A stretch of DNA of 64,000 nt from assembly GCF_000789255.1 (NCBI RefSeq), contig NZ_CP009552.1, positions 1,054,001-1,118,000 of the forward strand. Direction: 5' to 3'. The notes under the pieces are model-generated. The model worked only from the letters and a program-made list of their open reading frames with translations, was not told the DNA's origin and made no database searches. Origin of the DNA: Geoglobus acetivorans (GTDB taxonomy: Archaea; Halobacteriota; Archaeoglobi; Archaeoglobales; Archaeoglobaceae). Numbering within the stretch: the stretch's first letter is position 1; every line of letters starts with the position of its first letter. A program made the position numbers and the translations under genes. Positions 1 through 64,000 of this stretch are shown one piece after another.

Positions 1-503
1 TTCCCCTTCAGAGAAGACAGCTCAAACGCCAGGTCTTCCAGCACTGATATGTCCATTGTTCCCGCATTTTCCAGAATTCTGACTGTGCGGTCTATGATCT
101 TCGTCTCCTCCTTCGACAGGAATTCACCTCTGTTTCCCGCATCTATGGAAAGTGTCTTCAGAGCTGCAAGCTCCGAGAATATTGGTGACAGCTCGAGAAA
201 ATCCATTTCCCGCTCAGGCTGAATCTCCACAGTGTTTTCTTCAAAACGGTAGGTTCCGAACTGGAAATCCCTGCCGTTCTCAAGCTCCCTCAGAACTATC
301 CTGAAAGTCTCAATCGGAGCGTTCTCAAATTCCAGCTCTCCGGATGAAAGCACGATAACATAGTTCCTGTATTTCCCAACTCTGACCTCTTTGTTTTCCG
401 CAATAACCTCCACGTTGCCCAGTTTTCTGAAACTCGGCTTTAAATCTGGTATGCTGTTCAGAACGTCTTCCAGCTCTTCTGCATGGAAAATGCTGAGCTC
501 CAC
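1..503 (-). CDS. Hypothetical protein, C-terminus cut off by the window edge
   Basis: An open frame reads leftward from a GTG at 503 with a Shine-Dalgarno-like AGAGGT about 8 nt upstream, and runs off the left edge after about 167 codons. The protein starts MELSIFHAEELED, with the GTG start read as Met, and continues as a charged, mixed alpha/beta sequence with no signal peptide, membrane segment or motif I recognise. An alternative ATG frame over 325-522 overlaps it but is arginine/cysteine-rich and looks like a shadow. The gene is divergent from the actin-like gene at 645 and shares its 140-bp intergenic region, so the two could be co-regulated. Function unknown. Confidence 0.7.
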   Translation of the reverse strand, partial: MELSIFHAEELEDVLNSIPDLKPSFRKLGNVEVIAENKEVRVGKYRNYVIVLSSGELEFENAPIETFRIVLRELENGRDFQFGTYRFEENTVEIQPEREMDFLELSPIFSELAALKTLSIDAGNRGEFLSKEETKIIDRTVRILENAGTMDISVLEDLAFELSSLKG

Positions 504-585
504 AGGAATAACCTCTCTTCATATTTAAAAATTTGATGAATCGATTTTCTCTATAACTCTCCGCTGTAATTCAAAAAACCCATGC

Positions 586-637
586 TGGTTGATTGGTAAA
601 TTTTAAAAACGCATAACCATAGCAATTATACGGAGGT
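586..637 (+). promoter_or_regulatory. Promoter and RBS of the actin-like/MinD unit
   Basis: A TATA-like TTTTAAAAA lies at 601-609 and a strong Shine-Dalgarno GGAGGT at 632-637, 7 nt before the ATG at 645. The stretch TGGTTGATTGGTAAA (586-600) just upstream of the TATA box recurs almost unchanged upstream of the gene at 5843. Assignment rests on archaeal promoter spacing only. Confidence 0.55.
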
Positions 638-644
638 AATTATT

Positions 645-1688
645 ATGGCAGAAGGTAATGGTGGCAACGAAACAAACAAAAAGCCAGGCGTTATTCCTGT
701 GGGTATAAAGGTCGGTTCTCAGAAAACCGTTATTGCGATGGGAGACGAGATACACGTTGAGGAGACCTGCATTAGAGAAAAGGAGAATCCCGTTACCGGA
801 GCAAAGGACTACATCATCGGTAACGATGCTTCCGAGCTTTATGGAGATGACGTCACATACATGCTCAGAGGAGGTTTGCCGGCAACAGAAGAGGAGGCTG
901 AACTGCTCAGAATCTTTCTCGGAGAGGTGGCCAAGAAGTACGGGATTCCTGAAAACTCCTACGTCACGTATGCCATCCCATCCACGGAGCTGGAAGAGGG
1001 CATCGCACTTTTCAAGAAGGTTGTGAGTCAGGTTCCAATCGGATGGTCGGGGAAAGAAGTCTGGAATGACTCATTTCTGGCATCACTCGCCCTTCCAGAG
1101 GGTCTGGGAATTCTCGACAGGACATACGCAGTTATAAACCTGGGCTCCACAACCACGGAATTTGTTGCCGTGAGAAAGGGTGAAATCGTATTCAGCATGG
1201 TTACCGGAGAGGTTTCGGGAGACGTGGTTGACAGGTGGATAAAGAACGAAATCATGAACCTCACGAGAGGTGCGGTTAACGTTGACCTGTCCACCGCAAG
1301 AGAATACAAGGAGAGGTATGCAAATCTGCTCGAGTGGAAAAACATAAAGGAGACGGTTCAGCTCTTCGAAAAGGGTCAGTTCACATTCAGACTTGATGAG
1401 GCTGTGAACAGACCTGTGGAAAGATATCTTGATGGACTGATAGACTTCGTGACCCTTGAGGTACTGCCATCCCTTGCAGAGTTCAATTTCAAGATTTACA
1501 GGCTGGTAACGGGTTCAGAATTCGTGCTGACCGGCGGTATGGCGAGGATTCCAGGACTCAAGGAGAAGTTCGAAACCAAACTGTCAGATGCTCTGGGAAG
1601 TGCCATAAAAATCAGAGTTCCGGATGACCCGCTGACAGCCTCAGCAAGAGGTGCACTCACGATAAGCACTCTGAGAATCAAAAAGTGA
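645..1688 (+). CDS. MreB/actin-like (ASKHA fold) protein
   Basis: This 347-residue protein has the actin/Hsp70 fold landmarks in order. Phosphate-1 is GIKVGSQKT (about 20-28), phosphate-2 is INLGSTTTE (about 164-172), the adenosine loop is LTGGMARIPG (295-304), and an MreB-like tail DDPLTASARG lies near 327-336. The usual acidic residue of phosphate-1 is Lys22, and the Asp that normally opens phosphate-2 is Asn165, so nucleotide hydrolysis may be altered or lost. It is soluble, with an unstructured Asn/Gly-rich N-terminus. It heads a unit with a coiled-coil protein 9 nt downstream and a MinD-type ATPase, which suggests filament-based positioning or shape control. MreB is the closest family I recognise, but it could be an archaeal crenactin-type or plasmid-type actin. 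Confidence 0.85.
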   Translation: MAEGNGGNETNKKPGVIPVGIKVGSQKTVIAMGDEIHVEETCIREKENPVTGAKDYIIGNDASELYGDDVTYMLRGGLPATEEEAELLRIFLGEVAKKYGIPENSYVTYAIPSTELEEGIALFKKVVSQVPIGWSGKEVWNDSFLASLALPEGLGILDRTYAVINLGSTTTEFVAVRKGEIVFSMVTGEVSGDVVDRWIKNEIMNLTRGAVNVDLSTAREYKERYANLLEWKNIKETVQLFEKGQFTFRLDEAVNRPVERYLDGLIDFVTLEVLPSLAEFNFKIYRLVTGSEFVLTGGMARIPGLKEKFETKLSDALGSAIKIRVPDDPLTASARGALTISTLRIKK

Positions 1689-1697
1689 GCGTGAAAG

Positions 1698-2321
1698 GTG
1701 ATGTCCGCTGAAATCCTGAAAAAATGGGACCATCTGTTTGAACAGCTGAAAAAATTCGTTGAAGAGGATTTGCCGGCCCTTGAAGAAGCAATAATACAAT
1801 CTACAGAACAGATAAAACATATAGATTCCAAAACCGAAGAATTGAGGTCAGAATTCCTTGAAGAACTTGAAAAAAGAGATGATCAGATAAAGAAGATTAC
1901 GGAAAGAGTCGAAAACCTTGAAAAACTGGTAGACAGTTCAAAAATCAGTGAGCTCATCAAACAAGTGCTTTCATCAATTTCTTTCCAGAAAAAATACAAG
2001 GAAGATCTGGAAAACCTCAAACTACTGATTTCTGATCTCGAGAACAAAATAGAAGAAATCAACGCAAGTAGTGTTTTCAACGAAATAAGTCAGATGAAGG
2101 CGGAGATCTCACGATTATCAGAATCCCTTGGTCAGGTCGATACCATTTCTGAAGAGGCTTCTGCAAAAGAGCTCGAAAAATTATCAACCGAAATGGCTGA
2201 ACTGAAGAATGCTGTCGCTCAAATAAGTATGGAGATCGGACAGCTGAAGAACAGCGTCAGTGAGAGATACTGGGTGAGTAAGGAAAGGAAAACAGAGAGT
2301 AAATCCCCGAGGATTCTATGA
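1698..2321 (+). CDS. Coiled-coil protein
   Basis: A 207-residue, Glu/Lys/Leu/Ser-rich protein that is predicted almost entirely as alpha-helical coiled coil from about residue 10 to 190, with repeated leucine/isoleucine heptads and few aromatics or prolines. There is no signal peptide or membrane segment. Translation can begin at GTG 1698 or, more likely, at ATG 1701 next to it. The stop codon overlaps the next gene's start (ATGA at 2318-2321), so the two are translationally coupled. Lying between an actin-like protein and a MinD/ParA-type ATPase, it is a plausible adaptor linking the two. That role is inferred from context only. Confidence 0.85.
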   Translation: MMSAEILKKWDHLFEQLKKFVEEDLPALEEAIIQSTEQIKHIDSKTEELRSEFLEELEKRDDQIKKITERVENLEKLVDSSKISELIKQVLSSISFQKKYKEDLENLKLLISDLENKIEEINASSVFNEISQMKAEISRLSESLGQVDTISEEASAKELEKLSTEMAELKNAVAQISMEIGQLKNSVSERYWVSKERKTESKSPRIL

Positions 2322-3121
2322 ATACAGCAGACACGCTAATCGAGCTCACAAAATTCGAGCGGAAGCTCAGAAGGATTGTGAGAGACTACTTCAGATTAAA
2401 AACAGCCGGTGCAAGGGTTTTAGCTTTTCCTTCGGGCAAAGGGGGAGTTGGAAAAACCACGGTAACAATGAACCTGGCCTCTGCTCTCGCTCTGAGAAAA
2501 AGGAATGTAATTGTGATAGATGCAAATCTCGCGCTTCCAAATGTCCATACGTTCATTGAAGAGATGCCAGAAAAAACTCTGACAGAGTATCTCATGGGAA
2601 ACGCTGGCGTTGACGAGATAAAATCCAGAATGAAGGTGAGAAATACTGGATTCGACGTTATTCCGGCAAAATCTCTTGTTGACGTGGAAAAGGGGATCGA
2701 AATTGAAAAAGTGAGGGATCTGATACTTGCCCTGAAACCAGATTATGATTACATCCTGATAGATTCCTCGCCCGGATTATCGAAATACGCACTGTATCCT
2801 GCCATGATCTCGGATACAACATTCATAGTCTCTGCCGAACTGAAGCCAGCATACATTGACGCAATCAAGGTGGAATCGGTTCTCAGCAGACTCGGTGTGA
2901 GCTTAGAAGGGTACATCATAAACATGGTTACAAAATCCGGGATCAAATACTTCTACAACAAAAACATATTCGGGATAATCCCTTATGACGGAAAGCTCAA
3001 GAGCATGTTCTCCACAGGCAAGACAATATTTCACTCATGGCTCAGCTTCCTTTACCCGAGCAGAAATGCATTCCTGCACCTTGCCGACAGGATTGTTGCA
3101 GAATACCCTCCCATGGTCTGA
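2318..3121 (+). CDS. MinD/ParA-family P-loop ATPase
   Basis: 267 residues. After an N-terminal amphipathic extension of about 30 residues comes the deviant Walker A SGKGGVGKTT (39-48), with the signature lysine typical of the ParA/MinD/SIMIBI class. It is followed by a switch I-like DANLALPN (68-75) and a DSSPG switch II near 149. Such ATPases dimerise on ATP and pattern cargo on membrane or DNA. The last 30 residues (FHSWLSFLYP region) are hydrophobic and could form a membrane-binding helix as in MinD. The start overlaps the upstream stop by 4 nt. No ParB-like partner is present. The actin-like and coiled-coil neighbours suggest positioning of a cellular structure. Confidence 0.88.
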   Translation: MNTADTLIELTKFERKLRRIVRDYFRLKTAGARVLAFPSGKGGVGKTTVTMNLASALALRKRNVIVIDANLALPNVHTFIEEMPEKTLTEYLMGNAGVDEIKSRMKVRNTGFDVIPAKSLVDVEKGIEIEKVRDLILALKPDYDYILIDSSPGLSKYALYPAMISDTTFIVSAELKPAYIDAIKVESVLSRLGVSLEGYIINMVTKSGIKYFYNKNIFGIIPYDGKLKSMFSTGKTIFHSWLSFLYPSRNAFLHLADRIVAEYPPMV

Positions 3122-3171
3122 TTCACTCAAACGCAACAGTTATATTCAAATCGTGATAATGCTGAAAGCAG

Positions 3172-3307
3172 GGGGTCGTGGCGTAGCCAGGAAGCGCGGC
3201 GGGCTCCAGCGGTGTGATGACTGATGGGTCTGCTGAGCGGTGATGATCCGCTGGAGTGCTGACCCGGGGAGACCCGCCAGTCGTGGGTTCAAATCCCACC
3301 GGCCCCA
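3172..3307 (+). tRNA. tRNA-Trp (CCA) with a 62-nt intron encoding a box C/D guide
   Basis: Acceptor GGGGTCG (3172-3178) pairs with CGGCCCC (3300-3306), with A73 at 3307 and no encoded CCA. The D-arm, the anticodon stem GCGGG/CCCGC, the loop with CCA at 3206-3208, and the T-arm GTGGG/CCCAC are all intact. The intron runs from 3210 to 3271, between nucleotides 37 and 38, the standard place for archaeal tRNA-Trp. It carries box C (3214-3220), D' (3233-3236), C' (3240-3246) and D (3259-3262). Splicing would need EndA, which is encoded at 39886 in this window. Confidence 0.96.
3210..3271 (+). ncRNA. Box C/D guide RNA inside the tRNA-Trp intron
   Basis: GTGATGA occurs at 3214-3220 and 3240-3246 (boxes C and C'), and CTGA at 3233-3236 and 3259-3262 (D' and D). 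The D guide CCGCTGGAG pairs across exon 1 and the start of the intron, and its fifth nucleotide from box D faces C34. The D' guide GGGTCT pairs with AGACCC in exon 2, placing its fifth nucleotide opposite C39. This matches the known archaeal arrangement in which the intron guides 2'-O-methylation of residues 34 and 39 of its own precursor. Pairing was worked out by hand from the sequence. Confidence 0.92.
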
Positions 3308-3312
3308 TTCCG

Positions 3313-3345
3313 ATGTGGGTTGGCAATTCCGCCAAACCCCCACAT
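3313..3345 (+). terminator. Stem-loop directly downstream of tRNA-Trp
   Basis: ATGTGGG-TTGGC (3313-3324) pairs with GCCAA-acc-CCCACAT (3331-3345) across a 6-nt loop, with a 3-nt bulge, and is followed by a T-rich run (ATTTTTC). It fits a transcription end or processing hairpin for the tRNA. A second small hairpin (ATCTCC/GGAGAT) lies near 3389-3405. Role is inferred. Confidence 0.45.
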
Positions 3346-3551
3346 TCATTTTTCTCACACTTCTGGAACTGCATCCGCATACCGGCTGCATCTCCATTAG
3401 GGAGATATGTTCAGGACAGTTCAGCACCCCTACAATCAGAATTGTCCATTAAATTAGTCGGACGTGATTGCCCACAAACCACCTATGTTTACAGTCATAC
3501 AATCTTATTCAACCAACAAATATACTATGAAAAGATACAGCAAAAGTCGTA

Positions 3552-3896
3552 ATGAAAGAAAACCTGATGAAAAATCTGAAAAAACTCTCCAAAACTGGAA
3601 GCTTCAAAATACTGATTGCCTTAAATGACGGTTCCAAAAGATGGAGTCAGTTGGAGAAAGTAACTTACAAGAAGAGTCCATACCAAAGCATCAATGGGCT
3701 TTTCGATATAGACCTGATTGAAGTAACAGTAGCTCAGGATGTTTCTACAGGCTTGAAAGCCTACCAGTTCGCTCATCCAGGCAAAAAAGTTGTTCAGTAT
3801 CTGGAGCAGATTGAGAAGGAGTTTGAGGAGTACCATTCCAAGGCTCCGCCTAAGGATCCGGAGGAGTTTATTGGGGAGTTGATGGAGGAAGATTGA
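3552..3896 (+). CDS. Winged-helix transcriptional regulator-like protein
   Basis: A 114-residue basic protein whose residues 10-80 look like a winged helix-turn-helix. A helix ends in the FKILIAL segment, then comes a turn, a putative recognition helix at SPYQSINGLFDI, and a beta-wing carrying VTVAQDVSTGLKAYQF. The C-terminal 30 residues are acidic and helical and may mediate dimerisation. It resembles archaeal HxlR/MarR-like one-domain regulators without a clear family match. Its stop codon abuts the ATG of the membrane protein at 3897, so the pair is probably an operon and the regulator may act on it. The segment is AT-rich compared with flanking core genes, which suggests acquisition. Confidence 0.65.
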   Translation: MKENLMKNLKKLSKTGSFKILIALNDGSKRWSQLEKVTYKKSPYQSINGLFDIDLIEVTVAQDVSTGLKAYQFAHPGKKVVQYLEQIEKEFEEYHSKAPPKDPEEFIGELMEED

Positions 3897-4823
3897 ATGC
3901 TCAATATAGACCTACTGACCAATCTGTCCAACCATCTCAGCAACACGTTAGTGTTAGCGATAATAACGGCCCTTTTAACAGCATTGGTGAATCAATGGTG
4001 GGAAACAAGTATAAAGAGAAAAAATATTATAGGGTCGCTAAAAAATCATGAGACTGTTCGCAAATTGATATCTCATGCCAATTTTTATCCCACTAAGACG
4101 ATTTTTATTTTAATTATGTTATATGTTTTATTGATGTTTCTGATTCCCATTTATGAAATTTATGGTCCCGAAACTTTTAACACATTAATCCACACTCCAA
4201 TTAAAGATTTAGACGACGACGTACCTGCACGTATGTCTATTTGGAGTTCGTTTCTACTCCTTTTCTTTTACCTAACCTATACTGTGGCGCTCAGAGTTTT
4301 CCAACAGCGAGAAAATTTCCTCAAGAAACATTGCGAAGAACTATATACTTTTAAAGTACTCGCTGATGCTTTATTTTCAACTGCAATAGCAGTATTCATA
4401 GCAATATTTATAATAGAGTATCTTAAAGCAGTAAATACTGGAATTATCTGGTTTACTGCCGTATTGCTGATCTTAACTGCAATCATTTGGAGTTATATGT
4501 ATTCAGTTAACCATGATATCTACCTACAATTGAAAAACTACTTGATAACTTCTAAACTAGAGATCTTCGAGCACGAACTACCGTATGTAATAGTTTCAAC
4601 AAAAAGTGGCAAAGCAGAAGGGAATATTTGGAATTTGTTTGATAAAACAAGTTTGGTTCTTAACACACGTTATGGAAGTCGTATTTACATCCTATGGAAC
4701 GAAATCTCATGGATCAAAGTAATAGAGCCTAAAGATCAAAACGAGGTATTTATTAAGGAACTCAAAAAAGATGATAGCAATAAGAGTTCCTTCCGGAAAC
4801 GTGTGTTAAGATTGTTGAAGTGA
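3897..4823 (+). CDS. Multi-pass membrane protein of unknown function
   Basis: 308 residues with about five hydrophobic spans (roughly 17-37, 58-80, 105-128, 157-178 and 183-205), followed by a soluble C-terminal domain of about 100 residues with alternating beta-strand character (YVIVST and LVLNTRYGSRIYILW segments). That region may be a small barrel. I do not recognise the family. The gene follows the winged-helix gene without a gap and has a markedly lower GC content and different codon use from core genes here, including runs of AAA/AAT/TTT. It looks like part of the accessory island downstream of tRNA-Trp. Confidence 0.7.
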   Translation: MLNIDLLTNLSNHLSNTLVLAIITALLTALVNQWWETSIKRKNIIGSLKNHETVRKLISHANFYPTKTIFILIMLYVLLMFLIPIYEIYGPETFNTLIHTPIKDLDDDVPARMSIWSSFLLLFFYLTYTVALRVFQQRENFLKKHCEELYTFKVLADALFSTAIAVFIAIFIIEYLKAVNTGIIWFTAVLLILTAIIWSYMYSVNHDIYLQLKNYLITSKLEIFEHELPYVIVSTKSGKAEGNIWNLFDKTSLVLNTRYGSRIYILWNEISWIKVIEPKDQNEVFIKELKKDDSNKSSFRKRVLRLLK

Positions 4824-4847
4824 CGAAGAGAAAAAATAACTAAGTTC

Positions 4848-5669
4848 TCATCTCCTCTTCCTCTTCTTAACCAGCTCAAACGTCCACCCGCCCCTCCTTC
4901 TGACCTCTGCCTCAACCTCCACGTATTTAATCCCGTCTTCATCCAGCAACTCCAGAATGTCGTCGATGTTTACTCCCTTTCCAATGGGCCTGACAATGAC
5001 TGCCGCCACATCTCTGAGCCTTTTCCGATATATTCTGAGCTGAGTTGGCAAATAAGCCAGCCCGGTACTGTCTGCGATCTTGACCTCTATACCATATACT
5101 CCATCTATGAGGATGTCAACTCTTTTCCCTCTTTCGATGGTTACCTGCCTCGCCACTCTATCCTCGCCTAGATGCACTTTCAGGAACATGGCCAACTGCT
5201 TTTCCAGATCCTCTTCATCCCTCGTCATTTCCGGCCTGAATTCCCTCTGGATCAAATCGAGAATCTCGTCGAACTCGCTTTCAGGTTGAAGATCAACATC
5301 TTCCTCTTCACCAAATAGCTCGGCCTCAAACTCTTCGAGATCTCGAAGAATATCCTGATACCTGACTCCAAATTTCTTGGCATACTCTACAACATCGTCA
5401 AGATCAAGCTCATCCACAATCAAATCGATAAACTCGTTCTTGCTCCTCGCTTTTCTCGGCCCTCTTTTTCCCTCAACATACGGAGGGATGTCTTCCGATA
5501 TGCAAATACGCTCAAGCTGCCAGACAGCAAAACGTGAAAGTAAAAGAAGTTTACTCTCATATACTCTCCTATAGAACTCTCTTTTTTTCATATATGTGTC
5601 TGCAGCCTCTGAAACTTTCTCAACTGCCCTTTCTGCCAGTTCTTTAAATCGATTTATCCAGTCAGACAT
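4848..5669 (-). CDS. Putative nuclease: SAP-like domain plus PD-(D/E)XK fold
   Basis: 273 residues. Residues 40-100 (SRFAVWQLERIC ... KNEFIDLIVDEL) resemble a SAP-type helix-extended-loop-helix DNA-binding motif. An acidic linker follows (about 112-145). The C-terminal half has the restriction-endonuclease-fold signature: an acidic helix near 155, then VDILIDG (Asp185), then GIEVKI (Glu195, Lys197), giving the D...ExK triad. The extreme C-terminus is strongly basic. It is predicted to bind and cut nucleic acid, possibly for defence or repair. It is convergent with the membrane gene at 3897 and divergent from the HEPN-like gene at 5843. The fold assignment rests on motifs read by eye. Confidence 0.65.
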   Translation of the reverse strand: MSDWINRFKELAERAVEKVSEAADTYMKKREFYRRVYESKLLLLSRFAVWQLERICISEDIPPYVEGKRGPRKARSKNEFIDLIVDELDLDDVVEYAKKFGVRYQDILRDLEEFEAELFGEEEDVDLQPESEFDEILDLIQREFRPEMTRDEEDLEKQLAMFLKVHLGEDRVARQVTIERGKRVDILIDGVYGIEVKIADSTGLAYLPTQLRIYRKRLRDVAAVIVRPIGKGVNIDDILELLDEDGIKYVEVEAEVRRRGGWTFELVKKRKRR

Positions 5670-5724
5670 ATGTTCTGGGATATGCCAATAAATTTTAAAA
5701 ATTTGCTTTTACGCTAACATATAT

Positions 5725-5749
5725 TGGCTGATTGGCAAACTTTTAAATA
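5725..5749 (+). promoter_or_regulatory. Promoter upstream of the HEPN-like gene
   Basis: TGGCTGATTGGCAAAC (5725-5740) followed by the TATA-like TTTTAAATA (5741-5749) closely repeats the arrangement at 586-609. ATTGG occurs twice, 8 bp apart. About 75 nt of leader separates the expected start site from the ATG at 5843. The leader contains a 14-codon ORF (5785-5829) and ends in a strong GGAGGAG ribosome site. Confidence 0.45.
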
Positions 5750-5842
5750 AGTATTTATGCGAGAAAAATTGGGCTAACAAAAGTATGTTTCGCCTGAGGG
5801 TCTTGAAGGGGCTACAAATGGGACTTTAAGGGAGGAGAGAAA

Positions 5843-6616
5843 ATGGGTGACGCTCTACGCATGGCTATTCTTGTAGGGATCAAAGAGAAACTCGGACACA
5901 TTGGTGAAGTGGCGTCTGAATTGAGTGCAAATGTTAAGAATGAAAGAAAAAGTTACAAAAGTGACTATCAAAACCAAATCTCGAATTTAGTCAGATTATA
6001 TGAAGATGCTCAAAAAGAATTAAAGCTAACAGGATTTGGTCAAATATCGGAAATTATGCCTTCCGTATATGTCCCATTATTTCCTAACAAGGAACAGCTG
6101 TTGAGTATGTTAACCGAAGTAACTGCCGGATGTGTTGCGGGAATCACAGCTATTAAAGAGCTACTAAACCGGCAAGCACTCCCAGAAGAGTTCGTCAACA
6201 AATTAAAAGGTTTCAGAAAAAGATTAGAAACAATTGAAGACATTGATCCACTAATCCACAAGAACCTCGACAAAGCCATTTTAGAAATGGAACATGGCCA
6301 TTATCTTGCTTCGGCCCTAATATCTGCGAGAGTTGTCGTCTGGATTCTCCAACAAATTCCCCCTGAAGAAAAAGATCTGGAGAACAAAACAAAGAAGAAA
6401 ATAGAGACTCTAATCAATATGGGGATAATTGACAAAAGCTCAAAAGATGAAATTAAAAAGCTCATTCAAGCGGCTGGATTGGCAAGAAACTTTGTCTCTC
6501 ACAGAATTTCAGTATTTCCTGAGCCAGAGGAGGCCATGATTTTGCTCGGAAATGCTGTTAAGCTTGCTAAGATCTATACAGAGTTTAAGAAAATGGGCGG
6601 ATTAAAGGAGGAATAA
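5843..6616 (+). CDS. HEPN-like domain protein
   Basis: 257 helical residues with a strong GGGAGGAG ribosome site before the ATG. The C-terminal half (about 136-245) has the two-helix pattern of HEPN domains, including the Rx4H signature RNFVSH (Arg215 to His220), which in many HEPN proteins forms the RNase active site. The N-terminal 130 residues are a separate helical region of unknown kind. HEPN proteins commonly act as toxins or defence RNases or as helper domains. No nucleotidyltransferase partner lies beside it. Neighbours are a putative nuclease (divergent) and a small membrane protein whose start codon is 3 nt downstream. Family assignment is by motif, not search. Confidence 0.6.
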   Translation: MGDALRMAILVGIKEKLGHIGEVASELSANVKNERKSYKSDYQNQISNLVRLYEDAQKELKLTGFGQISEIMPSVYVPLFPNKEQLLSMLTEVTAGCVAGITAIKELLNRQALPEEFVNKLKGFRKRLETIEDIDPLIHKNLDKAILEMEHGHYLASALISARVVVWILQQIPPEEKDLENKTKKKIETLINMGIIDKSSKDEIKKLIQAAGLARNFVSHRISVFPEPEEAMILLGNAVKLAKIYTEFKKMGGLKEE

Positions 6617-6619
6617 AAC

Positions 6620-7082
6620 ATGGGGTGGAAGCTGAGATATTACGACTCCTTCCACCGGACTGGAGAAAAAGGTTAAGGTGGAGATCGCTCAAAACAGGCT
6701 TGAGATCGAGTCCAAACACCTGAAAAAGACCGTTTTCATCCAGCACATCAACTCCATAGAGCTGAAAAGGGATCCAGCGTGGAGATATCTTATCGGCGGA
6801 ATCATCTTAACGGTTCCGGGGATTCTGCTAATGCTGAACGTCGATCAGATAATGGCCTCTTTGAAAATCACTGATCAATTTCTTAAGTTCCTGATTGTAA
6901 TGGGGAGCTTTTTCCTGATTCTTTTTGGAGTTATCACGATCGCCTACTGGTGGTATTTACGCAGGTTCATCCTGACGATTTACCTCTCCGGGGATGCTGT
7001 CCCGCTCTACGACAGAAAAGAGAAGCCTTTGAAGGAGATTTATACAAGTCTTCAATCTCTCAAAGAACAAACTTCTCATTAA
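6620..7082 (+). pseudogene. Small membrane protein with an apparent frameshift near its 5' end
   Basis: A well-placed ribosome site (GGAGGAA, 6607-6613) precedes ATG 6620, which opens an 18-codon frame (MGWKLRYYDSFHRTGEKG) stopping at 6674-6676. The rest of the protein lies in the next frame, where only a poorly preceded GTG at 6678 is available. Removing one A from the AAAAA run at 6666-6670 joins the two into a continuous protein of about 153 residues (TGEKVKVEIAQN across the junction). The body has two membrane spans (about 30-50 and 68-92 of the downstream frame, which spans 6678-7082) and a basic soluble region before them. Alternatives are a real decayed gene, a sequencing error or slippage expression. 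Confidence 0.6.
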
Positions 7083-7132
7083 TTGATTTGTAGCGAATAA
7101 AATAATAAAGACCAACACAAACATTCGATTAC

Positions 7133-7393
7133 ATGACTTGGACAATCGTAACAAAAGATGAATTTGAACGCCAGTTCAGGGATCTAACCAGAAAAGACAA
7201 ACCACTGGCTGGAAGGCTGGCCAAAGCCATTCTGAAGCTGGAAGATAACCCGCATCTGGGAAAACCTCTTTCCTACGATCTCTCGGGATTGTGGTCTCTG
7301 AGAGTGGGGAAATACCGGATTATTTACGAAATCAACGAAAACGAAAAGAAGGTTATTCTAAGAGCTGTTTCCCACAGAAAAAAGAGCTATTAA
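7133..7393 (+). CDS. RelE/ParE-superfamily toxin
   Basis: 86 residues with the compact RelE fold order: the N-terminal TKDEFERQFRDL helix, a second helix ending in LEDNPHLGKPL, then strands LWSLRVGKYRIIYEI and the C-terminal RAVSHRKKSY. Members are ribosome-dependent or free mRNA endonucleases, and the basic residues in the last strands are typical of the active surface. No antitoxin precedes it on the same strand. Instead its 3' end overlaps by 4 bp the convergent small gene at 7390-7602, which resembles a RelB-type antitoxin. Confidence 0.85.
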   Translation: MTWTIVTKDEFERQFRDLTRKDKPLAGRLAKAILKLEDNPHLGKPLSYDLSGLWSLRVGKYRIIYEINENEKKVILRAVSHRKKSY

Positions 7394-7602
7394 GCGTCAA
7401 TATCCAGCTCTTCCAGAAATTCCCTGAACTCCCTTTTCTCCGGCTGGGTTTCAGACCTTTTCAGAGACTCCATCAGCTCTTCGTCACTCATTATCTCCAA
7501 GGTCTCAATGAGTGAGTCCAGTCTGTCTCTGAGCTCCTTAAGATCCTCGAGAATTCTTTTACCGGCAGCGGTTTGCATACGAATCATTGTTGGATCTATC
7601 AT
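7390..7602 (-). CDS. Probable RelB-like antitoxin, convergent with RelE
   Basis: 70 residues. A helical N-terminal half (KELRDRLDSLIET) leads into LEIMSDEELMESLKRSE and ends in FREFLEELDI. The segment around residues 37-50 and the acidic end resemble archaeal and cyanobacterial antitoxins that partner RelE toxins, where the C-terminal helix wraps the toxin. The opposite orientation to the toxin, with overlapping stop codons, is unusual because toxin-antitoxin pairs are normally co-directional. The assignment depends on family resemblance judged by eye. It could instead be an unrelated small acidic protein. Confidence 0.5.
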   Translation of the reverse strand: MIDPTMIRMQTAAGKRILEDLKELRDRLDSLIETLEIMSDEELMESLKRSETQPEKREFREFLEELDIDA

Positions 7603-7624
7603 TTATAAAGCTATCTTCCCGATT

Positions 7625-7867
7625 TCAAAAGCTCATCCTCTCAGCAAACTCTTCAATAGCTCTTTTAACCTTTTCCAAGGGCAGCATATACATCAAAATC
7701 TCCCAGAACTCCATCACCAGATCCTCTCCCATCTCCACCCTGATCTGCTCCAGATCCAGCCTGTAGGTTCCGTTCACCTTGTTTATGTTGTTCCTCAGGG
7801 CGATCTTCCTCGCATCAACTGCCACGGCGTGATCCTTCCCGTTCCCGCGTATTATCGGCACAGTCAT
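7625..7867 (-). CDS. Small hypothetical protein
   Basis: An 80-residue ORF starting MTVPIIRGNGKDHAVAV, with mixed beta then alpha character and no recognised motif. It lies 22 nt upstream of, and in the same direction as, the putative antitoxin at 7390-7602, so the two may be co-transcribed. It is preceded by an AT-rich stretch. Real coding is likely because the product has a balanced composition and the ORF fits the operon spacing, but no family is recognised. Confidence 0.55.
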   Translation of the reverse strand: MTVPIIRGNGKDHAVAVDARKIALRNNINKVNGTYRLDLEQIRVEMGEDLVMEFWEILMYMLPLEKVKRAIEEFAERMSF

Positions 7868-8038
7868 GCAAGAATTTGCAACAACTTGTAACTGTTAAAT
7901 TTCTCTCCATCAAAGAATATCTCAGAACACATTATGACAAAATGCCCCGGTGAAAGTAAGAGAGTGCCGGTGTTCTTGCTGAAAATATGCCATAAGCACA
8001 AAAGGAATGGGACATCGGTATGTGTGAGGGAAAGATTA

Positions 8039-8794
8039 TTAAAAACTCTTCATCGCCTCCCTCAACCTCTGCTGAGCCTCATCGCTGAACCAAAGCTCGA
8101 CAAAGACATCAACATCTCTCTCCAGGCGTTTTATGATGTCTTCCCTCACCCTTTCTGTCCTGTTTGCCTTAACAGCCGCAAATGCTCTGCCAGGGAGTTC
8201 TCCAATTTTCTTCACCCTCTCAACGGACTTCTGAAGCAGCTCTTCCGGAGCAAAGACGCCATCCACCACCCCCATCTCAAGAACCTTCTCTGGAGGATAG
8301 AAATCTCCCCCGTACACCATTTCAACCGTAACCCTGTCTCCAGCAATTTGCTGGAGGATTCTCTGTGGAAGGTAAGGCACAGACACGCCCAGCTTGACCT
8401 CGTTCAGGCCAAACAGCTTTTTTCCCTCGCTCATATATCTGAAATCGCAGCACAGAGCGAGAATGCACCCTCCAGCTATCGCATGTCCGTTTATTGCGGC
8501 AGCAGTAGGCTTTGGCAGAGTATAGATATCCAGGCAGAGGAGGTTGAAATCCATTATGAATTCCCTGAATTCCGTTTTGTCATAATCGATCAGCTCCGGC
8601 ACATCAAGCCCTATTGAGAAAAATCTGTCGTTTGAGCTTGTGAGAACTGCAGACGTTATCCCTCCATCCTCCCTAACCTGCTCAATAACCTCTGAAAGAT
8701 CACCAACAAACTCTGGATTTATTGGATTCTTTTTTCCTCTGTTAAGCCTGACAACCGCAACACCATCCATGTCCTGGAGATCAACAGTATTCAT
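8039..8794 (-). CDS. Enoyl-CoA hydratase/isomerase family protein (crotonase)
   Basis: 251 residues from ATG 8794, which matches the usual crotonase length; the in-frame extension up to 8875 crosses the promoter region. It shows the N-terminal strand VAVVRLNRGKKNPIN, the oxyanion-hole segment INGHAIAGGCILALCCDFRY (about 106-125), and FGLNEVKLGV with the conserved Glu. The family hydrates or isomerises enoyl-CoA thioesters, mostly in beta-oxidation, and this fits the acyl-CoA dehydrogenase and CoA-transferase elsewhere in the window. The exact substrate cannot be read. It is divergent from the FGGY kinase. A TATA-like element lies near 8812-8820 on its strand. Confidence 0.9.
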   Translation of the reverse strand: MNTVDLQDMDGVAVVRLNRGKKNPINPEFVGDLSEVIEQVREDGGITSAVLTSSNDRFFSIGLDVPELIDYDKTEFREFIMDFNLLCLDIYTLPKPTAAAINGHAIAGGCILALCCDFRYMSEGKKLFGLNEVKLGVSVPYLPQRILQQIAGDRVTVEMVYGGDFYPPEKVLEMGVVDGVFAPEELLQKSVERVKKIGELPGRAFAAVKANRTERVREDIIKRLERDVDVFVELWFSDEAQQRLREAMKSF

Positions 8795-8900
8795 GATCCA
8801 GAGTGAAATCCTGCATATATCAAATTTTTGAAAATTACATTCGGATTCGCGCACATTTGGCATGCCAGATACCATCAGTGAACATGCATTATCCTGTCCG

Positions 8901-8918
8901 CAACCCCCGGCGGGGTTG
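8901..8918. promoter_or_regulatory. Perfect inverted repeat between the crotonase and kinase genes
   Basis: CAACCCC (8901-8907), a CGGC loop, then GGGGTTG (8912-8918): a 7-bp perfect palindrome in an otherwise AT-rich divergent intergenic region. It lies just upstream of a TATA-like TTATAAATA near 8932-8940 serving the kinase start at 8964. Likely an operator or a short terminator hairpin; not proven. Confidence 0.4.
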
Positions 8919-8963
8919 TTTCATAAAGTCAATTATAAATAATTTCAAATACAATACATCTGC

Positions 8964-10475
8964 ATGCCCGATTACTTCGCTCTTGTGGATGCCGGCACAA
9001 CATCGATCAAGGCAGGAATCGTTGAGAGCCAGAGGTTCAAAGTAGTCAGAGAAAAATCTGAGAAAACAGAGGTCGTTCATCCAAAAGAAGGTTATGCTGA
9101 AAAAGACCCGGAATTCCTGTGGGAACAGGTAAAATCTCTTTTAGCCGAAATTATAGAGGGTTATGAAGTCAGGGCAATCGCATTCACGGCCCACATGGCT
9201 GGTTTCGTCCCTGTGGACAGGAACGGCGACCCACTGTTCAACATGGTTATATGGCTGGATGAGAGAGGCAAGGGCTATCCCGAAGACCTTTTCAGAGACT
9301 TCCCATCCATATCGGGATACAGTCCGTTGAGATTGCTCAGGTTCCTGAGGATTACAGGCGGAGCTCCAAGCAAAACAGGCAAGGACGTTCTGCCAAAGAT
9401 CCTCTGGATGAGAGACAACGAACCGGAGGTGTTCTCCAGAACCTGGAAATTCCTCGACGTGAAGGGGTACCTGATTTACAGATGCACGGGAAAAGCCGTG
9501 ACGAGCCATGACGAGGCACACCTCACATGGCTCGCCGACACGAGAAGAAACAGGGCAGAATGGCATGAGGGCCTCATGAGAGACTACGGTCTGAAACCAG
9601 ACCTTTTTCCGGAGATAATGAACAGCACAGATGTGGCCGGATTTCTTGATGAAAGCGTTTCAAAGGAACTGGGCATAAACAGGGTTCCGGTGGTCGTTGG
9701 CGCGGGAGACATGTGCACAACGGCAATAGGTTCGGGAGCTGTTGAGAACAACAGAATCCATATTTACTTGGGAACAAGCGACTGGATTGGAGCACATGTG
9801 GACAAAAGAAAGGCCGACGTGAAGCATTACATAGGCACAATACTGAGCGGGATTCCGGAAAAGTACTTGCTTGTTGCTGAGCAGGAAATTGCAGGAGGGG
9901 CAATTGACTGGGTGATGAACATTCTGAATCTGAAGGATTACGAGAAAGTCGATGAAATCGTTAAAATGACCGAAACTGACCTCATATTCACACCATGGTT
10001 TTTCGGAGAGCGGGCCCCAATTGACGACCACTACATCAGGGCGAGCATCTTCAACCTGAGTCTGAAAACCGGAAAAGATGAGATGCTCAGGGCATTGTTC
10101 GAGGGTGTGGCAATGAACATAGCATGGGCGTACCATTTCGTGGAAAAGATGACCGGAACCAATGAGTCCGTAAGAATTACGGGCGGAGGTGCAAGATTTG
10201 ACTCGCTTTGTTCAATAATCGCCTCTGCAATAAACAGAAAAGTCGTGAGAACGGCAAAACCGGAACATGCCGGGTTGAGGGGCTTAGCCACAATAGTAAA
10301 TACTGCAGTAAACGGAGAAAGCTGCCAGGATGCGGTTAAAAGGTTCGAACATGAAAGAGAGTTTCATCCAGACGCACAGCAGCACAAAAATCTCCAGAAC
10401 AAGCTTGAAATCCTGAGAGAATACTATAGAAAGACAGCCGGAGTTTTCAAAAAGCTAAACAGAGGTGTTCTTTAA
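8964..10475 (+). CDS. FGGY-family carbohydrate kinase
   Basis: A 503-residue two-domain sugar kinase of the glycerol kinase/xylulokinase family. It has the N-terminal ATPase strand FALVDAGTTSIKAG (phosphate-1), a VVGAGDMCTTAIGSGAV block near the domain interface, and the C-terminal ITGGGARFDSLCSIIA adenosine-binding motif followed by a helix. It phosphorylates a sugar or polyol with ATP in the cytosol. The substrate is not readable, but xylulokinase-like proteins are the closest in layout. The TATA element is about 25-30 nt from the ATG, which suggests a leaderless transcript. The next feature downstream is a box C/D sRNA. Confidence 0.88.
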   Translation: MPDYFALVDAGTTSIKAGIVESQRFKVVREKSEKTEVVHPKEGYAEKDPEFLWEQVKSLLAEIIEGYEVRAIAFTAHMAGFVPVDRNGDPLFNMVIWLDERGKGYPEDLFRDFPSISGYSPLRLLRFLRITGGAPSKTGKDVLPKILWMRDNEPEVFSRTWKFLDVKGYLIYRCTGKAVTSHDEAHLTWLADTRRNRAEWHEGLMRDYGLKPDLFPEIMNSTDVAGFLDESVSKELGINRVPVVVGAGDMCTTAIGSGAVENNRIHIYLGTSDWIGAHVDKRKADVKHYIGTILSGIPEKYLLVAEQEIAGGAIDWVMNILNLKDYEKVDEIVKMTETDLIFTPWFFGERAPIDDHYIRASIFNLSLKTGKDEMLRALFEGVAMNIAWAYHFVEKMTGTNESVRITGGGARFDSLCSIIASAINRKVVRTAKPEHAGLRGLATIVNTAVNGESCQDAVKRFEHEREFHPDAQQHKNLQNKLEILREYYRKTAGVFKKLNRGVL

Positions 10476-10529
10476 CCCCACCCCCGGTTGCAGAAAAACT
10501 TATTACACTTCCTGCCAAAAAAATTCAGG

Positions 10530-10586
10530 GATGATGAATTTGGCAGGACCTGAGCGAAAGCGATGATGAAGGCTGTACTTTCTGAT
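10530..10586 (+). ncRNA. Box C/D small guide RNA
   Basis: The full consensus order fits in about 57 nt: box C ATGATGA (10531-10537), a 12-nt guide, D' CTGA (10550-10553), an 8-9 nt linker GCGAAAGCG, box C' ATGATGA (10563-10569), a 12-nt guide, D CTGA (10582-10585). Both guides have the 12-nt spacing typical of archaeal dual-guide sRNAs. The N+5 rule would place the methylated nucleotides opposite A10545 (D' guide ATTTGGCAGGAC) and A10577 (D guide AGGCTGTACTTT). The targets are presumably rRNA or tRNA not in this window. Box D abuts the stop codon of the convergent radical SAM gene. Confidence 0.88.
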
Positions 10587-12508
10587 CAGTAGTAATACCA
10601 GATGGTCCTGTAATCCTCCAGACTCTCACCCATACTTTCCAGGAAATCAAGATACTCTTTTATTGGAACGTCCGAATACGTGTATGGCTTGGTTTCACTT
10701 ATGCCCTTCTCCCATGGGTGCATGAGGTACACCCTGCTTCCATCTGGCTTTACAGCTATGAGTTCTCTGTCCTGCCATGCCCGGAGGTGATTTTTGCCCA
10801 TTCTCGGGACGTTGAAAACGGGTTCATCTCCTCTGAAAACGCCTGGCAGAAGTCTTGCCTCTTCCTTCCCTTCCTGCACGATTCTCGCAATTGGAATCAG
10901 GTAGTCTTTCTGCTCAATTTTACCTTTGGGGAAGAAGGTGTAATACGGCTCAACGCCCGCCTTTTTCAGCGCAATTCTGAGGACAACGTTCTCGAACCTT
11001 CTGCTCACCATTCTGTGGTACACGTGCTGGTTGTAAATGATGATGCCATACTTTCTGAGCCTGTAGGCAGCCTCACTGACTTCGGGCGTTACCTCGTATG
11101 CAGTTTCAAAGTGGGTCGAAACAGACAGGTTCCTCTTACCGGGCTCTATGTAGCTCCCGAGCATCTCCGCAAGGTTTTCAGTTATCCTCATCGGGACCGT
11201 AACGATCACTCTCGACCCTATCCTGATGTTCGCCACATGATCGAATTCCGCAACCCGTCCAATGATCCTCTCAAGGGTTTTATCACTGAGAGCCAGCGGG
11301 TCCCCTCCGGTGATCAGGACATCAATCATGGAATCGTGCTCACCAAACCACTCTATTGCCCTCTCGATTTTCTCCCACCCCGGAAAAGCGTTTGCCATGA
11401 ATGGCTCGGTGACCTCCCAGTTTCTCTGGCAGTACACACATATCTGGGGACAGGTTTCATAGGGCTTGACAATCGCAATCATCGCATATCTTCTCGTTAC
11501 AAGGTCAACCGGTGAGGTGTCGTGCTCACCCATGAAGTCGAAGTAAATTTCCCTGTCATCCTTGTGACCGAGCATGTTCATGACATACCATTCAGGGGGC
11601 ATCACCTGTCTTCTGACGTGCATGTCATGTCTGTAAGGCTCCTCAAAATCCCAGAGGTGGAGATAGTAGGGCGTTATACCCCACGGGATGTGATTCTCAA
11701 TCGCAAGCTCCACGAGCTTCAGATTGTCCTCTGGCACCTTCACGATCCCAAGCTCGTTTAGTTCCTTCAGAATCTGAAGGCCCTTTTCTCTTTTGAGGAC
11801 ATGCGAGAACTGCCATTTGTAGCTGTTCCACCTGTCTTCATCTATTCCCCAGAATTCAATCAGCTTTTCTTTCTGTTTCTTTCTCTTTTCAATAATCGCA
11901 TCATCGAGACCGGTTGGATACCTGTCCACGTAACCCTTTATAATCCTCCAGGCCTCATCAAGATGCTTTGACCGTATCTCGGCTGCTTTTCTGCCCTTTA
12001 TCCGGTCAAAATCGACAAATTCCACACCCCTTTCAGAGAGCATCTGACCGAGCCAGCCCTTCGAATAATCTGCCTTACCCGCCATTGCCCTGAAAAGGTG
12101 TCTGAACTCCTCCACGAAGCCCTCTGTAATGACCGATAAAACGTTTTCATCTCCCTTCGTTGCTCTCCAGAGATACTCCAGAGTTGAGAATCCTGCAACA
12201 TTCTCCATGTATTCAGACGTCAGGTTCATAAAAACGCCTATCGCCTCTTCGCACAGCCACCTTTCCACCGGTTTTGAGGCTATTTCGCCATTCTTGCATT
12301 TAATCAGTAGCTCTCCAGAAAATTTCTGTGCAAGATTTCTGGCTTCATCAATACTCTCCGCCTTCAGCAATAACTCCTTCAGCTCCGGAAGAGGTTCAAA
12401 TATTTCGAGGAAGTTAGAGTGAGATACACCCTGTTCCAGTCCCCAGGGAGATTTTTCAAGATTTATAAGCTCATTATCGGGCATTTTTACATTGTCCGCA
12501 TACTCCAT
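10586..12508 (-). CDS. KamA-family radical SAM protein (lysine 2,3-aminomutase-like), long form
   Basis: 640 residues, about 200 longer than classical lysine 2,3-aminomutase. The radical SAM cluster motif CPQICVYC (Cys353, Cys357, Cys360) sits in a barrel preceded by RYAMIAIVKP and followed by a GGDP motif (VLITGGDPLALS) that binds SAM in the family. The first 300 residues are a helical extension with no motif I recognise. Classical members interconvert alpha- and beta-amino acids with PLP, and archaea use one to make the osmolyte N-epsilon-acetyl-beta-lysine. This long form lacks an adjacent acetyltransferase, so its substrate is unknown. It is convergent with the C/D sRNA. Confidence 0.85.
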   Translation of the reverse strand: MEYADNVKMPDNELINLEKSPWGLEQGVSHSNFLEIFEPLPELKELLLKAESIDEARNLAQKFSGELLIKCKNGEIASKPVERWLCEEAIGVFMNLTSEYMENVAGFSTLEYLWRATKGDENVLSVITEGFVEEFRHLFRAMAGKADYSKGWLGQMLSERGVEFVDFDRIKGRKAAEIRSKHLDEAWRIIKGYVDRYPTGLDDAIIEKRKKQKEKLIEFWGIDEDRWNSYKWQFSHVLKREKGLQILKELNELGIVKVPEDNLKLVELAIENHIPWGITPYYLHLWDFEEPYRHDMHVRRQVMPPEWYVMNMLGHKDDREIYFDFMGEHDTSPVDLVTRRYAMIAIVKPYETCPQICVYCQRNWEVTEPFMANAFPGWEKIERAIEWFGEHDSMIDVLITGGDPLALSDKTLERIIGRVAEFDHVANIRIGSRVIVTVPMRITENLAEMLGSYIEPGKRNLSVSTHFETAYEVTPEVSEAAYRLRKYGIIIYNQHVYHRMVSRRFENVVLRIALKKAGVEPYYTFFPKGKIEQKDYLIPIARIVQEGKEEARLLPGVFRGDEPVFNVPRMGKNHLRAWQDRELIAVKPDGSRVYLMHPWEKGISETKPYTYSDVPIKEYLDFLESMGESLEDYRTIWYYY

Positions 12509-12677
12509 ATTCTTATTTTTTCTTAGGGATACAAGTTTTTTACGCCCACTTGCTAATACAAGACAAGGACAATATGTATCTCCGCCAGAACATTAGTATG
12601 ACAGTTCGTATCCAGAAACATGAGTTAGAACCCACAACTGATTTAACCCGCCACGCCATGATATCCAAGGTGGCTGA

Positions 12678-14624
12678 ATGGAGGAGTATTACGACTATCT
12701 CGAACACCTGAAAAACCTGATTGAATCCGAAAGAGAAGAGGAAAGAAGAAAGGCAATCGAGGAAATAAAATCCCTCTCCGCAGCACAGAGGGAAAAGTCA
12801 GGCAAGACGATTACAGGACTGAAGGGCAAGGTTGTCTCCAAAAATCCTAAAAAGACAGTCATACGATTCGGAAGACGGGTTGAAATCAAAACTGACATAG
12901 GTCCGGGAGATGTTGTTCTTGTAAGCAACGGAGACCCGCTTAAAAAGGCCTCCGAAGGAGTGGTTATTGAGAGGGGTGGCAGATATGTTGATGTGGAATT
13001 CCTGAAAATACCGGACATCAGGCTCGACAGTGTCAGGGTTGACCTGTTTTATGATGACACAACCTTCAACAGGATGGAGGAGAACCTCGACAGACTGTTT
13101 TACGGCGGAATGAAGGCCATAAAGCTGATTTTTGGAGATGATGACGTCAGCGAGGCAGAAACGGTTGATTTCCGACCATTTGATAATAAACTGAATCCCT
13201 CTCAGAAAGCAGCAATTTCAAAGGCTCTGGGCAGTGAGGACTTCTTCATCATCCACGGTCCTTTCGGAACAGGGAAAACACGAACGCTTGCAGAGTACAT
13301 CCTGCAGGAAGTTGAGAGGGGAAACAGGGTCCTCGCCACCGCTGAAAGCAACACGGCGGTGGACAATCTGGTTGAGAGGCTGGCCGGTAACGCGAAAATC
13401 GTGAGGGTGGGACATCCGTCAAGGATTGGTGAAAAGCTGAGAAAGGTCTCCTTAGAGGAGAAAAAGAAAGAACATGAATGGTACAGAGAACTGGAGGATA
13501 TCTGGAAAGAGATTGAAGAACTGATGAAAAGAAGAGAAATGGAAATACAGCCAACACCGAGATTCAGAAGGGGAATGAGCGACAGAGAAATCATGGAACT
13601 CGCCCAGAAGCGAGTGAGGGCATACAGGGGTGTTTCAGGAGCTGCAATAAGGTCCATGGCAAGGTGGCTTGAGATTAACGAAAGGCTGAAAGAGCTTTTC
13701 AGCGAAGCAGAGAAAATCGAAAAACGAATCGAAAAAGACATTTTTGAAAAAATGCAGGTTGTGCTTACCACAAATTCGACCGCATTTACAGTTGATGCCG
13801 GATTCGACGTTGCTGTAATTGACGAGGCGACGCAGTCGATAATACCCAGCACCCTAATCCCAATCAATAAAGCCAGAAAGTTCATTCTTGCAGGAGATCA
13901 CAAACAGCTTCCGCCTACAATCCTCAATTTAGAGGCAAAAGAACTTGAGAGGACGCTTTTTGAGATTTTGATTGAAAGGTATCCCTTCAAATCAGAAATG
14001 CTTGATACACAGTACAGGGCCAGAAGAGAGATTGCCGACTTCCCATCAATGACGTTCTACGGTGGAAGGGTAAAAACCCACGAAAATGCAGAAAAAATAT
14101 CGATTTCAGACCTCAACCCATCAGCCAGGAGTGCAGCCGAAAGATTTCTCGCCAGCTATCCGCTCATCTTTATCGATACGGAAAAGTCAGGAGGGGAGAG
14201 AACCAAGAAAGGGAGCAAATCATACCATAACCCTGTTGAAGCGAAGATTGTGGAAAGGGTTGTCAGAAAACTTGAAAGAATGGGAATAGACAGAGATTGC
14301 ATAGGTGTTATCTCGCCATACGACGATCAGGTCAGGCTGATAAGAGATCTGGTGGACTGTGAGGTCAAGAGCGTTGACGGCTATCAGGGGAGAGAAAAGG
14401 AGGTCATCATAATTTCCTTCGTTAGAAGCAATGAAAAGGGTGACCTCGGATTTCTGCGAGATTACAGAAGGCTGAACGTTGCACTTACAAGAGCGAAAAG
14501 GCTTCTTATAGCTGTGGGTAGTGCTGAGACCCTGAGCAAAGATGTTGTTTACAGGAGGTTTATCGGATACGTAAAGGAGAGGGGTGCAGTAATCGGTGCC
14601 TCCACTTTTTTAAGCCTTGATTAA
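12678..14624 (+). CDS. SF1 DNA/RNA helicase (IGHMBP2/Upf1/Dna2-like)
   Basis: 648 residues. An N-terminal coiled coil and an OB-like insertion (about 45-110) precede the two RecA domains. Motif I is GPFGTGKT (194-201), motif II VIDEATQS, motif III LAGDHKQLPPT, motif IV/V region IGVISPYDDQV and VKSVDGYQGREKEVII, and motif VI LNVALTRAKRLL. These are diagnostic of superfamily 1B helicases of the Upf1-like group. It probably unwinds nucleic acid 5' to 3' in replication, repair or RNA turnover. It ends 4 nt into the convergent transporter gene. Confidence 0.94.
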   Translation: MEEYYDYLEHLKNLIESEREEERRKAIEEIKSLSAAQREKSGKTITGLKGKVVSKNPKKTVIRFGRRVEIKTDIGPGDVVLVSNGDPLKKASEGVVIERGGRYVDVEFLKIPDIRLDSVRVDLFYDDTTFNRMEENLDRLFYGGMKAIKLIFGDDDVSEAETVDFRPFDNKLNPSQKAAISKALGSEDFFIIHGPFGTGKTRTLAEYILQEVERGNRVLATAESNTAVDNLVERLAGNAKIVRVGHPSRIGEKLRKVSLEEKKKEHEWYRELEDIWKEIEELMKRREMEIQPTPRFRRGMSDREIMELAQKRVRAYRGVSGAAIRSMARWLEINERLKELFSEAEKIEKRIEKDIFEKMQVVLTTNSTAFTVDAGFDVAVIDEATQSIIPSTLIPINKARKFILAGDHKQLPPTILNLEAKELERTLFEILIERYPFKSEMLDTQYRARREIADFPSMTFYGGRVKTHENAEKISISDLNPSARSAAERFLASYPLIFIDTEKSGGERTKKGSKSYHNPVEAKIVERVVRKLERMGIDRDCIGVISPYDDQVRLIRDLVDCEVKSVDGYQGREKEVIIISFVRSNEKGDLGFLRDYRRLNVALTRAKRLLIAVGSAETLSKDVVYRRFIGYVKERGAVIGASTFLSLD

Positions 14625-15448
14625 TCTGTAACCTCATCCCTCAGCGATACGAGCAGGACTGCTACGAACAGGAGGGCAACTCCTGCATACTGGAGCATGT
14701 CGAGACGCTCACTGAGAAATACGGCCGCAAACATGTAGGAAAACACACCCTCCATTGACAGAATTATTCCGGCATCAACCGACTTTGTATGTGCCTGCAT
14801 GTAATTCTGAAGAATCTTTGCAATGAACGTCGCCAGCAAACCCGTAAGCAGCAGGGCAAAAAGAACGTAGCTGTTCAGCGCAAATCTGTCGGTTGTGAAA
14901 ACCGCCGGCAGGGCTGAAAACATCCCCACAGCCACAACCTGCCAGCCCGCAAGACTCAGAGGGTTCAGATTTTTCGCATAGTGAGATATCATTGCGATTT
15001 CAAGGGCGAAAGCTATTGCACAGAGGAGAATGAGCAGATCACCGTAGTTAAAACCAGAATATCCGGAAAGAAGATAAATGCCCGCAAAAGCAAGGATAAC
15101 AGCCACAACCTCAATCGGTGAGACTCGCTCTCTATAGAGCAGAAAAGCTAGGATGGGCGTTATCACGATGTACACAGAGGTTATGAACCCCGCATTCGTT
15201 GCTGTTGTGTACTGAAGTCCAGCGGTCTGAAACGCATAGCCGAGAAAGGTTGCAGAGCCGATGGCAATTCCAGCCCGGATTTCATTCATCCTCAAAAACG
15301 GAAGGAACAGCAGCCCCGTGAAAATGAATCTTACCGCATTGAAGGCAAACGGAGACATGAATTCAAGTGCTACCTTGACAACGGGAAAAGTCGCACCCCA
15401 TATCAACGCCACGGCCAGCAGACCGAGGTCAGCGTAAAGTCGTTTCAT
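14621..15448 (-). CDS. EamA-family (DMT) transporter
   Basis: About 275 residues from ATG 15448 (MKRLYADLGLL), with ten hydrophobic helices in two EamA repeats. The first opens with the typical LIWGATFPVVKVAL and the second with a matching SMEGVFSYMFAAV. The frame extends upstream to 15487, but the internal Met gives the usual N-terminus. Members export amino acids, metabolites or nucleotide sugars by proton exchange, and specificity cannot be read. The gene is convergent with the helicase and is followed by no co-directional partner, so it is probably monocistronic. Confidence 0.9.
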   Translation of the reverse strand: MKRLYADLGLLAVALIWGATFPVVKVALEFMSPFAFNAVRFIFTGLLFLPFLRMNEIRAGIAIGSATFLGYAFQTAGLQYTTATNAGFITSVYIVITPILAFLLYRERVSPIEVVAVILAFAGIYLLSGYSGFNYGDLLILLCAIAFALEIAMISHYAKNLNPLSLAGWQVVAVGMFSALPAVFTTDRFALNSYVLFALLLTGLLATFIAKILQNYMQAHTKSVDAGIILSMEGVFSYMFAAVFLSERLDMLQYAGVALLFVAVLLVSLRDEVTD

Positions 15449-15509
15449 CGGACATGAGAAAAAAGGTGGGTAAAAAAATTTTGTCAATTTTTATCAAAAT
15501 AGCAGTATG

Positions 15510-16160
15510 TCACCCCTGTGGTGGAGTCATCATCATTGTTACCGAACACACATTTCCATCGGGCTGGAAAAGCGTTAGATCAGCATCAACAAATTTTCCT
15601 TCATAGTTCTCCATAACCTGTCCCTGATAGCTCACAGTCGCTGTAAATGCATCTCCCACAGGTTCATCCTTAAGCTCCTCGGCCTCTCCAGGACTGACAG
15701 TCTGAGTGGTTTTTACCATAACCCAGTCGCAGTTGGGAGACACAGGCATATTCTGCATCCCTTTCATGTACATGGTCATTGTAAGGGTATTATCCTCGTA
15801 CTTGTTCCGCATTATGACAACCCCGCCCTCAGAATGCTCCATTCGAATCATCTGCTCGTTGTTATCTGCATCGTAGTAATACCAGAACTCCACCGTCCTT
15901 GTTTCTCCATTCTCCACCACCGTTGCTTTACCATAATACATCTTTTTAGCCACAAACAGGTCGTAAAGCGTGTTAATCCCACCAGCAGATGCCCCGCTCC
16001 CACCAGAACTCCCGCCCTGTGCTGGTTCAGGGGTTCTCTCAGCTTCAGGCGTTGAGACAGGGGTCGGTGTTGCAGCAGGTTTGGCCCCCTCATTCTGGCC
16101 AGAACAGCCAGCCATCAGAAGTACCAGAGCTGCAAAAACAACAATCAGTATTTTCCTCAT
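15510..16160 (-). CDS. Membrane-anchored lipoprotein of unknown function
   Basis: 216 residues with a lipoprotein signal: a short basic start, a hydrophobic core (LIVVFAALVLL) and the lipobox LMAGC at about 15-19. A Pro/Thr/Glu then Gly/Ser-rich linker (about 25-60) is followed by a beta-rich domain with many Met and Tyr residues (FWYYYDAD, MTMYMKGMQNM). It should be tethered outside the cell membrane, with the linker spacing a sensor or binding domain. The layout resembles archaeal lipoproteins related to LolA/LppX-like folds, but I do not claim the family. It is divergent from the Lhr helicase. Confidence 0.85.
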   Translation of the reverse strand: MRKILIVVFAALVLLMAGCSGQNEGAKPAATPTPVSTPEAERTPEPAQGGSSGGSGASAGGINTLYDLFVAKKMYYGKATVVENGETRTVEFWYYYDADNNEQMIRMEHSEGGVVIMRNKYEDNTLTMTMYMKGMQNMPVSPNCDWVMVKTTQTVSPGEAEELKDEPVGDAFTATVSYQGQVMENYEGKFVDADLTLFQPDGNVCSVTMMMTPPQG

Positions 16161-16274
16161 GCTCTAACCTCCGTCAATTATCATGATTTTAGCTTAAGAA
16201 TTATATATGGTTTTTCACAGACCGGAGTGCTGCATTGAGATACCACAACATTTTAAGCACCCTCACAGAACCGG

Positions 16275-18854
16275 ATGCTGGTGATAGTTCAGGGAAAGGC
16301 ATACGACGATGAGGAGATAAAATCCAGGCTCAATCCCATTCTGAGGGAATGGTTCGAAGAAAAATACGGCGAATTCACCCCACCTCAGAAGTACTCAATA
16401 ATGGAGGCTTTTAACGGCAATAACGTGCTCATCTCATCTCCCACGGGCAGTGGGAAGACTCTTGCGGCCTTCATGACAGCTCTGAGCAGACTTCTCGACA
16501 GGGCAGTGGAAGGGACGCTCGAAGACAGAGTGTACGTCGTGTATGTGTCTCCCCTGAAAGCCCTTAACAACGACATAAGAAAAAATCTCGAAGAACCGCT
16601 GAACGAAATCTACGAGCTGGCTGGGAGAAAAAAGATCGGGATTCAGAAGATAAGGGTGGCTGTGAGAACCGGAGACACGGACTCAAGCGAGAAACAGAGG
16701 CAGCTCAGGAAACCTCCACACATCCTGATTACAACCCCTGAGAGTCTCGCAATTGCCCTTTGCTCACCCAAATTCTCAAAAGTCCTGAAAAGGGTGGAGT
16801 TTCTCATAATAGATGAACTTCACGCTCTCGCAGAGAACAAACGTGGCACCCATCTTTCACTCTCGGTGGAGAGGCTCCAGGAAATTCAGGAAGGAAAGAT
16901 GGTAAGGATCGGTCTCTCAGCAACCATTCATCCACTTGAAGGGGTTGCAAGGTTCCTTGCCGGATACGAAAACGGCAGGGAAAGAGACTGTGTGATTGCA
17001 GATGTGACATTCGAAAAGAAAATAGACATCTCCGTGCTTTCACCCGTAGAAAATCTCTTCAACGCCACTGCTGAAGAGATAAGCGAGAAGCTTTACCAGA
17101 CGCTGGCAGAAATGATAAGAGGGGCAAAGACCACGCTGATATTCACAAACACGAGAAGTGCAACGGAGAGAGTAGTGTTTCATCTCAAAAAAATAATGGG
17201 AGACGAGTTTCCGGTTGCCGCCCACCATTCATCCCTCTCAAGGGACGTGAGGCTCGAAGTTGAGGAAAAGCTGAAGAGTGGAGAACTCAAGGTCGTGGTG
17301 AGCTCAACAAGCCTGGAACTGGGCATAGACATTGGCTACGTTGACCTGGTCGTTCTCATAGGTTCTCCAAAAAGCATAAACAGAGCACTGCAGAGAATTG
17401 GCAGAGCGGGGCATAGGCTTCACGAGACGAGCGTGGGCAGAATTGTTGTTCTTGATCATGATGACCTCGTCGAGTGTTCGGTTCTCGCTAAAGAAGCCCT
17501 TGAGAGACGACTTGACAGGATCCACATTCCGGAAAAGCCTCTCGATGTGCTGTGTCAGCACGTTGTGGGAATGGCAATCGAAAGAAAATGGGGTGTCGAT
17601 GATGCTCTCAGGGTCGTGAAAAGAGCCTACCCGTACAGAAACCTCACAAAAGAAGAATTCGTTGCTGTGCTGAAATATCTGGCAGGGAAATACTCAGAGC
17701 TTGAGGAGAAGAACGTTTACGGGAAGATATGGTTTGACGAAGAGACAATGGAATTCGGTAAGAGAGGCAGAATGGTGAGACCCATCTACTACCTCAATAC
17801 CGGTACAATTCCGGATGAGGTTGCAGTGTCGGTCGTGACAAAGGAAGGACACCATGTGGGAAAGGTCGAAGAGGAGTTCGCAGAGAGGCTCGTTAAGGGG
17901 GATATCTTCGTTCTTGCTGGAAGGACGTTCAGATTTTTGAGATCGAGGGGTATGCGCATAATAGTCGAAGAAGTTAAGGACGAGAAACCCACCGTCCCGA
18001 GCTGGTTTTCCGAGCAGTTACCTCTGAGCTACGATCTCGCACTGAGAATACAGGAGTTCAGAAGGGTGATGGACGAAAACCTTGAGAGTGCCCATAAGAT
18101 ACTGAAAAGCTTTCCAGTAGACGGAAATGCTGCTGAGTCCATCATCAGGTACTTCGACGAGCAGAAAAGGTTCAGCATCATACCACACAGCAAGAGGCTT
18201 GTGGTGGAGAAGCTTGAGGAGGACAGGAACTACTATTTCTTCCATACTCTCGTGGGCAGAAGAGCCAACAGTGCCATCGCAAGGACATTCGCTTACAGAG
18301 TTGGAAGGGCAAAGAAGTGCAATGTCCAGTTCACCCTGAACGATAATGGCTTTGTCCTCATCCTCCCCCGGAGTAAAAGATTGAAGGACAGTGAAATAAT
18401 CGACCTCTTCGAGCTGAAAGGCTTCGAAGAGGACCTTAATGAAGCGCTCATGAAGACCGAAATTCTCAGGAGAAGGTTCAGACATGTTGCTGTGAGAAGC
18501 CTTATGATTTTGAGAAACTACCTCGGGAGAGAGAAAAGCGTGTGGAGGCAGCAGGTAAACGCAGACACTCTGCTCAGATTACTTCTGAAGCACTTTGGGA
18601 AGGAGTTCCCGGTAATAAAGGAGACATTCCGGGAGATCATGGAAGATGCGATGGACATCATAAATGCCAGAGATTACCTCTCAAGAATCGGGAAGGAAAT
18701 TGATGTGGTTGTTACACGCATCCCATATCCAAGTCCGTTTGGCCTGAATCTCTATGTAATGGGAGAGGAAGATGTCGTTCTCATGGAGGACAGAAGAAAG
18801 GTGTTGAAGGAACTGCACGAAAAAATCCTTGCATACCTCTCAGCGAACTCATGA
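16275..18854 (+). CDS. Lhr-like SF2 DEAD/H helicase
   Basis: 859 residues. The Q-motif region TPPQKYSI, motif I SPTGSGKT (54-61), motif Ib ITTPESL, motif II IDELHAL, motif III GLSATIH, and motif V/VI STSLELGIDIG ... QRIGRAGHR are all present. They are followed by a winged-helix and a large C-terminal domain ending in a PSPFGLNLYVMG block, the arrangement of Lhr-core helicases. Archaeal Lhr proteins translocate 3' to 5' on single-stranded DNA and act in repair or recombination. The 3' end overlaps convergent hypD by 6 bp. Confidence 0.94.
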   Translation: MLVIVQGKAYDDEEIKSRLNPILREWFEEKYGEFTPPQKYSIMEAFNGNNVLISSPTGSGKTLAAFMTALSRLLDRAVEGTLEDRVYVVYVSPLKALNNDIRKNLEEPLNEIYELAGRKKIGIQKIRVAVRTGDTDSSEKQRQLRKPPHILITTPESLAIALCSPKFSKVLKRVEFLIIDELHALAENKRGTHLSLSVERLQEIQEGKMVRIGLSATIHPLEGVARFLAGYENGRERDCVIADVTFEKKIDISVLSPVENLFNATAEEISEKLYQTLAEMIRGAKTTLIFTNTRSATERVVFHLKKIMGDEFPVAAHHSSLSRDVRLEVEEKLKSGELKVVVSSTSLELGIDIGYVDLVVLIGSPKSINRALQRIGRAGHRLHETSVGRIVVLDHDDLVECSVLAKEALERRLDRIHIPEKPLDVLCQHVVGMAIERKWGVDDALRVVKRAYPYRNLTKEEFVAVLKYLAGKYSELEEKNVYGKIWFDEETMEFGKRGRMVRPIYYLNTGTIPDEVAVSVVTKEGHHVGKVEEEFAERLVKGDIFVLAGRTFRFLRSRGMRIIVEEVKDEKPTVPSWFSEQLPLSYDLALRIQEFRRVMDENLESAHKILKSFPVDGNAAESIIRYFDEQKRFSIIPHSKRLVVEKLEEDRNYYFFHTLVGRRANSAIARTFAYRVGRAKKCNVQFTLNDNGFVLILPRSKRLKDSEIIDLFELKGFEEDLNEALMKTEILRRRFRHVAVRSLMILRNYLGREKSVWRQQVNADTLLRLLLKHFGKEFPVIKETFREIMEDAMDIINARDYLSRIGKEIDVVVTRIPYPSPFGLNLYVMGEEDVVLMEDRRKVLKELHEKILAYLSANS

Positions 18855-19907
18855 GATTCTGTATTTGGCCCATATATTGCACGTACCCTCGAAGCTCACC
18901 ATGCATGGGCCAATGGGGTTTCGGGGTGTGCATGCAGTCATGAAAAGCCTGCAATCCTTCGGAGTTATCAGCCCTTTTAAAACCTCTCCGCACCTGCAGT
19001 GCTTTTTCCGCTTATCCACCTTCGGGACGAAGTTCTCAAACACATCCTCGAAAACCTTTTCAGCATCCTTTTCCTCAAAGTCTTTCCTTATTCCTGCACC
19101 GGTTTCAGGAATTGCCCCGAGACCTCTCCACTCGCCATCCCCGGGATGAAACACCTCGTTCATGACTTCCTGGGCCTTCACATTGCCCTCGTACTTAACA
19201 GCCCTCGTGTATTCGTTGAATATTCCACCCTCATTCTCGCGAATTGCCCTAACGAGCATGTATACTGCAAGAAGCACATCCTGTGGCTCAAAACCCGCTA
19301 TTGCCATGGGGATACCGTATTTTCTGTATCTCTCATAGGCTTTTACACCCACAATCGTGGAAACGTGCCCCGGATTGATGAAACCGTCAATCCTCATATC
19401 TCCGGATACCAGAGCCTCTATCGCAGGGATGAAAAACCTGTGAGCAGAGTACACGTAAAAGTTTTCAGGAGAATCTTTAATCGCCACAGCTATTGACGGC
19501 ATGGTCGTCTCGAACCCGATACCGAAAAAGACCACGTCCTTTTCCTCCCGTTTTGCGATCTCAACGGCATCGAAAACGCTGTAAACTATTCTGACGTCCT
19601 TGCCCTTACTCCTGTAATAAAAGAGACTCCTGTCTTCGAACGGAACCCTGGCCATGTCTCCAAATGTCGTGAGAATCACATCCCGGTTTTCGAGAAGGTG
19701 GAATACCTTCTGCAGGTCCGTGTCGGGGATGATGCACACGGGACATCCGGGCCCGCTCAGAAGCTTTACGTTTTGCGGGAGAATACTTCTGAGATTGTAT
19801 TTCGAAATTGTATCTTCGTGGGTTCCGCACAGATGCATAAGGTTAATCTCCTGTCCTTTGCTAAGCTCCTCTATCTTCCGGACTATTCTTCCAGTATCTT
19901 CTGCCAT
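18849..19907 (-). CDS. hypD: Hydrogenase maturation protein HypD
   Basis: 352 residues with family marks: LMHLCGTHED near the N-terminus, GPGCPVCI (about 62-69), IGFETTMPS, and a C-terminal cysteine block (HCRCGEVLKG through CNIWAKY) carrying the [4Fe-4S] ligands. HypD forms the scaffold with HypC on which Fe(CN)2CO is assembled for [NiFe] hydrogenase. The gene overlaps hypC by 25 bp, and the order on this strand is hypA-hypB-hypC-hypD. No hydrogenase structural gene lies in the window. Confidence 0.97.
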   Translation of the reverse strand: MAEDTGRIVRKIEELSKGQEINLMHLCGTHEDTISKYNLRSILPQNVKLLSGPGCPVCIIPDTDLQKVFHLLENRDVILTTFGDMARVPFEDRSLFYYRSKGKDVRIVYSVFDAVEIAKREEKDVVFFGIGFETTMPSIAVAIKDSPENFYVYSAHRFFIPAIEALVSGDMRIDGFINPGHVSTIVGVKAYERYRKYGIPMAIAGFEPQDVLLAVYMLVRAIRENEGGIFNEYTRAVKYEGNVKAQEVMNEVFHPGDGEWRGLGAIPETGAGIRKDFEEKDAEKVFEDVFENFVPKVDKRKKHCRCGEVLKGLITPKDCRLFMTACTPRNPIGPCMVSFEGTCNIWAKYRIS

Positions 19908-20098
19908 AATCTATCAATCTCCTCAACTTCTTCTTTCGAAACCTTCTGTATCGCGAGCCCAACATGAATCAAAACGTAATCTCCAACCCTCACATCATCA
20001 AGCAAATCAACCCTCACCTTCCTCCTGGCCCCCTTCATGTCCACCGTGGCGTAAGGCCACTCAACCTCCACAACTTCAGCCGGAATTGCCAGACACAT
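19883..20098 (-). CDS. hypC: Hydrogenase maturation chaperone HypC
   Basis: 71 residues beginning MCLAIPAEVV; the invariant Cys2 carries the Fe(CN)2CO moiety. The OB-like core has the typical VGDYVLIHVGLAIQKV and ends in an acidic helix. Length is normal for the family. It overlaps hypB by 23 bp upstream and hypD by 25 bp downstream, so translation is coupled and HypC/HypD, which work as a complex, are made together. Confidence 0.97.
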   Translation of the reverse strand: MCLAIPAEVVEVEWPYATVDMKGARRKVRVDLLDDVRVGDYVLIHVGLAIQKVSKEEVEEIDRLWQKILEE

Positions 20099-20741
20099 TC
20101 AGGACACCTCTCAGAAATTCAATCCACTCCTCAAACCCGATATCCTTTTTCAAATCCATCCTGATTATCCTCGCCTCAGGATTGAGATTCCTTGCATCCT
20201 TTTCCATTTTATCCACATCCGCCTCAACAAACTCCGCAAGCGCAACCTTGTTGATTATTATGACATCGGCAAGCCTGAAAATTTCCGGGTGTTTTTCGAC
20301 CACATCGTCCCCCTCGGTAACGCTTACCATAACAACCCTGAAGTCCTCTCCGAGATCAAAATCCACCGGGCAGATCAGGTTGCCAACATTTTCAATTAGA
20401 AGGAGATCTACATCCTCAAATTTGCGAATTCTGTGATGGATCAGGTGAGCATCAAGGTGACATTCTTTTCCGGTATTCACGGGTTCGGCCACAACATCGT
20501 GTGCAGCCACTCTCTCATAATCCGCCCTGCATATCACATCCCCGAGAATTACGCCGATTCTGATGTCCCTGAGAGCTTCAACCGTTTTCTCGATGAACAG
20601 CGTTTTCCCAGACCCTATCGCACCCATTATGTTCACCGCAACAATACCCTGTTCTCTCAAAAACTTCCTGTTCTCCGCTGCAAGCCTCCTGTTTTCGCTC
20701 AGCAGATCAATTTCAGCATCGATCTCTATTTTATGCATCAA
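20076..20741 (-). CDS. hypB: Hydrogenase nickel incorporation GTPase HypB
   Basis: 221 residues. The P-loop GAIGSGKT lies near 40-47, followed by GDVICRADYERV and the metal-site segment NTGKECHLDAHLIH, then the guanine-specificity NKVALAE. The enzyme delivers nickel to the hydrogenase large subunit, using GTP, with HypA. The N-terminus lacks the histidine-rich nickel store seen in some bacteria. The frame offers MM at the start, so the first Met is uncertain by one codon. It overlaps hypA by 4 bp. Confidence 0.97.
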   Translation of the reverse strand: MMHKIEIDAEIDLLSENRRLAAENRKFLREQGIVAVNIMGAIGSGKTLFIEKTVEALRDIRIGVILGDVICRADYERVAAHDVVAEPVNTGKECHLDAHLIHHRIRKFEDVDLLLIENVGNLICPVDFDLGEDFRVVMVSVTEGDDVVEKHPEIFRLADVIIINKVALAEFVEADVDKMEKDARNLNPEARIIRMDLKKDIGFEEWIEFLRGVLNVSGNSG

Positions 20742-21073
20742 TCCACCTCCATAATTACGCTTTTTAAAATCATTTCCTTCCCGCCGTTAACACTCACAAA
20801 ACCACCGCACTCACAGACTCCCGCAGGGGCATCAAACTCTTTCCCGCATTTCACACACCTGATTTCCGGCTTAACAAACTCGATTTCAAGAGTGCAGTTT
20901 TCAGCTATCGTTTCCCTGCTTATTGCCCTGAAACAGAACTCAAGCTGTTCGGGATTTATCAAAAGCAGCTCACCAATTACAAGATGAGCTTTTTTAATTT
21001 CCCTGGCATTGTTCTTTTCAGCCAGATTGAGCAGATTTTCGAGTATCGCTTCAGCATAACTCATTTCATGCAT
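20738..21073 (-). CDS. hypA: Hydrogenase nickel metallochaperone HypA
   Basis: 111 residues from ATG 21073. This start gives [10 protein letters not shown], whose Met-His N-terminus is the conserved nickel ligand; the longer frame to 21106 would bury it. The zinc ribbon is CVKC ... CEC(GG) in the C-terminal half. HypA hands nickel to hydrogenase with HypB. First gene of the leftward hyp operon; only 49 bp separate it from divergent hypF, so the two operons share a compact promoter. Confidence 0.95.
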
Positions 21074-21122
21074 CACATCAAGGCATGGAAAACGTAATAT
21101 AACCATTTTCCCTCCCAGATTC

Positions 21123-23357
21123 GTGTTTAAAATCCTCGTAACCGGAAGAGTTCAGGGAGTGGGATTCAGACCGTTCGTTTTTAGACTCGCAAGGAGCATG
21201 GGTCTCAAAGGTTATGTGAAGAACGTTGGAGATGGTACTGTAGAAATTGTGGTTGACAGAGACCCAGATGTTTTTGCTGAAAGGCTTAAAAAAGAGAAGC
21301 CCCCGATGGCCGTCATAGACCGGGTGATCGTTGAGGAGACAGACGGAAGTTACGATGACTTCACAATCCTGAAGAGTGGTGGTGTCTCCGGGCTTTTTTC
21401 ACTCCCGCCTCCGGATTTTGCAGTATGTGAGGAATGTTCAGAGGAGATATTTGATGAGAGCAACAGGCGGTACCTCTACCCTTTCACCACGTGCACGAAC
21501 TGCGGGCAGAGGTTCAGCATCTCATTCTCACTTCCCTTCGACAGAGAGAACACAACACTCGTGGAGTTTCCCCTGTGTGAAAAATGTCAGAGAGAATACG
21601 AAAATCCGGAGGACAGGAGATATTTCGCCCAGTCGATAACCTGTCCCGAATGCGGGCCCCACTACCAGCTTGCTCCCCACGGAATCAGAGGTGTCGGGGC
21701 AATCAGAAAGGCTGCTGAGCTGCTCGATTCCGGGAAAATCGTGGCAATAAAGGGAATAGGGGGATTCCACATCGCATGCCTTACCGACGATGATGCTGTT
21801 GAGAGGCTGAGAGGTGTTCTCAGAAGACCCCATCAACCCTTCGCAGTAATGGTGAGAGACATTGAAACGGCAGAAAAGTATGCATACGTGAACGAAAAAG
21901 AAAAGTCCGAGCTCCTCAGTTACACAAGGCCCATTGTCGTGCTGAAAAAGAAGGCTGAACTTTACCAGGTGGCACCACTACTCGATACTGTGGGCATAAT
22001 GCTTCCATACACTGCACTCCACAAAATCCTGTTCGGCTTTCTGAGGGCTGATGCACTTGTCATGACCTCCGCCAACATGCCCGGAGAGCCGATGGCAATT
22101 GAGATGCCAGATATAGAGTGTGATGCCGTGCTGACCCACAACATGAGGATACACAACAGGGTGGATGACTCGGTTCTGAAAATTGTCGGCGGAAGGAGGA
22201 TGATTATACGGCGTTCGAGGGGATTCGTCCCCACTCCAATCGGTATTGGGGTTAATGCCGAGGCAATATCCCTCGGAGCCGAGCTTTACAATTCCATAGC
22301 GGTCCTGAAGGATCACAAGGCCATCCCGTCCCAGTACATAGGCAACACCGCCAACTTCAAAACATTTAACGAATTTTTCAAAAGGGCAGTTGAATTCTGG
22401 CTGGAATATCTCAACATCAGGCCAGACTTTGTAGTCCGGGACCTGCATCCGCTGTACAACACCTCACGATACGCCACCGAACTTGCCGAGAGAACGGGGG
22501 CTGAAGTGCTGAGTGTTCAGCACCATCTTGCCCACGCCCTCTCAGTCATGGCTGAAAGAGGGCTTGATAGGGCCATGGCCATAACCGTGGATGGAGCCGG
22601 TTACGGCATGGATGGCACGGTATGGGGTGGAGAGGTTCTCTACGTTGACCTGAAAGAGAGAATTTTCAGGAGGGTGGCAAGGCTGGAGAGAATAAAGCTA
22701 CTCGGAGGAGATCTCGCTGTTCACCACCCTCTCAGAACACTTTTTTCAATAATATACAAACATGAAAGAGACTTCGAGCTGTTAGAAGACTATGAGAAGT
22801 ATCTCAGAGATGGGGAGAGCTTCGAGCTGTTCGAGAAAATGTACGTAAAGAACATCAACACCGCCCCGGCATCCTCGGCAGGGAGATACATGGACGCCAT
22901 AGCAGCCATGACAGAGGTCTGCCTTGAAAGAACGTACGAGGGAGAACCTGCAATGAAGGCTGAAGGGCTTGCAAGAAGGGATAGCCAGATATACAGCCCG
23001 GTAATCGAGGAGAGCTATGAACCATTCGAGTTCAGCATTGATGGTTCAAGCAGGAAGGATTACGTCAGGGTTATCAGATTCACCCACATATTTTCGGATT
23101 CGCTCAGAAGGCTCAAGCGGGGAGAGGACAGAAGAGCGGTTGCATGGAGGCTCATAGACTACCTCGCAAGGGCGTTCTGTGAGGTTGTGAAAGGGCAGGA
23201 TATTCCGGTAGTTGTGAGCGGAGGTGTTGCCTACAATTCCCATTTCATGGCATCCCTTTCAGAAAGTCTGAAGTTTTACACGAATGAGCTTGTTCCGGCG
23301 GGAGATAATGGAATATCCCTCGGACAGCTGTATGCCCTAAAATTCCTGGAGGTTTGA
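21123..23357 (+). CDS. hypF: Carbamoyltransferase HypF
   Basis: 744 residues from a GTG start with all HypF domains. The N-terminal acylphosphatase domain ([12 protein letters not shown]) is followed by two zinc fingers (CEEC ... CTNCGQR; CEKC ... CPECGPH), a YrdC-like domain ([12 protein letters not shown]), and a Kae1-like domain with [11 protein letters not shown] and VVSGGVAYN. It converts carbamoyl phosphate to carbamoyl-AMP and transfers the group to the C-terminal cysteine of HypE for cyanide synthesis. Its stop lies 2 nt before the hypE start. Confidence 0.97.
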
Positions 23358-23359
23358 AG

Positions 23360-24391
23360 ATGATAAGAAGAGAAGATGGTGCCGGCGGAAAATACATGTC
23401 AGAATTTCTCAAAAAGAGGATTTTTTCAAGAATTGACACCAGCGCTGGAGAGATTGCTCTTTCCGACATGGAGGACTCTGCGGATTTCGATGATGCGTAC
23501 GTGCTGACGACAGACAGCTACACTGCCTTCCCTCCGGTGTTCAGAGGGGGCAGCATAGGAAGTCTTGCGATTTGCGGCACGTCCAATGACCTGGCCGTTG
23601 TTGGTGCTGAGCCCGCATTCATGTCCCTTGCGTTCATAATCCAGGAGGGCTTCGAGGACAGTGTTTTCGAGAGAATTATGGACGATATTGCCCACTGGGT
23701 GGAGAAGATCGGTGTTAAGATAATAACGGGGGACACAAAAGTTGTCGAAATGAACGCAGGCATATTCGTGAACACATCCGGAATTGGAATGAGAAACGAA
23801 CACCTTGAAAGGAATCTTGAGACAGTAAGAGAACACAGAAACTACCCGTTCAGGTGGATCAGAGATTCCGGATTGAGAACAGGAGATGCGATAATTGTCA
23901 GCGGAGCCATCGGGGAGCATGGTCTGACGATGCTCCTTGAGAGAGAAGACCTTGGATTTGAGATTGACATTGAGAGTGATGTTCAGCCGGTCTGGTTTGC
24001 CGTGAGAGATGCGCTTGACGTGGGAGGAATTGTGGCAATGAAGGATCCAACAAGAGGTGGGCTGGCAGAAACTCTGAACGAAATGGCTGAAAAAAGCGGC
24101 GTTGGAATAAAGATAGACGAGGAGAAAATTCCGGTCAGAGACGATGTCGCTGGCGTGTGTGAGGCTCTCGGACTTGATCCACTAACCCTCGCCAACGAGG
24201 GCAAAGTTGTTCTCGGGGTTGTTAGCGAGCTTGCTGAGGACGTTCTGAAAGCTCTGAGAAGGCATGATAGAAATGCAGAGATAATTGGCCACGCCACCGA
24301 CAAATTCAAAGAGGTCGTGGTTGAAACGAAAATAGGCACGACAAAGATCCTCCCTCCACCGGTAATGGATCCGATTCCAAGAGTTTGCTGA
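23360..24391 (+). CDS. hypE: Hydrogenase maturation protein HypE
   Basis: About 343 residues from ATG 23360, which has GGAGGT 6 nt upstream (23348-23353); a TTG six bases earlier is the alternative. The AIR-synthase/PurM-like fold shows DDAYVLTTDSY, ICGTSNDLAVVGA and MKDPTRGGLAETLNE. The C-terminus ends PIPRVC, so the essential terminal cysteine that is carbamoylated by HypF and dehydrated to thiocyanate is present. Coupled to hypF. Confidence 0.96.
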   Translation: MIRREDGAGGKYMSEFLKKRIFSRIDTSAGEIALSDMEDSADFDDAYVLTTDSYTAFPPVFRGGSIGSLAICGTSNDLAVVGAEPAFMSLAFIIQEGFEDSVFERIMDDIAHWVEKIGVKIITGDTKVVEMNAGIFVNTSGIGMRNEHLERNLETVREHRNYPFRWIRDSGLRTGDAIIVSGAIGEHGLTMLLEREDLGFEIDIESDVQPVWFAVRDALDVGGIVAMKDPTRGGLAETLNEMAEKSGVGIKIDEEKIPVRDDVAGVCEALGLDPLTLANEGKVVLGVVSELAEDVLKALRRHDRNAEIIGHATDKFKEVVVETKIGTTKILPPPVMDPIPRVC

Positions 24392-24428
24392 GGTAAGTTT
24401 TTATTTTTCAAATGCGTGGGATTCAGCA

Positions 24429-25310
24429 ATGATCGCCTCATCCCCAGGAAAGGCAATAATATTCGGAGAACATGCTGTGGTTTACGGAAGACACGCTGTC
24501 GTATCTGCGATAAACCTGAGATGCTATGTCAAAGCAGAGAAGTCAGGTGATTTTCGGATAATTTCACACTTCGGCAAAACCGGTCTGGATTTCAGAGGGG
24601 AGCATGCATACATTTCATATGCAATAAAAAGGTTCTCCGAGTCCTTTGACATTAAAGGAGTTAGAATTGAGGTCAAAAGCCATATACCTCCTGCATCAGG
24701 ACTTGGCAGCTCTGCTGCAGTTACAGTTGCGACTCTTGGAGCGCTGAATGCCGAATTTGAAGCGGGAATGGACAGAGAGGACATTTTCGAACTCGCAAGA
24801 AAGGTTGAACTTGACGTTCAGGGCATAGGAAGCGGCACAGACCCGTTTGTTTCCACGTACGGAGGGGGCTGGATAATTCCTGAAAAGAGAAAATTTACGT
24901 CAAACGTCGAATTCGGGGTGATAAACACAGGAATGGAATCCATAACCTCCGAAATGGTCAGAAAGGTAAGGGAACTGAAAGAAAAGTATCCGGAACTGAT
25001 TGAGAAGATTATGGATTCAATAGACCAGGTTGCATTGGAAGGCGCCAGAGCGCTCGAAAATGGGGATGTAACAAAGCTGAATCTCCTTTTCAGAATAAAT
25101 CAGAGTCTCCTCAGGGCCATAGGGGTCAGCACACCTGAGATAGACCGGATTGTTGCTGATGTTGAATCAAAAGGCCATTCAGCAAAAATTACCGGGGCAG
25201 GAGGCGGGGGTTGCCTGCTGACCACGGGCGAGGGAGACTTCAGAATAAAACTTTCTGCGGAGGGGGTCAGAGTTGAAGATTTTGAAGATTGGCGGGAGCC
25301 TTATAACTGA
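24429..25310 (+). CDS. mvk: Mevalonate kinase
   Basis: 293 residues of the GHMP kinase superfamily. N-terminal SSPGKAIIFGEHAVVYG, ATP-binding PPASGLGSSAAVTVA (about 95-109), SGTDPFVSTYGG, and C-terminal ITGAGGGGCLLTT are all typical of mevalonate kinase. It phosphorylates mevalonate, the first committed kinase step to isoprenoid lipids. It overlaps the isopentenyl phosphate kinase gene by 38 bp. The pairing points to the archaeal variant mevalonate route through isopentenyl phosphate. Confidence 0.95.
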   Translation: MIASSPGKAIIFGEHAVVYGRHAVVSAINLRCYVKAEKSGDFRIISHFGKTGLDFRGEHAYISYAIKRFSESFDIKGVRIEVKSHIPPASGLGSSAAVTVATLGALNAEFEAGMDREDIFELARKVELDVQGIGSGTDPFVSTYGGGWIIPEKRKFTSNVEFGVINTGMESITSEMVRKVRELKEKYPELIEKIMDSIDQVALEGARALENGDVTKLNLLFRINQSLLRAIGVSTPEIDRIVADVESKGHSAKITGAGGGGCLLTTGEGDFRIKLSAEGVRVEDFEDWREPYN

Positions 25311-25980
25311 CAAGTCTGAAGGGGCGTTTGAGATTGCAAAAACAGACGTAATGGACATGATTTCCAGGCAAATACGTGGTGAGGTGATCCTCGTTCACGG
25401 GGCTGGCAGTTTCGGTCACCCACATGTAAAAAAATTCGGTCTTTCTCCGGAGGGCGTTTCAAGGACGCACAGCGCATGCCTCAGGCTCAATGCAATATTC
25501 TGCAGCTCGCTGATAGAACACGGGCTGAACCCGATTCCTCTGCACCCAATGGAGTTCTTCAACAATCCAGATTATGAATTTGTTAAGGAACTCGTTTCAA
25601 TGGGATTCATTCCAGTGCTTCACGGGGATGTCGTTCTGGAAAACAGTAAGTTCAGGGTGATGAGCGGAGACGAAATTGTCAGAGTCCTTGCGGAAGAGCT
25701 TGAGCCTGAAGCCGTTGGATTTGCAAGCGACCTGCCGGTGATTGTGGAAGGCAAACCCGTTGAGGAAATAAACCCCAGAAACTTTACCGAAATTCTAAGG
25801 AGGATCGGGGATGCAGGAAACAAGGAGGACGTTACAGGTGGAATGAGGGGGAAACTGGAGGAAGCAGTCAGAATAGCCAGAATCTGTGACGTTTTCATAT
25901 TCAACGGTCTTGAGAATGGAGCCGTTGAAAAATTCCTTGAAGGTCGTCATGTTGGAACGCGGCTGGCAAAAATTATTTAA
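25273..25980 (+). CDS. ipk: Isopentenyl phosphate kinase
   Basis: 235 residues of the amino acid kinase fold: KIGGSLITDK at the N-terminus, VHGAGSFGHPHVKKFGL with the catalytic-type histidine (family mark of IPK), GDVVLE, and GGMRGKLEEAV in the nucleotide region. It converts isopentenyl phosphate to IPP. The start is one of two in-frame TTG codons (25273 or 25282), and both overlap the end of the mevalonate kinase gene. Later pathway enzymes (IPP isomerase, prenyl synthase) are encoded at 55117-57145. Confidence 0.94.
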   Translation: MKILKIGGSLITDKSEGAFEIAKTDVMDMISRQIRGEVILVHGAGSFGHPHVKKFGLSPEGVSRTHSACLRLNAIFCSSLIEHGLNPIPLHPMEFFNNPDYEFVKELVSMGFIPVLHGDVVLENSKFRVMSGDEIVRVLAEELEPEAVGFASDLPVIVEGKPVEEINPRNFTEILRRIGDAGNKEDVTGGMRGKLEEAVRIARICDVFIFNGLENGAVEKFLEGRHVGTRLAKII

Positions 25981-26001
25981 CTTAAAAATACCATTTTATT
26001 C

Positions 26002-26757
26002 ATGGCAAGCGAACTTTTGATAGGACTGCTGGTAGTGGTATTGCTGTTCCTGCTGTCCTCGATTAAAATAGTGAAGGAGTACGAAAGAGGCGTTATATTC
26101 AGGCTCGGAAGGCTCGTTGGAGCGAGAGGGCCGGGAATATTCATTGTCATACCGCTCCTCGAACAGATGCAGGTAGTCGATTTGAGAACTGTAACTTACG
26201 ACGTCCCATCACAGGAAGTCGTGACAAAAGATAATGTTACGGTCAGGGTGAATGCAGTCGTTTACTACAGGGTTCTCGACCCGGAAAAAGCTGTAACGGA
26301 GGTTTTTGATTACAGATATGCCACAGCCCAGATCGCCCAGACGACTCTGAGGAGTGTAATAGGTCAGGCTGAGCTTGATGAACTTCTTTCAGAGAGGGAG
26401 AAACTCAACGTCAGGCTGCAGCACATTATTGATGAGGCTACGAATCCATGGGGGATAAAGGTATCCGCAGTTGAGATTAAGGACGTTGAACTCCCCAAGG
26501 AGATGCAGAGGGCAATGGCAATGCAGGCTGAGGCAGAGAGAGAAAGAAGAGCCAAGATAATCAGAGCAGATGGTGAATTCCAGTCAGCCATGAAGCTGAA
26601 GGATGCCGCTGAGATTCTTGCCGAGAGCAGAGGAGCAATGATGCTCAGAATTCTCCAGACCATGAATGAGATAGGCAATGCCGAGAACGCTACCATCATA
26701 TTCCCGATACCCATAGAGATTCTGGAGTACTTCAAGAAGAGCAAAGGTGAAAAGTGA
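26002..26757 (+). CDS. Slipin/stomatin-like SPFH protein
   Basis: 251 residues: one N-terminal membrane helix (about 5-22), then the SPFH/band-7 domain ([16 protein letters not shown] ... [16 protein letters not shown]) and a C-terminal coiled coil rich in Ala/Glu/Arg (about 175-215). Such proteins oligomerise as membrane scaffolds. In archaea slipin is often beside an NfeD partner and a membrane protease, but neither is present here. It is probably monocistronic, 21 bp after the isopentenyl phosphate kinase gene on the same strand. Confidence 0.93.
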
Positions 26758-26778
26758 AACATTCAGTGTTTTTATTTT

Positions 26779-27162
26779 TTATTTTTCAAACACATGTCTG
26801 TCCGGGATGTAGCAGTACATCAGGCCTTCAAGCACCGTTTTATCCGTAAACGCCCTCACATCAACCGTGATCTTTTTACCCTCGACCCCGGTAACTGTGG
26901 CTTCAGCTGTAATCTCCTCCCCAGCCCTGACAGGAGCCGTAAACCTCACCTCGGCCCTGTAAAGCACCACGTTGGGATGGTTTACCGCAACCATTGCGGC
27001 AAGGTCTGCGGCACCAAACGTGAAGCCACCATGCACAAGTCCATGTTCATCAACAGCCATACTGTCAGTGGTTTTCAGCACAACCCTTGCATAGCCATCA
27101 CCCACCTCAACAACCCTGCCAACAAGTTCCCTGTCCGCAAGCTTATGTGTTCGCACATCCAT
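26779..27162 (-). CDS. Hotdog-fold thioesterase (PaaI-like)
   Basis: 127 residues with the hotdog core: a DEHGLVHGGFTFGAADLAAM helix segment (about 38-57), then strands YRAEVRFTAPVRAGEEI and KKITVDVRAF. The HGG motif marks acyl-CoA thioesterases of the PaaI/4HBT type. It lies 8 nt downstream of, and in the same direction as, the RND exporter, so it is likely the last gene of that operon and may act on an acyl thioester linked to the exported compound. The substrate is unknown. Confidence 0.85.
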   Translation of the reverse strand: MDVRTHKLADRELVGRVVEVGDGYARVVLKTTDSMAVDEHGLVHGGFTFGAADLAAMVAVNHPNVVLYRAEVRFTAPVRAGEEITAEATVTGVEGKKITVDVRAFTDKTVLEGLMYCYIPDRHVFEK

Positions 27163-27170
27163 ATTCCAGA

Positions 27171-29381
27171 TTAGCTCTCATCCAATTTCTCTTTTTTGTT
27201 TTTACTGTTCAGGTTGTCAGTAAAGACCAGAAATGCTGGAACGACCGTGAGGGCTGCGAAGAGGCTCAGGATTATCGCCATCAGGCTGACCACACCAAAA
27301 TCAGACATGATGGGGAAAGGTGAAGCGAGCATTGCGGCAAAACCCCCTGCCATGGTGAGACCGGACGTTAAAATCGGCTTACCTATGTTGGTTATTGTAA
27401 TCTCAACTGCCTTTTCAGGTTCAAATCCCCTTCTCCTCTCCTCGAAATACCTTTCCATCACGTGAATGGAAAAATCGATTCCGAGACCTATTGTCAGGGA
27501 GTTCAGAGAGGCGGTAACAAGAGTTCTGGAATAGCCGAGAAGATACATAAGACCTCCATTCGCAAGTATAACCACAGTAATGGGTATTATTGGAACGATT
27601 GCTTTCCTTGGACTTCTGTAAACAAACAGAAGCAGAATAAACACGAAGACAAAACTTGCAATGGTCATCCTGTTCTGACCGTTGACAATCAGATCAGCGA
27701 CGAACATTTTCAGGACGACATCACCCGTGAGGTAGAACGGATACTCTATACCGAAGAACTTCATTTCCTCAGTGACCCTTTCATAAAGCTTCCTGAACTC
27801 GAGCCAGTCCATGGGAGAAACCGTGAAGTATATTGCGTAGCTCGAGCCCTGCATGTACCTCGAAACCCTGTCTTCAGGGATTTTTTCGAGTGCCTGCTGA
27901 AATTCCGTGTCGCTGGAAGGGAGTTTGTTGAAGTTCATCCTGATTATTTCACCAAGAGACGAGTACCCGACAATGTTCTGCTCGGAGTTTGTAACATATC
28001 TGGCAAGTTCCTCGAATCTCGCAACGACGCTCGCATCAATACCATCAGTCTGGAAAACGGCTATTATTCTATCGTTACTCCCCACAAGGTCCTGAAGCTC
28101 GCTGAGCTTTCTCATGGCCGGAAGATCCTGAGGGATGTACTTCATGAAATCTGTCTCCAAAGGCACCTTTGAGTAGCCATAATAGCTCGCAGAGGTTATG
28201 ACAAGGACAGTAAGCAGTAAAACCCTGTAATGTCTTGCTGAGATTAACGAGGCAAGATCGAGAACTTTCTCCGTAAGAGAGATTTTTTCCTCATCCTTTC
28301 GCTCCCTCTCTTTCCTGTCAGTTATGAGGAGAACTGACGGAAGAAACGTCAGGCTCAGGAGATATGCCACGATCAGACCAATTGCCGAAACCAGTCCGAA
28401 CCAGCCCAGAGCGGGAACTCCGGAGAATATCATGGAAAGAAAACCGATAACGGTGGTGATCATCGCAAGAGACAGCGCGAGACCCACACTCCTGATGGAG
28501 TTCACAGCGGAAATTGCCGGGCTGTTTCCCTTCCTCCTCTCCTCCTCATACCTGCCCATGAACTGAGCGGCATATTCAATACTGAGGCCTATCAGAATCG
28601 GAGCGATGGCGTTTGTAATCTCTGTGAGAGGGATTCCGAGTACGGGCATCAGTCCGAATGCAAACAGGAACGTGAGAATCGATATCACGAGGGGCAGAAG
28701 AAGATACCTCTTGAGTTCAACAACGCCCCTGAAAACTATGACAAGCGTCACCACCATCAACACTACGGCTACAGCCCCCATAGTCCCCATGCTTTCTCCA
28801 ATGCTCTTATCCACCTGGTACATTATCATTGGATTTCCTGTGGCCTCGACCACGATTCCGGGGGGCTTTTCAATTTCAGAAATTCGTTTCTCGACCTCCT
28901 TGGCTATGAAATTATACTGGCTTTCATCTGCAGTAACCTCGAACTCCATCAGCATCAGGGTTTTTTTGGGAAGGTAAAAAGAGGAATACTGGTAAGACAG
29001 CTGTTTCAGGACTTCTTCATCAGCAGGCAGATATCCGAGGATATCTACCACCGTGTGGGCTGGCGATTTCACCCGCCCGATACCATCGATCCTCGAAATT
29101 TCCTCTCCAAGCTTGAGAGCGAAATCATATGTCTCGTAGTTCACAACATCGTCGCCCTTTATGAAGATGTAGATGCTCGCGACACCCCCACCGAAGTTCT
29201 TTGAAAACAGAACGTACTGCTGATACTCCCTGTAGTCCTTGCTGAAATACGTTTCATAACCCTGATCCATCGTTATGTTCTGACTCGAATGAATTGCGAG
29301 TATAACTGCTACCGCTACCAGAGCCAGAATCAGATACCTTCCCTTCACTACAGAAGAAGAAAGAAGGTCGAAGACCTTCAT
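27171..29381 (-). CDS. RND-superfamily exporter (MmpL/HAE-type)
   Basis: 736 residues with twelve membrane helices in two repeats. Each repeat is one helix, a large extracellular loop, then five helices. The duplicated signatures ITNAIAPILIGLSIEYAAQF and LNSLTIGLGIDFSIHVMERY carry the acidic residues of the proton relay. It is of the hydrophobe exporter/sterol-sensing-like group (HpnN, MmpL). Export is driven by proton flow, and the substrate may be lipid-like. Its start overlaps the upstream PGF-CTERM protein gene by 4 bp (ATGA). Confidence 0.92.
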   Translation of the reverse strand: MKVFDLLSSSVVKGRYLILALVAVAVILAIHSSQNITMDQGYETYFSKDYREYQQYVLFSKNFGGGVASIYIFIKGDDVVNYETYDFALKLGEEISRIDGIGRVKSPAHTVVDILGYLPADEEVLKQLSYQYSSFYLPKKTLMLMEFEVTADESQYNFIAKEVEKRISEIEKPPGIVVEATGNPMIMYQVDKSIGESMGTMGAVAVVLMVVTLVIVFRGVVELKRYLLLPLVISILTFLFAFGLMPVLGIPLTEITNAIAPILIGLSIEYAAQFMGRYEEERRKGNSPAISAVNSIRSVGLALSLAMITTVIGFLSMIFSGVPALGWFGLVSAIGLIVAYLLSLTFLPSVLLITDRKERERKDEEKISLTEKVLDLASLISARHYRVLLLTVLVITSASYYGYSKVPLETDFMKYIPQDLPAMRKLSELQDLVGSNDRIIAVFQTDGIDASVVARFEELARYVTNSEQNIVGYSSLGEIIRMNFNKLPSSDTEFQQALEKIPEDRVSRYMQGSSYAIYFTVSPMDWLEFRKLYERVTEEMKFFGIEYPFYLTGDVVLKMFVADLIVNGQNRMTIASFVFVFILLLFVYRSPRKAIVPIIPITVVILANGGLMYLLGYSRTLVTASLNSLTIGLGIDFSIHVMERYFEERRRGFEPEKAVEITITNIGKPILTSGLTMAGGFAAMLASPFPIMSDFGVVSLMAIILSLFAALTVVPAFLVFTDNLNSKNKKEKLDES

Positions 29382-31189
29382 TTTCTCATCCAGACTGCCA
29401 CAGCAATCAGGGCTATAACTGCCACCACTGCCTCAAATCCGGGGATAGTATTCCTGCCTTCCGTAACGACTATCGGAAGCTTCACCGGATCGCTTATGAC
29501 CCACTCGTCATTCAGATCCCTGTACTTTATCTCGAGATTCAGGGCGTATGTCTTTGGTGTGGCATCCCTATCAGCCTTCAGTCTGAACGAGACCTCTTTT
29601 GCCTCTCCCGGCTTTAAACTGCCTATGTAAGAGGAATCATCAGTGGTCGAGAAGGGATCAACGACCGTGATTCTTGCGGTGGCGTCCTTCACCTCAAATG
29701 CACCGGTGTTTTTGATTTTCACGGTAATGATTTTTTCTTCTCCAGCCGGAATCTCTCCCTGACCGTCAAGCTCAAATTTAATCTTATCACCCACTTTGAT
29801 TCCAATATCAAACGATTCCTCAACCTCCTTTCCGTTCAGGTCATACGTGAGAGTGAGCTTCGCAGGATACACTGTACTTTCAGCATCCCCGCTTGCCTTA
29901 ACCCTGAACTTGAGTGTGGCCTTTGCAGAGTCTCCGACAAAGTACTCCTCGGTTATTGCCGAAAGCGGGGGCTTCGTCTCGAGCTTTGCCTTCAGATCCT
30001 TCAGAGTTTCGGTTGATTCAACCTCAATAATCACATCTCCCTTGCTGCCTGCAAATACGGTGGAATTGACCGAGACAATGCGTATCTCCGGCTTGTCCTT
30101 CACGCTCACACCAAAAGCCACAGGAGGTGTCTGTTTAACGTCCCCGTCAAGAGTGTAGGTTCCCCTTACCTGGAATGGATAATAGCCTCCATCCCCGGTA
30201 TTGGCCGTAACCCTGAAGGTTACGTTTATGCTCTCTCCTGCCTTCAAAGATCCGACGTAAACGGCACTCTGTGTCAGCATGCTCTGAAGCTCAGGCGGAA
30301 GCTGAACCTCAGCACCCTGCAGTCCAAACTGGGAGAACATGGGGTTCTGGGAGAGCATGGTTTCAAGAGCTTTGGTATAGCTTTCAAGATCCACCTGCTG
30401 GACACCCTGGGCAGTAAAGCCAGATGGTGTCAGGAGGCTTACAAACAGGTTCTCTGCATCTCTTTTTCCATCGTTCTTTATAACGAGTGTGATGGTTCCC
30501 TTGCCACCCGCGACAATGTCCGAGCGGACGTCGGTCACATTCAGAATGACATCTGGCTTTTCCACAACAACTTTCAGCCTGATTTCCTGGGTTTTCTCAG
30601 CGTAGTAAATCTTCAGGTAATCCAGAGAATACGTGGTCTGATAATCCTGTATCTGCTGATACGGGACAGGCAGATAGGTTCCCAATGTTGCGTTGTAAGA
30701 GTAGTTGTAGATGTCCTGAGATGGCACAGGAGTGATAGATAGCGATGAGGAGAATGAAACATCGTCGACAACCTCATAGCTAATGTTCAGAGTGAGGTCA
30801 TATTCACCTTCCTCAACGCCAGAGGCGTCAACAACTACAGGAAGCTGAATGGGCTGGAAGGCTGGAATGGCCGGGAAAAACATTTCAGGAGTCTTAACGC
30901 CAAGGCCATCGCTTTCAAACCTCACAGAGACGTTGTAGGCCGTTGAAAGCATTTTCAGGTAATCGGGATTGTTGCTGAATAGCTGAAATTCCTGCTGATC
31001 AGCATAGTCAATCTTCCAGAGTCTTGCACTGTTCTGCAAAACCACATACAGGGTCTTTTCTTCTCCTGTCGTCAGGTAGTTGCTCTGAGCAATATACCCA
31101 CTGAAATACGGCTTGTCTGCATAGCTTATGGCTGCCACCGGATGCAGAATTAGTATGAATGCAATTAATGCCAGTAATGCCCTCCTCAT
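29378..31189 (-). CDS. Secreted CARDB/COG1361-type S-layer-associated protein with PGF-CTERM anchor
   Basis: About 603 residues from ATG 31189, chosen because AGGTGGT lies about 5 nt upstream; a GTG at 31198 is the alternative. It has a signal peptide (LLALIAFILILHPVAA), then tandem Ig-like/CARDB domains with recurring GSLKAGE or GSLKPGE turns that match between repeats. It ends with IPGFEAVVAVIALIAVAVW and basic residues, a PGF-CTERM archaeosortase signal. It should be surface-anchored after lipid attachment. Genetic coupling to the RND exporter suggests an outer partner or substrate-handling subunit. Confidence 0.9.
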   Translation of the reverse strand: MRRALLALIAFILILHPVAAISYADKPYFSGYIAQSNYLTTGEEKTLYVVLQNSARLWKIDYADQQEFQLFSNNPDYLKMLSTAYNVSVRFESDGLGVKTPEMFFPAIPAFQPIQLPVVVDASGVEEGEYDLTLNISYEVVDDVSFSSSLSITPVPSQDIYNYSYNATLGTYLPVPYQQIQDYQTTYSLDYLKIYYAEKTQEIRLKVVVEKPDVILNVTDVRSDIVAGGKGTITLVIKNDGKRDAENLFVSLLTPSGFTAQGVQQVDLESYTKALETMLSQNPMFSQFGLQGAEVQLPPELQSMLTQSAVYVGSLKAGESINVTFRVTANTGDGGYYPFQVRGTYTLDGDVKQTPPVAFGVSVKDKPEIRIVSVNSTVFAGSKGDVIIEVESTETLKDLKAKLETKPPLSAITEEYFVGDSAKATLKFRVKASGDAESTVYPAKLTLTYDLNGKEVEESFDIGIKVGDKIKFELDGQGEIPAGEEKIITVKIKNTGAFEVKDATARITVVDPFSTTDDSSYIGSLKPGEAKEVSFRLKADRDATPKTYALNLEIKYRDLNDEWVISDPVKLPIVVTEGRNTIPGFEAVVAVIALIAVAVWMRK

Positions 31190-31200
31190 GCGTACCACCT

Positions 31201-31235
31201 GTCGTAGCGGTAGCTACAAAAGATATATAAATATT
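31201..31235. promoter_or_regulatory. Divergent promoter region of the TrmB-type regulator and exporter operon
   Basis: A small inverted repeat GTAGC-GGTA-GCTAC (31204-31217) lies beside a TATA-like AGATATATAAATA (31221-31233). The TATA is about 27 nt before the regulator ATG at 31257, consistent with leaderless transcription. The repeat is a candidate operator through which the regulator controls both directions. Position supports this; binding is not shown. Confidence 0.4.
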
Positions 31236-31256
31236 GCTGGAGTTTTCTATCAGGAC

Positions 31257-31889
31257 ATGGACAGACTGGTGGAAGTGCTGAAAGACTTCAGACTTTCAGA
31301 TTACGAAATAAAGGTGCTTTTAACGCTCATAACCGAAGGAGAAATGTCAGCCTCGGAGCTGGCAGAAAGGAGCAGAATTCCAAGAACTTCGGTGTATGAG
31401 GTTATAAGAAGTTTGGAAAACAGGGGACTCGTTGAATCCTTCGGAAAACCAATGAAGTTCAGAGCAATACCTGCCGAAAGGCTGATAGACTTCTTTTCAT
31501 CCAAGCTGAAAGAAAAAATGCAGGTCATTAGCGAGGGATTGAAGGAGCTTGAGAGGAAAAGCAAAAAGGAGACCGTATCATTCCACAAGGGTGATCTTGC
31601 ATACAACGTCATTGAAGGCCTTGTGAAGGATTCGGAGATGGTGGAAATATACGGTATCAGCATTGACGATAGAATGAAAGCCATCTTCGAAAAATACAGG
31701 GAAAAGGTGATACTGAACCTCATGGGAAAAAGCGATGTCGTTCACGGACTTATTTTCGGACAGAATACTGTGCTGATATTTACGGTGGTAAATGGTGTTC
31801 CGAACATAATGATGGGTTCGGGCGAATTTTACGAGTTCTACAGAGATATGGTTGAAATGTTTAAAAATAGGAAGCCTCCGGAAATTTAA
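31257..31889 (+). CDS. TrmB-family transcriptional regulator
   Basis: 210 residues from ATG 31257; an upstream in-frame extension to 31128 runs antisense through the exporter operon start and is unlikely. The N-terminal winged helix has YEIKVLLTLITEGEMSASELA and RIPRTSVYEVIRSLENRGLV (about 18-62), the TrmB signature, and a C-terminal domain of about 110 residues could bind ligand. Members repress or activate transport and sugar genes. Divergent position suggests control of the RND exporter operon. It ends 4 bp inside the convergent small winged-helix gene. Confidence 0.9.
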   Translation: MDRLVEVLKDFRLSDYEIKVLLTLITEGEMSASELAERSRIPRTSVYEVIRSLENRGLVESFGKPMKFRAIPAERLIDFFSSKLKEKMQVISEGLKELERKSKKETVSFHKGDLAYNVIEGLVKDSEMVEIYGISIDDRMKAIFEKYREKVILNLMGKSDVVHGLIFGQNTVLIFTVVNGVPNIMMGSGEFYEFYRDMVEMFKNRKPPEI

Positions 31890-32143
31890 CCGGCTTCAAG
31901 CAGCTCTATACCGTCGTCGGTGAGCTTCAGCTTTCCGTCTTCCTCAACAACGAACCCTTCCCTTATCAACCAGTCGAGATTGAATTTAAGCTGAAAATCA
32001 GACAGATTCAGCTCCTGTTTTATTTCATCTCTGCTCTTACCGTGGATACCGATTGCAGCCACTATCTGCCTTCTAACAGGACTCATTGACGCCTTGAAGA
32101 GTTTTTCATGGTGTTCTCTATTTCTCTCCTTTTTCTCTGCCAC
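31886..32143 (-). CDS. Small winged-helix DNA-binding protein
   Basis: 85 residues: a basic N-terminus (KKERNREHHEKL), helix SMSPVRRQIVAAIG, a HTH with DEIKQELNLSDFQLKFNLDWL, and a two-strand wing EGFVVEEDGKLKLTDDGIELL. ArsR/MarR-like one-domain regulators of this length are common in archaea. No metal or effector ligands are visible. It is convergent with the TrmB-type gene, overlapping by 4 bp, and lies 62 bp downstream of the RecJ-like gene on the same strand. Target unknown. Confidence 0.85.
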   Translation of the reverse strand: MAEKKERNREHHEKLFKASMSPVRRQIVAAIGIHGKSRDEIKQELNLSDFQLKFNLDWLIREGFVVEEDGKLKLTDDGIELLEAG

Positions 32144-32204
32144 ACAATCACCCCCGATTCAATTTAATTTTCAAAAAGTAATAATGTTTTCGAAATTTTT
32201 CAGT

Positions 32205-33572
32205 TCATTTCAAAACCTGTTCACCTATTAATTTATCGAGAATCTTCAGAAACTCATCCTCGCTCCCTTTCGGTATGGTTGCTCCGGCAGCTATGCTGTG
32301 GCCTCCACCCTTTCCCCCAACCTTCTCAGCAGCTATTTTCAGAGCCTGGGCAAGATGCACACCCTTTTCAACGAGAGCCTTCGTTGCTCTGGCTGATACC
32401 TTGATTCCATCATCGTTCTCAGCAAAGGCAATGATTGGTTTGCCACGGTTCGCAAACGAGTAGCTCATCCCGGCAACGATTCCGATTATGGTATCGAGAA
32501 TCCTGTTCCCTGCATGGAAGTACTGTATGTGGTCAAGCTCAACAATGCCAATTTCGTCAACAAGTTTTATTCCGTCACTCAGATTTCTTCTGTGGTTCTG
32601 GAGCAATGCCTTCGCTTTTCTGAACGCCTCATCCCTGTCTCCAAGGCACACTTTCAGACCGACCATCTCTTCACCATAACGAGCAGTCGCATTCAGAAGG
32701 GTCGAGAATTCCATTGCATCCCTTACCTCGGTTCCGGGTTCCTCTTCCCTCAGAAGGTAACTTTCCCCAACAATCCTCCTGATGAGCTTGAAGGGGTACC
32801 TCCTCGAAATCAGCATCCTCACGATTTCGCTTGTGATTTTCCTTTTCTCCTCTGCCGTGAGATCAATCCACCTGAGCCATTGCCCGTCATCCTTAACTCG
32901 AACTCCAAGCGAGTTCAGAAAGTCGATTGCACCCCTCTCATTACCGCTAATTCCAGGCAGATAGGGGTCGAAGGTGTATTCAAGCATTTTGAAAACCGGT
33001 CTGGTCTGCTTTCCGAAAAACCTTATATCCCTGATGGTTTCTATATGGCCAGAATTTTCTGCCTCCTTCAGCACGAGTCTGTTCAGTCCAGTGAGCCGGC
33101 CATAATTGCTGTCCTGCAGATCTCCAACAGCCCCGACTATCGCTATCCCCGAGAGGTCAAAATTCAGTCCGAGAAATCTCGCAACGAGGTATGTTGTTGT
33201 TGAACCGCTCAGCTCGTACGAGCCATCATGCCCAAAAATGTGAGGATTGATCTGGTTGTCGGTGATTTTTTCGGGATTGTGATGGTCAGATATGACGCAC
33301 CTTATTCCCGAACGCTCTATAGAGCTTACCTGCCCGCTACCGAGATCCGTAAACCAGACAAACCTGCCCCCGTCAGCTATTTCATTTATGGCTTCATCAT
33401 CCAAGGTTTTCACAAAGAGAATGTCCGCTTCCTTGCCTGCCCTTTCAAGCGCCCTGTAGGCTATCGCTCCAGAAGTGATGCCATCCGCATCTATGTGAGT
33501 TACAATCAGTATATCGTCTTCCCGCCTGAGAATTTCGGCGATAGAATTTGCTTTTTTAAGGAGTTCTTCCAC
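32205..33572 (-). CDS. DHH-family phosphoesterase, archaeal RecJ/GAN-like
   Basis: 455 residues. The DHH domain shows THIDADGITSGAIA (motif I), FTDLGSG (motif II) and CVISDHHNPE (motif III). The DHHA1 domain carries GGKGGGHSIAAGATIP at the C-terminus. This is the RecJ/GINS-associated nuclease (GAN) family, which in archaea acts with the CMG replisome as a 5' to 3' single-stranded exonuclease or as a Cdc45 counterpart. All metal-binding motifs are intact, so it should be active. It stands alone between the winged-helix gene and the thermosome. Confidence 0.92.
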   Translation of the reverse strand: MEELLKKANSIAEILRREDDILIVTHIDADGITSGAIAYRALERAGKEADILFVKTLDDEAINEIADGGRFVWFTDLGSGQVSSIERSGIRCVISDHHNPEKITDNQINPHIFGHDGSYELSGSTTTYLVARFLGLNFDLSGIAIVGAVGDLQDSNYGRLTGLNRLVLKEAENSGHIETIRDIRFFGKQTRPVFKMLEYTFDPYLPGISGNERGAIDFLNSLGVRVKDDGQWLRWIDLTAEEKRKITSEIVRMLISRRYPFKLIRRIVGESYLLREEEPGTEVRDAMEFSTLLNATARYGEEMVGLKVCLGDRDEAFRKAKALLQNHRRNLSDGIKLVDEIGIVELDHIQYFHAGNRILDTIIGIVAGMSYSFANRGKPIIAFAENDDGIKVSARATKALVEKGVHLAQALKIAAEKVGGKGGGHSIAAGATIPKGSEDEFLKILDKLIGEQVLK

Positions 33573-33609
33573 AGAAGTGGTTAAAAGAAAAAAGAATTAA
33601 ATTTTTTGC

Positions 33610-35256
33610 TTAGAAGCCCATGCCTCCCATGTCGCCCATTCCGCCTTCGTCGCCTTCGTCACCCTTGCCCTTGCTGAGCTCCTTGGCGGCGATGACGTCA
33701 TCAATCCTGAGAAGCATCACTGCAACCTCTGTTGCAGATTCGATGGCCTGTGTTTTAATTCTGAGAGGTTCGAGGACTCCCGTGTCCTTCATGTCAACAA
33801 CCTTGCCTGTGTCAACATCAACACCCGAATAAACCTTGCCGTCCTCGTGGGCTTTCTTCAGCTCGACAAGAACGTCAATCGGATCAAGTCCTGCGTTCTC
33901 TGCCAGTGTCTTGGGAATAACCTCGAGGGCTGATGCGAATGCCTCTGCAGCAAGCTGCTCCCTACCACCAAGGCTCGGTGCCCAGTCCCTGAGTCTCAGG
34001 CTGAGTTCGATTTCCGGACCGCCTGCTCCAGCAACAACCTTACCGTCCTCGAGAGCAACTGCAACAACCTTTATCGCATCCTCAAGTCCCCTTGCAATCT
34101 CATCGACAATGTGCTCTGTTCCTCCTCTCACAAGCACCGTAACGGCCTTCGGGTTCTTGCATCCTGTGACAAAGACCATCTTCTCGTCGCCGACCTTCTT
34201 CTCCTCGACGAGGTCTGCCTCTCCAAGATCATCGCTGCTTATGTCTCTCAAGTCTGTCAGAATCCTTGCACCACATGCCTTTGCAATCTTCTCTATGTCG
34301 CTCTTCTTGACCCTCCTGACAGCAAGAACTCCTGCCTTGGCGAGGTAGTACTGGGCCAGGTCGTCAATACCCTTCTGGCAGAATACAACGTTGGCTCCAG
34401 CCTCTGTAATCTTGTCAACCATGTCCTTAATCATCTTCTCCTCCTGCTCGATGAACTTCTGAAGCATCTCGGGGTCGGTTATGTTGATCTTTGCATCTGT
34501 CTCAGTTTCCTTAACCTCAAGCGCACCGTTGTAGACGAGGATCTTTGCGTCCTTTATTCTCTTGGGCATTCCTGGATGCACAACCTCCTTGTCGAGGACG
34601 ATGCCCTCAATAAGCTCCGTCTCTTCGACGCTCGCTCCAGTCCTCTTCTCAATCTTGATGTTGTCAGTATCCACCTCAATCCTGCCGTTCTCTTCCTCGG
34701 CTACCTGCTTTACAGCCTTAACAACAATCTCCGAGAGTTTGTTTATTGCCACCTCAGCACCCTTACCGGTCATTGCGGTTGCAGCTATCTTTTTGAGCGT
34801 TTCCTCATCATCCTTGCTCACATCTATTGCAATCTCGTTGAGTATCTCCATCGCCTTCTCGGCAGCAAGCCTGTAACCGTTTGCGATTATCGTCGGGTGG
34901 ATCTCGTTGTCAAGCAGGTCCTCAGCCTTCTTGAGGAGTTCACCTGCAATAACCACAGCCGTGGTTGTGCCATCTCCCACCTCATTTTCCTGAGTCTTTG
35001 CAATCTCAACAACCATTTTTGCTGCTGGATGCTCAACATCAATCTCCTTCAGAATCGTAACACCATCGTTTGTTATCACAACATCTCCAAGGCTATCAAC
35101 AAGCATCTTGTCCATTCCTCTCGGCCCAAGGGTGCTTCTCACAGCCTCAGCGATAACTCTCGCAGCAAGAATGTTCATTCTCTGCGCATCCCTGCCAACA
35201 GTTCTCTGGGTTCCCTCCTTCAAAATCAGCACGGGCTGACCCTGTAGTGTTGCCAT
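33610..35256 (-). CDS. ths: Thermosome subunit (group II chaperonin)
   Basis: 548 residues with the CCT/thermosome hallmarks: [39 protein letters not shown], an apical domain, and [17 protein letters not shown]. The C-terminus is a Gly/Met tail (GGMGF). It folds proteins in an ATP-driven double ring. The start ATG has GAGGTGA at 35260-35266 and a TATA element further upstream. Which paralog (alpha or beta) cannot be decided without comparison. Confidence 0.98.
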
Positions 35257-35259
35257 TTA

Positions 35260-35310
35260 CATCACCTCAAACTTTGGTGGGTGGGTATTTCTATATAAGT
35301 ATTTCGGTTA
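35260..35310 (-). promoter_or_regulatory. Thermosome promoter and RBS
   Basis: On the minus strand the order is BRE-like CCGAAATA, TATA CTTATATAG (35291-35299), a short leader, then GAGGTGA (35266 to 35260) 3 nt before the ATG. Spacing gives a start site near 35270. Heat-shock control is expected from the gene type; no regulator site was identified. Confidence 0.6.
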
Positions 35311-35425
35311 AGTCCTCTCAGTATGTGGTGCAGTGAAAGGCAACGCAAGAACAAAAGCGTGCCCGCAAACAAGCCCTGAAGGTGCACCTCTGAGCAGCCA
35401 AAATTTACGAAAACGTTATTATAGC

Positions 35426-36520
35426 ATGATTAATGCATACAGAGTTATGCAGATGATGGTTGATGAATTGAAAAGCATTGTAAAAGAAAAGGCAGCAGAA
35501 ATTGACAGAAACAACGATATGGGCGAAGTGCTCGATGCTGTCAAAAATTCCGGCATCCTCGGTTTGATTATACCGGAAGAGTATGGGGGTCTGGGCGGAG
35601 ATTACTATGACGCATGTGTTGTTGCAGAGGAGCTTGCAAAAGTTTCTGCAGGTGTTGCCCACAGCATTATCGTTCACTCAATGGCTGTTGACGCGGTAAG
35701 GCTGTATGGCAGCGAGGAGCAGAAGGAAAGGTATTTGCCAAGGTTGCTGAAATCCATAGGCACAATAGCAATCACCGAAGGCAGGGGTGGGAGTGATGTT
35801 GCGGGTTCAGTAAGCCTGAAGGCCGAAAAACAGGGTGATGCATACACGCTCAGCGGAAGCAAGACCCTGATCACCAACGGCACGTATGCTGACGTTTTCA
35901 TAGTCGTTGGAAGAACGGGGGAGGGTCCAAAAGGACTTACAGCGTTCATAGCCGAAAAGAGTGACGGAATAAAGGCCAGCAGAATAGATCTTGCGGGAAT
36001 GAGAGGGAGCGGGCTTGCGAGCCTGCAGTTTGAGAATGTTGAGGTTCATGAAGACAGTATTCTCGTAAAGGAGGGTGCGGGTTTAAAGGTCGCCTTGGGA
36101 ACCTTGGCTCCAAACAGACTGCCCTTTTCAGCAATAGGGCTTGGAATAGCAGAGAGATGCTTAGAAATTTCCGTTGAAAGGGCCAAAAAGAGGAAAGCAT
36201 TCGGTGGAACGCTGTCAGATTTGCAGGCCGTTCAGTTCATGCTCGCCGATGTTGCAGTTGAGATAGAGGCCCTGAGAAGAATGATATATGACGCAGCGAG
36301 AAACATGAGCGACCCGGGCTACGAGGGGGCAGTTGCAAAGATACTTTCGGCGAGGGTTGCCAAGAAGGCAGCCGATGTTGCAGTTGAGATATTCGGTGGA
36401 CACGGGCTTCTGCGTGGCAGTGAGGCGGAAAGGGCCTACAGGGACGCAAAAACCATAGAATTTGCTGAGGGAGCCACAGAAGTCATGAAACTGCTGGTTG
36501 CAAGAAAGCTGCTTGCATGA
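35426..36520 (+). CDS. Acyl-CoA dehydrogenase
   Basis: About 364 residues from ATG 35426. The frame is open back to a GTG at 35333, but that extension does not resemble the family. It shows IIPEEYGGLGGDYYD, ITEGRGGSDVAG (FAD/substrate binding) and GSGLASLQFENVEV. It ends with DAKTIEFAEGATEVMKLLVARKLL, where Glu in AEGATE matches the usual catalytic base. It oxidises acyl-CoA to enoyl-CoA and passes electrons to ETF. The N-terminal helical domain is shorter than usual. Convergent with the CoA-transferase pair. Confidence 0.9.
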   Translation: MINAYRVMQMMVDELKSIVKEKAAEIDRNNDMGEVLDAVKNSGILGLIIPEEYGGLGGDYYDACVVAEELAKVSAGVAHSIIVHSMAVDAVRLYGSEEQKERYLPRLLKSIGTIAITEGRGGSDVAGSVSLKAEKQGDAYTLSGSKTLITNGTYADVFIVVGRTGEGPKGLTAFIAEKSDGIKASRIDLAGMRGSGLASLQFENVEVHEDSILVKEGAGLKVALGTLAPNRLPFSAIGLGIAERCLEISVERAKKRKAFGGTLSDLQAVQFMLADVAVEIEALRRMIYDAARNMSDPGYEGAVAKILSARVAKKAADVAVEIFGGHGLLRGSEAERAYRDAKTIEFAEGATEVMKLLVARKLLA

Positions 36521-36554
36521 AAATAATGAAATTAATTTGAAATTGACCCGAATT

Positions 36555-37328
36555 TCATTTTTTCAGGAAAATTCCTTCAGGGTCAACCTTTTCCCTCAGT
36601 ATTCTTATCTCCTCTTCGGTGGGCGGTTCAGTCTCAGTGGCCTTTGAAACGTCAATCTCAAAGCCCGTGTTTTCCAGCACCTCTTCCGGAGTGAGTCCCG
36701 GATGGTATGATTCAAGGTAGGGTCTCTTTGTTTTCTCCTCGAATCTTATGACGCCCATGGTGGTTATTACCGCCGAAGGGCCTCCCCACTGGAGACCTGC
36801 CCTGATCCTTCCATCGGGGCCATCAATCCATCCGGGGCTTGTCAGATAGTCCACTTTCTCGACAAATCTCCTCTTTTCGTGGGGCATCAGCACCACTGTT
36901 CTCCTGCAGAGGCATGCAATATCTCCCGCACCTCCACTGCCCGGAAAACGAACTGCGGGATTGCTGTAATCTCCGATACATGTGGAGTTCACGTTCCCGA
37001 ATTTATCGACCTGTGCTCCACCAATGACCCCGACATCAACCCTGCCTCTCTGGGTGAGGGAAAATATGTCAAACAGCCCGGCAGCAATTCCTGCCATTCT
37101 GAAGGTTCTCGGTTCACCCACAGACATTGGAAGGTGTTCCAGCTCCGGATCCGCCGCTCCAGCCTCGAATATTATGGTGAGGTCGGGAGCATGGGTGAGC
37201 TTCGCCAGCATCCCTGCGACCATGGGTATTCCCGTCCCTATGAAAGCCACCTCTCCATTTCTGAACTCTCTTGCGGTTGTAACGACCATAAGCTCGGTTA
37301 AGGTGTAATCCTCCGCATATCTCTTCAT
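36555..37328 (-). CDS. CoA-transferase subunit B (GctB-like)
   Basis: About 257 residues from ATG 37328, which has AGGTG about 6 nt upstream; a GTG at 37337 is in frame. The family I/CoA-transferase beta fold shows AFIGTGIPMVAGMLA, an EAGAADPELEHLP stretch with the acidic residue region, GVIGGAQVDKFGNVN, and PGSGGAGDIACLC. With the adjacent subunit A it should move CoA between acyl and dicarboxylic acids, as in glutaconate CoA-transferase. One base pair separates the frames. Confidence 0.9.
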   Translation of the reverse strand: MKRYAEDYTLTELMVVTTAREFRNGEVAFIGTGIPMVAGMLAKLTHAPDLTIIFEAGAADPELEHLPMSVGEPRTFRMAGIAAGLFDIFSLTQRGRVDVGVIGGAQVDKFGNVNSTCIGDYSNPAVRFPGSGGAGDIACLCRRTVVLMPHEKRRFVEKVDYLTSPGWIDGPDGRIRAGLQWGGPSAVITTMGVIRFEEKTKRPYLESYHPGLTPEEVLENTGFEIDVSKATETEPPTEEEIRILREKVDPEGIFLKK

Positions 37329-37338
37329 GACACCCACC

Positions 37339-38301
37339 TCACACCCTCTTTAACTCAGGATTGTATCCGACTTCGAAGCTCGCTCTCAGACTCTCGAGCT
37401 TCGCTGTACCAACCTTTCTGAGATATTCATCGTGGTCCTCCACTCCCAGCACGTATTTTTCGAGAAAGTCTGCGAAGCTCCCGTCATCTTTCGCCAGAGA
37501 GTGATACATCCTCAGGAATTCGGGATCATAGTCGTAGTACCTGGCACAGCTTGTGGGATGTGCCCCAAACTCGACAGGGACGACTGCATCAACAAGGAAT
37601 CCCGGAAGAGCATTCTGCTCCGGGAATTTTCTCAGCTCATCCGAATCAACAAGTTTCTCACAGGTCACAATCACCCTGTCCGCAGATTTGGCTATTATGT
37701 CGTCTGCAAACGCCTGTCCGTAAATTCTGACGTTTCCATCCGCATCGGCAACCTGGGCATGAATTACGGCAACATCCGGATTTATCGCAGGGAGAGCAAC
37801 AACCTTTTCTCCCGTGAACGGGCATTCAATTACCTCCAGCTTTTTCGATGCAATTTTTGGATCGCTCTCGCGGAACTCCCTGCTGAAACCTTCCCTTGAC
37901 ACCATGTCCGAACCGAGCATGGTTTTTGTTGGAAGAAATGAAACGCCCATCGCACCGGCAAGAAACCTGAGCGTCATTCCAAAGTTGGAATAATCCTCCC
38001 ATACGATTTCATTTCTTTCGACAGCTTTTCTGAATCTCGGGCCAACTCTACCAAAACCCTCATCCGCCTCATAGGCCAGCTCTATCGCCCTTACACTGCC
38101 AGAACCAATCAGAATATCAACCCCAAAACCGGGAGAATGTCCGTAAACGTGCAGACCCTTAACACCCTGGCGTATTATCTCATAAATGAGAGCCACTGGC
38201 ATTCTGTTGAGAGTAAAACCACCAAAAGCAATGTGATTTCCATTTCTCACAAATTTTCTGACCACCTCATCAAGCCCCATCACCTTATCACTCTCGCCCA
38301 T
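37339..38301 (-). CDS. CoA-transferase subunit A (GctA-like)
   Basis: 320 residues with HIAFGGFTLNRMPVALIYEI, then LHVYGHSPGFGVDILIGSGSVRAIELAY, and VALPAINPDVAVIHAQVADADGNVRIYGQ, all matching the alpha subunit of glutaconate-type CoA-transferases. It forms a hetero-oligomer with subunit B immediately downstream. The neighbouring acyl-CoA dehydrogenase suggests use in breakdown of fatty, dicarboxylic or aromatic acids. A 20-bp palindrome lies between its TATA element and start codon. Confidence 0.9.
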   Translation of the reverse strand: MGESDKVMGLDEVVRKFVRNGNHIAFGGFTLNRMPVALIYEIIRQGVKGLHVYGHSPGFGVDILIGSGSVRAIELAYEADEGFGRVGPRFRKAVERNEIVWEDYSNFGMTLRFLAGAMGVSFLPTKTMLGSDMVSREGFSREFRESDPKIASKKLEVIECPFTGEKVVALPAINPDVAVIHAQVADADGNVRIYGQAFADDIIAKSADRVIVTCEKLVDSDELRKFPEQNALPGFLVDAVVPVEFGAHPTSCARYYDYDPEFLRMYHSLAKDDGSFADFLEKYVLGVEDHDEYLRKVGTAKLESLRASFEVGYNPELKRV

Positions 38302-38309
38302 CCCAACAC

Positions 38310-38329
38310 CTCTGAAAATTTTTTCAGAG
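38310..38329. promoter_or_regulatory. Palindromic operator candidate before the CoA-transferase operon
   Basis: CTCTGAAAA (38310-38318), TT, then TTTTCAGAG (38321-38329): a 9-bp perfect inverted repeat with 2-bp centre. The TATA-like TTTTTAAAAG sits at 38347-38356 (minus-strand promoter), so the palindrome covers the expected transcription start and runs into the ribosome site. That is the position of a repressor operator. Confidence 0.5.
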
Positions 38330-38520
38330 ATTCCGCAAATGGCTCATTTTTAAAAGGTTCTGATTGGTGTCGGGGTGTCGATTCTGTTTTACAGATGATG
38401 AAGCGTCAGCGTAACCATAACTGAAACGGCAACTCTTGCTGAAGAAAGGCGGAGCATCCTTCGTTCAGGTTCAGGTGGTATATAAAAGCTGTGAGAGAGA
38501 TCAGAAAAGTTCTTGAGTGA

Positions 38521-38784
38521 TTATCTGTATCCTCTACCCCGCCTGAATGCCTCTACAACATAGACAGTCTTGCCATCAACAAAATACTCAAATCTGATGT
38601 CCCCAACTCTCAATCTGTACATAGTTCTTTTCTCTCCTTTCAGTTTCTTAATTGATACTCCTGATCTCGGAGTGAATGGATCTTCTCCAAGCTTTTTTAA
38701 GCTATCAACACACCTTTTTCTTTCAACTTCATTCAACTTATCCAAAAACTTCACAACATCAGGGTGAAGAGAGACCAAGAACAT
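38521..38784 (-). CDS. RelE-family toxin
   Basis: 87 residues: helix HPDVVKFLDKLNEVERKRCVDSLKKL, then GVSIKKLKGEKRTMYRLRVGDIRFEYF and VVEAFRRGRGYR, the strand order and basic C-terminus of RelE toxins, which cleave mRNA, usually on the ribosome. It is immediately downstream of a small acidic gene in the usual antitoxin-first order, with no gap. Unlike the toxin at 7133, this pair is canonical. Confidence 0.88.
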   Translation of the reverse strand: MFLVSLHPDVVKFLDKLNEVERKRCVDSLKKLGEDPFTPRSGVSIKKLKGEKRTMYRLRVGDIRFEYFVDGKTVYVVEAFRRGRGYR

Positions 38785-38994
38785 TCAAAGTCCTCTTGAG
38801 CTTGTGTATTCATCCAAGGAAACAAACTTATCCCTGTCCTTAATTACTTTCTCCCATTTTTCTTCGATGTAGCTCTGAAGTTCTTCGTATGATTCAATCA
38901 GCCTTTCAATCACTTCTTCAATTGGCTCATCATTCTTCCTTAGCTTTTCGAGTTTTCTGAAAATTCCTTCCCTGAGGGTTATTGAAGTCATCAA
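38785..38994 (-). CDS. Antitoxin of the RelE pair
   Basis: 69 residues: an N-terminal ribbon-helix-helix-like segment (MTSITLREGIFRKLEKLRKNDEP) followed by a long acidic helix (EVIERLIESYEELQSYIEEKWEKV). The ribbon would bind operator DNA and the helix would wrap the toxin. It abuts the toxin gene. The start could be either of two adjacent ATG codons. Confidence 0.8.
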   Translation of the reverse strand: MMTSITLREGIFRKLEKLRKNDEPIEEVIERLIESYEELQSYIEEKWEKVIKDRDKFVSLDEYTSSRGL

Positions 38995-39283
38995 AATAAG
39001 TTACCCTCAATGGTATTTAATTTCTTTCTCAGGGCCTCTTTCCATCCATTAACTCCCGGTTATCACATTAGAACATGCTGAGGTTTTGGTGCAAAAATCA
39101 GGTTCTGGTGATTCCTTGAGAGTCGAAGGAATTTTAGAATAGGTCCAGCTTCCAAGAAGTCGAAAGATTGTTAGACGAACTGACCGGGTATCCCCGGTAA
39201 CGCCATATAGCTGGAGTACATACATTTAGAGGCCGGGACTCCGGGAGGAGATATCTCTCAACCCAGATTGCGTGGTTAATTAA

Positions 39284-39532
39284 TGGGAAACCGGGTATTC
39301 CAAAAAAAAGCACCTTCTCGAAGGCCTGAAAGAAGCATCACGGGCAGCTAAAAAAGAAGGCCTGCACTCTGGAGGAATTGAGTACATTATCGTCAGCAAC
39401 TGCCTTGATCGCATACCCGCCAGCTTTGCAGAGAAGTGGATAGCTGCAAGGAAGGGCAAGAACCTCCTGTTAAGCTTCGCACTCATTCAGGCTGAGGCCA
39501 TGAAGGGCGCAAGCAAAAGGAGAAGGAGATAA
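39284..39532 (+). pseudogene. Start-less ORF remnant in the accessory patch
   Basis: After in-frame stops at 39227 and 39281, a frame stays open for 82 codons and encodes a protein-like sequence (LLEGLKEASRAAKKEGL, GGIEYIIVSNCLDRIPASF, AEKWIAARKGKNLLLSFAL) ending in a basic tail at a TAA at 39530. The only in-frame ATG is near its end. Codon use and composition look coding, so it is most likely the 3' part of a decayed gene, probably from the same integrated element as the integrase stub at 39574. The 290 bp upstream (38995-39283) hold no other gene I can support. Confidence 0.4.
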
Positions 39533-39573
39533 GCTTATTTTTATCCCTACGTATAAATAAGCAGGTGTTGGCC

Positions 39574-39795
39574 ATGCCAAAGGTCGGAAGCAATAAAACG
39601 AAATTAACACTCTGGGTGGATAAAAATATTCTGGCTGAAGCAATGGCTACGGGGCTTAATCTTTCCGCCTTTTTGGAATTGCGGATTAGAGAATACCTCG
39701 CCATGGTAAAAAGCTATTTTAATGGCGAATTTACGCCGCCGGCAGGATTCGAACCTGCGACCACCGGATTAACAGTCCGGCGCTCTACCAGCTAA
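39574..39795 (+). CDS. SSV-type integrase N-terminal fragment, int(N), overlapping tRNA-Asn
   Basis: 73 residues from ATG 39574, with AGGTG 6 nt upstream and a TATA-like GTATAAATA at 39551-39559. The N-terminus has a ribbon-helix-helix look (LTLWVDKNILAEAMATGLNL ... FLELRIREYLA). The last 20 residues (PPAGFEPATTGLTVRRSTS) are the reverse reading of the 3' half of tRNA-Asn. That is the structure left when an SSV-type integrase gene is split by integration into a tRNA gene: the short N-terminal part stays fused over the tRNA 3' half. No int(C) part is seen in this window. Confidence 0.6.
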   Translation: MPKVGSNKTKLTLWVDKNILAEAMATGLNLSAFLELRIREYLAMVKSYFNGEFTPPAGFEPATTGLTVRRSTS

Positions 39796-39806
39796 GCTAC
39801 GGCGGC
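39734..39806 (-). tRNA. tRNA-Asn (GTT)
   Basis: Read on the minus strand: acceptor GCCGCCG pairs with CGGCGGC, the D-arm is GCTTAGCTGGTAGAGC, anticodon stem CCGGA/TCCGG encloses loop CTGTTAA with anticodon GTT, and the T-arm has GGTTCGAATCC. G73 is followed by no encoded CCA. 73 nt, no intron. Its 3' half doubles as the likely attachment site of an integrated element (see 39574-39795). Confidence 0.97.
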
Positions 39807-39885
39807 TCTACCAGTCAAAGCATGGCATGGAATTTAAATTTTATCCTCGCAACATTTTTAACAGCAATCAGGTTTGAAAAGTTTG

Positions 39886-40788
39886 ATGAAGGGATTGCTT
39901 AGAGGAGAAAATATCATCGTCGAAAAAGCCCAGAAATTGATTTCAAGAAATTTTGGAACTGCTGAGGGTAATTCCGTAATCCTCACTCCAGAAGAGGCTG
40001 CATACCTCGTGTATAAAGGAACACTTGAAGTTTTTTCCGATGACGAACACATTGTGGATTTTGACCGGCTTTTCAAGCTGTGTAACCCTGTAAAATACTT
40101 CGTATTCCAGGATTTGAGAGACAGAGGTATCAGAGTCCGTTTTCTTGATTTTGGAGACTACTTTCCAGCAAGTGAGAAGGATTGCTTTTCAGTTGAAGAG
40201 CTAAAAAGAATGTGTGGAAAAAAGCTTGCTATTGTTGATGAGGAGGCGGACGTTACCTATTTCAAAATTGAGACGTTTGACGGGCGTGGGAACCATTACG
40301 AAGAGCTGAAAAAATTCAGTTCAAGGTTTTCCGGGGGTTACTTCATCACGGAAAACACGGAGCTGTACAGGAGATACTTTTACGGGGTTCTCAGAGGAAA
40401 CAGGGTGATAATGTCAATATATGAGGGGCTTTATCTAATGGAAACAGGCATAATGGAGGCAGATGTCGAAAAAAAAGAGGTGCTGGAATTAGCCAGAAAA
40501 ACCATACCGGATTTCGAGAAAATTTTCACAGTGTACAGAGATCTGAGGGAAAGAAAATTCATGGTGAAGACCGGCTTCAAATTCGGCAGTGAATTCAGAG
40601 TGTATGAACAGGTCAAGAACGTTTCCGAGCTAAGACATTCAAAATACCTGGTAAAGCTGAGGAGCAGCTTCAATCTCAGGGAGCTGGCAGGAGATGTCAG
40701 ACTTTCAGGTGCAGTCAATAAAACACTCATATACCCGATACTCGGCAAGAGCCCCGAATACATCGCAGTAAGGAGGGTCAGAATTTGA
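39886..40788 (+). CDS. endA: tRNA-splicing endonuclease EndA (homodimer type)
   Basis: About 300 residues from ATG 39886; an in-frame TTG at 39874 is the other option. It has a duplicated layout of about 300 residues as in Archaeoglobus EndA: a degenerate N-terminal half, then a catalytic half with FRVYEQ (Tyr), LRHSKYLV (His) and SGAVNKTLIYP (Lys), the three residues that cut at bulge-helix-bulge introns. The expected substrate in this window is the tRNA-Trp intron at 3210-3271. It is the first of a run of rightward genes that includes Trm1. Confidence 0.93.
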   Translation: MKGLLRGENIIVEKAQKLISRNFGTAEGNSVILTPEEAAYLVYKGTLEVFSDDEHIVDFDRLFKLCNPVKYFVFQDLRDRGIRVRFLDFGDYFPASEKDCFSVEELKRMCGKKLAIVDEEADVTYFKIETFDGRGNHYEELKKFSSRFSGGYFITENTELYRRYFYGVLRGNRVIMSIYEGLYLMETGIMEADVEKKEVLELARKTIPDFEKIFTVYRDLRERKFMVKTGFKFGSEFRVYEQVKNVSELRHSKYLVKLRSSFNLRELAGDVRLSGAVNKTLIYPILGKSPEYIAVRRVRI

Positions 40789-40838
40789 GGCGTTAAGTTG
40801 AAAAACGTTTTTATAATCCTTGAAGCGTAAATCTGGCC

Positions 40839-41237
40839 ATGAAAAGATTCAAGGTCAGCGTTGGTGGAAATGTCTATTACGCTGAAGTTGAAAAAATATC
40901 CCCCGCACTCTTCAAGGTAAAGGTGGATGACAACATCATAGAGGTGGAGGTCGAGGAGGAAAAAATCAAGTCCGCCAAGCTATCTCACTCGCCACAGGTA
41001 AGGACAGGGGCTGTTGAAGGAGGCAATAAGGTCGTGAAGGCCATGCTCCCCGGCAACGTTACGAAAATTCTTGTTTCCGAAGGTGAAAGCGTAAGCACGG
41101 GAGACGTTCTTCTAATACTGGAAGCCATGAAGATGGAAAACGAAATAACCGCTCCAGCAAACGGAAAAGTAAAGGAGATAAAGGTTTCGGAAGGGCAGAG
41201 GGTCGAAACAGGACAGGTTCTGGTAGTACTGGAATGA
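40839..41237 (+). CDS. Biotin carboxyl carrier protein
   Basis: 132 residues. An N-terminal small beta domain and linker (about 45-65) precede a biotinyl/lipoyl domain of about 70 residues containing EAMKMENEI, with biotinylated Lys98. Such carriers serve pyruvate/propionyl-CoA carboxylases or oxaloacetate and methylmalonyl-CoA decarboxylases; the catalytic partners are not here. Its stop overlaps the next start by 4 bp (ATGA). Confidence 0.94.
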
Positions 41238-41743
41238 GGGTGGCAATTACCGGTAAACCGGGCGTTGGAAAGACCACTGCATGTCTGAAGATATACGAAT
41301 CACTGAAAGACAGCAGGCAGATTTCGGGTTTCATAACAAATGAGATTCGGGAACGTGGATTGAGAATTGGCTTCGTCATCATCGACCTTTCAACAGGAGA
41401 GGAGACGCTGCTGGCCAGAAAAGAAGAGGGACTTCCGAGAGTGGGCAAATACAGAGTTTTTGTCGAGAACATGGATGCAGTGGCTGAGAGAATCCAGAAG
41501 AGCTGGTGCACCTCAGACACAATCATCATAGACGAGGTTGGACCCATGGAACTCAAGAGCAGGGAATTCGTCAGCGCAATGGAGAGACTGCTCGAAAGCG
41601 AAAGAGATCTGATCGTAACTGTTCACTACAGGTCTAACCACCCTCTGGTTATGAAAATAAAGAGAGAATTTGAAGTGGTGACATTAACCCCGGAAAACAG
41701 AAATCAGGTCGTGAAGGAGGTGCTGAAAAAAATTGATAGTTGA
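41234..41743 (+). CDS. THEP1-family nucleoside triphosphatase
   Basis: 169 residues: Walker A GKPGVGKT (7-14), Walker [12 protein letters not shown], and a conserved [11 protein letters not shown] segment, matching the THEP1/NTPase family (archaeal and human NTPCR relatives), which hydrolyse NTPs slowly. Cellular role unclear. It overlaps the biotin carrier gene by 4 bp and the Trm1 gene by 11 bp, so all three are co-transcribed. Confidence 0.92.
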
Positions 41744-42776
41744 GGGCCGGGCAAAAATCGTAGCCGAGGGTGTTTTTTACAATCCGAGAATGAAGTTCTG
41801 CAGAGATGCGGACATGGAAATTTTCAGACACCTTGGAAGTAAAAGCTACCTTGATGCTCTCTCCGCCAGCGGTATAAGGGGAATCAGAGCATATCTTGAG
41901 GCAGGATTTGACAGCGTGGAGTTCAATGACATAAGCAGCAGAGCAGCCAGGGTTATCGAGAGAAACCTGAGCCTGAATGGCATTCAAGCAGTCGTCCACA
42001 ACAGAGATGCAGCATCCCTTATGCGTGAGAGGAGCTATGAACATGTGGATCTGGATCCGTTCGGTTCGCCATCCGAATTCATAGACTCTGCATGCAGGTC
42101 TGCAAAAAAGTACCTCAGCATTACTGCAACAGATACATCTGCCCTCTGTGGCAGTGCGCCCATTTCTGGATTGAGGAAATATTCGGCCTTCGCAGAAAAA
42201 ACGGAATACTACCACGAGGTAGGCCTGAGAATGCTCATAGGAAAGGCCGTAAGAGAGATCACGAAGTACGACAGGTATGCAGAAGTTCTGATTTCCTGGG
42301 CGAGGGAACATTATTACCGAGTTCACATGAAGACAGGCAAGTCAAGCAGAAAAGCCGGGAAAATGTACGAAAAAATCGGCTACATCCTTCACTGCAGAAA
42401 ATGCAGGAACAGAGTGACAATCAGCATTTTCGATACGCCTGAAAAGGTGTGCGTATGCGGGAATGAATTCAGAATGTACGGCCCTCTGTGGCTGGGAGAA
42501 CTGCACAGAAATGAGTTTGTAGCAAAGCTAAATAAAGAAGGCGAGACCGGCAAACTCTTTTCCGCAATCCAGAATGAGATCGAGACCATCACTCATTACG
42601 ACATCCATGAAATAACAAGGATGCTTCAGATTTCTCCCCCAAGGCTTGATGCAGTGATAGAATGGCTCAGAGACAATGGCCATCGGGCCTCGAGAACAAG
42701 GTTCGGTGGCACGAGTTTCAAAACCGATGCAGACATTGAAACTGTGAAGGAAATCATCTCCCGAATTCCTCGATAG
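41733..42776 (+). CDS. trm1: tRNA (guanine26-N2)-dimethyltransferase Trm1
   Basis: 347 residues from a TTG start. The Rossmann methyltransferase has LDALSASGIRGIRAYLEAG (SAM loop), VEFNDISSRAARVIERN, and the catalytic HVDLDPFGSPSEFIDSA. A C-terminal domain holds a four-cysteine zinc site (CRKC ... CVCG). It methylates G26 at the base of the tRNA anticodon stem. It overlaps the THEP1 gene and, by 23 bp, the convergent cdc6. Confidence 0.94.
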   Translation: MIVEGRAKIVAEGVFYNPRMKFCRDADMEIFRHLGSKSYLDALSASGIRGIRAYLEAGFDSVEFNDISSRAARVIERNLSLNGIQAVVHNRDAASLMRERSYEHVDLDPFGSPSEFIDSACRSAKKYLSITATDTSALCGSAPISGLRKYSAFAEKTEYYHEVGLRMLIGKAVREITKYDRYAEVLISWAREHYYRVHMKTGKSSRKAGKMYEKIGYILHCRKCRNRVTISIFDTPEKVCVCGNEFRMYGPLWLGELHRNEFVAKLNKEGETGKLFSAIQNEIETITHYDIHEITRMLQISPPRLDAVIEWLRDNGHRASRTRFGGTSFKTDADIETVKEIISRIPR

Positions 42777-43818
42777 CCCTGAAAATTTCCTCTCTCCGGA
42801 ATCTCCTCACGACGTACCTCTTCAAACCCTTTTCATATTTTGCGGCAGTGTCAATGAGCCTCAGATTTTCCAGCTTCCTGATAATCTCGTAAAACTTTGT
42901 GTAACCCATCTTCCCTTTCAGAGCCTCATAGATTTCGCTTGTAAACTTGATGTCCGAGCCATAGATGAACTTCAGAACGTCCAGGTCCTCTCTGTCGAGA
43001 GCCGATATCAGCTTCCTGAAAAAGACAGATCTGCCATCTTCAAAAACGCTTTCGGCATCTTCAAGGGAGACCGAATCCCTGGATTTTCTGTCTGCACTGA
43101 TCACAGCCATTTTCAGGAGATGGATTCCAAAACGAATGTCGAGGTACTCAAACGCCTTTCCTGCAATGAATTCAAGCGCCTCCTGAGAAACTCTGCCTCC
43201 AACAATCCCTGCCTCTGCCCTCTTTTTCAGGATTTCCAGCATCTCATCAAAGTCATACACTGGAAAGAGTATTTCGTCTGGATGAAGAACAGACATCACC
43301 TTGGTATCAAACGCTGCCGAAATTTTGGCATCCGTGGATATTCCGGCTACAGCGGCTTTAAAACCCTCCTGATCCTCATGTCCTTTGAGGATCAGATAAA
43401 TTATGTCGTTCATCAGTTTCGGGCTGAGAAAATTAACGTCATCGAGAACGACAAAAACAACCCGGTCCTCTTCAACACCCTTTTTCAGAACGGCTGAATA
43501 AAGCTTCTGAAACGATGTGCCAGATGGTGGAAGGTATCCGTAAAGAGACTCGAATATCTTGGAAAAAATCTGCTGCTTTGTCTGGTGGATCTGGCAGTTG
43601 ACATACACACCCATGAGGCTGGGCGGAAGCTCCTTCAGAATGAACTTCATTACAGTGGTCTTGCCGGTGGCAGGTGGTCCCAGACAGAGCATGTTGAAGG
43701 GGCGGCTTTTCTGCTCGGCCGGCTTCAGATTGAAAGCTATCCTTCTGATCTGACCATCCCTGAAAAGTATCTCTTCAGGAACGTAATCCTCGTCAAAAAC
43801 CTCATACCTTATAATCAT
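42754..43818 (-). CDS. cdc6: Orc1/Cdc6 replication initiator-like AAA+ ATPase
   Basis: 354 residues: Walker A LGPPATGKTT, Walker B VVFVVLDDVNFL, a sensor 2 region, and a C-terminal winged helix (YEALKGKMGYTKFYEIIRKLENLRLI). It should bind origin DNA and load MCM. Unlike many archaeal initiator genes there is no adjacent intergenic region: it overlaps trm1 (23 bp) and moaB (4 bp), so no origin is visible beside it. Confidence 0.93.
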   Translation of the reverse strand: MIIRYEVFDEDYVPEEILFRDGQIRRIAFNLKPAEQKSRPFNMLCLGPPATGKTTVMKFILKELPPSLMGVYVNCQIHQTKQQIFSKIFESLYGYLPPSGTSFQKLYSAVLKKGVEEDRVVFVVLDDVNFLSPKLMNDIIYLILKGHEDQEGFKAAVAGISTDAKISAAFDTKVMSVLHPDEILFPVYDFDEMLEILKKRAEAGIVGGRVSQEALEFIAGKAFEYLDIRFGIHLLKMAVISADRKSRDSVSLEDAESVFEDGRSVFFRKLISALDREDLDVLKFIYGSDIKFTSEIYEALKGKMGYTKFYEIIRKLENLRLIDTAAKYEKGLKRYVVRRFRREEIFRAIEEFGR

Positions 43819-44324
43819 CTGATCCCCCTTGCGTGTGAGATTACGTGCTTAGCTATGGAAACCACAATCTCCATCCCGAGCCTCACAGCGTTTTTTGATC
43901 CAGGCAGGCAGAATACTGCTTTTCCGTCGATAATTCCGGCAGTTGCCCTGCTCAGAATTGCGCTGTATCCGATTTCCTTGTAGCTCTCGATTCTGAATAT
44001 CTCGCCAAAACCGTCAAGCCTCTTCTCAAAGAGAGGTTCGATCGCCTCCACAGTAATGTCTCCGGGGTTCAGACCGGTGCCACCCGTAATTATGACCACA
44101 TCTTCCTCGCTTTCAACAACAGCCTTCCTTATCTCAGCAGCATCATCCGGAACCAGAACGTAGCTCTTCACCCTCTCTCCGAGGACTTCGGCAATCAATC
44201 TTCCCGACCCATCATCCTCAGGTATGTTCTCAACTCCCTCGATCCGGCCGTATTTCTCGAATCTCGAGGTTGAGACAGTTATAACTCTGGCAGTGTAACT
44301 CTCAACTGCCTCATGCCGGTGCAT
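43815..44324 (-). CDS. moaB: MoaB/MogA-family molybdopterin adenylyltransferase
   Basis: About 169 residues from ATG 44324, which follows AGGTGG by about 5 nt; the frame also opens at GTG 44333. Core motifs VIITGGTGLNPGD and SRATAGIIDGKAVFCLPGSKNAV are diagnostic of the MoaB/MogA fold, which adenylates molybdopterin before metal insertion (Mo or W). Start and stop of the upstream fen1 overlap by one base (TGATG), and its end overlaps cdc6 by 4 bp. Confidence 0.92.
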   Translation of the reverse strand: MHRHEAVESYTARVITVSTSRFEKYGRIEGVENIPEDDGSGRLIAEVLGERVKSYVLVPDDAAEIRKAVVESEEDVVIITGGTGLNPGDITVEAIEPLFEKRLDGFGEIFRIESYKEIGYSAILSRATAGIIDGKAVFCLPGSKNAVRLGMEIVVSIAKHVISHARGIR

Positions 44325-45334
44325 CAGAACCACCTGTCCAGGGTTGATTGAGTTGCAGATAAATTCTCCCGAATCTTCTCGACCGCCTTCTCAACCCTGT
44401 CTCTGCTGAAGTCATGCTCCTCACACAGAAATTCAATCACCCCGTCAACGTCGGGCTGACCAAACGAGATGTCATAGCTGTCCGTTACAGGCGGGTTAAG
44501 GAAAAAGTCCCGAATTTCTTCAAGATTGTCGATGCTCGCCTTCAGCATTTTCAGCGTTCTGAAAATATCTCCATACATCCTGATATATCTGAGAGCCTTC
44601 TTGGCACCGACACCCTTAATCCCGTCATTGTAATCCGTACCAACCAGCAGTGCAATATCCACAAGCTGTTCCCTGCTTATACCGAGTTCCCTGAGGTTCT
44701 TTTCAAGATAGATCACTTCCGGCCTGACATCGACATAAACGCTCCTTCCCGGTAGCTTCCTTCTACCCGTTATTGTGAGATTCCTCGCCAGAGCCGGAGA
44801 TCCGAAGAGGAGTGAGTCATAATCCTGACTGCCGGTAAAGTCCACATCGCCCTTTGCGGTCATGTATGCTGCCTGAGCTTCCCCTTCACTCGGAGCATCA
44901 ACACATGGGATTCCGAGCAATTCAAGCAACCTCTTTGAAGAGGAAACTATATACTCGTCAACCCTCGCGGCCATCATTGCGTATTTCTTTGCCTCTTCCC
45001 CTCTCTCAAGAGCAGTAGCCCACTTTTCTTCAGCCTCAATTTTCCTTTCAATCCTTTCTCTGATTTCCTTCTCTTTGAATTCTGGTGGTTTGCCATCAAA
45101 AACGTAAATGGGTCTTATACCATTCTCTATTAAATTGGCATTTCTGTAGAGAAGCCCTGAAAAATGGGATGTTATTCTCCCCTGTGAATCCTTAAGGGGG
45201 GTACCGTCCGGCTGGCGGATGGTCGTTATGAACTGATAGATTGTGTTGAAGGCATCTATGGCGATTTTCCTTCCTGAAAAAGATTCAAGTTCAACCACAT
45301 CTCTCTCAAGGATGTCACCAATATCCGCACCCAT
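44324..45334 (-). CDS. fen: Flap endonuclease FEN-1
   Basis: 336 residues, the usual archaeal length. Metal-binding motifs are [40 protein letters not shown] and [13 protein letters not shown] (helix-hairpin-helix). It ends with the PCNA-interaction box QSTLDRWF. It removes 5' flaps during Okazaki fragment maturation and repair. Only 1 bp of overlap joins it to moaB downstream. Confidence 0.97.
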
Positions 45335-45366
45335 ACGCTCAGACCTGTGCTTGAAAATAAATAACC

Positions 45367-45681
45367 TTACCTGTAAAGCCTCCTCTCAATCTTGTCAAGC
45401 CTGTCATCAATTGAATCCAGATATGCTCTCATTTTCCCCTCTATTTTCTCTTCGAGATCTGCAGAGTTTATGGCCACAGTCCTCTTGACGCTCTCGAACT
45501 CTTCCTTCATTTTTTCCATCCGGTATTCCATGCTAATCAGAAGGAGGCCGAGAGAAAGCGTTAGAAGAAACGCTGAAAAAATCACGACAGCATCCACGTT
45601 ATCGTAGAGAGACAGCCACTTCCATGTTAATATCACTGCAGAGATTATCATCACAGCGGCAAAAGCAACGTCCCTTTCCAT
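45367..45681 (-). CDS. Small membrane protein with coiled-coil tail
   Basis: About 104 residues from ATG 45681, 6 nt after a GGGGG tract; ATG 45687 is also possible. Two hydrophobic helices (about 5-25 and 33-52) precede a C-terminal coiled coil (about 53-104) ending in a second Asp-rich helix. No family recognised. The membrane anchor with cytosolic coiled coil suggests a scaffold. Near-adjacent to fen (32 bp). Confidence 0.75.
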
Positions 45682-45886
45682 TTCCATCCCCCAGAAAGTA
45701 TAATGGATTCTCATATTTATATTTTTACGGTAAAGGCCCACGAGCTTTTGTTGCCCCGACTTATTTCAGTGAAGGCAATGGAAACAGTTAATTAGTTTAA
45801 AAAAGTAGATTCTGCAGGATCAAGCCGGTGGCAGAGGGGAATCAAACCCGGAATGACAAAACATCCACCGCAGGAGGTAGACCGAA

Positions 45887-46951
45887 ATGACCCACTCAAT
45901 CCTAATATCATCTCTGGAAGAGTATTCTGGAAAGAGTGCCCTGATAATAGCCATTGGGAATATTCTGCAGGAGGAGGGTTACGAAATAGGATACTTCAAG
46001 CCATTTGCCGTAAACCCGGTGAAAAGAGAAGGAGAGATTACTGACGAGGATGCAGCCATAACTGCCCGGCAGCTCGGAATTGATGATGACGTTGTCGGGC
46101 TGATGCTGGACAGACCATATGTGGAATACATACTCAGCGCAGAACCTTCAGAAATCAGGGGGAAAATTTCTGAGAAGTATGCGGAAATCTCGAGAGGAAA
46201 GGACGTTGTATTTGTGGAAGGCTCCACAGACTACAAGACGGGCAGAGCAATCGGACTTGGGGATTTCACCGTGGCCAGACTTATTGCTCCAAAGGTCCTC
46301 ATGGTCGCAAGATATCGGAACGATTTCATTATTGATAAGCTGCTTAACTCGAAAGACGTTTTTGGGCCGATGCTGGAGAAGGTAATAATTAACAGACTGA
46401 TGGGCTACAAGCTCTCCTACGCTCAGGCCGTGGCATCCAGAGTCATAGAGTCTGCGGGAATGGATGTTCTGGGAATCATCCCGCATGATCCTCTGCTCGC
46501 AGGAGTGTTCGTCAGCGATTTAAGGGAAAAGCTTGGTGGAGAGTTCATCGTAAAGCCCGAAAAAGACACAATAATCGAACATCTGATTATCGGAGCCATG
46601 TCCCCTTCCTCGGCTCTCCGATACTTCAGAGATGTGAAAAATGCCGTTCTGATCACAGGTGGAGATAGAAACGACCTCCTGGAGGTTGCTCTCAGCGTAC
46701 CAAGTATAAAATGCATAGTACTGACAGGCAATCTTGAACCGAACAGAGCAATAATTGGACGTGCGGAGGAAAAAGGAGTTCCTGTAATACTGGTGAGCGA
46801 GGACACCCTGACAACAACAATCAGGATCGAGGAAATTTTCAGGAAAGCGAGGGTTACTGGCGAGATTAAGGCACAAAGGATCAAAACACTTGTAAAGAAC
46901 CACATTAGAATTGAAGAACTGAAAAAATACTTAGGACTGCAGGATGCTTAA
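45887..46951 (+). CDS. BioD-like/DRTGG-domain protein
   Basis: 354 residues. The N-terminal half resembles a dethiobiotin synthetase/CobQ-like P-loop fold (residues 1-200, with EYSGKSALIIAIG as P-loop); the C-terminal half is a DRTGG domain (AVLITGGDRNDLLEVAL). This combination occurs as the N-terminal part of some phosphotransacetylases and as stand-alone archaeal proteins of unknown activity. It has a strong GGAGGTA ribosome site 8 nt before the ATG. It overlaps the convergent 46931 gene by 21 bp. Confidence 0.85.
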   Translation: MTHSILISSLEEYSGKSALIIAIGNILQEEGYEIGYFKPFAVNPVKREGEITDEDAAITARQLGIDDDVVGLMLDRPYVEYILSAEPSEIRGKISEKYAEISRGKDVVFVEGSTDYKTGRAIGLGDFTVARLIAPKVLMVARYRNDFIIDKLLNSKDVFGPMLEKVIINRLMGYKLSYAQAVASRVIESAGMDVLGIIPHDPLLAGVFVSDLREKLGGEFIVKPEKDTIIEHLIIGAMSPSSALRYFRDVKNAVLITGGDRNDLLEVALSVPSIKCIVLTGNLEPNRAIIGRAEEKGVPVILVSEDTLTTTIRIEEIFRKARVTGEIKAQRIKTLVKNHIRIEELKKYLGLQDA

Positions 46952-47575
46952 AACCATGGCCTCGACCTCTCCAAGCTTATCCTTTATTGACAGAATTTCC
47001 TGATGGTCAAGTTCGCCCTTCCTGTCAAGCGATGCATCAACAAACATGCCCTCGCTCACGACATTTCCAAACTGTCTTGGAGGCAGGTAGCTCACAACCG
47101 CATATCTTCCGCTCCTGAATACCTCAGAATTCGTTACAACGTCCATTTTAAACCCACAATCAACGTTGCACAGCCACAAATTTTCCGAAAGCTGAGTTAC
47201 TGAAATTATCTCTCCCGAAAAATACCTGATAGCTTCGTAAGCCTTCTGAATTTCACCTCTCTTAAGGAGAGACGGAAGAAATCTCAGGTACTCAAGCCAG
47301 TATCTGGATGTGAGGTAGTGAAAATCCCTTTCAGCAGAGGCAATGGCTTCCAGAATCCCGTTCGCAGACTGGGAAATTTTGACAGTCGTTTCATACTCTG
47401 CCAGTTCTCCAAAGGGCATGTACGAATATTTGATTATCTGAATCTCACTCTTCAGTTCCTGAACCTTCTTAACAAGCTCTTTCCTTCTCTGAACCCTAAC
47501 ATTATTCAGGGACTTTTCAAGCTCTGAAAAAGCTTTTTCAGCGAGCCTTATTCTGATGTCGTTCGCCGTGTCCAT
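46931..47575 (-). CDS. Coiled-coil protein with tRNA-binding-like OB-fold end
   Basis: 214 residues. A helical/coiled-coil N-terminus (about 1-100) is followed from about residue 115 by a segment resembling the EMAP/CsaA tRNA-binding OB-fold: LWLCNVDCG, VVTNSEVF, then YAVVSYLPPRQFGNVVSEGMFVDAS, which matches the N-L-x-P-R ... G-x-x-S-x-G-M pattern of that family. A role in RNA binding is inferred. It sits 9 bp downstream of the methyltransferase on the same strand. Confidence 0.7.
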   Translation of the reverse strand: MDTANDIRIRLAEKAFSELEKSLNNVRVQRRKELVKKVQELKSEIQIIKYSYMPFGELAEYETTVKISQSANGILEAIASAERDFHYLTSRYWLEYLRFLPSLLKRGEIQKAYEAIRYFSGEIISVTQLSENLWLCNVDCGFKMDVVTNSEVFRSGRYAVVSYLPPRQFGNVVSEGMFVDASLDRKGELDHQEILSIKDKLGEVEAMVLSILQS

Positions 47576-47584
47576 ACAACCACC

Positions 47585-48202
47585 TCAGGGCTTCCTGCCC
47601 GAAATTATTACAACAAGTTTATCCCAGAAAAAGTAAGGGCCCATTTCAACGAACCTTATGTCCTCAAGTCCAGCTTTCTGCATCCACAGTATCATCTGCT
47701 GCGTGGATGGGAAAAGCATTATCCCTTCCGCAAATTTCCTCGCTAACGGGTTGTCGGGCTTTCTTGGGGCGAGTATTACCACCCTGCCACCTTTTTTCGT
47801 TACTCTCGCCATTTCTTTAATCCCCTCAGCAGGATGCGGCCAGTACTCTATGCTCCCGGCAGAAATGGAAGCGTCGAAAACATCATCTCCAAAAGGCAGA
47901 TTCTCGGCATCCCCCCTTATGAAGTTTGATCCGGGATACCTTGCTATCGCCTTTGCCATCTGTTCCGGGGTTAGATCAACCGCAACAACATTGCTTTCCC
48001 CAACCCTCCTCACGATCTCCTGTGTCGTAAAGCCAGTTCCACAACCAACCTCAAGGACAAAATCGCCCTTCGCAACCCTGGCCATGTCGACAACAGTTTT
48101 TCTCATCTCGTCCGAATAAAAAAACGGGTTCACGAAATCGTATATTTTTGAAAAATATTTGTAAAAGGTTCTTGCCCTTTTCTTATCCTCAAGGATCCCC
48201 AT
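47585..48202 (-). CDS. Class I SAM-dependent methyltransferase (UbiE-like)
   Basis: 205 residues: motif I VLEVGCGTGFTTQEI, motif II VVAVDLTPEQM, motif III FIRGDAENLPFGDDVFDASISAGSIEYWPHP, then a C-terminal hydrophobic helix. The layout is that of menaquinone/ubiquinone or MPBQ-type methyltransferases. Archaeoglobales use menaquinone and this could act on it, but the substrate is not proven. Three bases downstream of S6e on the same strand. Confidence 0.88.
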   Translation of the reverse strand: MGILEDKKRARTFYKYFSKIYDFVNPFFYSDEMRKTVVDMARVAKGDFVLEVGCGTGFTTQEIVRRVGESNVVAVDLTPEQMAKAIARYPGSNFIRGDAENLPFGDDVFDASISAGSIEYWPHPAEGIKEMARVTKKGGRVVILAPRKPDNPLARKFAEGIMLFPSTQQMILWMQKAGLEDIRFVEMGPYFFWDKLVVIISGRKP

Positions 48203-48205
48203 AAT

Positions 48206-48595
48206 TTACTCCTGCTGGCTCTTGAAATACTCCTCCAGAGGGACCTTTCCGTGCTTGACAACCTTCATGTTTATCTGGACGATGTCCCTCGTTATCACCC
48301 TGCCCCTGACCATCTTTTTCTTTCTGATACCCCTTTCTCTCGGTCTGTATCCAACGCCTCCTGAAAGCAGGATTCTTTTTCTGACAGGGCCGGGGATGTC
48401 CGGTCTTATCGGGAATCCGTCCTTATCGCTCCCTCCGGTGATGACAAGCTCATAATCGGGAGGAAGCTCAACAAGGGTCCCGTTTATTGAATCACCAACT
48501 TCCTTACCGATCAGCTTGTTTGCGTTTGCACCGCTAATTACCTTCTGATACGCTCTCCCGGTTGAAGGATCTGAAATCACGACTTTAAACTCCAT
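48206..48595 (-). CDS. rps6e: 30S ribosomal protein S6e
   Basis: 129 residues matching archaeal eS6: MEFKVVISDP start, GKEVGDSINGTLVELPPDYELVITGG, and DIPGPVRKRILLSGGVGYRPRERGIRKKKMVRG basic core. Located on the small subunit. It follows infB on the same strand (104 bp), a common archaeal neighbourhood. Confidence 0.97.
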   Translation of the reverse strand: MEFKVVISDPSTGRAYQKVISGANANKLIGKEVGDSINGTLVELPPDYELVITGGSDKDGFPIRPDIPGPVRKRILLSGGVGYRPRERGIRKKKMVRGRVITRDIVQINMKVVKHGKVPLEEYFKSQQE

Positions 48596-48699
48596 CTTTC
48601 ATCACCCCATCTGATTCTTACCTTTTTGAGAGGTTATTGCAAGAGATTGAAGCTTCTGAAATGAAGATGTTAATATACATTACGTCTCACCGCCCGAGC

Positions 48700-50466
48700 T
48701 CACTTCCCCCAGAACCGGTTTTCTTTTCGCTTTATCTCAAGGAACTCCTTAAGAGCCATCTTTGTCCCCTCGCTCAGCGTGTCCACAAGCTCCCTCTCAA
48801 TGATTCTCGCATGTCTTTCCGGCAAATCAACATAGAGGACCTCATCACCCTCAATCTGTCTGCCAACAGTAACACCATCTATCGCAACTGCCACCTCATC
48901 CCCTTCCTTCGCAACACTGATGTATTCGCCCATTTTCTGCATGCTCCTCACAAAGCCCACCGGAGTGCCGTCTGGCTTTATCAGCTTAACATCCTTTCTG
49001 AGTTCTCCCCCAAGAACCTTCACACCGATTACTGCGGGTTTGCTCCTCCTGAATATGTAGTTCTTGAGCAATTGAATCTTGCCGGGCATGATGAGCGACT
49101 CGATCTTCTGCTTCTCCCTCTTTCGTTTCTCCTCCTCCCTCCACTGGGTGAAATTATCTATCAGGCTGTAGATGATCTGATCCGTGAAAATCCTGACACC
49201 GTATTTCTGAGCCTCTTCCTCTATTCCAGGAAGAAGTTTCACGTTGAAACCTATGATAACCCTGTTCAGCTCATCCCTGTTGGCTGACGCTTCGATAACG
49301 TCCTTCTTAGTTACATCACCCACCTGGGCTTTCTTTATCGGAATGCCCAGCTCTCTGAACTCATTGATCAGCGCCTCAAGAGAGCCCAGAGTGTCGGTTC
49401 TGATTATCACTCCTTCATCATCGGTTTCAATCGTTATCTCCTGATACTCCTTCTGTATTCTATCTTCAAATGCCTTTATATCCTCATCGCCCTCAACAGT
49501 TTCGAATTCGCTGCCTGCAAGGACGTTCTCTATGTCGGGGGCCACAACCTTGATTCCTGCCGCTGCAGTAACACTCTCAACGCTCTTGAACCTGCTTTCA
49601 AGCCTCATTTCCTTCGCAGGCCTGGGCCGGAAGATGCCTCTGACGTGCGTTACAATAACGCCCTCAATCCCGCCGATTACAATCCTGTCTCCAACATGCA
49701 GGGTTCCATCGTAGAGGATCGCATCGAACGTCAATCCAAGACCCTTTTCCTCCTTCACTTCCAGGACTGTGCCCCTTGCCTTACCCTCCACATGGAGTCT
49801 GAGATTGCTTTCGAGGTACCTCTGAGCCAGGCCAGTAAGGAGCAGAAGAAGCTCGGGAATGCCCTCCCCGGTCATTGCAGATATTGGCACTATGGCAATA
49901 TTCCTCGTGAAGTCCCTTATTCTGTCAAATCTGTCGGCTGAAAATCCACGCTGATACAGCTCACCGATAAGCTCGTAAATTTTGTTGTCCAGCCTCTGCT
50001 TCACGACATCGTCCTGCAAGGAGTAACTCTTCATGAACGGAGAGCCATCCTGGCTCTTCCATCCCGGAACCTTGTCAATCTTGTTCGCCGCAACAATGAA
50101 AGGAGTTTTGAATGTCTTGAGGATCATCAGAGCTTCTTCCGTCTGAGGTTTAAAGCCTTCGTTTATGTCAATGATCAAAATCGCAAGATCGGCTAAAGCC
50201 CCCCCTCTCTTCCTCAGATTTGTGAAGGCCTTGTGGCCAGGAGTGTCAATAAATAATAGTCCGGGAATGACCACATTGGCATTCCAGACCTCCCTGCAGA
50301 TGTCCTTGATGACTGTGAGAGGGACCTCTGTGGCTCCGATGTGCTGGGTTATCCCCCCTGCTTCTCTTGCAGTAACATTGCTCCTTCTGATTCTATCCAG
50401 TAGTGTTGTTTTGCCGTGATCCACATGTCCGAGGACAGCAACAATCGGCGTTCTCAGCTGCTTCAT
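48700..50466 (-). CDS. infB: Translation initiation factor aIF5B (IF2-like)
   Basis: 588 residues with G1 [10 protein letters not shown]3 DTPGHKAF, G4 NKID, then domains II-IV typical of IF2/eIF5B. No intein. It joins ribosomal subunits and helps place initiator tRNA. The start overlaps the end of ndk by 4 bp (ATGA). Confidence 0.97.
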
Positions 50467-50915
50467 TTTTCGTAAACCCAGTCTTCATCGACTTTTGCGT
50501 AATCGAAAATCTCATCCGGTTTAAAGAAGAGGCCGATTTCCCTCTCCGCAGACTGCAATGAGTCCGAGGCATGAACAACGTTTCTTCCGGTATCCATCGC
50601 AAGGTCTCCCCTCACAGTACCGGGAGCAGCCTCGGCAGGATTGGTCTTGCCGATCATCGTCCTCACAACGCTCACGGCATTTCTTCCCTCAACCACCATT
50701 GCAACTACAGGCCCTGAGGTGATATAATCGATAAGAGCATTGAAAAATGGTTTTTCTTTATGCTCTGCATAGTGCTGTTCCGCAAGCTCCCTGCTGATCC
50801 AGAGCATTTTCATTGCAGCGATTTTCAGGCCCTTCCTCTCAAACCGGGATATGATCTCTCCTGCAAGACCCCTCTGAACACCGTCGGGCTTGATCATGAC
50901 AAAGGTCCGTTCCAT
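50463..50915 (-). CDS. ndk: Nucleoside diphosphate kinase
   Basis: 150 residues from ATG 50915 ([16 protein letters not shown]), preceded by GGAGGT at 8 nt; an upstream in-frame GTG at 50951 gives an atypical N-terminus. The active site His is in [10 protein letters not shown]. It makes NTPs from NDPs. Member of the L7Ae-S28e-L24e-Ndk-aIF5B operon. Confidence 0.97.
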
Positions 50916-50917
50916 GA

Positions 50918-51106
50918 TTACTGACCTCCCTTGACATAGTATTTCGTCCACTTAACCCTCCTCGGATTTCGCCCCAGTTTGACCATGTTTTTCTCGCACT
51001 TTCTTGAGCAGAAATGAAGGATTCTGCCGTCCCTTCTCACATAGATCTTGCCCGTCCCTGGCTCAATTTCCTCGCCACAGAAAGAGCATATTTTCTTTTC
51101 AAGCAC
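50918..51106 (-). CDS. rpl24e: 50S ribosomal protein L24e
   Basis: About 62 residues from GTG 51106 (or TTG 51109), reading [19 protein letters not shown] with the CSFC ... CSRKC zinc finger typical of eL24. An AGGTG at 51116-51120 fits either start. Three bases separate it from ndk. Confidence 0.94.
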
Positions 51107-51119
51107 CAATGTTATCACC

Positions 51120-51335
51120 TCACTTAACCGCCAGTTTCCTTGCCTCTCTTGCAGTCTCCTTGATCATGAGAATATCTCCAATTCTTACAGGCCCGAACAC
51201 GTTCCTCGTTATGATTCTGCCCTTGTTATCTCCTCCAAGAACCCTTACCTTTACCTGAGTAGCCTCACCGTGCATTCCTGTCCTGCCCACTATCTCAACA
51301 ACCTCGGCTGGTTGAATATCTTCATCTTCCGCCAT
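51120..51335 (-). CDS. rps28e: 30S ribosomal protein S28e
   Basis: 71 residues from ATG 51335 ([20 protein letters not shown]), 7 nt after AGGTGA; the ATG two codons earlier is too close to the ribosome site. The OB-fold ends [18 protein letters not shown]. Conserved operon member. Confidence 0.96.
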
Positions 51336-51361
51336 AACCATTCACCTCAAAAAAGAGATAT

Positions 51362-51724
51362 TTATTTTTTGAGTCCGTTAACTTTGGTAACAATATCCTC
51401 AAGCTCTTTCTTTGCCTCTCCCTCGCTGAGGATCGCTGCCGCAGCACATGCGACCTGAATTCCGGCTGCGTTTCCAAGATCTTCCTTGCTCTTCACGTAA
51501 ATGTATGGAATGTTCTTCTCCTCGCAGAGAAGAGGCAGATGAGCCACAACCTCAGGTGGGTCCACATCCATCGCAATATATACAAGCTTTGCAAGCCCCC
51601 TCTCCACAGACTTCGTCGTTTCGTTGGTCCCTTTCTTTACCTTCCCCGTTTCCCTTACCTTCTGCAGCAATACAAGCGCTTCATTCTGCAATTCCTCAGG
51701 AACATCAAACCTGACATACACCAT
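51362..51724 (-). CDS. rpl7ae: Ribosomal protein L7Ae / box C/D RNP core protein
   Basis: 120 residues from ATG 51724, 7 nt after GGAGGT. Sequence core [44 protein letters not shown] is highly like Archaeoglobus L7Ae. It binds kink-turns in rRNA and in box C/D, H/ACA and RNase P RNAs, so it is the expected partner of the guide RNAs at 3210 and 10530. Confidence 0.97.
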
Positions 51725-51855
51725 CTTCATGCACCTCCTTCACATGTGTTCATCATTCATCGGCTCTTCGCCTCTTTGCCGTGAGGATATAAATCTTTTT
51801 GCCAGAATTCCGGGTGGATTTATAAAGACTTTGGCAGGTAAATACTGTCGGAGAC

Positions 51856-52188
51856 ATGGAGATGGATTTTAAAAACATTAAACATGAGAAAAACAGGGTG
51901 AGAAAGAAAATCTGGGACGAAATGATTGAGAGAAGGATAGCCAGATTTCCGTATCCTCCTCATGGCAGAATACCGAATTTTGCCTGAGCTGAAAAATGTG
52001 CCGAATGGCTTGGAATGATAAAGGAATGGAAAAAAGCCGAAGTGGTGAAGGTAAACCCGGACAGTCCTGAGAGATGCGAGCGTCTTTCAAAGATTGAATC
52101 CATTGAGTTTATCGTCGAAGGAAGTGTGGCAGTCAACCGTTATGGCGAGAGACTCGGCAAGAGAGAGGGATACGAGACCTTGAATTGA
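51856..52188 (+). pseudogene. Decayed 5-formyltetrahydrofolate cyclo-ligase-like gene
   Basis: The frame from ATG 51856 reads IRKK-type helix, then RRIARFPYPPHGRIPNFA, then an in-frame TGA at 51985 where the family has Gly (GGA), then AEKCAEWLGMIKEW and VKVNPDSPERCER. It then jumps to VEGSVAVNRYGERLGKREGYETLN and stops at 52186-52188. The block between NPDSP and GSVAVN is much shorter than in the full family, and the C-terminal third is missing. A nonsense change plus an internal deletion plus truncation indicate a dead gene. Confidence 0.7.
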
Positions 52189-52284
52189 TTGAATCCGGAT
52201 GAGTGAAAATTCACATTTTCAATCCCTGTGCTCAGAAATCAATACTTCAAAAGTTTTAAATCATTAATCGATTAATTAAATTAC

Positions 52285-52809
52285 ATGAGTTCCATCAGCG
52301 AAAAGATGGTTGAAGCATTAAACGAGCAGCTCAACTGGGAGCTGTACTCCGCATACATTTACCTCTCCATGGCAGCATACTTCGATTCCATCGAGCTAAA
52401 GGGCTTTGCCAACTGGATGAGAGTCCAGTGGCAGGAGGAGATAACACATGCAATGAGATTTTATGACTACATAAACGAGAGGGGAGGGAGGGTGAAGCTT
52501 CATGCCATTCAGGAGCCGAAAGCAGAGTGGTCATCACCACTCGAAGCTTTTGAAGAGGCATACAATCACGAGGTCGGCGTAACCAAGAGGATCCACAATC
52601 TGATCGACCTCGCCCTTTCGGAGAAGGACTACGCAACGTACAACATGCTTCAGTGGTTTGTGGCTGAACAGGTGGAAGAAGAAGCTTCAACAAGCGAAAT
52701 TGTCGGTAAGCTCCGCCTTATAGGAGACGATAAGCACGCTCTGCTCCTGCTCGATCAGGAGCTTGGAAAGAGACAGTTCAACCCTCCTGCAGATGCTCAG
52801 GAGGTTTAA
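52285..52809 (+). CDS. ftn: Ferritin
   Basis: 174 residues, an all-helical four-helix bundle with ferroxidase pattern: NEQLNWELYSAYIYLSMA (Glu on helix A), WQEEITHAMRFYDYI (Glu/His on helix B), and the C-terminal helices with EQVEEEASTSEI. Close in layout to Archaeoglobus ferritin. It stores iron as ferric oxide and controls the Fe(II) pool. It is followed, 33 bp on, by rubrerythrin on the same strand, a usual oxidative stress pairing. Confidence 0.95.
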   Translation: MSSISEKMVEALNEQLNWELYSAYIYLSMAAYFDSIELKGFANWMRVQWQEEITHAMRFYDYINERGGRVKLHAIQEPKAEWSSPLEAFEEAYNHEVGVTKRIHNLIDLALSEKDYATYNMLQWFVAEQVEEEASTSEIVGKLRLIGDDKHALLLLDQELGKRQFNPPADAQEV

Positions 52810-52842
52810 AAGTTTGAATTTAAAAAAAAGAGGTGAGAAAGT

Positions 52843-53418
52843 ATGTCTGAAACTTTAGAGAATCTGGTTAAGGCATTCATAGGAGAGAGCATGGCAAGAA
52901 ACAGGTACACGTTCTACGCAAAGGTCGCCAAGGATGAGGGTTACGTGTTCCTGCAGAGGGTATTTCTCGAAACTGCTGAAAACGAGAAGGAACATGCCGA
53001 AAATCTCCTCAAATACATACAGCAGCTGAGAGGAGATGCCGGGTCCCTGACGATTGAAGCCGAGGCTCCACTCGTCTGGGGAACCACGGTGGAAAACCTG
53101 AAAACAGCAATAGCTGGAGAACACCACGAAAATTCCGTGATGTATCCTGAATTTGCAGATGTGGCTGAGAAGGAAGGATATTCAGATATAGCTGAAAGAC
53201 TGAGAGCAATTGGAAAGGCAGAGGAACATCACGAAAAGAGATACAGAAGACTCCTCGAAGAGATTGAGAAAGGTACGTTTTTCAAGAGGGATGAAGAAAC
53301 TGAATGGATCTGCCTCGAATGCGGATATGTCCATTACGGGACCGAGCCGCCGGAAGAGTGCCCAAGCTGCGGACATTCCAGGGCATATTACGTGGCAAAG
53401 GACCTGCTATCCCTTTAA
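52843..53418 (+). CDS. rbr: Rubrerythrin
   Basis: 191 residues. A diiron four-helix bundle (MARNRYTFYAKVAKDEG; ENEKEHAENLL; GEHHENSVMYPEFA; KAEEHHEKRY) is joined to a C-terminal rubredoxin domain with WICLECGYVHYG ... CPSCGHSRAYYV (two CxxC pairs). It reduces hydrogen peroxide using reduced rubredoxin. Preceded by the ribosome site GAGGTGAG. Confidence 0.96.
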   Translation: MSETLENLVKAFIGESMARNRYTFYAKVAKDEGYVFLQRVFLETAENEKEHAENLLKYIQQLRGDAGSLTIEAEAPLVWGTTVENLKTAIAGEHHENSVMYPEFADVAEKEGYSDIAERLRAIGKAEEHHEKRYRRLLEEIEKGTFFKRDEETEWICLECGYVHYGTEPPEECPSCGHSRAYYVAKDLLSL

Positions 53419-53458
53419 TTTTTTACAAAAATATTTTCGGAATTAAAAATGCAATAAT

Positions 53459-55117
53459 TCAGGGATGTGTGTATACCGCAGTAATCCTTTCTCCGGCCCT
53501 TTCAATTCTGCAGAACGCATATCTTTCAAACTGAACAACTTCTCCCTCAGCGTCTACAGCATTCGACTCGAAAAGACCCTGCACAGTACCCTCCGGAGTT
53601 ATAACCTCACCCCCGATAACCTGCCCCTCTGGCAACCAGTGTATGATGTTCCTGCCCTTCTTTGCGCTCTCTATGTCGTCTCCAAGATACACCGCCTTTC
53701 TGTTTTCAATCCTGATATTGCAGAACCCCTTCAGTCTGACCTCCTTACCACTGAAGTTTCTGTAATCGTCCTCTGTTATGTATATTACTCTGCTCACCCT
53801 GAGTGTTCTCACACCCATATCCCTTGAGGGGTGTACCGGAAGATTGACCTCCACCTCACCATCCAACCCATCCATCTCAAGTTTAACCGGTTTCCAGACG
53901 AAAAAGAACCTTTTGGCTTCACCATCAACAATCTTTCTGTTTTCAGCATAGAGGTTCTTCAGGCTAACGCTCACGTCGTTCTCCCCTACACCCAAGGAAA
54001 GCAGGAAATTCCTTATAGCTTCAGCCCTGAAACCTCTGCGCCTCAATGCCCTCACGGTAGGCAGGGCAGGGTCATCCCAGCCAGAGTATTTTCCGCTTTC
54101 TATGTCCTTCCTCAGGGTGCTTGTTGAAAATTTTCCGAACTCGTGGATTTTGACACGTCCCCACAGCCTGACAACAGGATACTCCCAGCCAAAGTACTCG
54201 TAGATATACCTCTGCCTTTTCTCCGAATCCGCCAGGTCCTTGCCTCTCAGGATGTGTGTAACTCCAAGCTCGTGGTCCTCCACAGCAGATTCAAAATCGA
54301 GAGTGGGGTATACTCTGTATCTCGCGCCAACAAGAGGGTGGTCTGAGTCGATGATCCTGAAAGCAACCCAGTCCCTCACCGCGGGATCCTTGTGAGCCAT
54401 GTCTGTTTTAATCCTGAGGACTGCCTCGCCCTCCCCGTAAGTGCCATCAAGCATCCTCTCCCAGTCTTCCAGATTTTCCTCCACACTCCGTTCCCTGTGA
54501 GGACACGGAAGCCCGGCATCCTTGTACCTCTTGAATTCATCTCTTGCACACCTGCAAACGTAGGCATGCCCCATTTCAATCAGTTTCACAGCATAATCAT
54601 AATAGAGGTCTATTCTCCTGGATGCATACACAACCTGATGAACTTTTGCCCCGAGCCATTCAGCATCCTCCAGATACCAGTCGTACGCCTCAATCATGGG
54701 CCTTTTTGTTCTCGGATCGGTGTCATCGAACCTCAGAATCAGCCTGCCACCATACATCTTCGCATACTCATCATTGACAACAATGCCCCTTGCCGAGCCT
54801 ATGGTCGGAGGACCGTTAGGATTGGGGGCAAACCGCATCACAACCTTTCCCTTTTCTGCGTTTTTCAGGGGAGGCAGACCCTGATCCTGCTTTTCACCAC
54901 TTTTCTCTTCAGAATAAAGAGCGTAAAGCTCCTTTTTTCTCGCATCGTCCAGATTTTCAAATTCATGAATTACGGCCTTTATCCTTTCGAGCACTTCCTT
55001 AGCATTTTTCCTCAGTTCAGGACTCTCGGCGAGAATTTTTCCGATCACTGCCTTCTCATTGGGCTTTCCGTATTTCTTTGCGTTCAGCACCACATGCTTC
55101 CAGATCAGTTCTTCCAT
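53459..55117 (-). CDS. gltX: Glutamyl-tRNA synthetase (archaeal, non-discriminating type)
   Basis: 552 residues: an archaeal N-terminal helical extension, the HIGH-equivalent FAPNPNGPPTIGSARG, and the KMSKS-equivalent GKFSTSTLRKD, followed by the beta-barrel anticodon-binding domain. It charges tRNA-Glu (and usually tRNA-Gln in archaea). It starts one base after the prenyl synthase stop (overlap TGATG) in a leftward operon with fni and the prenyl synthase. Confidence 0.95.
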   Translation of the reverse strand: MEELIWKHVVLNAKKYGKPNEKAVIGKILAESPELRKNAKEVLERIKAVIHEFENLDDARKKELYALYSEEKSGEKQDQGLPPLKNAEKGKVVMRFAPNPNGPPTIGSARGIVVNDEYAKMYGGRLILRFDDTDPRTKRPMIEAYDWYLEDAEWLGAKVHQVVYASRRIDLYYDYAVKLIEMGHAYVCRCARDEFKRYKDAGLPCPHRERSVEENLEDWERMLDGTYGEGEAVLRIKTDMAHKDPAVRDWVAFRIIDSDHPLVGARYRVYPTLDFESAVEDHELGVTHILRGKDLADSEKRQRYIYEYFGWEYPVVRLWGRVKIHEFGKFSTSTLRKDIESGKYSGWDDPALPTVRALRRRGFRAEAIRNFLLSLGVGENDVSVSLKNLYAENRKIVDGEAKRFFFVWKPVKLEMDGLDGEVEVNLPVHPSRDMGVRTLRVSRVIYITEDDYRNFSGKEVRLKGFCNIRIENRKAVYLGDDIESAKKGRNIIHWLPEGQVIGGEVITPEGTVQGLFESNAVDAEGEVVQFERYAFCRIERAGERITAVYTHP

Positions 55118-56076
55118 CAGTGATCCCTCTCGATGAGGTAATCTGCAAGCTCCACCAGATAGTTTCTGGAGGGAGACTCATCAATCACCTCAAGGTTCTT
55201 CTTCGCCATCTCGATATATTCCCTGGCCCTTTCCCTCGCATAATCCACCGCACCACAATCGAAGAGTTTCTTAATGTCCCTTTCAAGCTCCTCCTCGCTT
55301 GCCCTGCCCTTTCCAAACGTTTCAAGCTCAATTCCCTCTTCAAAGGCCTTGATAACTATGAGTGTCTTCTTCCCCTCAAGGATGTCACTTCCCCAGTCCT
55401 TGCCTATTTTCCCCTTTCCGGATATATCAAGAAGGTCATCATGAATCTGAAAACCGATTCCCGAATAAATGCCATAGTTCCAGAGAGCTTTTTCAACAGA
55501 TTCATCTTTCCCGAAAAGAACAGCCGGGATGGATGCTGAAATACCGATTAAAACACCTGTTTTCTTCCTGACCATTTCCAGGTATTCGCTCTCCCCAACG
55601 CTGTCCCTCTCCTCAAAACTCATGTCCATGAACTGGCCCTCACATATCTCAACGCAGACCCTTGCAAGCTTTGATACTGCTCTGACGATGTTTTCAGGTG
55701 GGGCATCACTCATTGAAAGGATTTCAAACGCCTCTGCATAGAGAGTGTCCCCTGCCAGAATTGCGGTCGGAATCCCAAACAGGGTGTGAACGGTCTTTAC
55801 GCCCCTCCGCATCTCATCCTCATCCATTATGTCATCGTGCACGAGCGTGAAGTTATGCACCGTCTCAATGGCTATGGCTGCGTGAATCGCCTTCCGGTAA
55901 TCCTCACCCAGAGCTTCCGCAGAAAGCAGCGTTATTACCGGCCTCAGCCTCTTTCCACCGGCTTTCAGATAGTGCCTCGCTGCCCTGTAAAGGCCTTCAG
56001 GCTCCTGCTCCTTTAAAAGCTCCTCGATTTTTTCATTAACGAGCTTCGCCCTGTCCTTAATTATCTCAGAAATCAT
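55117..56076 (-). CDS. Geranylgeranyl/farnesyl diphosphate synthase
   Basis: 319 residues with the first aspartate-rich motif DDIMDEDEMRRG, preceded by LVH, the GKRLRPVITLL block, and the second motif DDLLD. Chain length cannot be read exactly, but archaeal membrane lipids need GGPP. It overlaps the IPP isomerase gene by 11 bp, so isomerase and condensing enzyme are coupled. Confidence 0.94.
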   Translation of the reverse strand: MISEIIKDRAKLVNEKIEELLKEQEPEGLYRAARHYLKAGGKRLRPVITLLSAEALGEDYRKAIHAAIAIETVHNFTLVHDDIMDEDEMRRGVKTVHTLFGIPTAILAGDTLYAEAFEILSMSDAPPENIVRAVSKLARVCVEICEGQFMDMSFEERDSVGESEYLEMVRKKTGVLIGISASIPAVLFGKDESVEKALWNYGIYSGIGFQIHDDLLDISGKGKIGKDWGSDILEGKKTLIVIKAFEEGIELETFGKGRASEEELERDIKKLFDCGAVDYARERAREYIEMAKKNLEVIDESPSRNYLVELADYLIERDH

Positions 56077-57145
56077 GAAACCTCCTCCTCACCAATTCAA
56101 GATAGTCAAGCTCTCTGAACTCAATCCACTCTTTCAACAGCCCCGATACAAAAATTTTTGTTTTGTGCAGATCATAAACATGGGTGCATCCTGTAAGAAA
56201 CAGCACCTTCTTTAACCCGTCTAAAAAATACCTTATTTTCCGCTCAACATCCTCAACACTGCATTTCGCAGGTTTCAGAAATGGGAGCGCCGAGCTTGCA
56301 ATTTTGGCTCCGAGAGCTATTGCCTTCGCAGCATCTATCCCGTTCCTGATGCCCCCCGTGGCAACGACCGGCAGAACATCGTGGCAGTCAACAATTGAAA
56401 AGGCAGTTGGAATGCCCCAGTCCCAGAAATCTCTTGCCACATCCCTGTTGAGTTCATCAGCAATTCGGTAAACCTCCACACCGCTCCAGCTTGTCCCGCC
56501 CTTGCCTCCAATGTCTATGGCCTTCACACCAGCCTCCCGCACACTGAATGCAATTTCACGCGGTATGCCCGCTCCGGTTTCCTTTATCATTACCGGAACC
56601 TTCAGGTCCGATGCAACTTCCCTTATGATGGAAAACCCGCCCTCGGCGTTCCTGTCTCCCTCAGGCTGGACAATTTCCTGGAGAAAGTTCAGATGGATTG
56701 CAAGAGCATCAGCATCAATCATCTCAACCGCCTTTTCCGCATATTCGATGCCCTTCTCGATCAGTTGCGGAAGACCAATGTTCGCGTAGATGAAGGCATT
56801 CGGTGCGTGTTCTCTCACAACTGCAAATGTGTTGGCTACGGTTTCATCCTCTATCCCGGCCCTCTGACTGCCCACACCCATCCCGATTCCGGCATTCTCA
56901 ACAGCAATTGCAAGATTTTTGTTGATTTCATAGGTTTCGGGATGCCCACCAGTCATTGAGGCGATCAGAAAAGGTGCTTTCAATTTTTTACCGAGAAAAC
57001 TGACCTCCATATCTATTTCATCATAATGTACCTCGGGAAGCGGATTGTGGATAAACGTAACATCTCCAAAACCGGTGTAACTCGATTCCACATCCTCGTT
57101 CAGACAGATGTTGATGTGGTCCAGCTTCCTTTTTGTGGTGGTCAT
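56066..57145 (-). CDS. fni: Isopentenyl-diphosphate isomerase type 2 (FMN-dependent)
   Basis: 359 residues from ATG 57145, which matches the family start (MTTTKRKLDHINICLN). A TATA element at 57167-57176 on this strand lies the right distance for a leaderless start at 57145, and the longer frame to 57286 is unlikely. The TIM barrel has ASMTGGHPETYEINKNLA, GIGMGVGSQRAG and DIGGKGGTSWSGVE (FMN phosphate site). It interconverts IPP and DMAPP. Confidence 0.95.
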   Translation of the reverse strand: MTTTKRKLDHINICLNEDVESSYTGFGDVTFIHNPLPEVHYDEIDMEVSFLGKKLKAPFLIASMTGGHPETYEINKNLAIAVENAGIGMGVGSQRAGIEDETVANTFAVVREHAPNAFIYANIGLPQLIEKGIEYAEKAVEMIDADALAIHLNFLQEIVQPEGDRNAEGGFSIIREVASDLKVPVMIKETGAGIPREIAFSVREAGVKAIDIGGKGGTSWSGVEVYRIADELNRDVARDFWDWGIPTAFSIVDCHDVLPVVATGGIRNGIDAAKAIALGAKIASSALPFLKPAKCSVEDVERKIRYFLDGLKKVLFLTGCTHVYDLHKTKIFVSGLLKEWIEFRELDYLELVRRRFHDF

Positions 57146-57464
57146 TGGATTAGAGTTGCCTGATTGCTTTTTAAAGGTTTGTTTCAGACAATCCACAGTC
57201 TCAGAATAACTTTGCTCTGAAGTTGACCCGGGCATCAAACCGCTTTCCAACAAACATGAAAACGAAACATCCGGAGAACAGGACACCGGCGAGTGGAGAA
57301 GTTACGTGTCGGAAAATAGACGTTCACAGCGTATCGTTTCACCGGGCTTAAAGTTATTCAATCGCAGGAGGACTGAATCTGAATCTGCGTCCGGTAGCTG
57401 ATGTGTTTCAGGCATGTGAAACTTTTAAATAGTAATTCCGAATAATGTTTTTCAGGTGAGTGTC
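57146..57464. other. Intergenic region between fni and sepF
   Basis: 319 bp without a supportable gene. It holds the divergent promoters: a minus-strand TATA CCTTTAAAAAG (57167-57176) for fni, and a plus-strand TATA TTTTAAATA (57423-57431) for sepF, with AGGTG at 57454-57458. I saw no repeat, tRNA or box C/D pattern in the middle. A reading frame continuing fni upstream is open across part of it but is not family-like. Confidence 0.5.
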
Positions 57465-57833
57465 ATGAGTCTGATGGAAAAGCTCTTTGGCAAACAGGAA
57501 AGAATCAATGTAGAAGAATATGAGGAACTGGACTTAAGCGAATTTGAAGCCGAGCTTGAGGGTGACAGCGAGACATACATCAAGGTTGCCGAGGTTACCA
57601 GTCTCAATGAAATTCCTGAAATAAGAAGACAGGTTTATGATGGAAATATAGTCATAGCAGATGTTGCATTCCTCAAGCACGACAAACTCACGCTCGATAG
57701 AGTACTGAAAGACCTGAAACAGCTTGCAGAAGATGTCCACGGAGATATAGTCGGACTTGGTGAGGATTATGTGATCATCACCCCCATGGGCATAAAGGTG
57801 GACAGGAACAAAATAAAGGGAACCAGAAAATGA
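57465..57833 (+). CDS. sepF: SepF-like cell division protein
   Basis: 122 residues from ATG 57465 (AGGTG 6 nt upstream). A short N-terminal amphipathic helix (LMEKLFGK) and an acidic linker precede the SepF core (YIKVAEVTSLNEIPEIRRQVYDGNIVIADVAFLKHD ... DIVGLGEDYVIITP). In archaea SepF anchors FtsZ to the membrane. Coupled to the ZPR1 gene by a 4-bp overlap. Confidence 0.93.
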   Translation: MSLMEKLFGKQERINVEEYEELDLSEFEAELEGDSETYIKVAEVTSLNEIPEIRRQVYDGNIVIADVAFLKHDKLTLDRVLKDLKQLAEDVHGDIVGLGEDYVIITPMGIKVDRNKIKGTRK

Positions 57834-58432
57834 TCCCCTGTCCTGCCTGCGGAGAGGAGCTGGACGTAATAACTGCAATTTATGATACCCCTTATTTTGG
57901 TAAACTTCTGATCACATCAATTAGCTGTAAATGTGGATTCAGACATTCAGATTCCTTTTCAGCCGAGATTAAAGATCCCGTGAGATTCACCCTCAAAATA
58001 AGCGAAAAAACCCTTTTCGCAAAGGTCGTCAGATCAACGTCCGGAACGATAAGAATTCCCGAACTCGGTCTCGCCCTTGAACCTGGCCCCGCCAGCCAGG
58101 GATTCATAACGAATGTCGAGGGCGTTCTCGTGAGATTCATTGATATAGTCGAAACTGCCAGGCGATGGAACTCTGGTGATGAAGAGGCCGTAAAGCGCTG
58201 CGATTTCATTCTTGAAAAGCTAAAAAAGGCAATGGACGGCAGTGAAACGCTTACGCTGATTCTTGAAGACCCTCACGGCAACAGCGCCATAATAGATGAC
58301 AGCGTATTCGTTGAAAAAATGTCAGAGATTGAGGCAAAGAGTTTGAAAAGCGGCTTATCGATTATAGACATTGCAGGTAGAGATTTTCTGTCAGAGGAGC
58401 TTGAAAAAAAGGAGTTCAGGGAGAAGAAATAG
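57830..58432 (+). CDS. ZPR1-family zinc finger protein
   Basis: 200 residues with one ZPR1 zinc finger (CPACGEELD ... CKCGFRHSDSF) and the ZPR1 homology domain (IPELGLALEPGPASQGFITNVEGVLVRFIDIVE). In eukaryotes ZPR1 aids EF1A folding; the archaeal single-copy form may do the same. It overlaps sepF by 4 bp and the convergent decaheme cytochrome gene by 17 bp. Confidence 0.93.
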   Translation: MIPCPACGEELDVITAIYDTPYFGKLLITSISCKCGFRHSDSFSAEIKDPVRFTLKISEKTLFAKVVRSTSGTIRIPELGLALEPGPASQGFITNVEGVLVRFIDIVETARRWNSGDEEAVKRCDFILEKLKKAMDGSETLTLILEDPHGNSAIIDDSVFVEKMSEIEAKSLKSGLSIIDIAGRDFLSEELEKKEFREKK

Positions 58433-59465
58433 GTACGTCGTAGGGTGTTTCATTCAACGTTCCATTCAATTTTACAGCGTTTCCGTTGACCACAGCCGGA
58501 CCCTGAAACCTGATATTCATTCCACGGTGACACAGTGAGCATTTCTCAAAGTCAACCTTGGGTTTGTGCTCCGGCGTTTCATGACAGGTCACGCAGTCCA
58601 GCTTGTAGGAATTCACATGTACCGAATGTATTTCCAGGTCGGAGAGCTGTTTCGTGAGAACATCATCGTCGCCATGGCACTGCTTGCAGTTCAGAGACAT
58701 GTTTCCGGAAAACTTTATGATTTCCTTGTGGCAGAACTCACACTTGATATCTTTTTCGAGGTGCAGTGAATGGCTGAAGGATATGTTTCCAAGCTCAATG
58801 TTGTCTGACGGGCTTTTGTGGCAGGACGGACAGCCAGTAATTGGAAGTCCCTCAGGGGTCTTGTAGAAGTGGCAGACAAAGCATGTTGTATCCTTCACGG
58901 CAATGTGGCTGCCTATCACGATTTCCCTGTGACAGCTCACACATTCGAGATGGAGAAAACCCCTCTTATATCCGTTTAGATGGTTGCTATGGCTGAAAGA
59001 GAGGTTCTTGTAATTCAGGTAACCCACATTCGTGATGTTTCCGTGGCAGGCAAGACAGTTGTCAGATGAGACATTGGCAGGCAGGTTTCTGTAGACCTGG
59101 GGCTTTTCGGAAAGGACTGACAGCGAGTGGTATGCGCCCCTTATAAAGTCCACAGGATTTGTGCCGTAATGGCAGACATAGCATTTCACACCCTTGTGCG
59201 TGGATTCCTCCCAGCTGTGGAAGTAGTACTCCATCTGATGACATGTTGTGCACAGCCGGGGATCACTGGCATATTCGATTCCAATTAGGGCTGCATTGAA
59301 GAGCAAAAAGGCCAGTATTAAAAAAATTGAGATCAGGTACTCTGGAGGTCTGGTCTTGACCTCTACCAGCTTACCCCCGGATACCCTGAATTTCTTCCCG
59401 CAGACCTCACACCTGTAGTCTTTCGTTTCGTTTTCTGATCCGCAGAACGGACATGTCCATTTCAT
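58416..59465 (-). CDS. Decaheme cytochrome c with N-terminal zinc ribbon and membrane anchor
   Basis: 349 residues. A zinc ribbon (CPFC at 5-8, CEVC at 19-22) comes first, then a membrane helix (about 43-64), then ten CxxCH haem motifs: CTTCH (72), CYVCH (95), CLACH (137), CVSCH (175), CFVCH (195), CPSCH (212), CEFCH (242), CKQCH (260), CVTCH (291) and CSLCH (309). The zinc ribbon would sit inside the cell and the haems outside. Its start overlaps the NrfD-like gene's stop by 4 bp. It probably passes electrons out of the quinone pool. Confidence 0.93.
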   Translation of the reverse strand: MKWTCPFCGSENETKDYRCEVCGKKFRVSGGKLVEVKTRPPEYLISIFLILAFLLFNAALIGIEYASDPRLCTTCHQMEYYFHSWEESTHKGVKCYVCHYGTNPVDFIRGAYHSLSVLSEKPQVYRNLPANVSSDNCLACHGNITNVGYLNYKNLSFSHSNHLNGYKRGFLHLECVSCHREIVIGSHIAVKDTTCFVCHFYKTPEGLPITGCPSCHKSPSDNIELGNISFSHSLHLEKDIKCEFCHKEIIKFSGNMSLNCKQCHGDDDVLTKQLSDLEIHSVHVNSYKLDCVTCHETPEHKPKVDFEKCSLCHRGMNIRFQGPAVVNGNAVKLNGTLNETPYDVPISSP

Positions 59466-60619
59466 AGCTTAACACTAACCTTTTTCTCGTAGGGTGGAAA
59501 GAAATATGTTACTATTGGCAGCATCACGAAAGGTGCAAGCAGCACGCCGAGTGCAGCCAGCAGACCCTCCCTTCCAAGCAGTGGTGGTGTGTATGATACA
59601 AAGCCCCTGAGGCTGTAGTCGATCAGCTGCGCACCGATGACCATGTTCCACCTCATTGCAAACACCACCACCAGAATCGTCAGCGCAGCGATTGTAACAA
59701 AGAGCGTGTTCATGCTTCCATTCCTGCATTTGTAGCAGATGTACCTCAGAAACAGCAGTGCCTCTAACGAGCCTATGACCTGAATTGCAAGCGGAATTGC
59801 AAGCTGTGTTGATGCAAGCTTGATGACTGCCCAGGCAATGTCTTCTTTGTAGGCATAGAGGATGGTGTTTATCGTTTCAAGAGCAAAGGCAGCGAGAAGG
59901 AAATAGAAGACGTAGTTCGACACGGTCGCTATGATTTCGGGCTTCCTTTCAACGCCATAACGTGCAGTGAATGCCATGTAAAGCAGAAGAACCATCGCTC
60001 CACCCGCGGCAAGCCCACCAAACACGAAACTTACAGGCAGAATAGTCGTGTTCCACCATGGATTTGACTTGACAACACCGAACAGGAATGAAACGTAGCT
60101 GAGACACCATGCTGCAATCAGCTCAATCCCTGTTAAAATCTTTATGACCTTCTTATCCACATTTCTTGCCTCTTCGCTCGTATCGTAAACTCCCAGAGTC
60201 AGTACTCTGTAAAGGAGTCTCAAAACCGGGTTTCTCTCGCTCAGCGCCCTGTTAACAATATCAATTCTGAAGAGGAACCACATCTCGCCGAGCAGCGTGA
60301 AAAGTTCGGTCAGATACACAATACCGAAGACAGCCATCACCGAGCTGAAATTTGGAGTCACGTAGAGCTCAAACGCTCTCTGGGGCTGACCGAGGTCAAG
60401 AAGCAGAGGCATGAGAGCTGAAAGAACGAATGGGAGACTTGAAACCACCACGAGTTTTTCCAGGTCTTTAAGTTCCTTCTTCCAGAATTCAGCAATTGCA
60501 TAAACGGTTACCATTCCTGTAATGATGCTCACGAAATAGGGATATATGACGATGAGAATACCCCAGAACACCTCGTGATTGGGATACACGTAGCCCTCAA
60601 AAAGCGTTGTAGCACTCAT
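59462..60619 (-). CDS. NrfD/PsrC-like quinone-interacting membrane subunit
   Basis: 385 residues with about ten membrane helices and a typical NrfD layout (EVFWGILIVIYPYFVSIITGM, FVLSALMPLLLDLGQPQRA with the family Gln-Pro region). NrfD-like proteins exchange electrons with menaquinone. It sits between the FeS protein (downstream end 60620, zero gap) and the decaheme cytochrome gene, and all are leftward. Confidence 0.93.
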   Translation of the reverse strand: MSATTLFEGYVYPNHEVFWGILIVIYPYFVSIITGMVTVYAIAEFWKKELKDLEKLVVVSSLPFVLSALMPLLLDLGQPQRAFELYVTPNFSSVMAVFGIVYLTELFTLLGEMWFLFRIDIVNRALSERNPVLRLLYRVLTLGVYDTSEEARNVDKKVIKILTGIELIAAWCLSYVSFLFGVVKSNPWWNTTILPVSFVFGGLAAGGAMVLLLYMAFTARYGVERKPEIIATVSNYVFYFLLAAFALETINTILYAYKEDIAWAVIKLASTQLAIPLAIQVIGSLEALLFLRYICYKCRNGSMNTLFVTIAALTILVVVFAMRWNMVIGAQLIDYSLRGFVSYTPPLLGREGLLAALGVLLAPFVMLPIVTYFFPPYEKKVSVKL

Positions 60620-61321
60620 TTACCACACCTCCCAGCCGACATTCTTGTAAAAGACCTTGGGTCTTGTATTCAGCTCCGGCTTGAGCACCTGGATGTTCCT
60701 GTCCCTCAGAGCAGCCTGAATGTGATCGTCGCTCAGCTTTCCAAAAATCCTCGCTCCTGTCGGGCATACTGTAACGCATGCGGGCTTCAGTTCCCGCATA
60801 ATCCTGTGGTAACACCAGGTGCATTTATCAACAACCCTCTCATGGTGGTTGAAGTATCTCGCACCATAGGGACAGGCCTGAATGCAGTACTTGCACCCTA
60901 TGCAGTGGGACTTATCGATCAGCACAACACCCTCTGGAGTTAGCCATGTCGCCTTTACGGGACACACCTTCACACATGGAGCCTTTTCACAGTGCATGCA
61001 GAGCTTTGGAACAAAATACGTCCTCAGAACTTCTTCATTAACCTCAATGTCCTCAAACCCATACTCACCGCCGTGAGGGGATTCGACTTGGACTGACTCT
61101 ATGCTGCCGTCTGTCGTAACCACATACCTCTCAACCCAGGTTCTGTATTTGCCCTCCATGACTTTATTTTCCTTCCTGCAAGCTCTCACACAGCTCCCAC
61201 ACCCTATGCATTTAGCAGCATCGACAATATAAATGAAAACGTCATCACTCTTGGCCGGCTTTATCATCAGCACGATGGCCGAACCGGCTATAATTTTTTT
61301 AACGAATTCTCTCCTCTGCAA
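60620..61321 (-). CDS. NrfC/PsrB-like four-cluster ferredoxin with Tat signal
   Basis: 233 residues starting with a Tat-like MQRREFVKKIIAGSAIVLMI (twin Arg, hydrophobic stretch). Four cysteine groups follow: CIGCGSCVRAC (38-48), CMHCEKAPCVKVC (108-120), CIGCKYCIQAC (140-150) and CTWC ... CVTVC (168-186), for about four [4Fe-4S] clusters. It wires quinone-side electrons from the NrfD subunit to the cytochromes outside. It begins 11 nt after the octaheme gene. Confidence 0.92.
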   Translation of the reverse strand: MQRREFVKKIIAGSAIVLMIKPAKSDDVFIYIVDAAKCIGCGSCVRACRKENKVMEGKYRTWVERYVVTTDGSIESVQVESPHGGEYGFEDIEVNEEVLRTYFVPKLCMHCEKAPCVKVCPVKATWLTPEGVVLIDKSHCIGCKYCIQACPYGARYFNHHERVVDKCTWCYHRIMRELKPACVTVCPTGARIFGKLSDDHIQAALRDRNIQVLKPELNTRPKVFYKNVGWEVW

Positions 61322-61332
61322 AGCTCACCACC

Positions 61333-62019
61333 TCATCCACTGCCCATGGGATTGTGAGGTTCATGACACGTCGTGCATTTCCAGTCCGGCTCATGGCCGG
61401 CTGGCATGTTCAGCGTATGGCACTTCCGGCACAGTCTGTCGGGCTTCTCGATTACAGGTGCAGGTGATTTCGGATGGTCTCCAACTTCGCCGTGACATGC
61501 CTTGCAGTCTGTCGTGTGTTTTCCGGCCACAATCCTGTCATAAACGTCAGAATGGCAGGTGGAACACTGGTATGGCTCGTGGGGATTGTGACACTCGACA
61601 CACTGCCTGCCATCTCCATGGTCATCCCCAACCGTCGAAACCACGGCATCATATCTGCCAATAACATCCCTGTGGCACATCAAGCAGAAACCGGATGACT
61701 TGTTCACCACCATCTCGGAACCCGGGTGACCATCTGGCGGTCCATGGCAGGTCTGACAGTCAAATCCATGGTAATTCCTGTTAATGGTGGCAAATACATC
61801 CTGGTGACAGTTCTCGCAGTAACCGGCATCAGCAAAAACCGGTTTTTTTGTCAGCTCCTTGGCCTCGCCACTGATGCCATAGATGCCCTCGACTCCGAGA
61901 AGCCTGTCAGCCATGCCAGGGTAGAACTCTTCACCCATTGATCTCAGGGCAACAATCACTCCCAGAAAAATGATCAGGATATTCAGAAATACGAATAAGG
62001 CCCTAAAAACGTGCTTCAT
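61333..62019 (-). CDS. Octaheme cytochrome c, membrane-anchored
   Basis: 228 residues with an N-terminal hydrophobic helix (about 8-25: uncleaved anchor or signal) and eight CxxCH motifs: CENCH (68), CQTCH (88), CLMCH (112), CVECH (140), CSTCH (152), CKACH (172), CRKCH (197) and CTTCH (215). Extra His near the motifs suggest bis-His ligation. Together with the decaheme protein the operon encodes 18 haems in two proteins. Confidence 0.92.
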   Translation of the reverse strand: MKHVFRALFVFLNILIIFLGVIVALRSMGEEFYPGMADRLLGVEGIYGISGEAKELTKKPVFADAGYCENCHQDVFATINRNYHGFDCQTCHGPPDGHPGSEMVVNKSSGFCLMCHRDVIGRYDAVVSTVGDDHGDGRQCVECHNPHEPYQCSTCHSDVYDRIVAGKHTTDCKACHGEVGDHPKSPAPVIEKPDRLCRKCHTLNMPAGHEPDWKCTTCHEPHNPMGSG

Positions 62020-62048
62020 TCCACCACCAAAAATATAAAAAATTAAAT

Positions 62049-62339
62049 TTAATGTTCAGCCTTTTCCGGTTCCTTGACAGTTGACAGGCTCTGTACCGCA
62101 ACTGCAACCACTGAGATCGCTGTCAGTCCAAGAATACCCACCATTGCAGAGAACATCACTATGGCTCCAAACCAGCCCATGTTACCATACAGCGCATCTA
62201 TGAGCAGCACTCCGATTATCGGAAACACCAGAGCCAGCGTGAACACCGCAAGCAGCTCCCACTTCTTCACGTAGGCCAGCAGCAGATTGACAATACCACC
62301 AAGAATGCCAACCGTAATTACCAACATAGCTTCGTTCAT
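62049..62339 (-). CDS. Small membrane protein, first gene of the cytochrome operon
   Basis: About 96 residues from ATG 62339 (ATG 62345 is also in frame, but the GGGGGTGA ribosome site is better spaced for 62339). Three hydrophobic segments (about 5-23, 31-52, 58-80) and little else. No family recognised. As the first gene of a leftward operon with cytochrome, FeS and NrfD subunits it could be a membrane subunit or assembly factor. Confidence 0.75.
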   Translation of the reverse strand: MNEAMLVITVGILGGIVNLLLAYVKKWELLAVFTLALVFPIIGVLLIDALYGNMGWFGAIVMFSAMVGILGLTAISVVAVAVQSLSTVKEPEKAEH

Positions 62340-62373
62340 ATCCATTCACCCCCACTATATACTTACATTCGAA

Positions 62374-62384
62374 AATATTTAAAG
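62374..62384 (-). promoter_or_regulatory. Promoter of the cytochrome operon
   Basis: The TATA-like CCTTTAAATATT (minus strand, 62373-62384) is about 35 nt from the ATG at 62339, leaving a 10-nt leader with GGGGGTGA. The remaining 62385-62610 is AT-rich and shows no further gene. Confidence 0.5.
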
Positions 62385-62642
62385 GTTTTGAAGTATTGAT
62401 GTGTAAAAAGAGGCAGATGAAAAACCGAATCCTTAAATACCGGGATTTCCTTCATTATTTTTAATCATAAATTATTTAGCGCTTATAATTAACATCGTTA
62501 AAAATTACAATTTAAGGAGTGCAGATACGGAAAAACACCGCCAGGAACCCGGTAAAACAGTCTGTCAAAACCCGGAGACAGTAATTGCCGCAAATTGCAG
62601 GTAAAGTAAAGGATATATAGCCAGCATATCATGTGGTTATTC

Positions 62643-63677
62643 ATGAGGACCATCCTGTGGGAAAATAATGCCATAAAGCTGATTGATCAGAGAAAACTGC
62701 CGGATACTTTCGAAGTTCTGGAGTGCAGGAACGTGGTTGAGCTGGGAGAGGCGATCAAAACACTGGCAGTCAGGGGTGCCCCCGCCCTTGAAGCTGCAGG
62801 CGGATATGGTGTAGCTCTCGCAGCCTTCGAAAGAGACTTTACGAGCGTTGAGGAGGTTAAAGAGCATATCAAAAAAAGGGCAGAATACCTTGCATCCACA
62901 CGACCCACGGCGGTAAACCTCTTTGTCGGTATCGAGAGGGTGCTGAAAGAGGCACTGAAGGGTGAAAGCGTTGAGGAGGTCAGAGAGCTGGCGCTAAAAG
63001 AGGCAGAGAGGATCGCCGATGAAGACGTTGAAAGGAACAAGAAAATGGGCAGAATTGGTGCGGAGCTTTTTGAAGATGGAGACTCCATTCTGACAATATG
63101 CAATACGGGAAGCCTTGCTACCGTTTACTGGGGCACCGCTCTGGGAGTGATAAGAAGTGCAGTCGAGGAGGGAAAGAAAATCAGGGTTTATGCGTGTGAG
63201 ACAAGGCCCCTCAACCAGGGTTCGAGGCTTACGACCTGGGAGCTGATGCAGGACGGAATAGACGTAACCCTGATTACCGACAGCATGGCGGGAATAGTCA
63301 TGCAGAAGGGTATGGTCAACAAGGTTATCGCCGGAGCGGACAGAATCGTCAGAGATGCCGTGTTCAACAAAATTGGAACATACACGCTGGCGGTGCTGGC
63401 AAAACACCATGGCATCCCGTTCTACATCGCAGCGCCAAAAACAACCTTCGACTGGAGCAAGAAAGCAGACGACGTCAAAATAGAAGAGAGAAGTAGAGAT
63501 GAGATCATCTACTGCAACGTCAAATGCGGAAAAACTCTGATGGCTCCTCAAGACGTGAAGGTATACAACCCTGCATTTGATCCAACCCCTCTCGAACTGG
63601 TATCCGCAATAATCACTGAATACGGAATAATACGCCCCCCATATGACAGAAACGTTCCCGAAATTTTAAAACTCTAA
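62643..63677 (+). CDS. mtnA: S-methyl-5-thioribose-1-phosphate isomerase (MtnA)/aIF2B-like
   Basis: 344 residues from ATG 62643. A TATA element (GGATATATAG, 62611-62620) is about 26 nt upstream, giving a leaderless mRNA, so the upstream ATG at 62631 is less likely. Core motifs TLAVRGAPALEAAGGYGVAL, CNTGSLATVYWGTALG, CETRPLNQGSRLTTWEL and GADRIVRDAVFNKIGTYTLAV are diagnostic of MtnA (catalytic Cys and Asp). It serves methionine salvage or, in archaea, ribose-phosphate recycling. Confidence 0.95.
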   Translation: MRTILWENNAIKLIDQRKLPDTFEVLECRNVVELGEAIKTLAVRGAPALEAAGGYGVALAAFERDFTSVEEVKEHIKKRAEYLASTRPTAVNLFVGIERVLKEALKGESVEEVRELALKEAERIADEDVERNKKMGRIGAELFEDGDSILTICNTGSLATVYWGTALGVIRSAVEEGKKIRVYACETRPLNQGSRLTTWELMQDGIDVTLITDSMAGIVMQKGMVNKVIAGADRIVRDAVFNKIGTYTLAVLAKHHGIPFYIAAPKTTFDWSKKADDVKIEERSRDEIIYCNVKCGKTLMAPQDVKVYNPAFDPTPLELVSAIITEYGIIRPPYDRNVPEILKL

Positions 63678-63684
63678 ATATTTT

Positions 63685-64000
63685 TCAGCATCTTCTGCAT
63701 TCCATTGCTTCGCTGACATCCACCGGATACTCGGCAGTCAGGCATGCGAGACACAGTTCGCCTTTTTCCAGCCCAACTGCCTCAATCAACCCGTCAAGGC
63801 TTAAATAGGCAAGTGAATCCGCATTTATCTCCTTTCGTATTTCTTCAACTTCCCTGTTAGAGGCGATAAGCTCCTCCCTTGTTGACATGTCTATGCCAAA
63901 ATAGCACGGAGAAATTATCGGTGGGCTGCCAACTCTGAAGTGCACCTCTCTCGCCCCAGCACTTCGGACCATATCGACGATTTTTCTGCTGGTTGTGCCT
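63685..64000 (-). CDS. purF: Amidophosphoribosyltransferase PurF, C-terminal part
   Basis: The frame is open to the right edge. It reads [28 protein letters not shown], then [15 protein letters not shown], then [14 protein letters not shown] at the C-terminus, typical of PurF with cysteine ligands of the [4Fe-4S] cluster. The enzyme makes phosphoribosylamine for purines. The N-terminal glutaminase half lies beyond the window. Convergent with mtnA. Confidence 0.95.

Follow-up and report, generated by a model that had tools for sequence, protein, structure and literature searches.

The operon and its setting

The window analysed here is a stretch of 64,000 nucleotides from the genome of Geoglobus acetivorans, a single contig of 1,860,815 bases. 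Near its start, and where the preliminary description had placed them, three genes follow each other on the + strand (Table 1), coding for a salactin-family actin, a coiled-coil protein and a MinD-family ATPase. The first two are separated by a gap of 12 nt and the last two share a 4-nt ATGA overlap; together with the same gene order in 14 genomes (see below), this spacing bears out the view that the trio is one coupled unit. ORF starts are mechanical calls, and the coiled-coil gene has an alternative GTG start at 1698. The salactin gene is preceded by a TATA-like A/T stretch (~601-609) and by the ribosome site GGAGGT (632-637); a single predicted promoter for all three genes is plausible. Among named relatives, the actin gene matched Geoglobus, Ferroglobus and Archaeoglobus MAGs. 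Genomes are cited below by G numbers and loci by L numbers.

Table 1. Features of the trio and its upstream region, in window coordinates.
Feature	Position	Strand	Basis
Region 5' of the operon with TATA-like A/T stretch and ribosome site GGAGGT	599..637	+	read from sequence
Salactin-family actin, 347 aa	645..1688	+	NF053533, PF25229, fold of a relative's model
Proposed adaptor of 206 aa, coiled coil	1701..2321	+	helix periodicity, position beside salactin
N-terminal module WDxLFxxL...P of the coiled coil	1701..1775	+	invariant residues, 14 aligned copies
C-terminal tail KSPRIL ([KRH][ST]PR[IL]L) of the coiled coil	2301..2318	+	17/17 distinct copies
MinD-family ATPase, 267 aa	2318..3121	+	PF13614, fold of a relative's model, own clade
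N-terminal helical extension of MinD, ~30 aa	2318..2413	+	present in trio MinDs, before the first strand
Deviant Walker A of MinD, SGKGGVGKTT, intact	2432..2461	+	sequence alignment
Asn70 of MinD, where MinD and Soj have the switch-I catalytic Asp (E. coli D40)	2525..2527	+	alignment

The first gene encodes a salactin

Gene 1 is an actin-fold protein of the salactin family. It scores 407.7 bits over positions 17-342 against the NCBIfam salactin equivalog NF053533, above the cut-off of 400, and matches the Pfam Salactin model PF25229 at 8.6e-92 (308 bits); MreB and FtsA models gave weak scores in the profile search. Of the earlier label "MreB-like", the actin fold thus stands, while the generic MreB assignment gives way to salactin by these two models. 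The salactins of genus g12, G055, G114 and G189 score 320-392 bits, under the NF053533 cut-off. A PDB sequence search with the gene 1 actin alone as query returned no match, and the closest solved folds to the model of the salactin from relative G024 are those of MreB and MamK. The family loops GxKxGSxxT, NxGS and GGM are kept in all 33 aligned salactins, save for S/A at one site, with Lys in the first phosphate loop and Asn in the second in every one of them. The Lys occupies the position of the first phosphate-loop Asp of MreB-type actins. Such loop residues do not imply an inactive salactin, because the protein of Halobacterium salinarum polymerises with ATP (PMC10746226).

The H. salinarum protein belongs to the same family by curated models, shares the invariant GxKxGSxxT and NxGS loops, forms dynamically unstable, pole-anchored filaments and affects DNA partitioning; its deletion causes poor DNA partitioning in low phosphate and leaves motility normal (PMC10746226). 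The same study already recorded homologs in Archaeoglobi, judged neighbourhood synteny to be uninformative, with no consistent partner, and postulated an unknown "kinetochore-like" attachment (PMC10746226). Unlike the H. salinarum protein, for which alone polymerisation is known, Archaeoglobales salactins have fixed partners in the coiled coil and MinD. MamK, a near fold match of the salactin model, was named as the nearest bacterial relative (PMC10746226); none of the known adaptor families of MamK is matched by the trio coiled coil, and magnetosome membership is not indicated.

The coiled-coil protein is conserved at its two ends

The product of gene 2 had been called a nearly pure coiled coil, and indeed it is almost entirely helix-forming: hydrophobic residues recur with a period near 3.5, and G+P make up 1.9% of the sequence. 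Within Archaeoglobales its length ranges from 149 to 265 aa and its middle part is unconserved. The residues that are invariant among 14 aligned copies lie close to the start (the start Met, L6, W9, D10, L12, F13, L16 and P25) and at the C-terminal end (S202, P203, R204 and L206). The [ST]PR[IL]L tail occurs in 17/17 distinct copies of the protein versus 0 of ~4,080 other ORFs of at least 60 aa within the fetched loci, where it is confined to salactin neighbours, across four families. Two of the tailed copies beside salactin belong to two lineages outside Archaeoglobi: that of G114 is a full-length homolog (1.7e-49), and that of G189 has 499 aa and is recognised by position and tail only. Homolog searches in haloarchaea and f11 genomes gave generic internal coiled-coil matches only. 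A basic stretch precedes the tail, and the Pfam profile search recognised no DNA-binding domain.

With a variable coiled coil between two conserved ends, the protein looks like an adaptor that docks at both of them, which favours the preliminary proposal of a bridge. Furthermore, the coiled coil is kept with salactin where no MinD adjoins, namely in G021, G114 and G189, so that salactin is the likely partner of at least one end, which probably binds it.

The MinD-family protein has lost its catalytic aspartate

Membership of gene 3 in the MinD/ParA family, as read originally, rests on its match to PF13614 (3.3e-19) and its intact deviant Walker A motif. Against the archaeal MinD model TIGR01969 it scores 110 bits, under the cut-off of 201.75, and is hence related to this subfamily and outside it. 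The closest fold to a model of a relative's gene 3 protein is the MinD 1G3Q, with Soj/ParA structures also among the fold matches. The trio MinDs form their own clade, separate from the other MinDs of the same genomes (support 90/81).

In this clade the second Asp of the switch-I DxD is replaced by Asn (15/15 aligned members), while it is present in four paralogs from the same genomes and in 1HYQ. In B. subtilis, MinD carrying D40A is a locked dimer that no longer forms a gradient and gathers in clusters at poles and septa (PMC13246001). That change is one of Asp to Ala. The Asn of the trio MinD need not abolish hydrolysis. A C-terminal membrane-targeting tail is absent from the trio MinDs; their paralogs, among them the second MinD of the window's genome (L152), end in KKYGKLKYLLGLA-like tails. 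The hydrophobic C-terminal helix noted at the outset does exist, yet in the alignment to 1HYQ it corresponds to the final helix of the MinD fold rather than to a membrane-targeting tail. Altogether, the loss of the catalytic Asp throughout the clade suggests a gradient-type ATPase that may have turned into a static scaffold.

The N-terminal extension of the trio MinDs appears as a lone low-confidence helix in the model of a relative. Two genomes of the window's genus, G026 and G030, retain the MinD gene at the same ThiC/TrpB-flanked locus, with salactin and coiled coil gone. Both orphan MinDs are on long branches; that of G026 lacks the helix, and in that of G030 it can no longer be recognised. 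Since it is lost where salactin and the coiled coil are lost, the pattern suggests that the helix may serve the trio, and we read the two genomes as a putative natural deletion; the losses may be one single event, or may partly reflect poor start calling.

Conservation of the trio

Among 59 genomes of the class, salactin is present in 15. The order salactin, coiled coil, MinD, put forward earlier from the window, is kept in relatives: it recurs in 14 of the 15 salactin-bearing Archaeoglobales genomes, and salactin and the coiled coil are adjacent in all 15, G021 being without an adjacent MinD. The 14 genomes represent 5 genera and 2 families, with intergenic gaps of -4 to 93 nt, and include G042, whose trio is split by a contig break between genes. 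Flanking genes vary, and no non-trio gene is common to most genera at these loci. Across the 59 genomes, salactin and the MinD clade tend to occur together (14/1/2/42; Fisher p = 1.3e-10, not corrected for relatedness), and the conservation of the trio is far beyond chance. Some genomes of the window's genus are without salactin. KaiC-like ATPase genes lie 3' of MinD in genomes of this genus (L069 4285-6344 and L120 8913-11614) and persist where salactin has been lost.

Genes beside salactin in other genomes

Upstream of the trio of G023 we found genes coding for a PilB3-like secretion ATPase, a T2SSF platform and a pilin-like protein, and an ortholog of this platform gene (1e-154) lies downstream of the trio in genus g12. 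No pilus genes were recognised beside the trio in the window, and the best pilus platform gene of the window's own genome is 60 kb away. Co-occurrence of pilus genes and trio is uninformative, because a platform gene is present in 58 of the 59 class genomes. A prepilin peptidase gene follows salactin in the f11 loci L083 and L131.

An arlD-like gene (Arch_fla_DE, PF04659) adjoins salactin in 23 of the 30 haloarchaeal loci L036-L065, often overlapping the salactin start. Such adjacency is seen in most of the haloarchaeal loci L036-L065, L082, L084, L123-L126, L128-L129, L132 and L134. The archaellum clusters of six such haloarchaeal genomes contain ArlCE and no separate ArlD-like ORF, while in G159, from another family, ArlD lies inside the archaellum cluster; judged from this distribution, the salactin neighbour is probably ArlD itself. 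Archaellum positioning as a general function was rejected for the window, whose genome has no Arch_fla_DE match. One haloarchaeal genome, G377, carries two salactins above cut-off (C4:204701-205705 and C18:170794-171795).

In genus g12 (L073 6965-7921, L074, L076, L078 6802-7764) a PhoU gene lies directly 5' of salactin and, farther upstream, a divergent phosphate-binding gene. Given the low-phosphate phenotype of the H. salinarum deletion, the position of PhoU is suggestive, within one genus.

A possible salactin, adaptor and ATP-switch apparatus

With these data in mind, we consider the chances about even that the trio forms an apparatus of salactin, adaptor and ATP-dependent switch that anchors or positions a cargo. 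Salactin would polymerise into a filament as its haloarchaeal relative does. The N-terminal module and the [ST]PR[IL]L tail of the coiled coil would dock on different partners, with the variable middle as a spacer, and the MinD-like protein would join through its extra N-terminal helix. The latter may act as a slow or non-hydrolysing ATP-dependent dimer and hence as a hub or switch, not as a cycling former of gradients. As cargo of the assembly, a type IV filament machine or pole hub would be the first candidate and the chromosome the second.

Structure models are of single chains and of proteins from relatives of the window. An AlphaFold2 read-through chain of G024 salactin and coiled coil gave confident bodies and a disordered tail; its long single helix keeps the tail off its own actin, which makes it a weak test. 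The equivalent chain of G027 coiled coil and MinD likewise gave confident bodies, with the MinD helix at low confidence; neither chain gave docking information.

The choice of first cargo follows from the neighbouring genes. Salactin or the trio lies beside arlD, prepilin peptidase or platform genes; in Haloferax, MinD2 and MinD4 control polar foci of the archaellum and ArlD (PMC11588486), and an association with pilus systems has been described for archaeal FleN/MinD and KaiC ATPases (PMC4858521). These links point to the pole or to type IV filament machinery. Two findings speak against such a cargo: the H. salinarum deletion has a DNA phenotype and leaves motility normal, and the window's genome lacks an Arch_fla_DE match. 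The trio MinD resembles FleN/MinD (arCOG00589, PMC4858521) and bacterial TadZ in that a MinD-family ATPase lies near pilus ATPase and platform genes in two genera; it differs in sharing its operon with salactin and a tailed coiled coil and in the replaced catalytic Asp. Haloferax, where MinD-family proteins control pole machinery, offers a parallel in the arlD-like gene beside salactin in many haloarchaea, a parallel from which the window's genome departs.

Segregation of the chromosome is a less likely alternative. Salactin filaments would push or pull DNA, the coiled coil would be a ParR-like linker from filament to DNA, and the MinD-like protein would bind the nucleoid like ParA/Soj. The partitioning defect of H. 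salinarum led its authors to propose a segregation apparatus (PMC10746226), and a MinD free of a membrane tail, the Soj/ParA fold matches and the basic stretch before the coiled-coil tail all fit this reading. However, no direct-repeat array of parC type was found near the trio in the window and three relatives, a distant site being possible; the coiled coil has no Pfam DNA-binding domain, a ParA-type mechanism needs hydrolysis, for which the catalytic Asp has become Asn, and genomes of the same genus manage without salactin. As in ParMRC and Alp7A, an actin and a small adaptor-like gene share one operon; unlike these systems, the trio has neither a recognised DNA-binding domain in its coiled coil nor centromere-like repeats found nearby, and it has an extra MinD-family gene.

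The three genes might also be merely co-transcribed from one promoter in one lineage, with no physical partnership of their products. In G021, G114 and G189 salactin does without an adjacent MinD, and the case for a partnership comes from sequence; yet the unit persists while its flanks change, the tail is specific to salactin neighbours, in four families, and loss of the MinD helix coincides with that of salactin and the coiled coil, which together make this reading improbable. A MinD/ParA gradient or oscillator that places poles or septum and is bridged to actin, the reading first given to these genes, would suit the gene families, the operon and the control of polar archaellum foci by Haloferax MinD2 and MinD4 (PMC11588486), but we hold it to be very improbable because the switch-I Asp is Asn in all aligned clade members, the C-terminal membrane tail is absent and the gradient is lost in D40A MinD of B. 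subtilis (PMC13246001).

Returning to the anchoring apparatus, a wider version of it would be an undescribed system of Methanotecta, in which the dynamically unstable salactin is captured by the tailed adaptor and a catalytically stalled MinD-type dimer, all of them together holding machinery of the pole or of pili. The adaptor would be replaced in haloarchaea by a polar protein of arlD type, which would explain the growth of salactin from the poles. We regard this extension as speculative and rather improbable.

Salactin and the occurrence of MinD-type ATPases near pilus genes are already known. The operon partners, the tail motif, the clade with Asp changed to Asn, the natural deletion and the arlD adjacency were not found in the open-licence papers searched (preprints excluded), nor was any archaeal trio of this kind, in agreement with the preliminary description; this is weak evidence of novelty. 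For the attachment of salactin, the Archaeoglobales operon supplies two candidate partners. The candidate docking elements, namely the SPRIL tail, the WDxLF module and the MinD N-terminal helix, are short and mutable, and the haloarchaeal arlD adjacency offers a third candidate salactin partner in genetically tractable haloarchaea.

Other features downstream of the trio

A small protein encoded at window positions 3552-3896 has a sub-threshold HxlR match (0.022); the pfam01638 regulator family has been linked to MinD-like ATPases (PMC4858521). Between this gene and the trio, at 3172-3307, lies an intron-containing tRNA gene (Rfam tRNA, 47.4 bits) that ARAGORN missed. Its intron contains a C/D box guide RNA, sR3 (3210-3264, 48.4 bits), which looks like the known guide in the intron of archaeal tRNA-Trp.

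What the first reader, a model, noticed from the sequence alone, without database searches (positions are those of the whole stretch)
39574..39806. Integrase N-terminal stub reading into tRNA-Asn: scar of an SSV-type element
Seen: a promoter-bearing 73-codon gene begins with a ribbon-helix-helix-like domain and finishes by translating the 3' half of tRNA-Asn in reverse. Known: SSV-type integrases are split on integration into int(N), which overlaps the tRNA 3' half, and int(C) at the far end. Inference: a virus or plasmid once integrated here on the left side of tRNA-Asn, and most of it has been lost. This would mean an SSV-type element in an Archaeoglobales host.
Basis: partly seen in the sequence, partly recalled or inferred. 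Interest (0 to 1): 0.65.

Follow-up and report, generated by a model that had tools for sequence, protein, structure and literature searches.

The report
Broken integrase scar beside tRNA-Asn
A mobile DNA element of a known archaeal type once inserted next to an asparagine tRNA gene, cutting its own integrase gene in two, and most of it has since been lost, leaving a short, recognisable scar.

Summary
ORF 39574-39795 (73 codons) has an RHH-like start and reads antisense through tRNA-Asn (39734-39806).

Among 28 homologous stubs found elsewhere, 26 run into the antisense 3' end of a tRNA of many kinds; two are cut by contig ends. One further place is an unsplit integrase with the same N-terminus, an att stretch and a PF16795 tyrosine-recombinase domain related to SSV1 and pT26-2 integrases. 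The window's own genome carries a complete split element at tRNA-Asp (42-bp perfect att pair, 8.2 kb).

The window locus is a remnant of about 1.3 kb: the last 10-18 codons of int(C) (38466-38520), a toxin-antitoxin pair, an element-associated repeat, and int(N). attL and the recombinase domain are gone. No empty site was found; the closest relative has a different insert there.

Such suicidal integrases are already published for Archaeoglobales, so this is a new, decayed example of a known kind. Less expected is an ACGT-centred site upstream of many int(N) genes (17 of 29, 3.2 expected), hinting that the N-terminal domain regulates its own promoter; many stubs decay, so the stub itself is probably not maintained.

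The parts
39574..39795 (+). int(N): 73-codon N-terminal stub of a suicidal (SSV-type) integrase; RHH-like domain (about residues 8-49), then translated antisense tRNA-Asn
   Evidence: profile match to N-termini of pT26-2 and pGE2 integrases
39534..39545 (+). TATA-like box of int(N) (inferred)
   Evidence: sequence; similar A/T-box before relatives' int(N)
39548..39553 (+). TACGTA, the window's (degenerate) form of an ACGT-centred site common upstream of int(N) (possible operator, inferred)
39734..39806 (-). intact tRNA-Asn(GTT), the integration target; att core inferred as about 39734-39777 from the 42-46 bp att repeats of relatives
   Evidence: att lengths
38466..38520 (+). residual 3' end of int(C): last 10-18 codons, ending ...AVREIRKVLE-stop, with small gaps upstream of 38484
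   Evidence: contiguous DNA match to int(C) end plus TA pair in L089/L090
38521..38784 (-). RelE/ParE-like toxin carried by the element
   Evidence: phrog_1213 RelE-like 2.7e-10; weak Pfam Gp49/ParE
38785..38994 (-). partner antitoxin-like gene (TTG start; DUF7557, VapB-like)
39039..39226 (+). element-associated non-coding repeat; its conserved 37-bp motif lies at 39060-39096
39284..39532 (+). 82-codon open frame without known relatives, presumed leftover of element cargo
   Evidence: no convincing match
38366..38465 (.). zone holding the left junction; homology with the closest relative upstream of the CoA-transferase ends at 38365; attL not detectable

Best explanation
The ORF is int(N), the 5' piece of an integrase gene whose attachment site lies inside its own coding sequence. 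A circular plasmid-like element, with attP identical to the 3' part of tRNA-Asn, recombined into the tRNA gene. The tRNA was rebuilt intact and the integrase gene was split: int(N) with its promoter stayed at the right end, reading into the tRNA, and int(C) went to the left end. Later deletions removed the left att copy, nearly all of int(C) and the cargo. What remains is the int(C) 3' tip, a toxin-antitoxin pair, an element repeat and the int(N) stub. Shown here: the stub's homology to an unsplit integrase, its recurrence at tRNAs, the int(C) tip with the same neighbours as in two relatives, and a complete split copy of the same kind elsewhere in this genome. Inferred: the order and timing of the deletions, that int(N) may still be transcribed, and that the stub has no present function.
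For: 16 of 17 other places found run into an antisense tRNA and the 17th is an unsplit integrase; a second scan of another collection adds 9 of 11 new loci, the other two being cut by contig ends. The unsplit protein has PF16795 archaeal phage integrase (9.7e-45) and matches SSV1 integrase structures. Of 13 stub loci examined for partners, 5 have a perfect att repeat of 42-46 bp and 5 an int(C), 4 having both, one of them in this genome at tRNA-Asp. The window's int(C) tip lies on the expected side and strand and is contiguous with the TA pair, as in L089/L090. DNA homology with the closest relative resumes exactly at the tRNA 3' end, 39734. The N-terminus matches pT26-2 and pGE2 integrases. 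An own-genome tRNA-Lys remnant has the same layout (L064).
Against: No attL copy is detectable. The int(C) tip is short: local scores 23 and 25 against shuffle maxima of 18 and 19, and it did not stand out against the own tRNA-Asp int(C) (12); a direct protein search of int(C) against the region gave no convincing match. The closest relative is not an empty site: it holds a different 2.3-kb insert. No element with this exact N-terminus was found free.
Confidence: 0.94

Rival explanations
1. A stand-alone RHH regulator or antitoxin gene (CcdA-like) that ends by chance inside a tRNA gene.
For: Pfam's best match is the antitoxin CcdA, and a TA pair lies next door on the other strand.
Against: 26 of 28 other stubs also run into tRNAs of many isotypes, and the homologous full-length protein is an integrase. 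Chance cannot give this.
Confidence: 0.02
2. A maintained gene: int(N) is kept after integration as a small RHH repressor that binds the ACGT-centred site at int promoters and silences incoming related elements.
For: ACGT within 45 bp upstream in 17 of 29 stubs (3.2 expected by shuffling; 5 of 74 control ORFs); the window stub has an open frame and a TATA-like box.
Against: Several stubs are visibly broken: L026 and L028, L135, and L064, L093, L099r, L123r, so there is no sign of general maintenance. The palindrome in the window is degenerate. Many of the 29 upstream regions are related, so they are not independent.
Confidence: 0.08
3. A genuine mini-element (integrase, TA and the 37-bp motif only, about 1.4 kb) rather than a deletion remnant.
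For: Similar small layouts at own tRNA-Lys (att to tRNA 1368 bp) and at tRNA-Glu in L124r (about 1.5 kb).
Against: In L064 int(C) has lost most of its middle and int(N) its start; in L124r int(C) is shortened: signs of independent deletion. Full elements of 8.2-9.8 kb exist.
Confidence: 0.04
4. The stub comes from the second recombinase clade that shares the RHH and att module (P0005/P0006 type) rather than from the PF16795 clade.
For: That clade carries a homologous N-terminus and also has the 37-bp motif after its 3' end.
Against: The int(C) tip next to the TA pair matches the PF16795-type int(C) of L089/L090, of which the fuller one (L123r) is 64% identical to the own tRNA-Asp int(C).
Confidence: 0.07

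Closest known systems
IntpT26-2 family of suicidal integrases (pT26-2, pGE2; Thermococcales, reported also in Archaeoglobales)
   Same: Unsplit relative P0002 is 44% identical to the pT26-2 integrase over residues 73-326 and 34.6% to pGE2 over nearly its whole length, N-terminus included; the stub profile matches both N-termini; att inside the gene, int(N) reading into the tRNA 3' end.
   Different: Only int(N) and a tip of int(C) remain here. The relatives' elements are 8-10 kb with a Prim-Pol or DUF3987 protein, whereas pT26-2 and pGE2 are 21.6 and 24.0 kb.
SSV1 and other fuselloviruses (prototype SSV-type integrase)
   Same: Split-gene logic and PF16795 catalytic domain; 26% identity of P0002 to SSV1 integrase, SSV1 integrase structures hit at E about 1.6e-6.
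   Different: Far more divergent; the alignment with SSV1 starts at residue 53, so the RHH-like N-terminus is not matched. No virus gene was recognised among the 8 proteins of two related full elements scanned with Pfam.
Archaeoglobus profundus pleomorphic provirus 1 (ApPV1) integrase
   Same: 53% identity to P0002 over residues 47-330; Archaeoglobales host.
   Different: Carried by a 14.7-kb virus with a VP4-like fusion protein; no such gene remains in the window.
ArcVen-P3 provirus, Archaeoglobus veneficus (PMC4158269)
   Same: Published SSV-like split integrase in an Archaeoglobales genome, with an originally unannotated int(N) (passages read).
   Different: Complete provirus at tRNA-Ser.

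Membership tests
SSV-type (suicidal integrase) integrated element | Integrase 5' part reads in frame into the tRNA 3' end at one border (int(N)) | tested here: met
SSV-type (suicidal integrase) integrated element | int(C) at the other border, same orientation | tested here: inconclusive
   Only the last 10-18 codons remain, on the right side and strand
SSV-type (suicidal integrase) integrated element | Direct att repeat at the far border | tested here: not met
   No copy of the tRNA-Asn 3' end in window or genome; present in 5 of 13 stub loci examined. So the locus is filed as a remnant, not as an element
SSV-type (suicidal integrase) integrated element | Tyrosine-recombinase catalytic domain | tested here: not met
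   Lost in the window; present in homologues (PF16795)
IntpT26-2 subfamily | N-terminus and catalytic part closer to pT26-2 than to SSV1 or pTN3 | tested here: met
   Through the homologue P0002; N-terminus; no tree was built
Ribbon-helix-helix (CcdA/CopG-like) domain | Curated profile match and beta-alpha-alpha fold | tested here: inconclusive
   CcdA below cut-off; predicted beta-alpha-alpha; Foldseek and PDB profile search without match
Active mobile element | Excision or free circular form | not testable with these tools
   No reads; the window copy lacks attL and recombinase

The most novel reading that the evidence does not exclude
The N-terminal RHH domain of these integrases is also the repressor of the integrase promoter, acting on an ACGT-centred palindrome next to the start codon. 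Integration then leaves behind a free-standing repressor (int(N)) that can silence the integrase of incoming relatives, a built-in superinfection control of suicidal integrases.
Probability: 0.1. Interest if true: 0.65.

Novelty: new member of a known kind. Interest (0 to 1): 0.3.

Why it matters
It adds a well-bounded scar to the record of suicidal-integrase elements in Archaeoglobaceae and shows how they decay: the two ends of the split integrase outlive the cargo. The set of stubs gathered here (many tRNA isotypes, one RHH and att module joined to two recombinase clades) gives material for the open question of how suicidal integrases change target and persist. If the promoter-proximal ACGT site is bound by the integrase's own N-terminus, it would offer a simple control circuit for an otherwise self-destroying gene.

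Tried and rejected
Chance ORF or stand-alone antitoxin: rejected by recurrence at tRNAs. Empty attB in the closest relative G001: first considered because the 211 bp next to tRNA-Asn are shared by G001 and G005, then rejected because the same segment also lies next to tRNA-Thr (L147) and tRNA-Asp (L148), so it is probably the end of another tRNA-linked insert. Mini-element: disfavoured (see rivals). Degenerate attL at 38366-38500: best local score 5, shuffle median 7. Whole-stub searches in phages, plasmids and IMG/VR gave mainly tRNA-derived tails; P0002 and the stub profile found nothing in IMG/VR; the 37-bp motif was not in IMG/VR as an exact pattern. The 82-codon frame 39284-39532 has no convincing match. 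Selection on orphan stubs could not be tested: no orthologous stub at the same tRNA in sister genomes was found. The palindrome test by best ungapped 16-mer was modest (sum 105, shuffle mean 92, maximum 102), and perfect palindromes of 6 or more were 22 of 29 against 17.8 expected; only the ACGT count was strong. The Thermococcales plasmid pGE2 shows no such ACGT site in the 33 bases upstream of its annotated start.

Full report
What is there. The ORF at 39574-39795 encodes 73 residues. tRNA-Asn(GTT) lies at 39734-39806 on the minus strand and is intact. The last 20 residues are antisense tRNA: the frame crosses 59 of its 73 bases. The first 50 residues resemble a ribbon-helix-helix domain: Pfam CcdA at E 8e-4, just below its cut-off; predicted strand-helix-helix from the single sequence, mean pLDDT 77.5. 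Foldseek and a profile search of PDB sequences gave no relative, so the fold assignment is moderate.

It is not chance. A search of 40 genomes (own and relatives) with the 54-residue N-terminus found 18 places in 11 genomes, 17 besides the window. In 16 of these 17 ARAGORN finds a tRNA antisense at the end of the frame: Met, Arg, Ala, Leu, Ser, Thr, Lys, Pro, Ile. The 17th, L019, is an open frame of 353 codons: a homologous N-terminus, an att-like stretch, and a long C-terminal part. The whole-stub search of the own genome added a stub at tRNA-Asp (L002). An independent scan of GTDB contigs with the stub profile gave 17 loci; 15 run into a tRNA and two end at the contig edge. In all, 26 of 28 stubs besides the window end in a tRNA, 2 are cut, and one further place is the unsplit integrase.

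What the unsplit protein is. P0002 (330 aa of L019) matches PF16795 'archaeal phage integrase' at 9.7e-45, the SSV1 integrase catalytic domain in the PDB at about 1.6e-6 (that these entries are SSV1's is my recall, the record says 'Probable integrase') and phrog_5127 integrase. Among plasmids its best relatives are pGE2 (34.6% over nearly the whole length) and pT26-2 (44% over residues 73-326); among viruses ApPV1 of Archaeoglobus profundus (53%) and, far behind, SSV1 (26%). The stub profile aligns with the N-termini of pT26-2 (hhalign probability 77%, E 2e-5) and pGE2 (87%, E 4e-6). The stub is therefore the int(N) of an integrase of the pT26-2 kind. The subfamily statement rests on pairwise scores; no tree was built.

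Complete examples. Of 13 stub loci for which upstream sequence was fetched (up to 20 kb; in one case 1.6 kb), 5 have a perfect direct repeat of the tRNA 3' part of 42-46 bp (G017-Lys, G001-Arg, G016-Lys, own tRNA-Asp, G013-Lys) and 5 have an int(C) by tblastn (G017-Lys, G016-Ala, G016-Lys, own tRNA-Asp, G013-Lys); 7, the window among them, have neither. The own-genome tRNA-Asp element is 8.2 kb, from the att copy at the start of int(C) to the tRNA. In G017 two copies of 8,724 bp lie head to tail, 100% identical over the 8,715 bp aligned, with the unsplit integrase at their junction. In a metagenome assembly this can be a tandem integration or a free circle joined to the integrated copy; either way attP inside an open integrase gene exists.

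What is left in the window. Left of the stub, 38484-39049 matches G005:C172 at 90% and 38490-39096 matches G004:C49 at 88%. In both relatives this block follows directly on the 3' end of an int(C) gene. The window has the same stop codon and the last codons, AVREIRKVLE-stop; a gapped alignment extends to 38466 (score 23 and 25; highest of 500 shuffles 18 and 19). Against the own tRNA-Asp int(C) the score is only 12, within shuffles, and tblastn of int(C) proteins against the region shows nothing convincing, so the tip is recognised through its near relatives and its neighbour, the TA pair. G005:C172 itself is a decayed element: truncated int(C), TA pair, two other genes, the 37-bp motif, then a frame-broken int(N) at tRNA-Gln. 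G004:C49 has shortened int(C), TA pair, motif and tRNA-Glu with a degraded att pair (39 bp at 87%). The window has the same order: int(C) tip, TA pair (38521-38994), motif (39060-39096), int(N), tRNA-Asn. The own genome has another such scar at tRNA-Lys (L064: att pair 41 of 42 bp, int(C) pieces, motif, int(N) without its start). The TA pair also occurs without an int(C) tip in G006 (L091), so the pair by itself is not diagnostic.

Borders. In the closest relative found, G001 (thermosome 99.6%, CoA-transferase subunit 92.5% identical), DNA homology ends at 38365 upstream of the CoA-transferase gene and resumes at 39734, exactly the tRNA 3' end. The right border is thus precise. The left junction lies between 38366 and 38465. 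G001 is not an empty site: it holds a different 2.3 kb there with HicAB-like genes (named by eye, not by a search) and a membrane protein gene. The 211 bp next to the tRNA recur next to tRNA-Asn in G005, tRNA-Thr in G003 and tRNA-Asp in G004, so they probably belong to another tRNA-linked insert. No clean empty site was found, and the age of the window's insertion relative to the split from G001 is open.

Mechanism. Established for this class (review PMC8371274; sections 18, 26, 30 and 31 read, other passages): the integrase recombines attP inside its own gene with a tRNA gene, the tRNA is restored, and the gene is cut into int(N) and int(C); excision then needs help from another element. Here the first step is shown by homology, the loss of attL, of most of int(C) and of the cargo by the sequence; the order of deletions is inferred.

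What is known already. The same review lists the pT26-2 suicidal integrase for Thermococcales and Archaeoglobales, citing Badel et al. 2020, a paper I could not open. PMC4158269 (passages) describes a split SSV-like integrase with an unannotated int(N) in Archaeoglobus veneficus. PMC10919331 (passages) reports a pleomorphic provirus in Geoglobus acetivorans SBH6. That the window is from that strain is my recall of the genome size, not a tool result. The finding is a new, decayed member of a known kind. Searches on this point.

A possible regulatory twist. Within 45 bp before the expected start of int(N), ACGT occurs in 17 of 29 stubs against 3.2 expected from shuffles, and in 5 of 74 ORFs of 150 or more codons in the window as control. 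In several it is the centre of an 8-12 bp perfect palindrome next to the TATA-like box. RHH proteins bind short sites as dimers (recalled knowledge), and the review says of SSV1 that the repressor F55 controls the integrase operon; another paper's passage calls F55-like proteins CopG-like RHH. The N-terminus may therefore control its own promoter. Against a maintained role after integration: at least seven stubs are broken (L026, L028, L135, L064, L093, L099r, L123r), the window's site is degenerate, the upstream regions are partly related, and the overall palindrome excess is modest. The word 'ribbon' does not occur in the review's main text.

Judgement. Observation confirmed, interpretation supported, novelty low. 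The most useful by-products are the stub set, the sharing of one RHH and att module by two recombinase clades, and the ACGT lead.

Noticed in passing
L034 (own genome C1:943500-962500), int(C) 8789-9661, int(N) from about 16865, tRNA-Asp 17024-17100: Complete split-integrase element of 8.2 kb at tRNA-Asp in the window's own genome, with a 42-bp perfect att pair; carries a 904-aa DUF3987 protein, CopG-like and MarR-like genes.
   Followed up: yes
L064 5549-6990 (own genome, tRNA-Lys): A second scar of the same kind in the own genome: att pair 41 of 42 bp, int(C) pieces, 37-bp motif, int(N) lacking its start.
   Followed up: partly
window 39060-39096; L031 near 7720, L064 6585, L126 6969(-), L127 5878(-), others: A 37-bp motif with a small hairpin-like core (TTATCACCTTAGAACATGCTAAGGTTTTGGTGCAAAA) recurs in 6 of 25 genomes searched, mostly just after the 3' end of int(C) or between int(C) and a tRNA; function unknown, possibly an origin or terminator.
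   Followed up: partly
L127 5925-7112 (-), own genome; L031 6616-7674 (G001): A similar RHH-like N-terminus and att stretch are joined to a second, divergent recombinase-like C-terminal part without Pfam match (phrog_1 integrase 5e-9 for P0006 only); in G001 this gene is split by a 42-bp att pair at tRNA-Arg.
   Followed up: partly
L030 (G017:C8) 86-17533: Two identical 8.7-kb copies of an element head to tail with an unsplit integrase at the junction: tandem integration or an assembled free circle.
   Followed up: partly
upstream of 17 of 29 int(N) stubs, e.g. L027, L129, L136: ACGT-centred site, often palindromic, next to the TATA-like box of int(N).
   Followed up: partly
L103 about 3147-3357, L107 1561-1771, L147 1502-1710, L148 342-551: A 211-bp segment with the first 44 codons of a membrane-protein gene lies directly 3' of tRNA-Asn, tRNA-Thr and tRNA-Asp in four genomes of the window's genus; looks like the end of another tRNA-linked insert.
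   Followed up: partly
L030, L031, L033, L034, L037: A group of 8.2-9.8 kb plasmid-like elements in Archaeoglobaceae; shared among several of them are a large rep-like protein (Prim-Pol or DUF3987 in the two scanned), a zinc-ribbon-like protein of about 140 aa, CopG-like and wHTH genes.
   Followed up: partly
L142, L143, L144: Stub-like N-termini also in three Thermoplasmatota MAG contigs; one runs into tRNA-Gly, two are cut by the contig end.
   Followed up: no
window 39284-39532: 82-codon basic open frame without any recognised relative, between the element repeat and int(N).
   Followed up: partly
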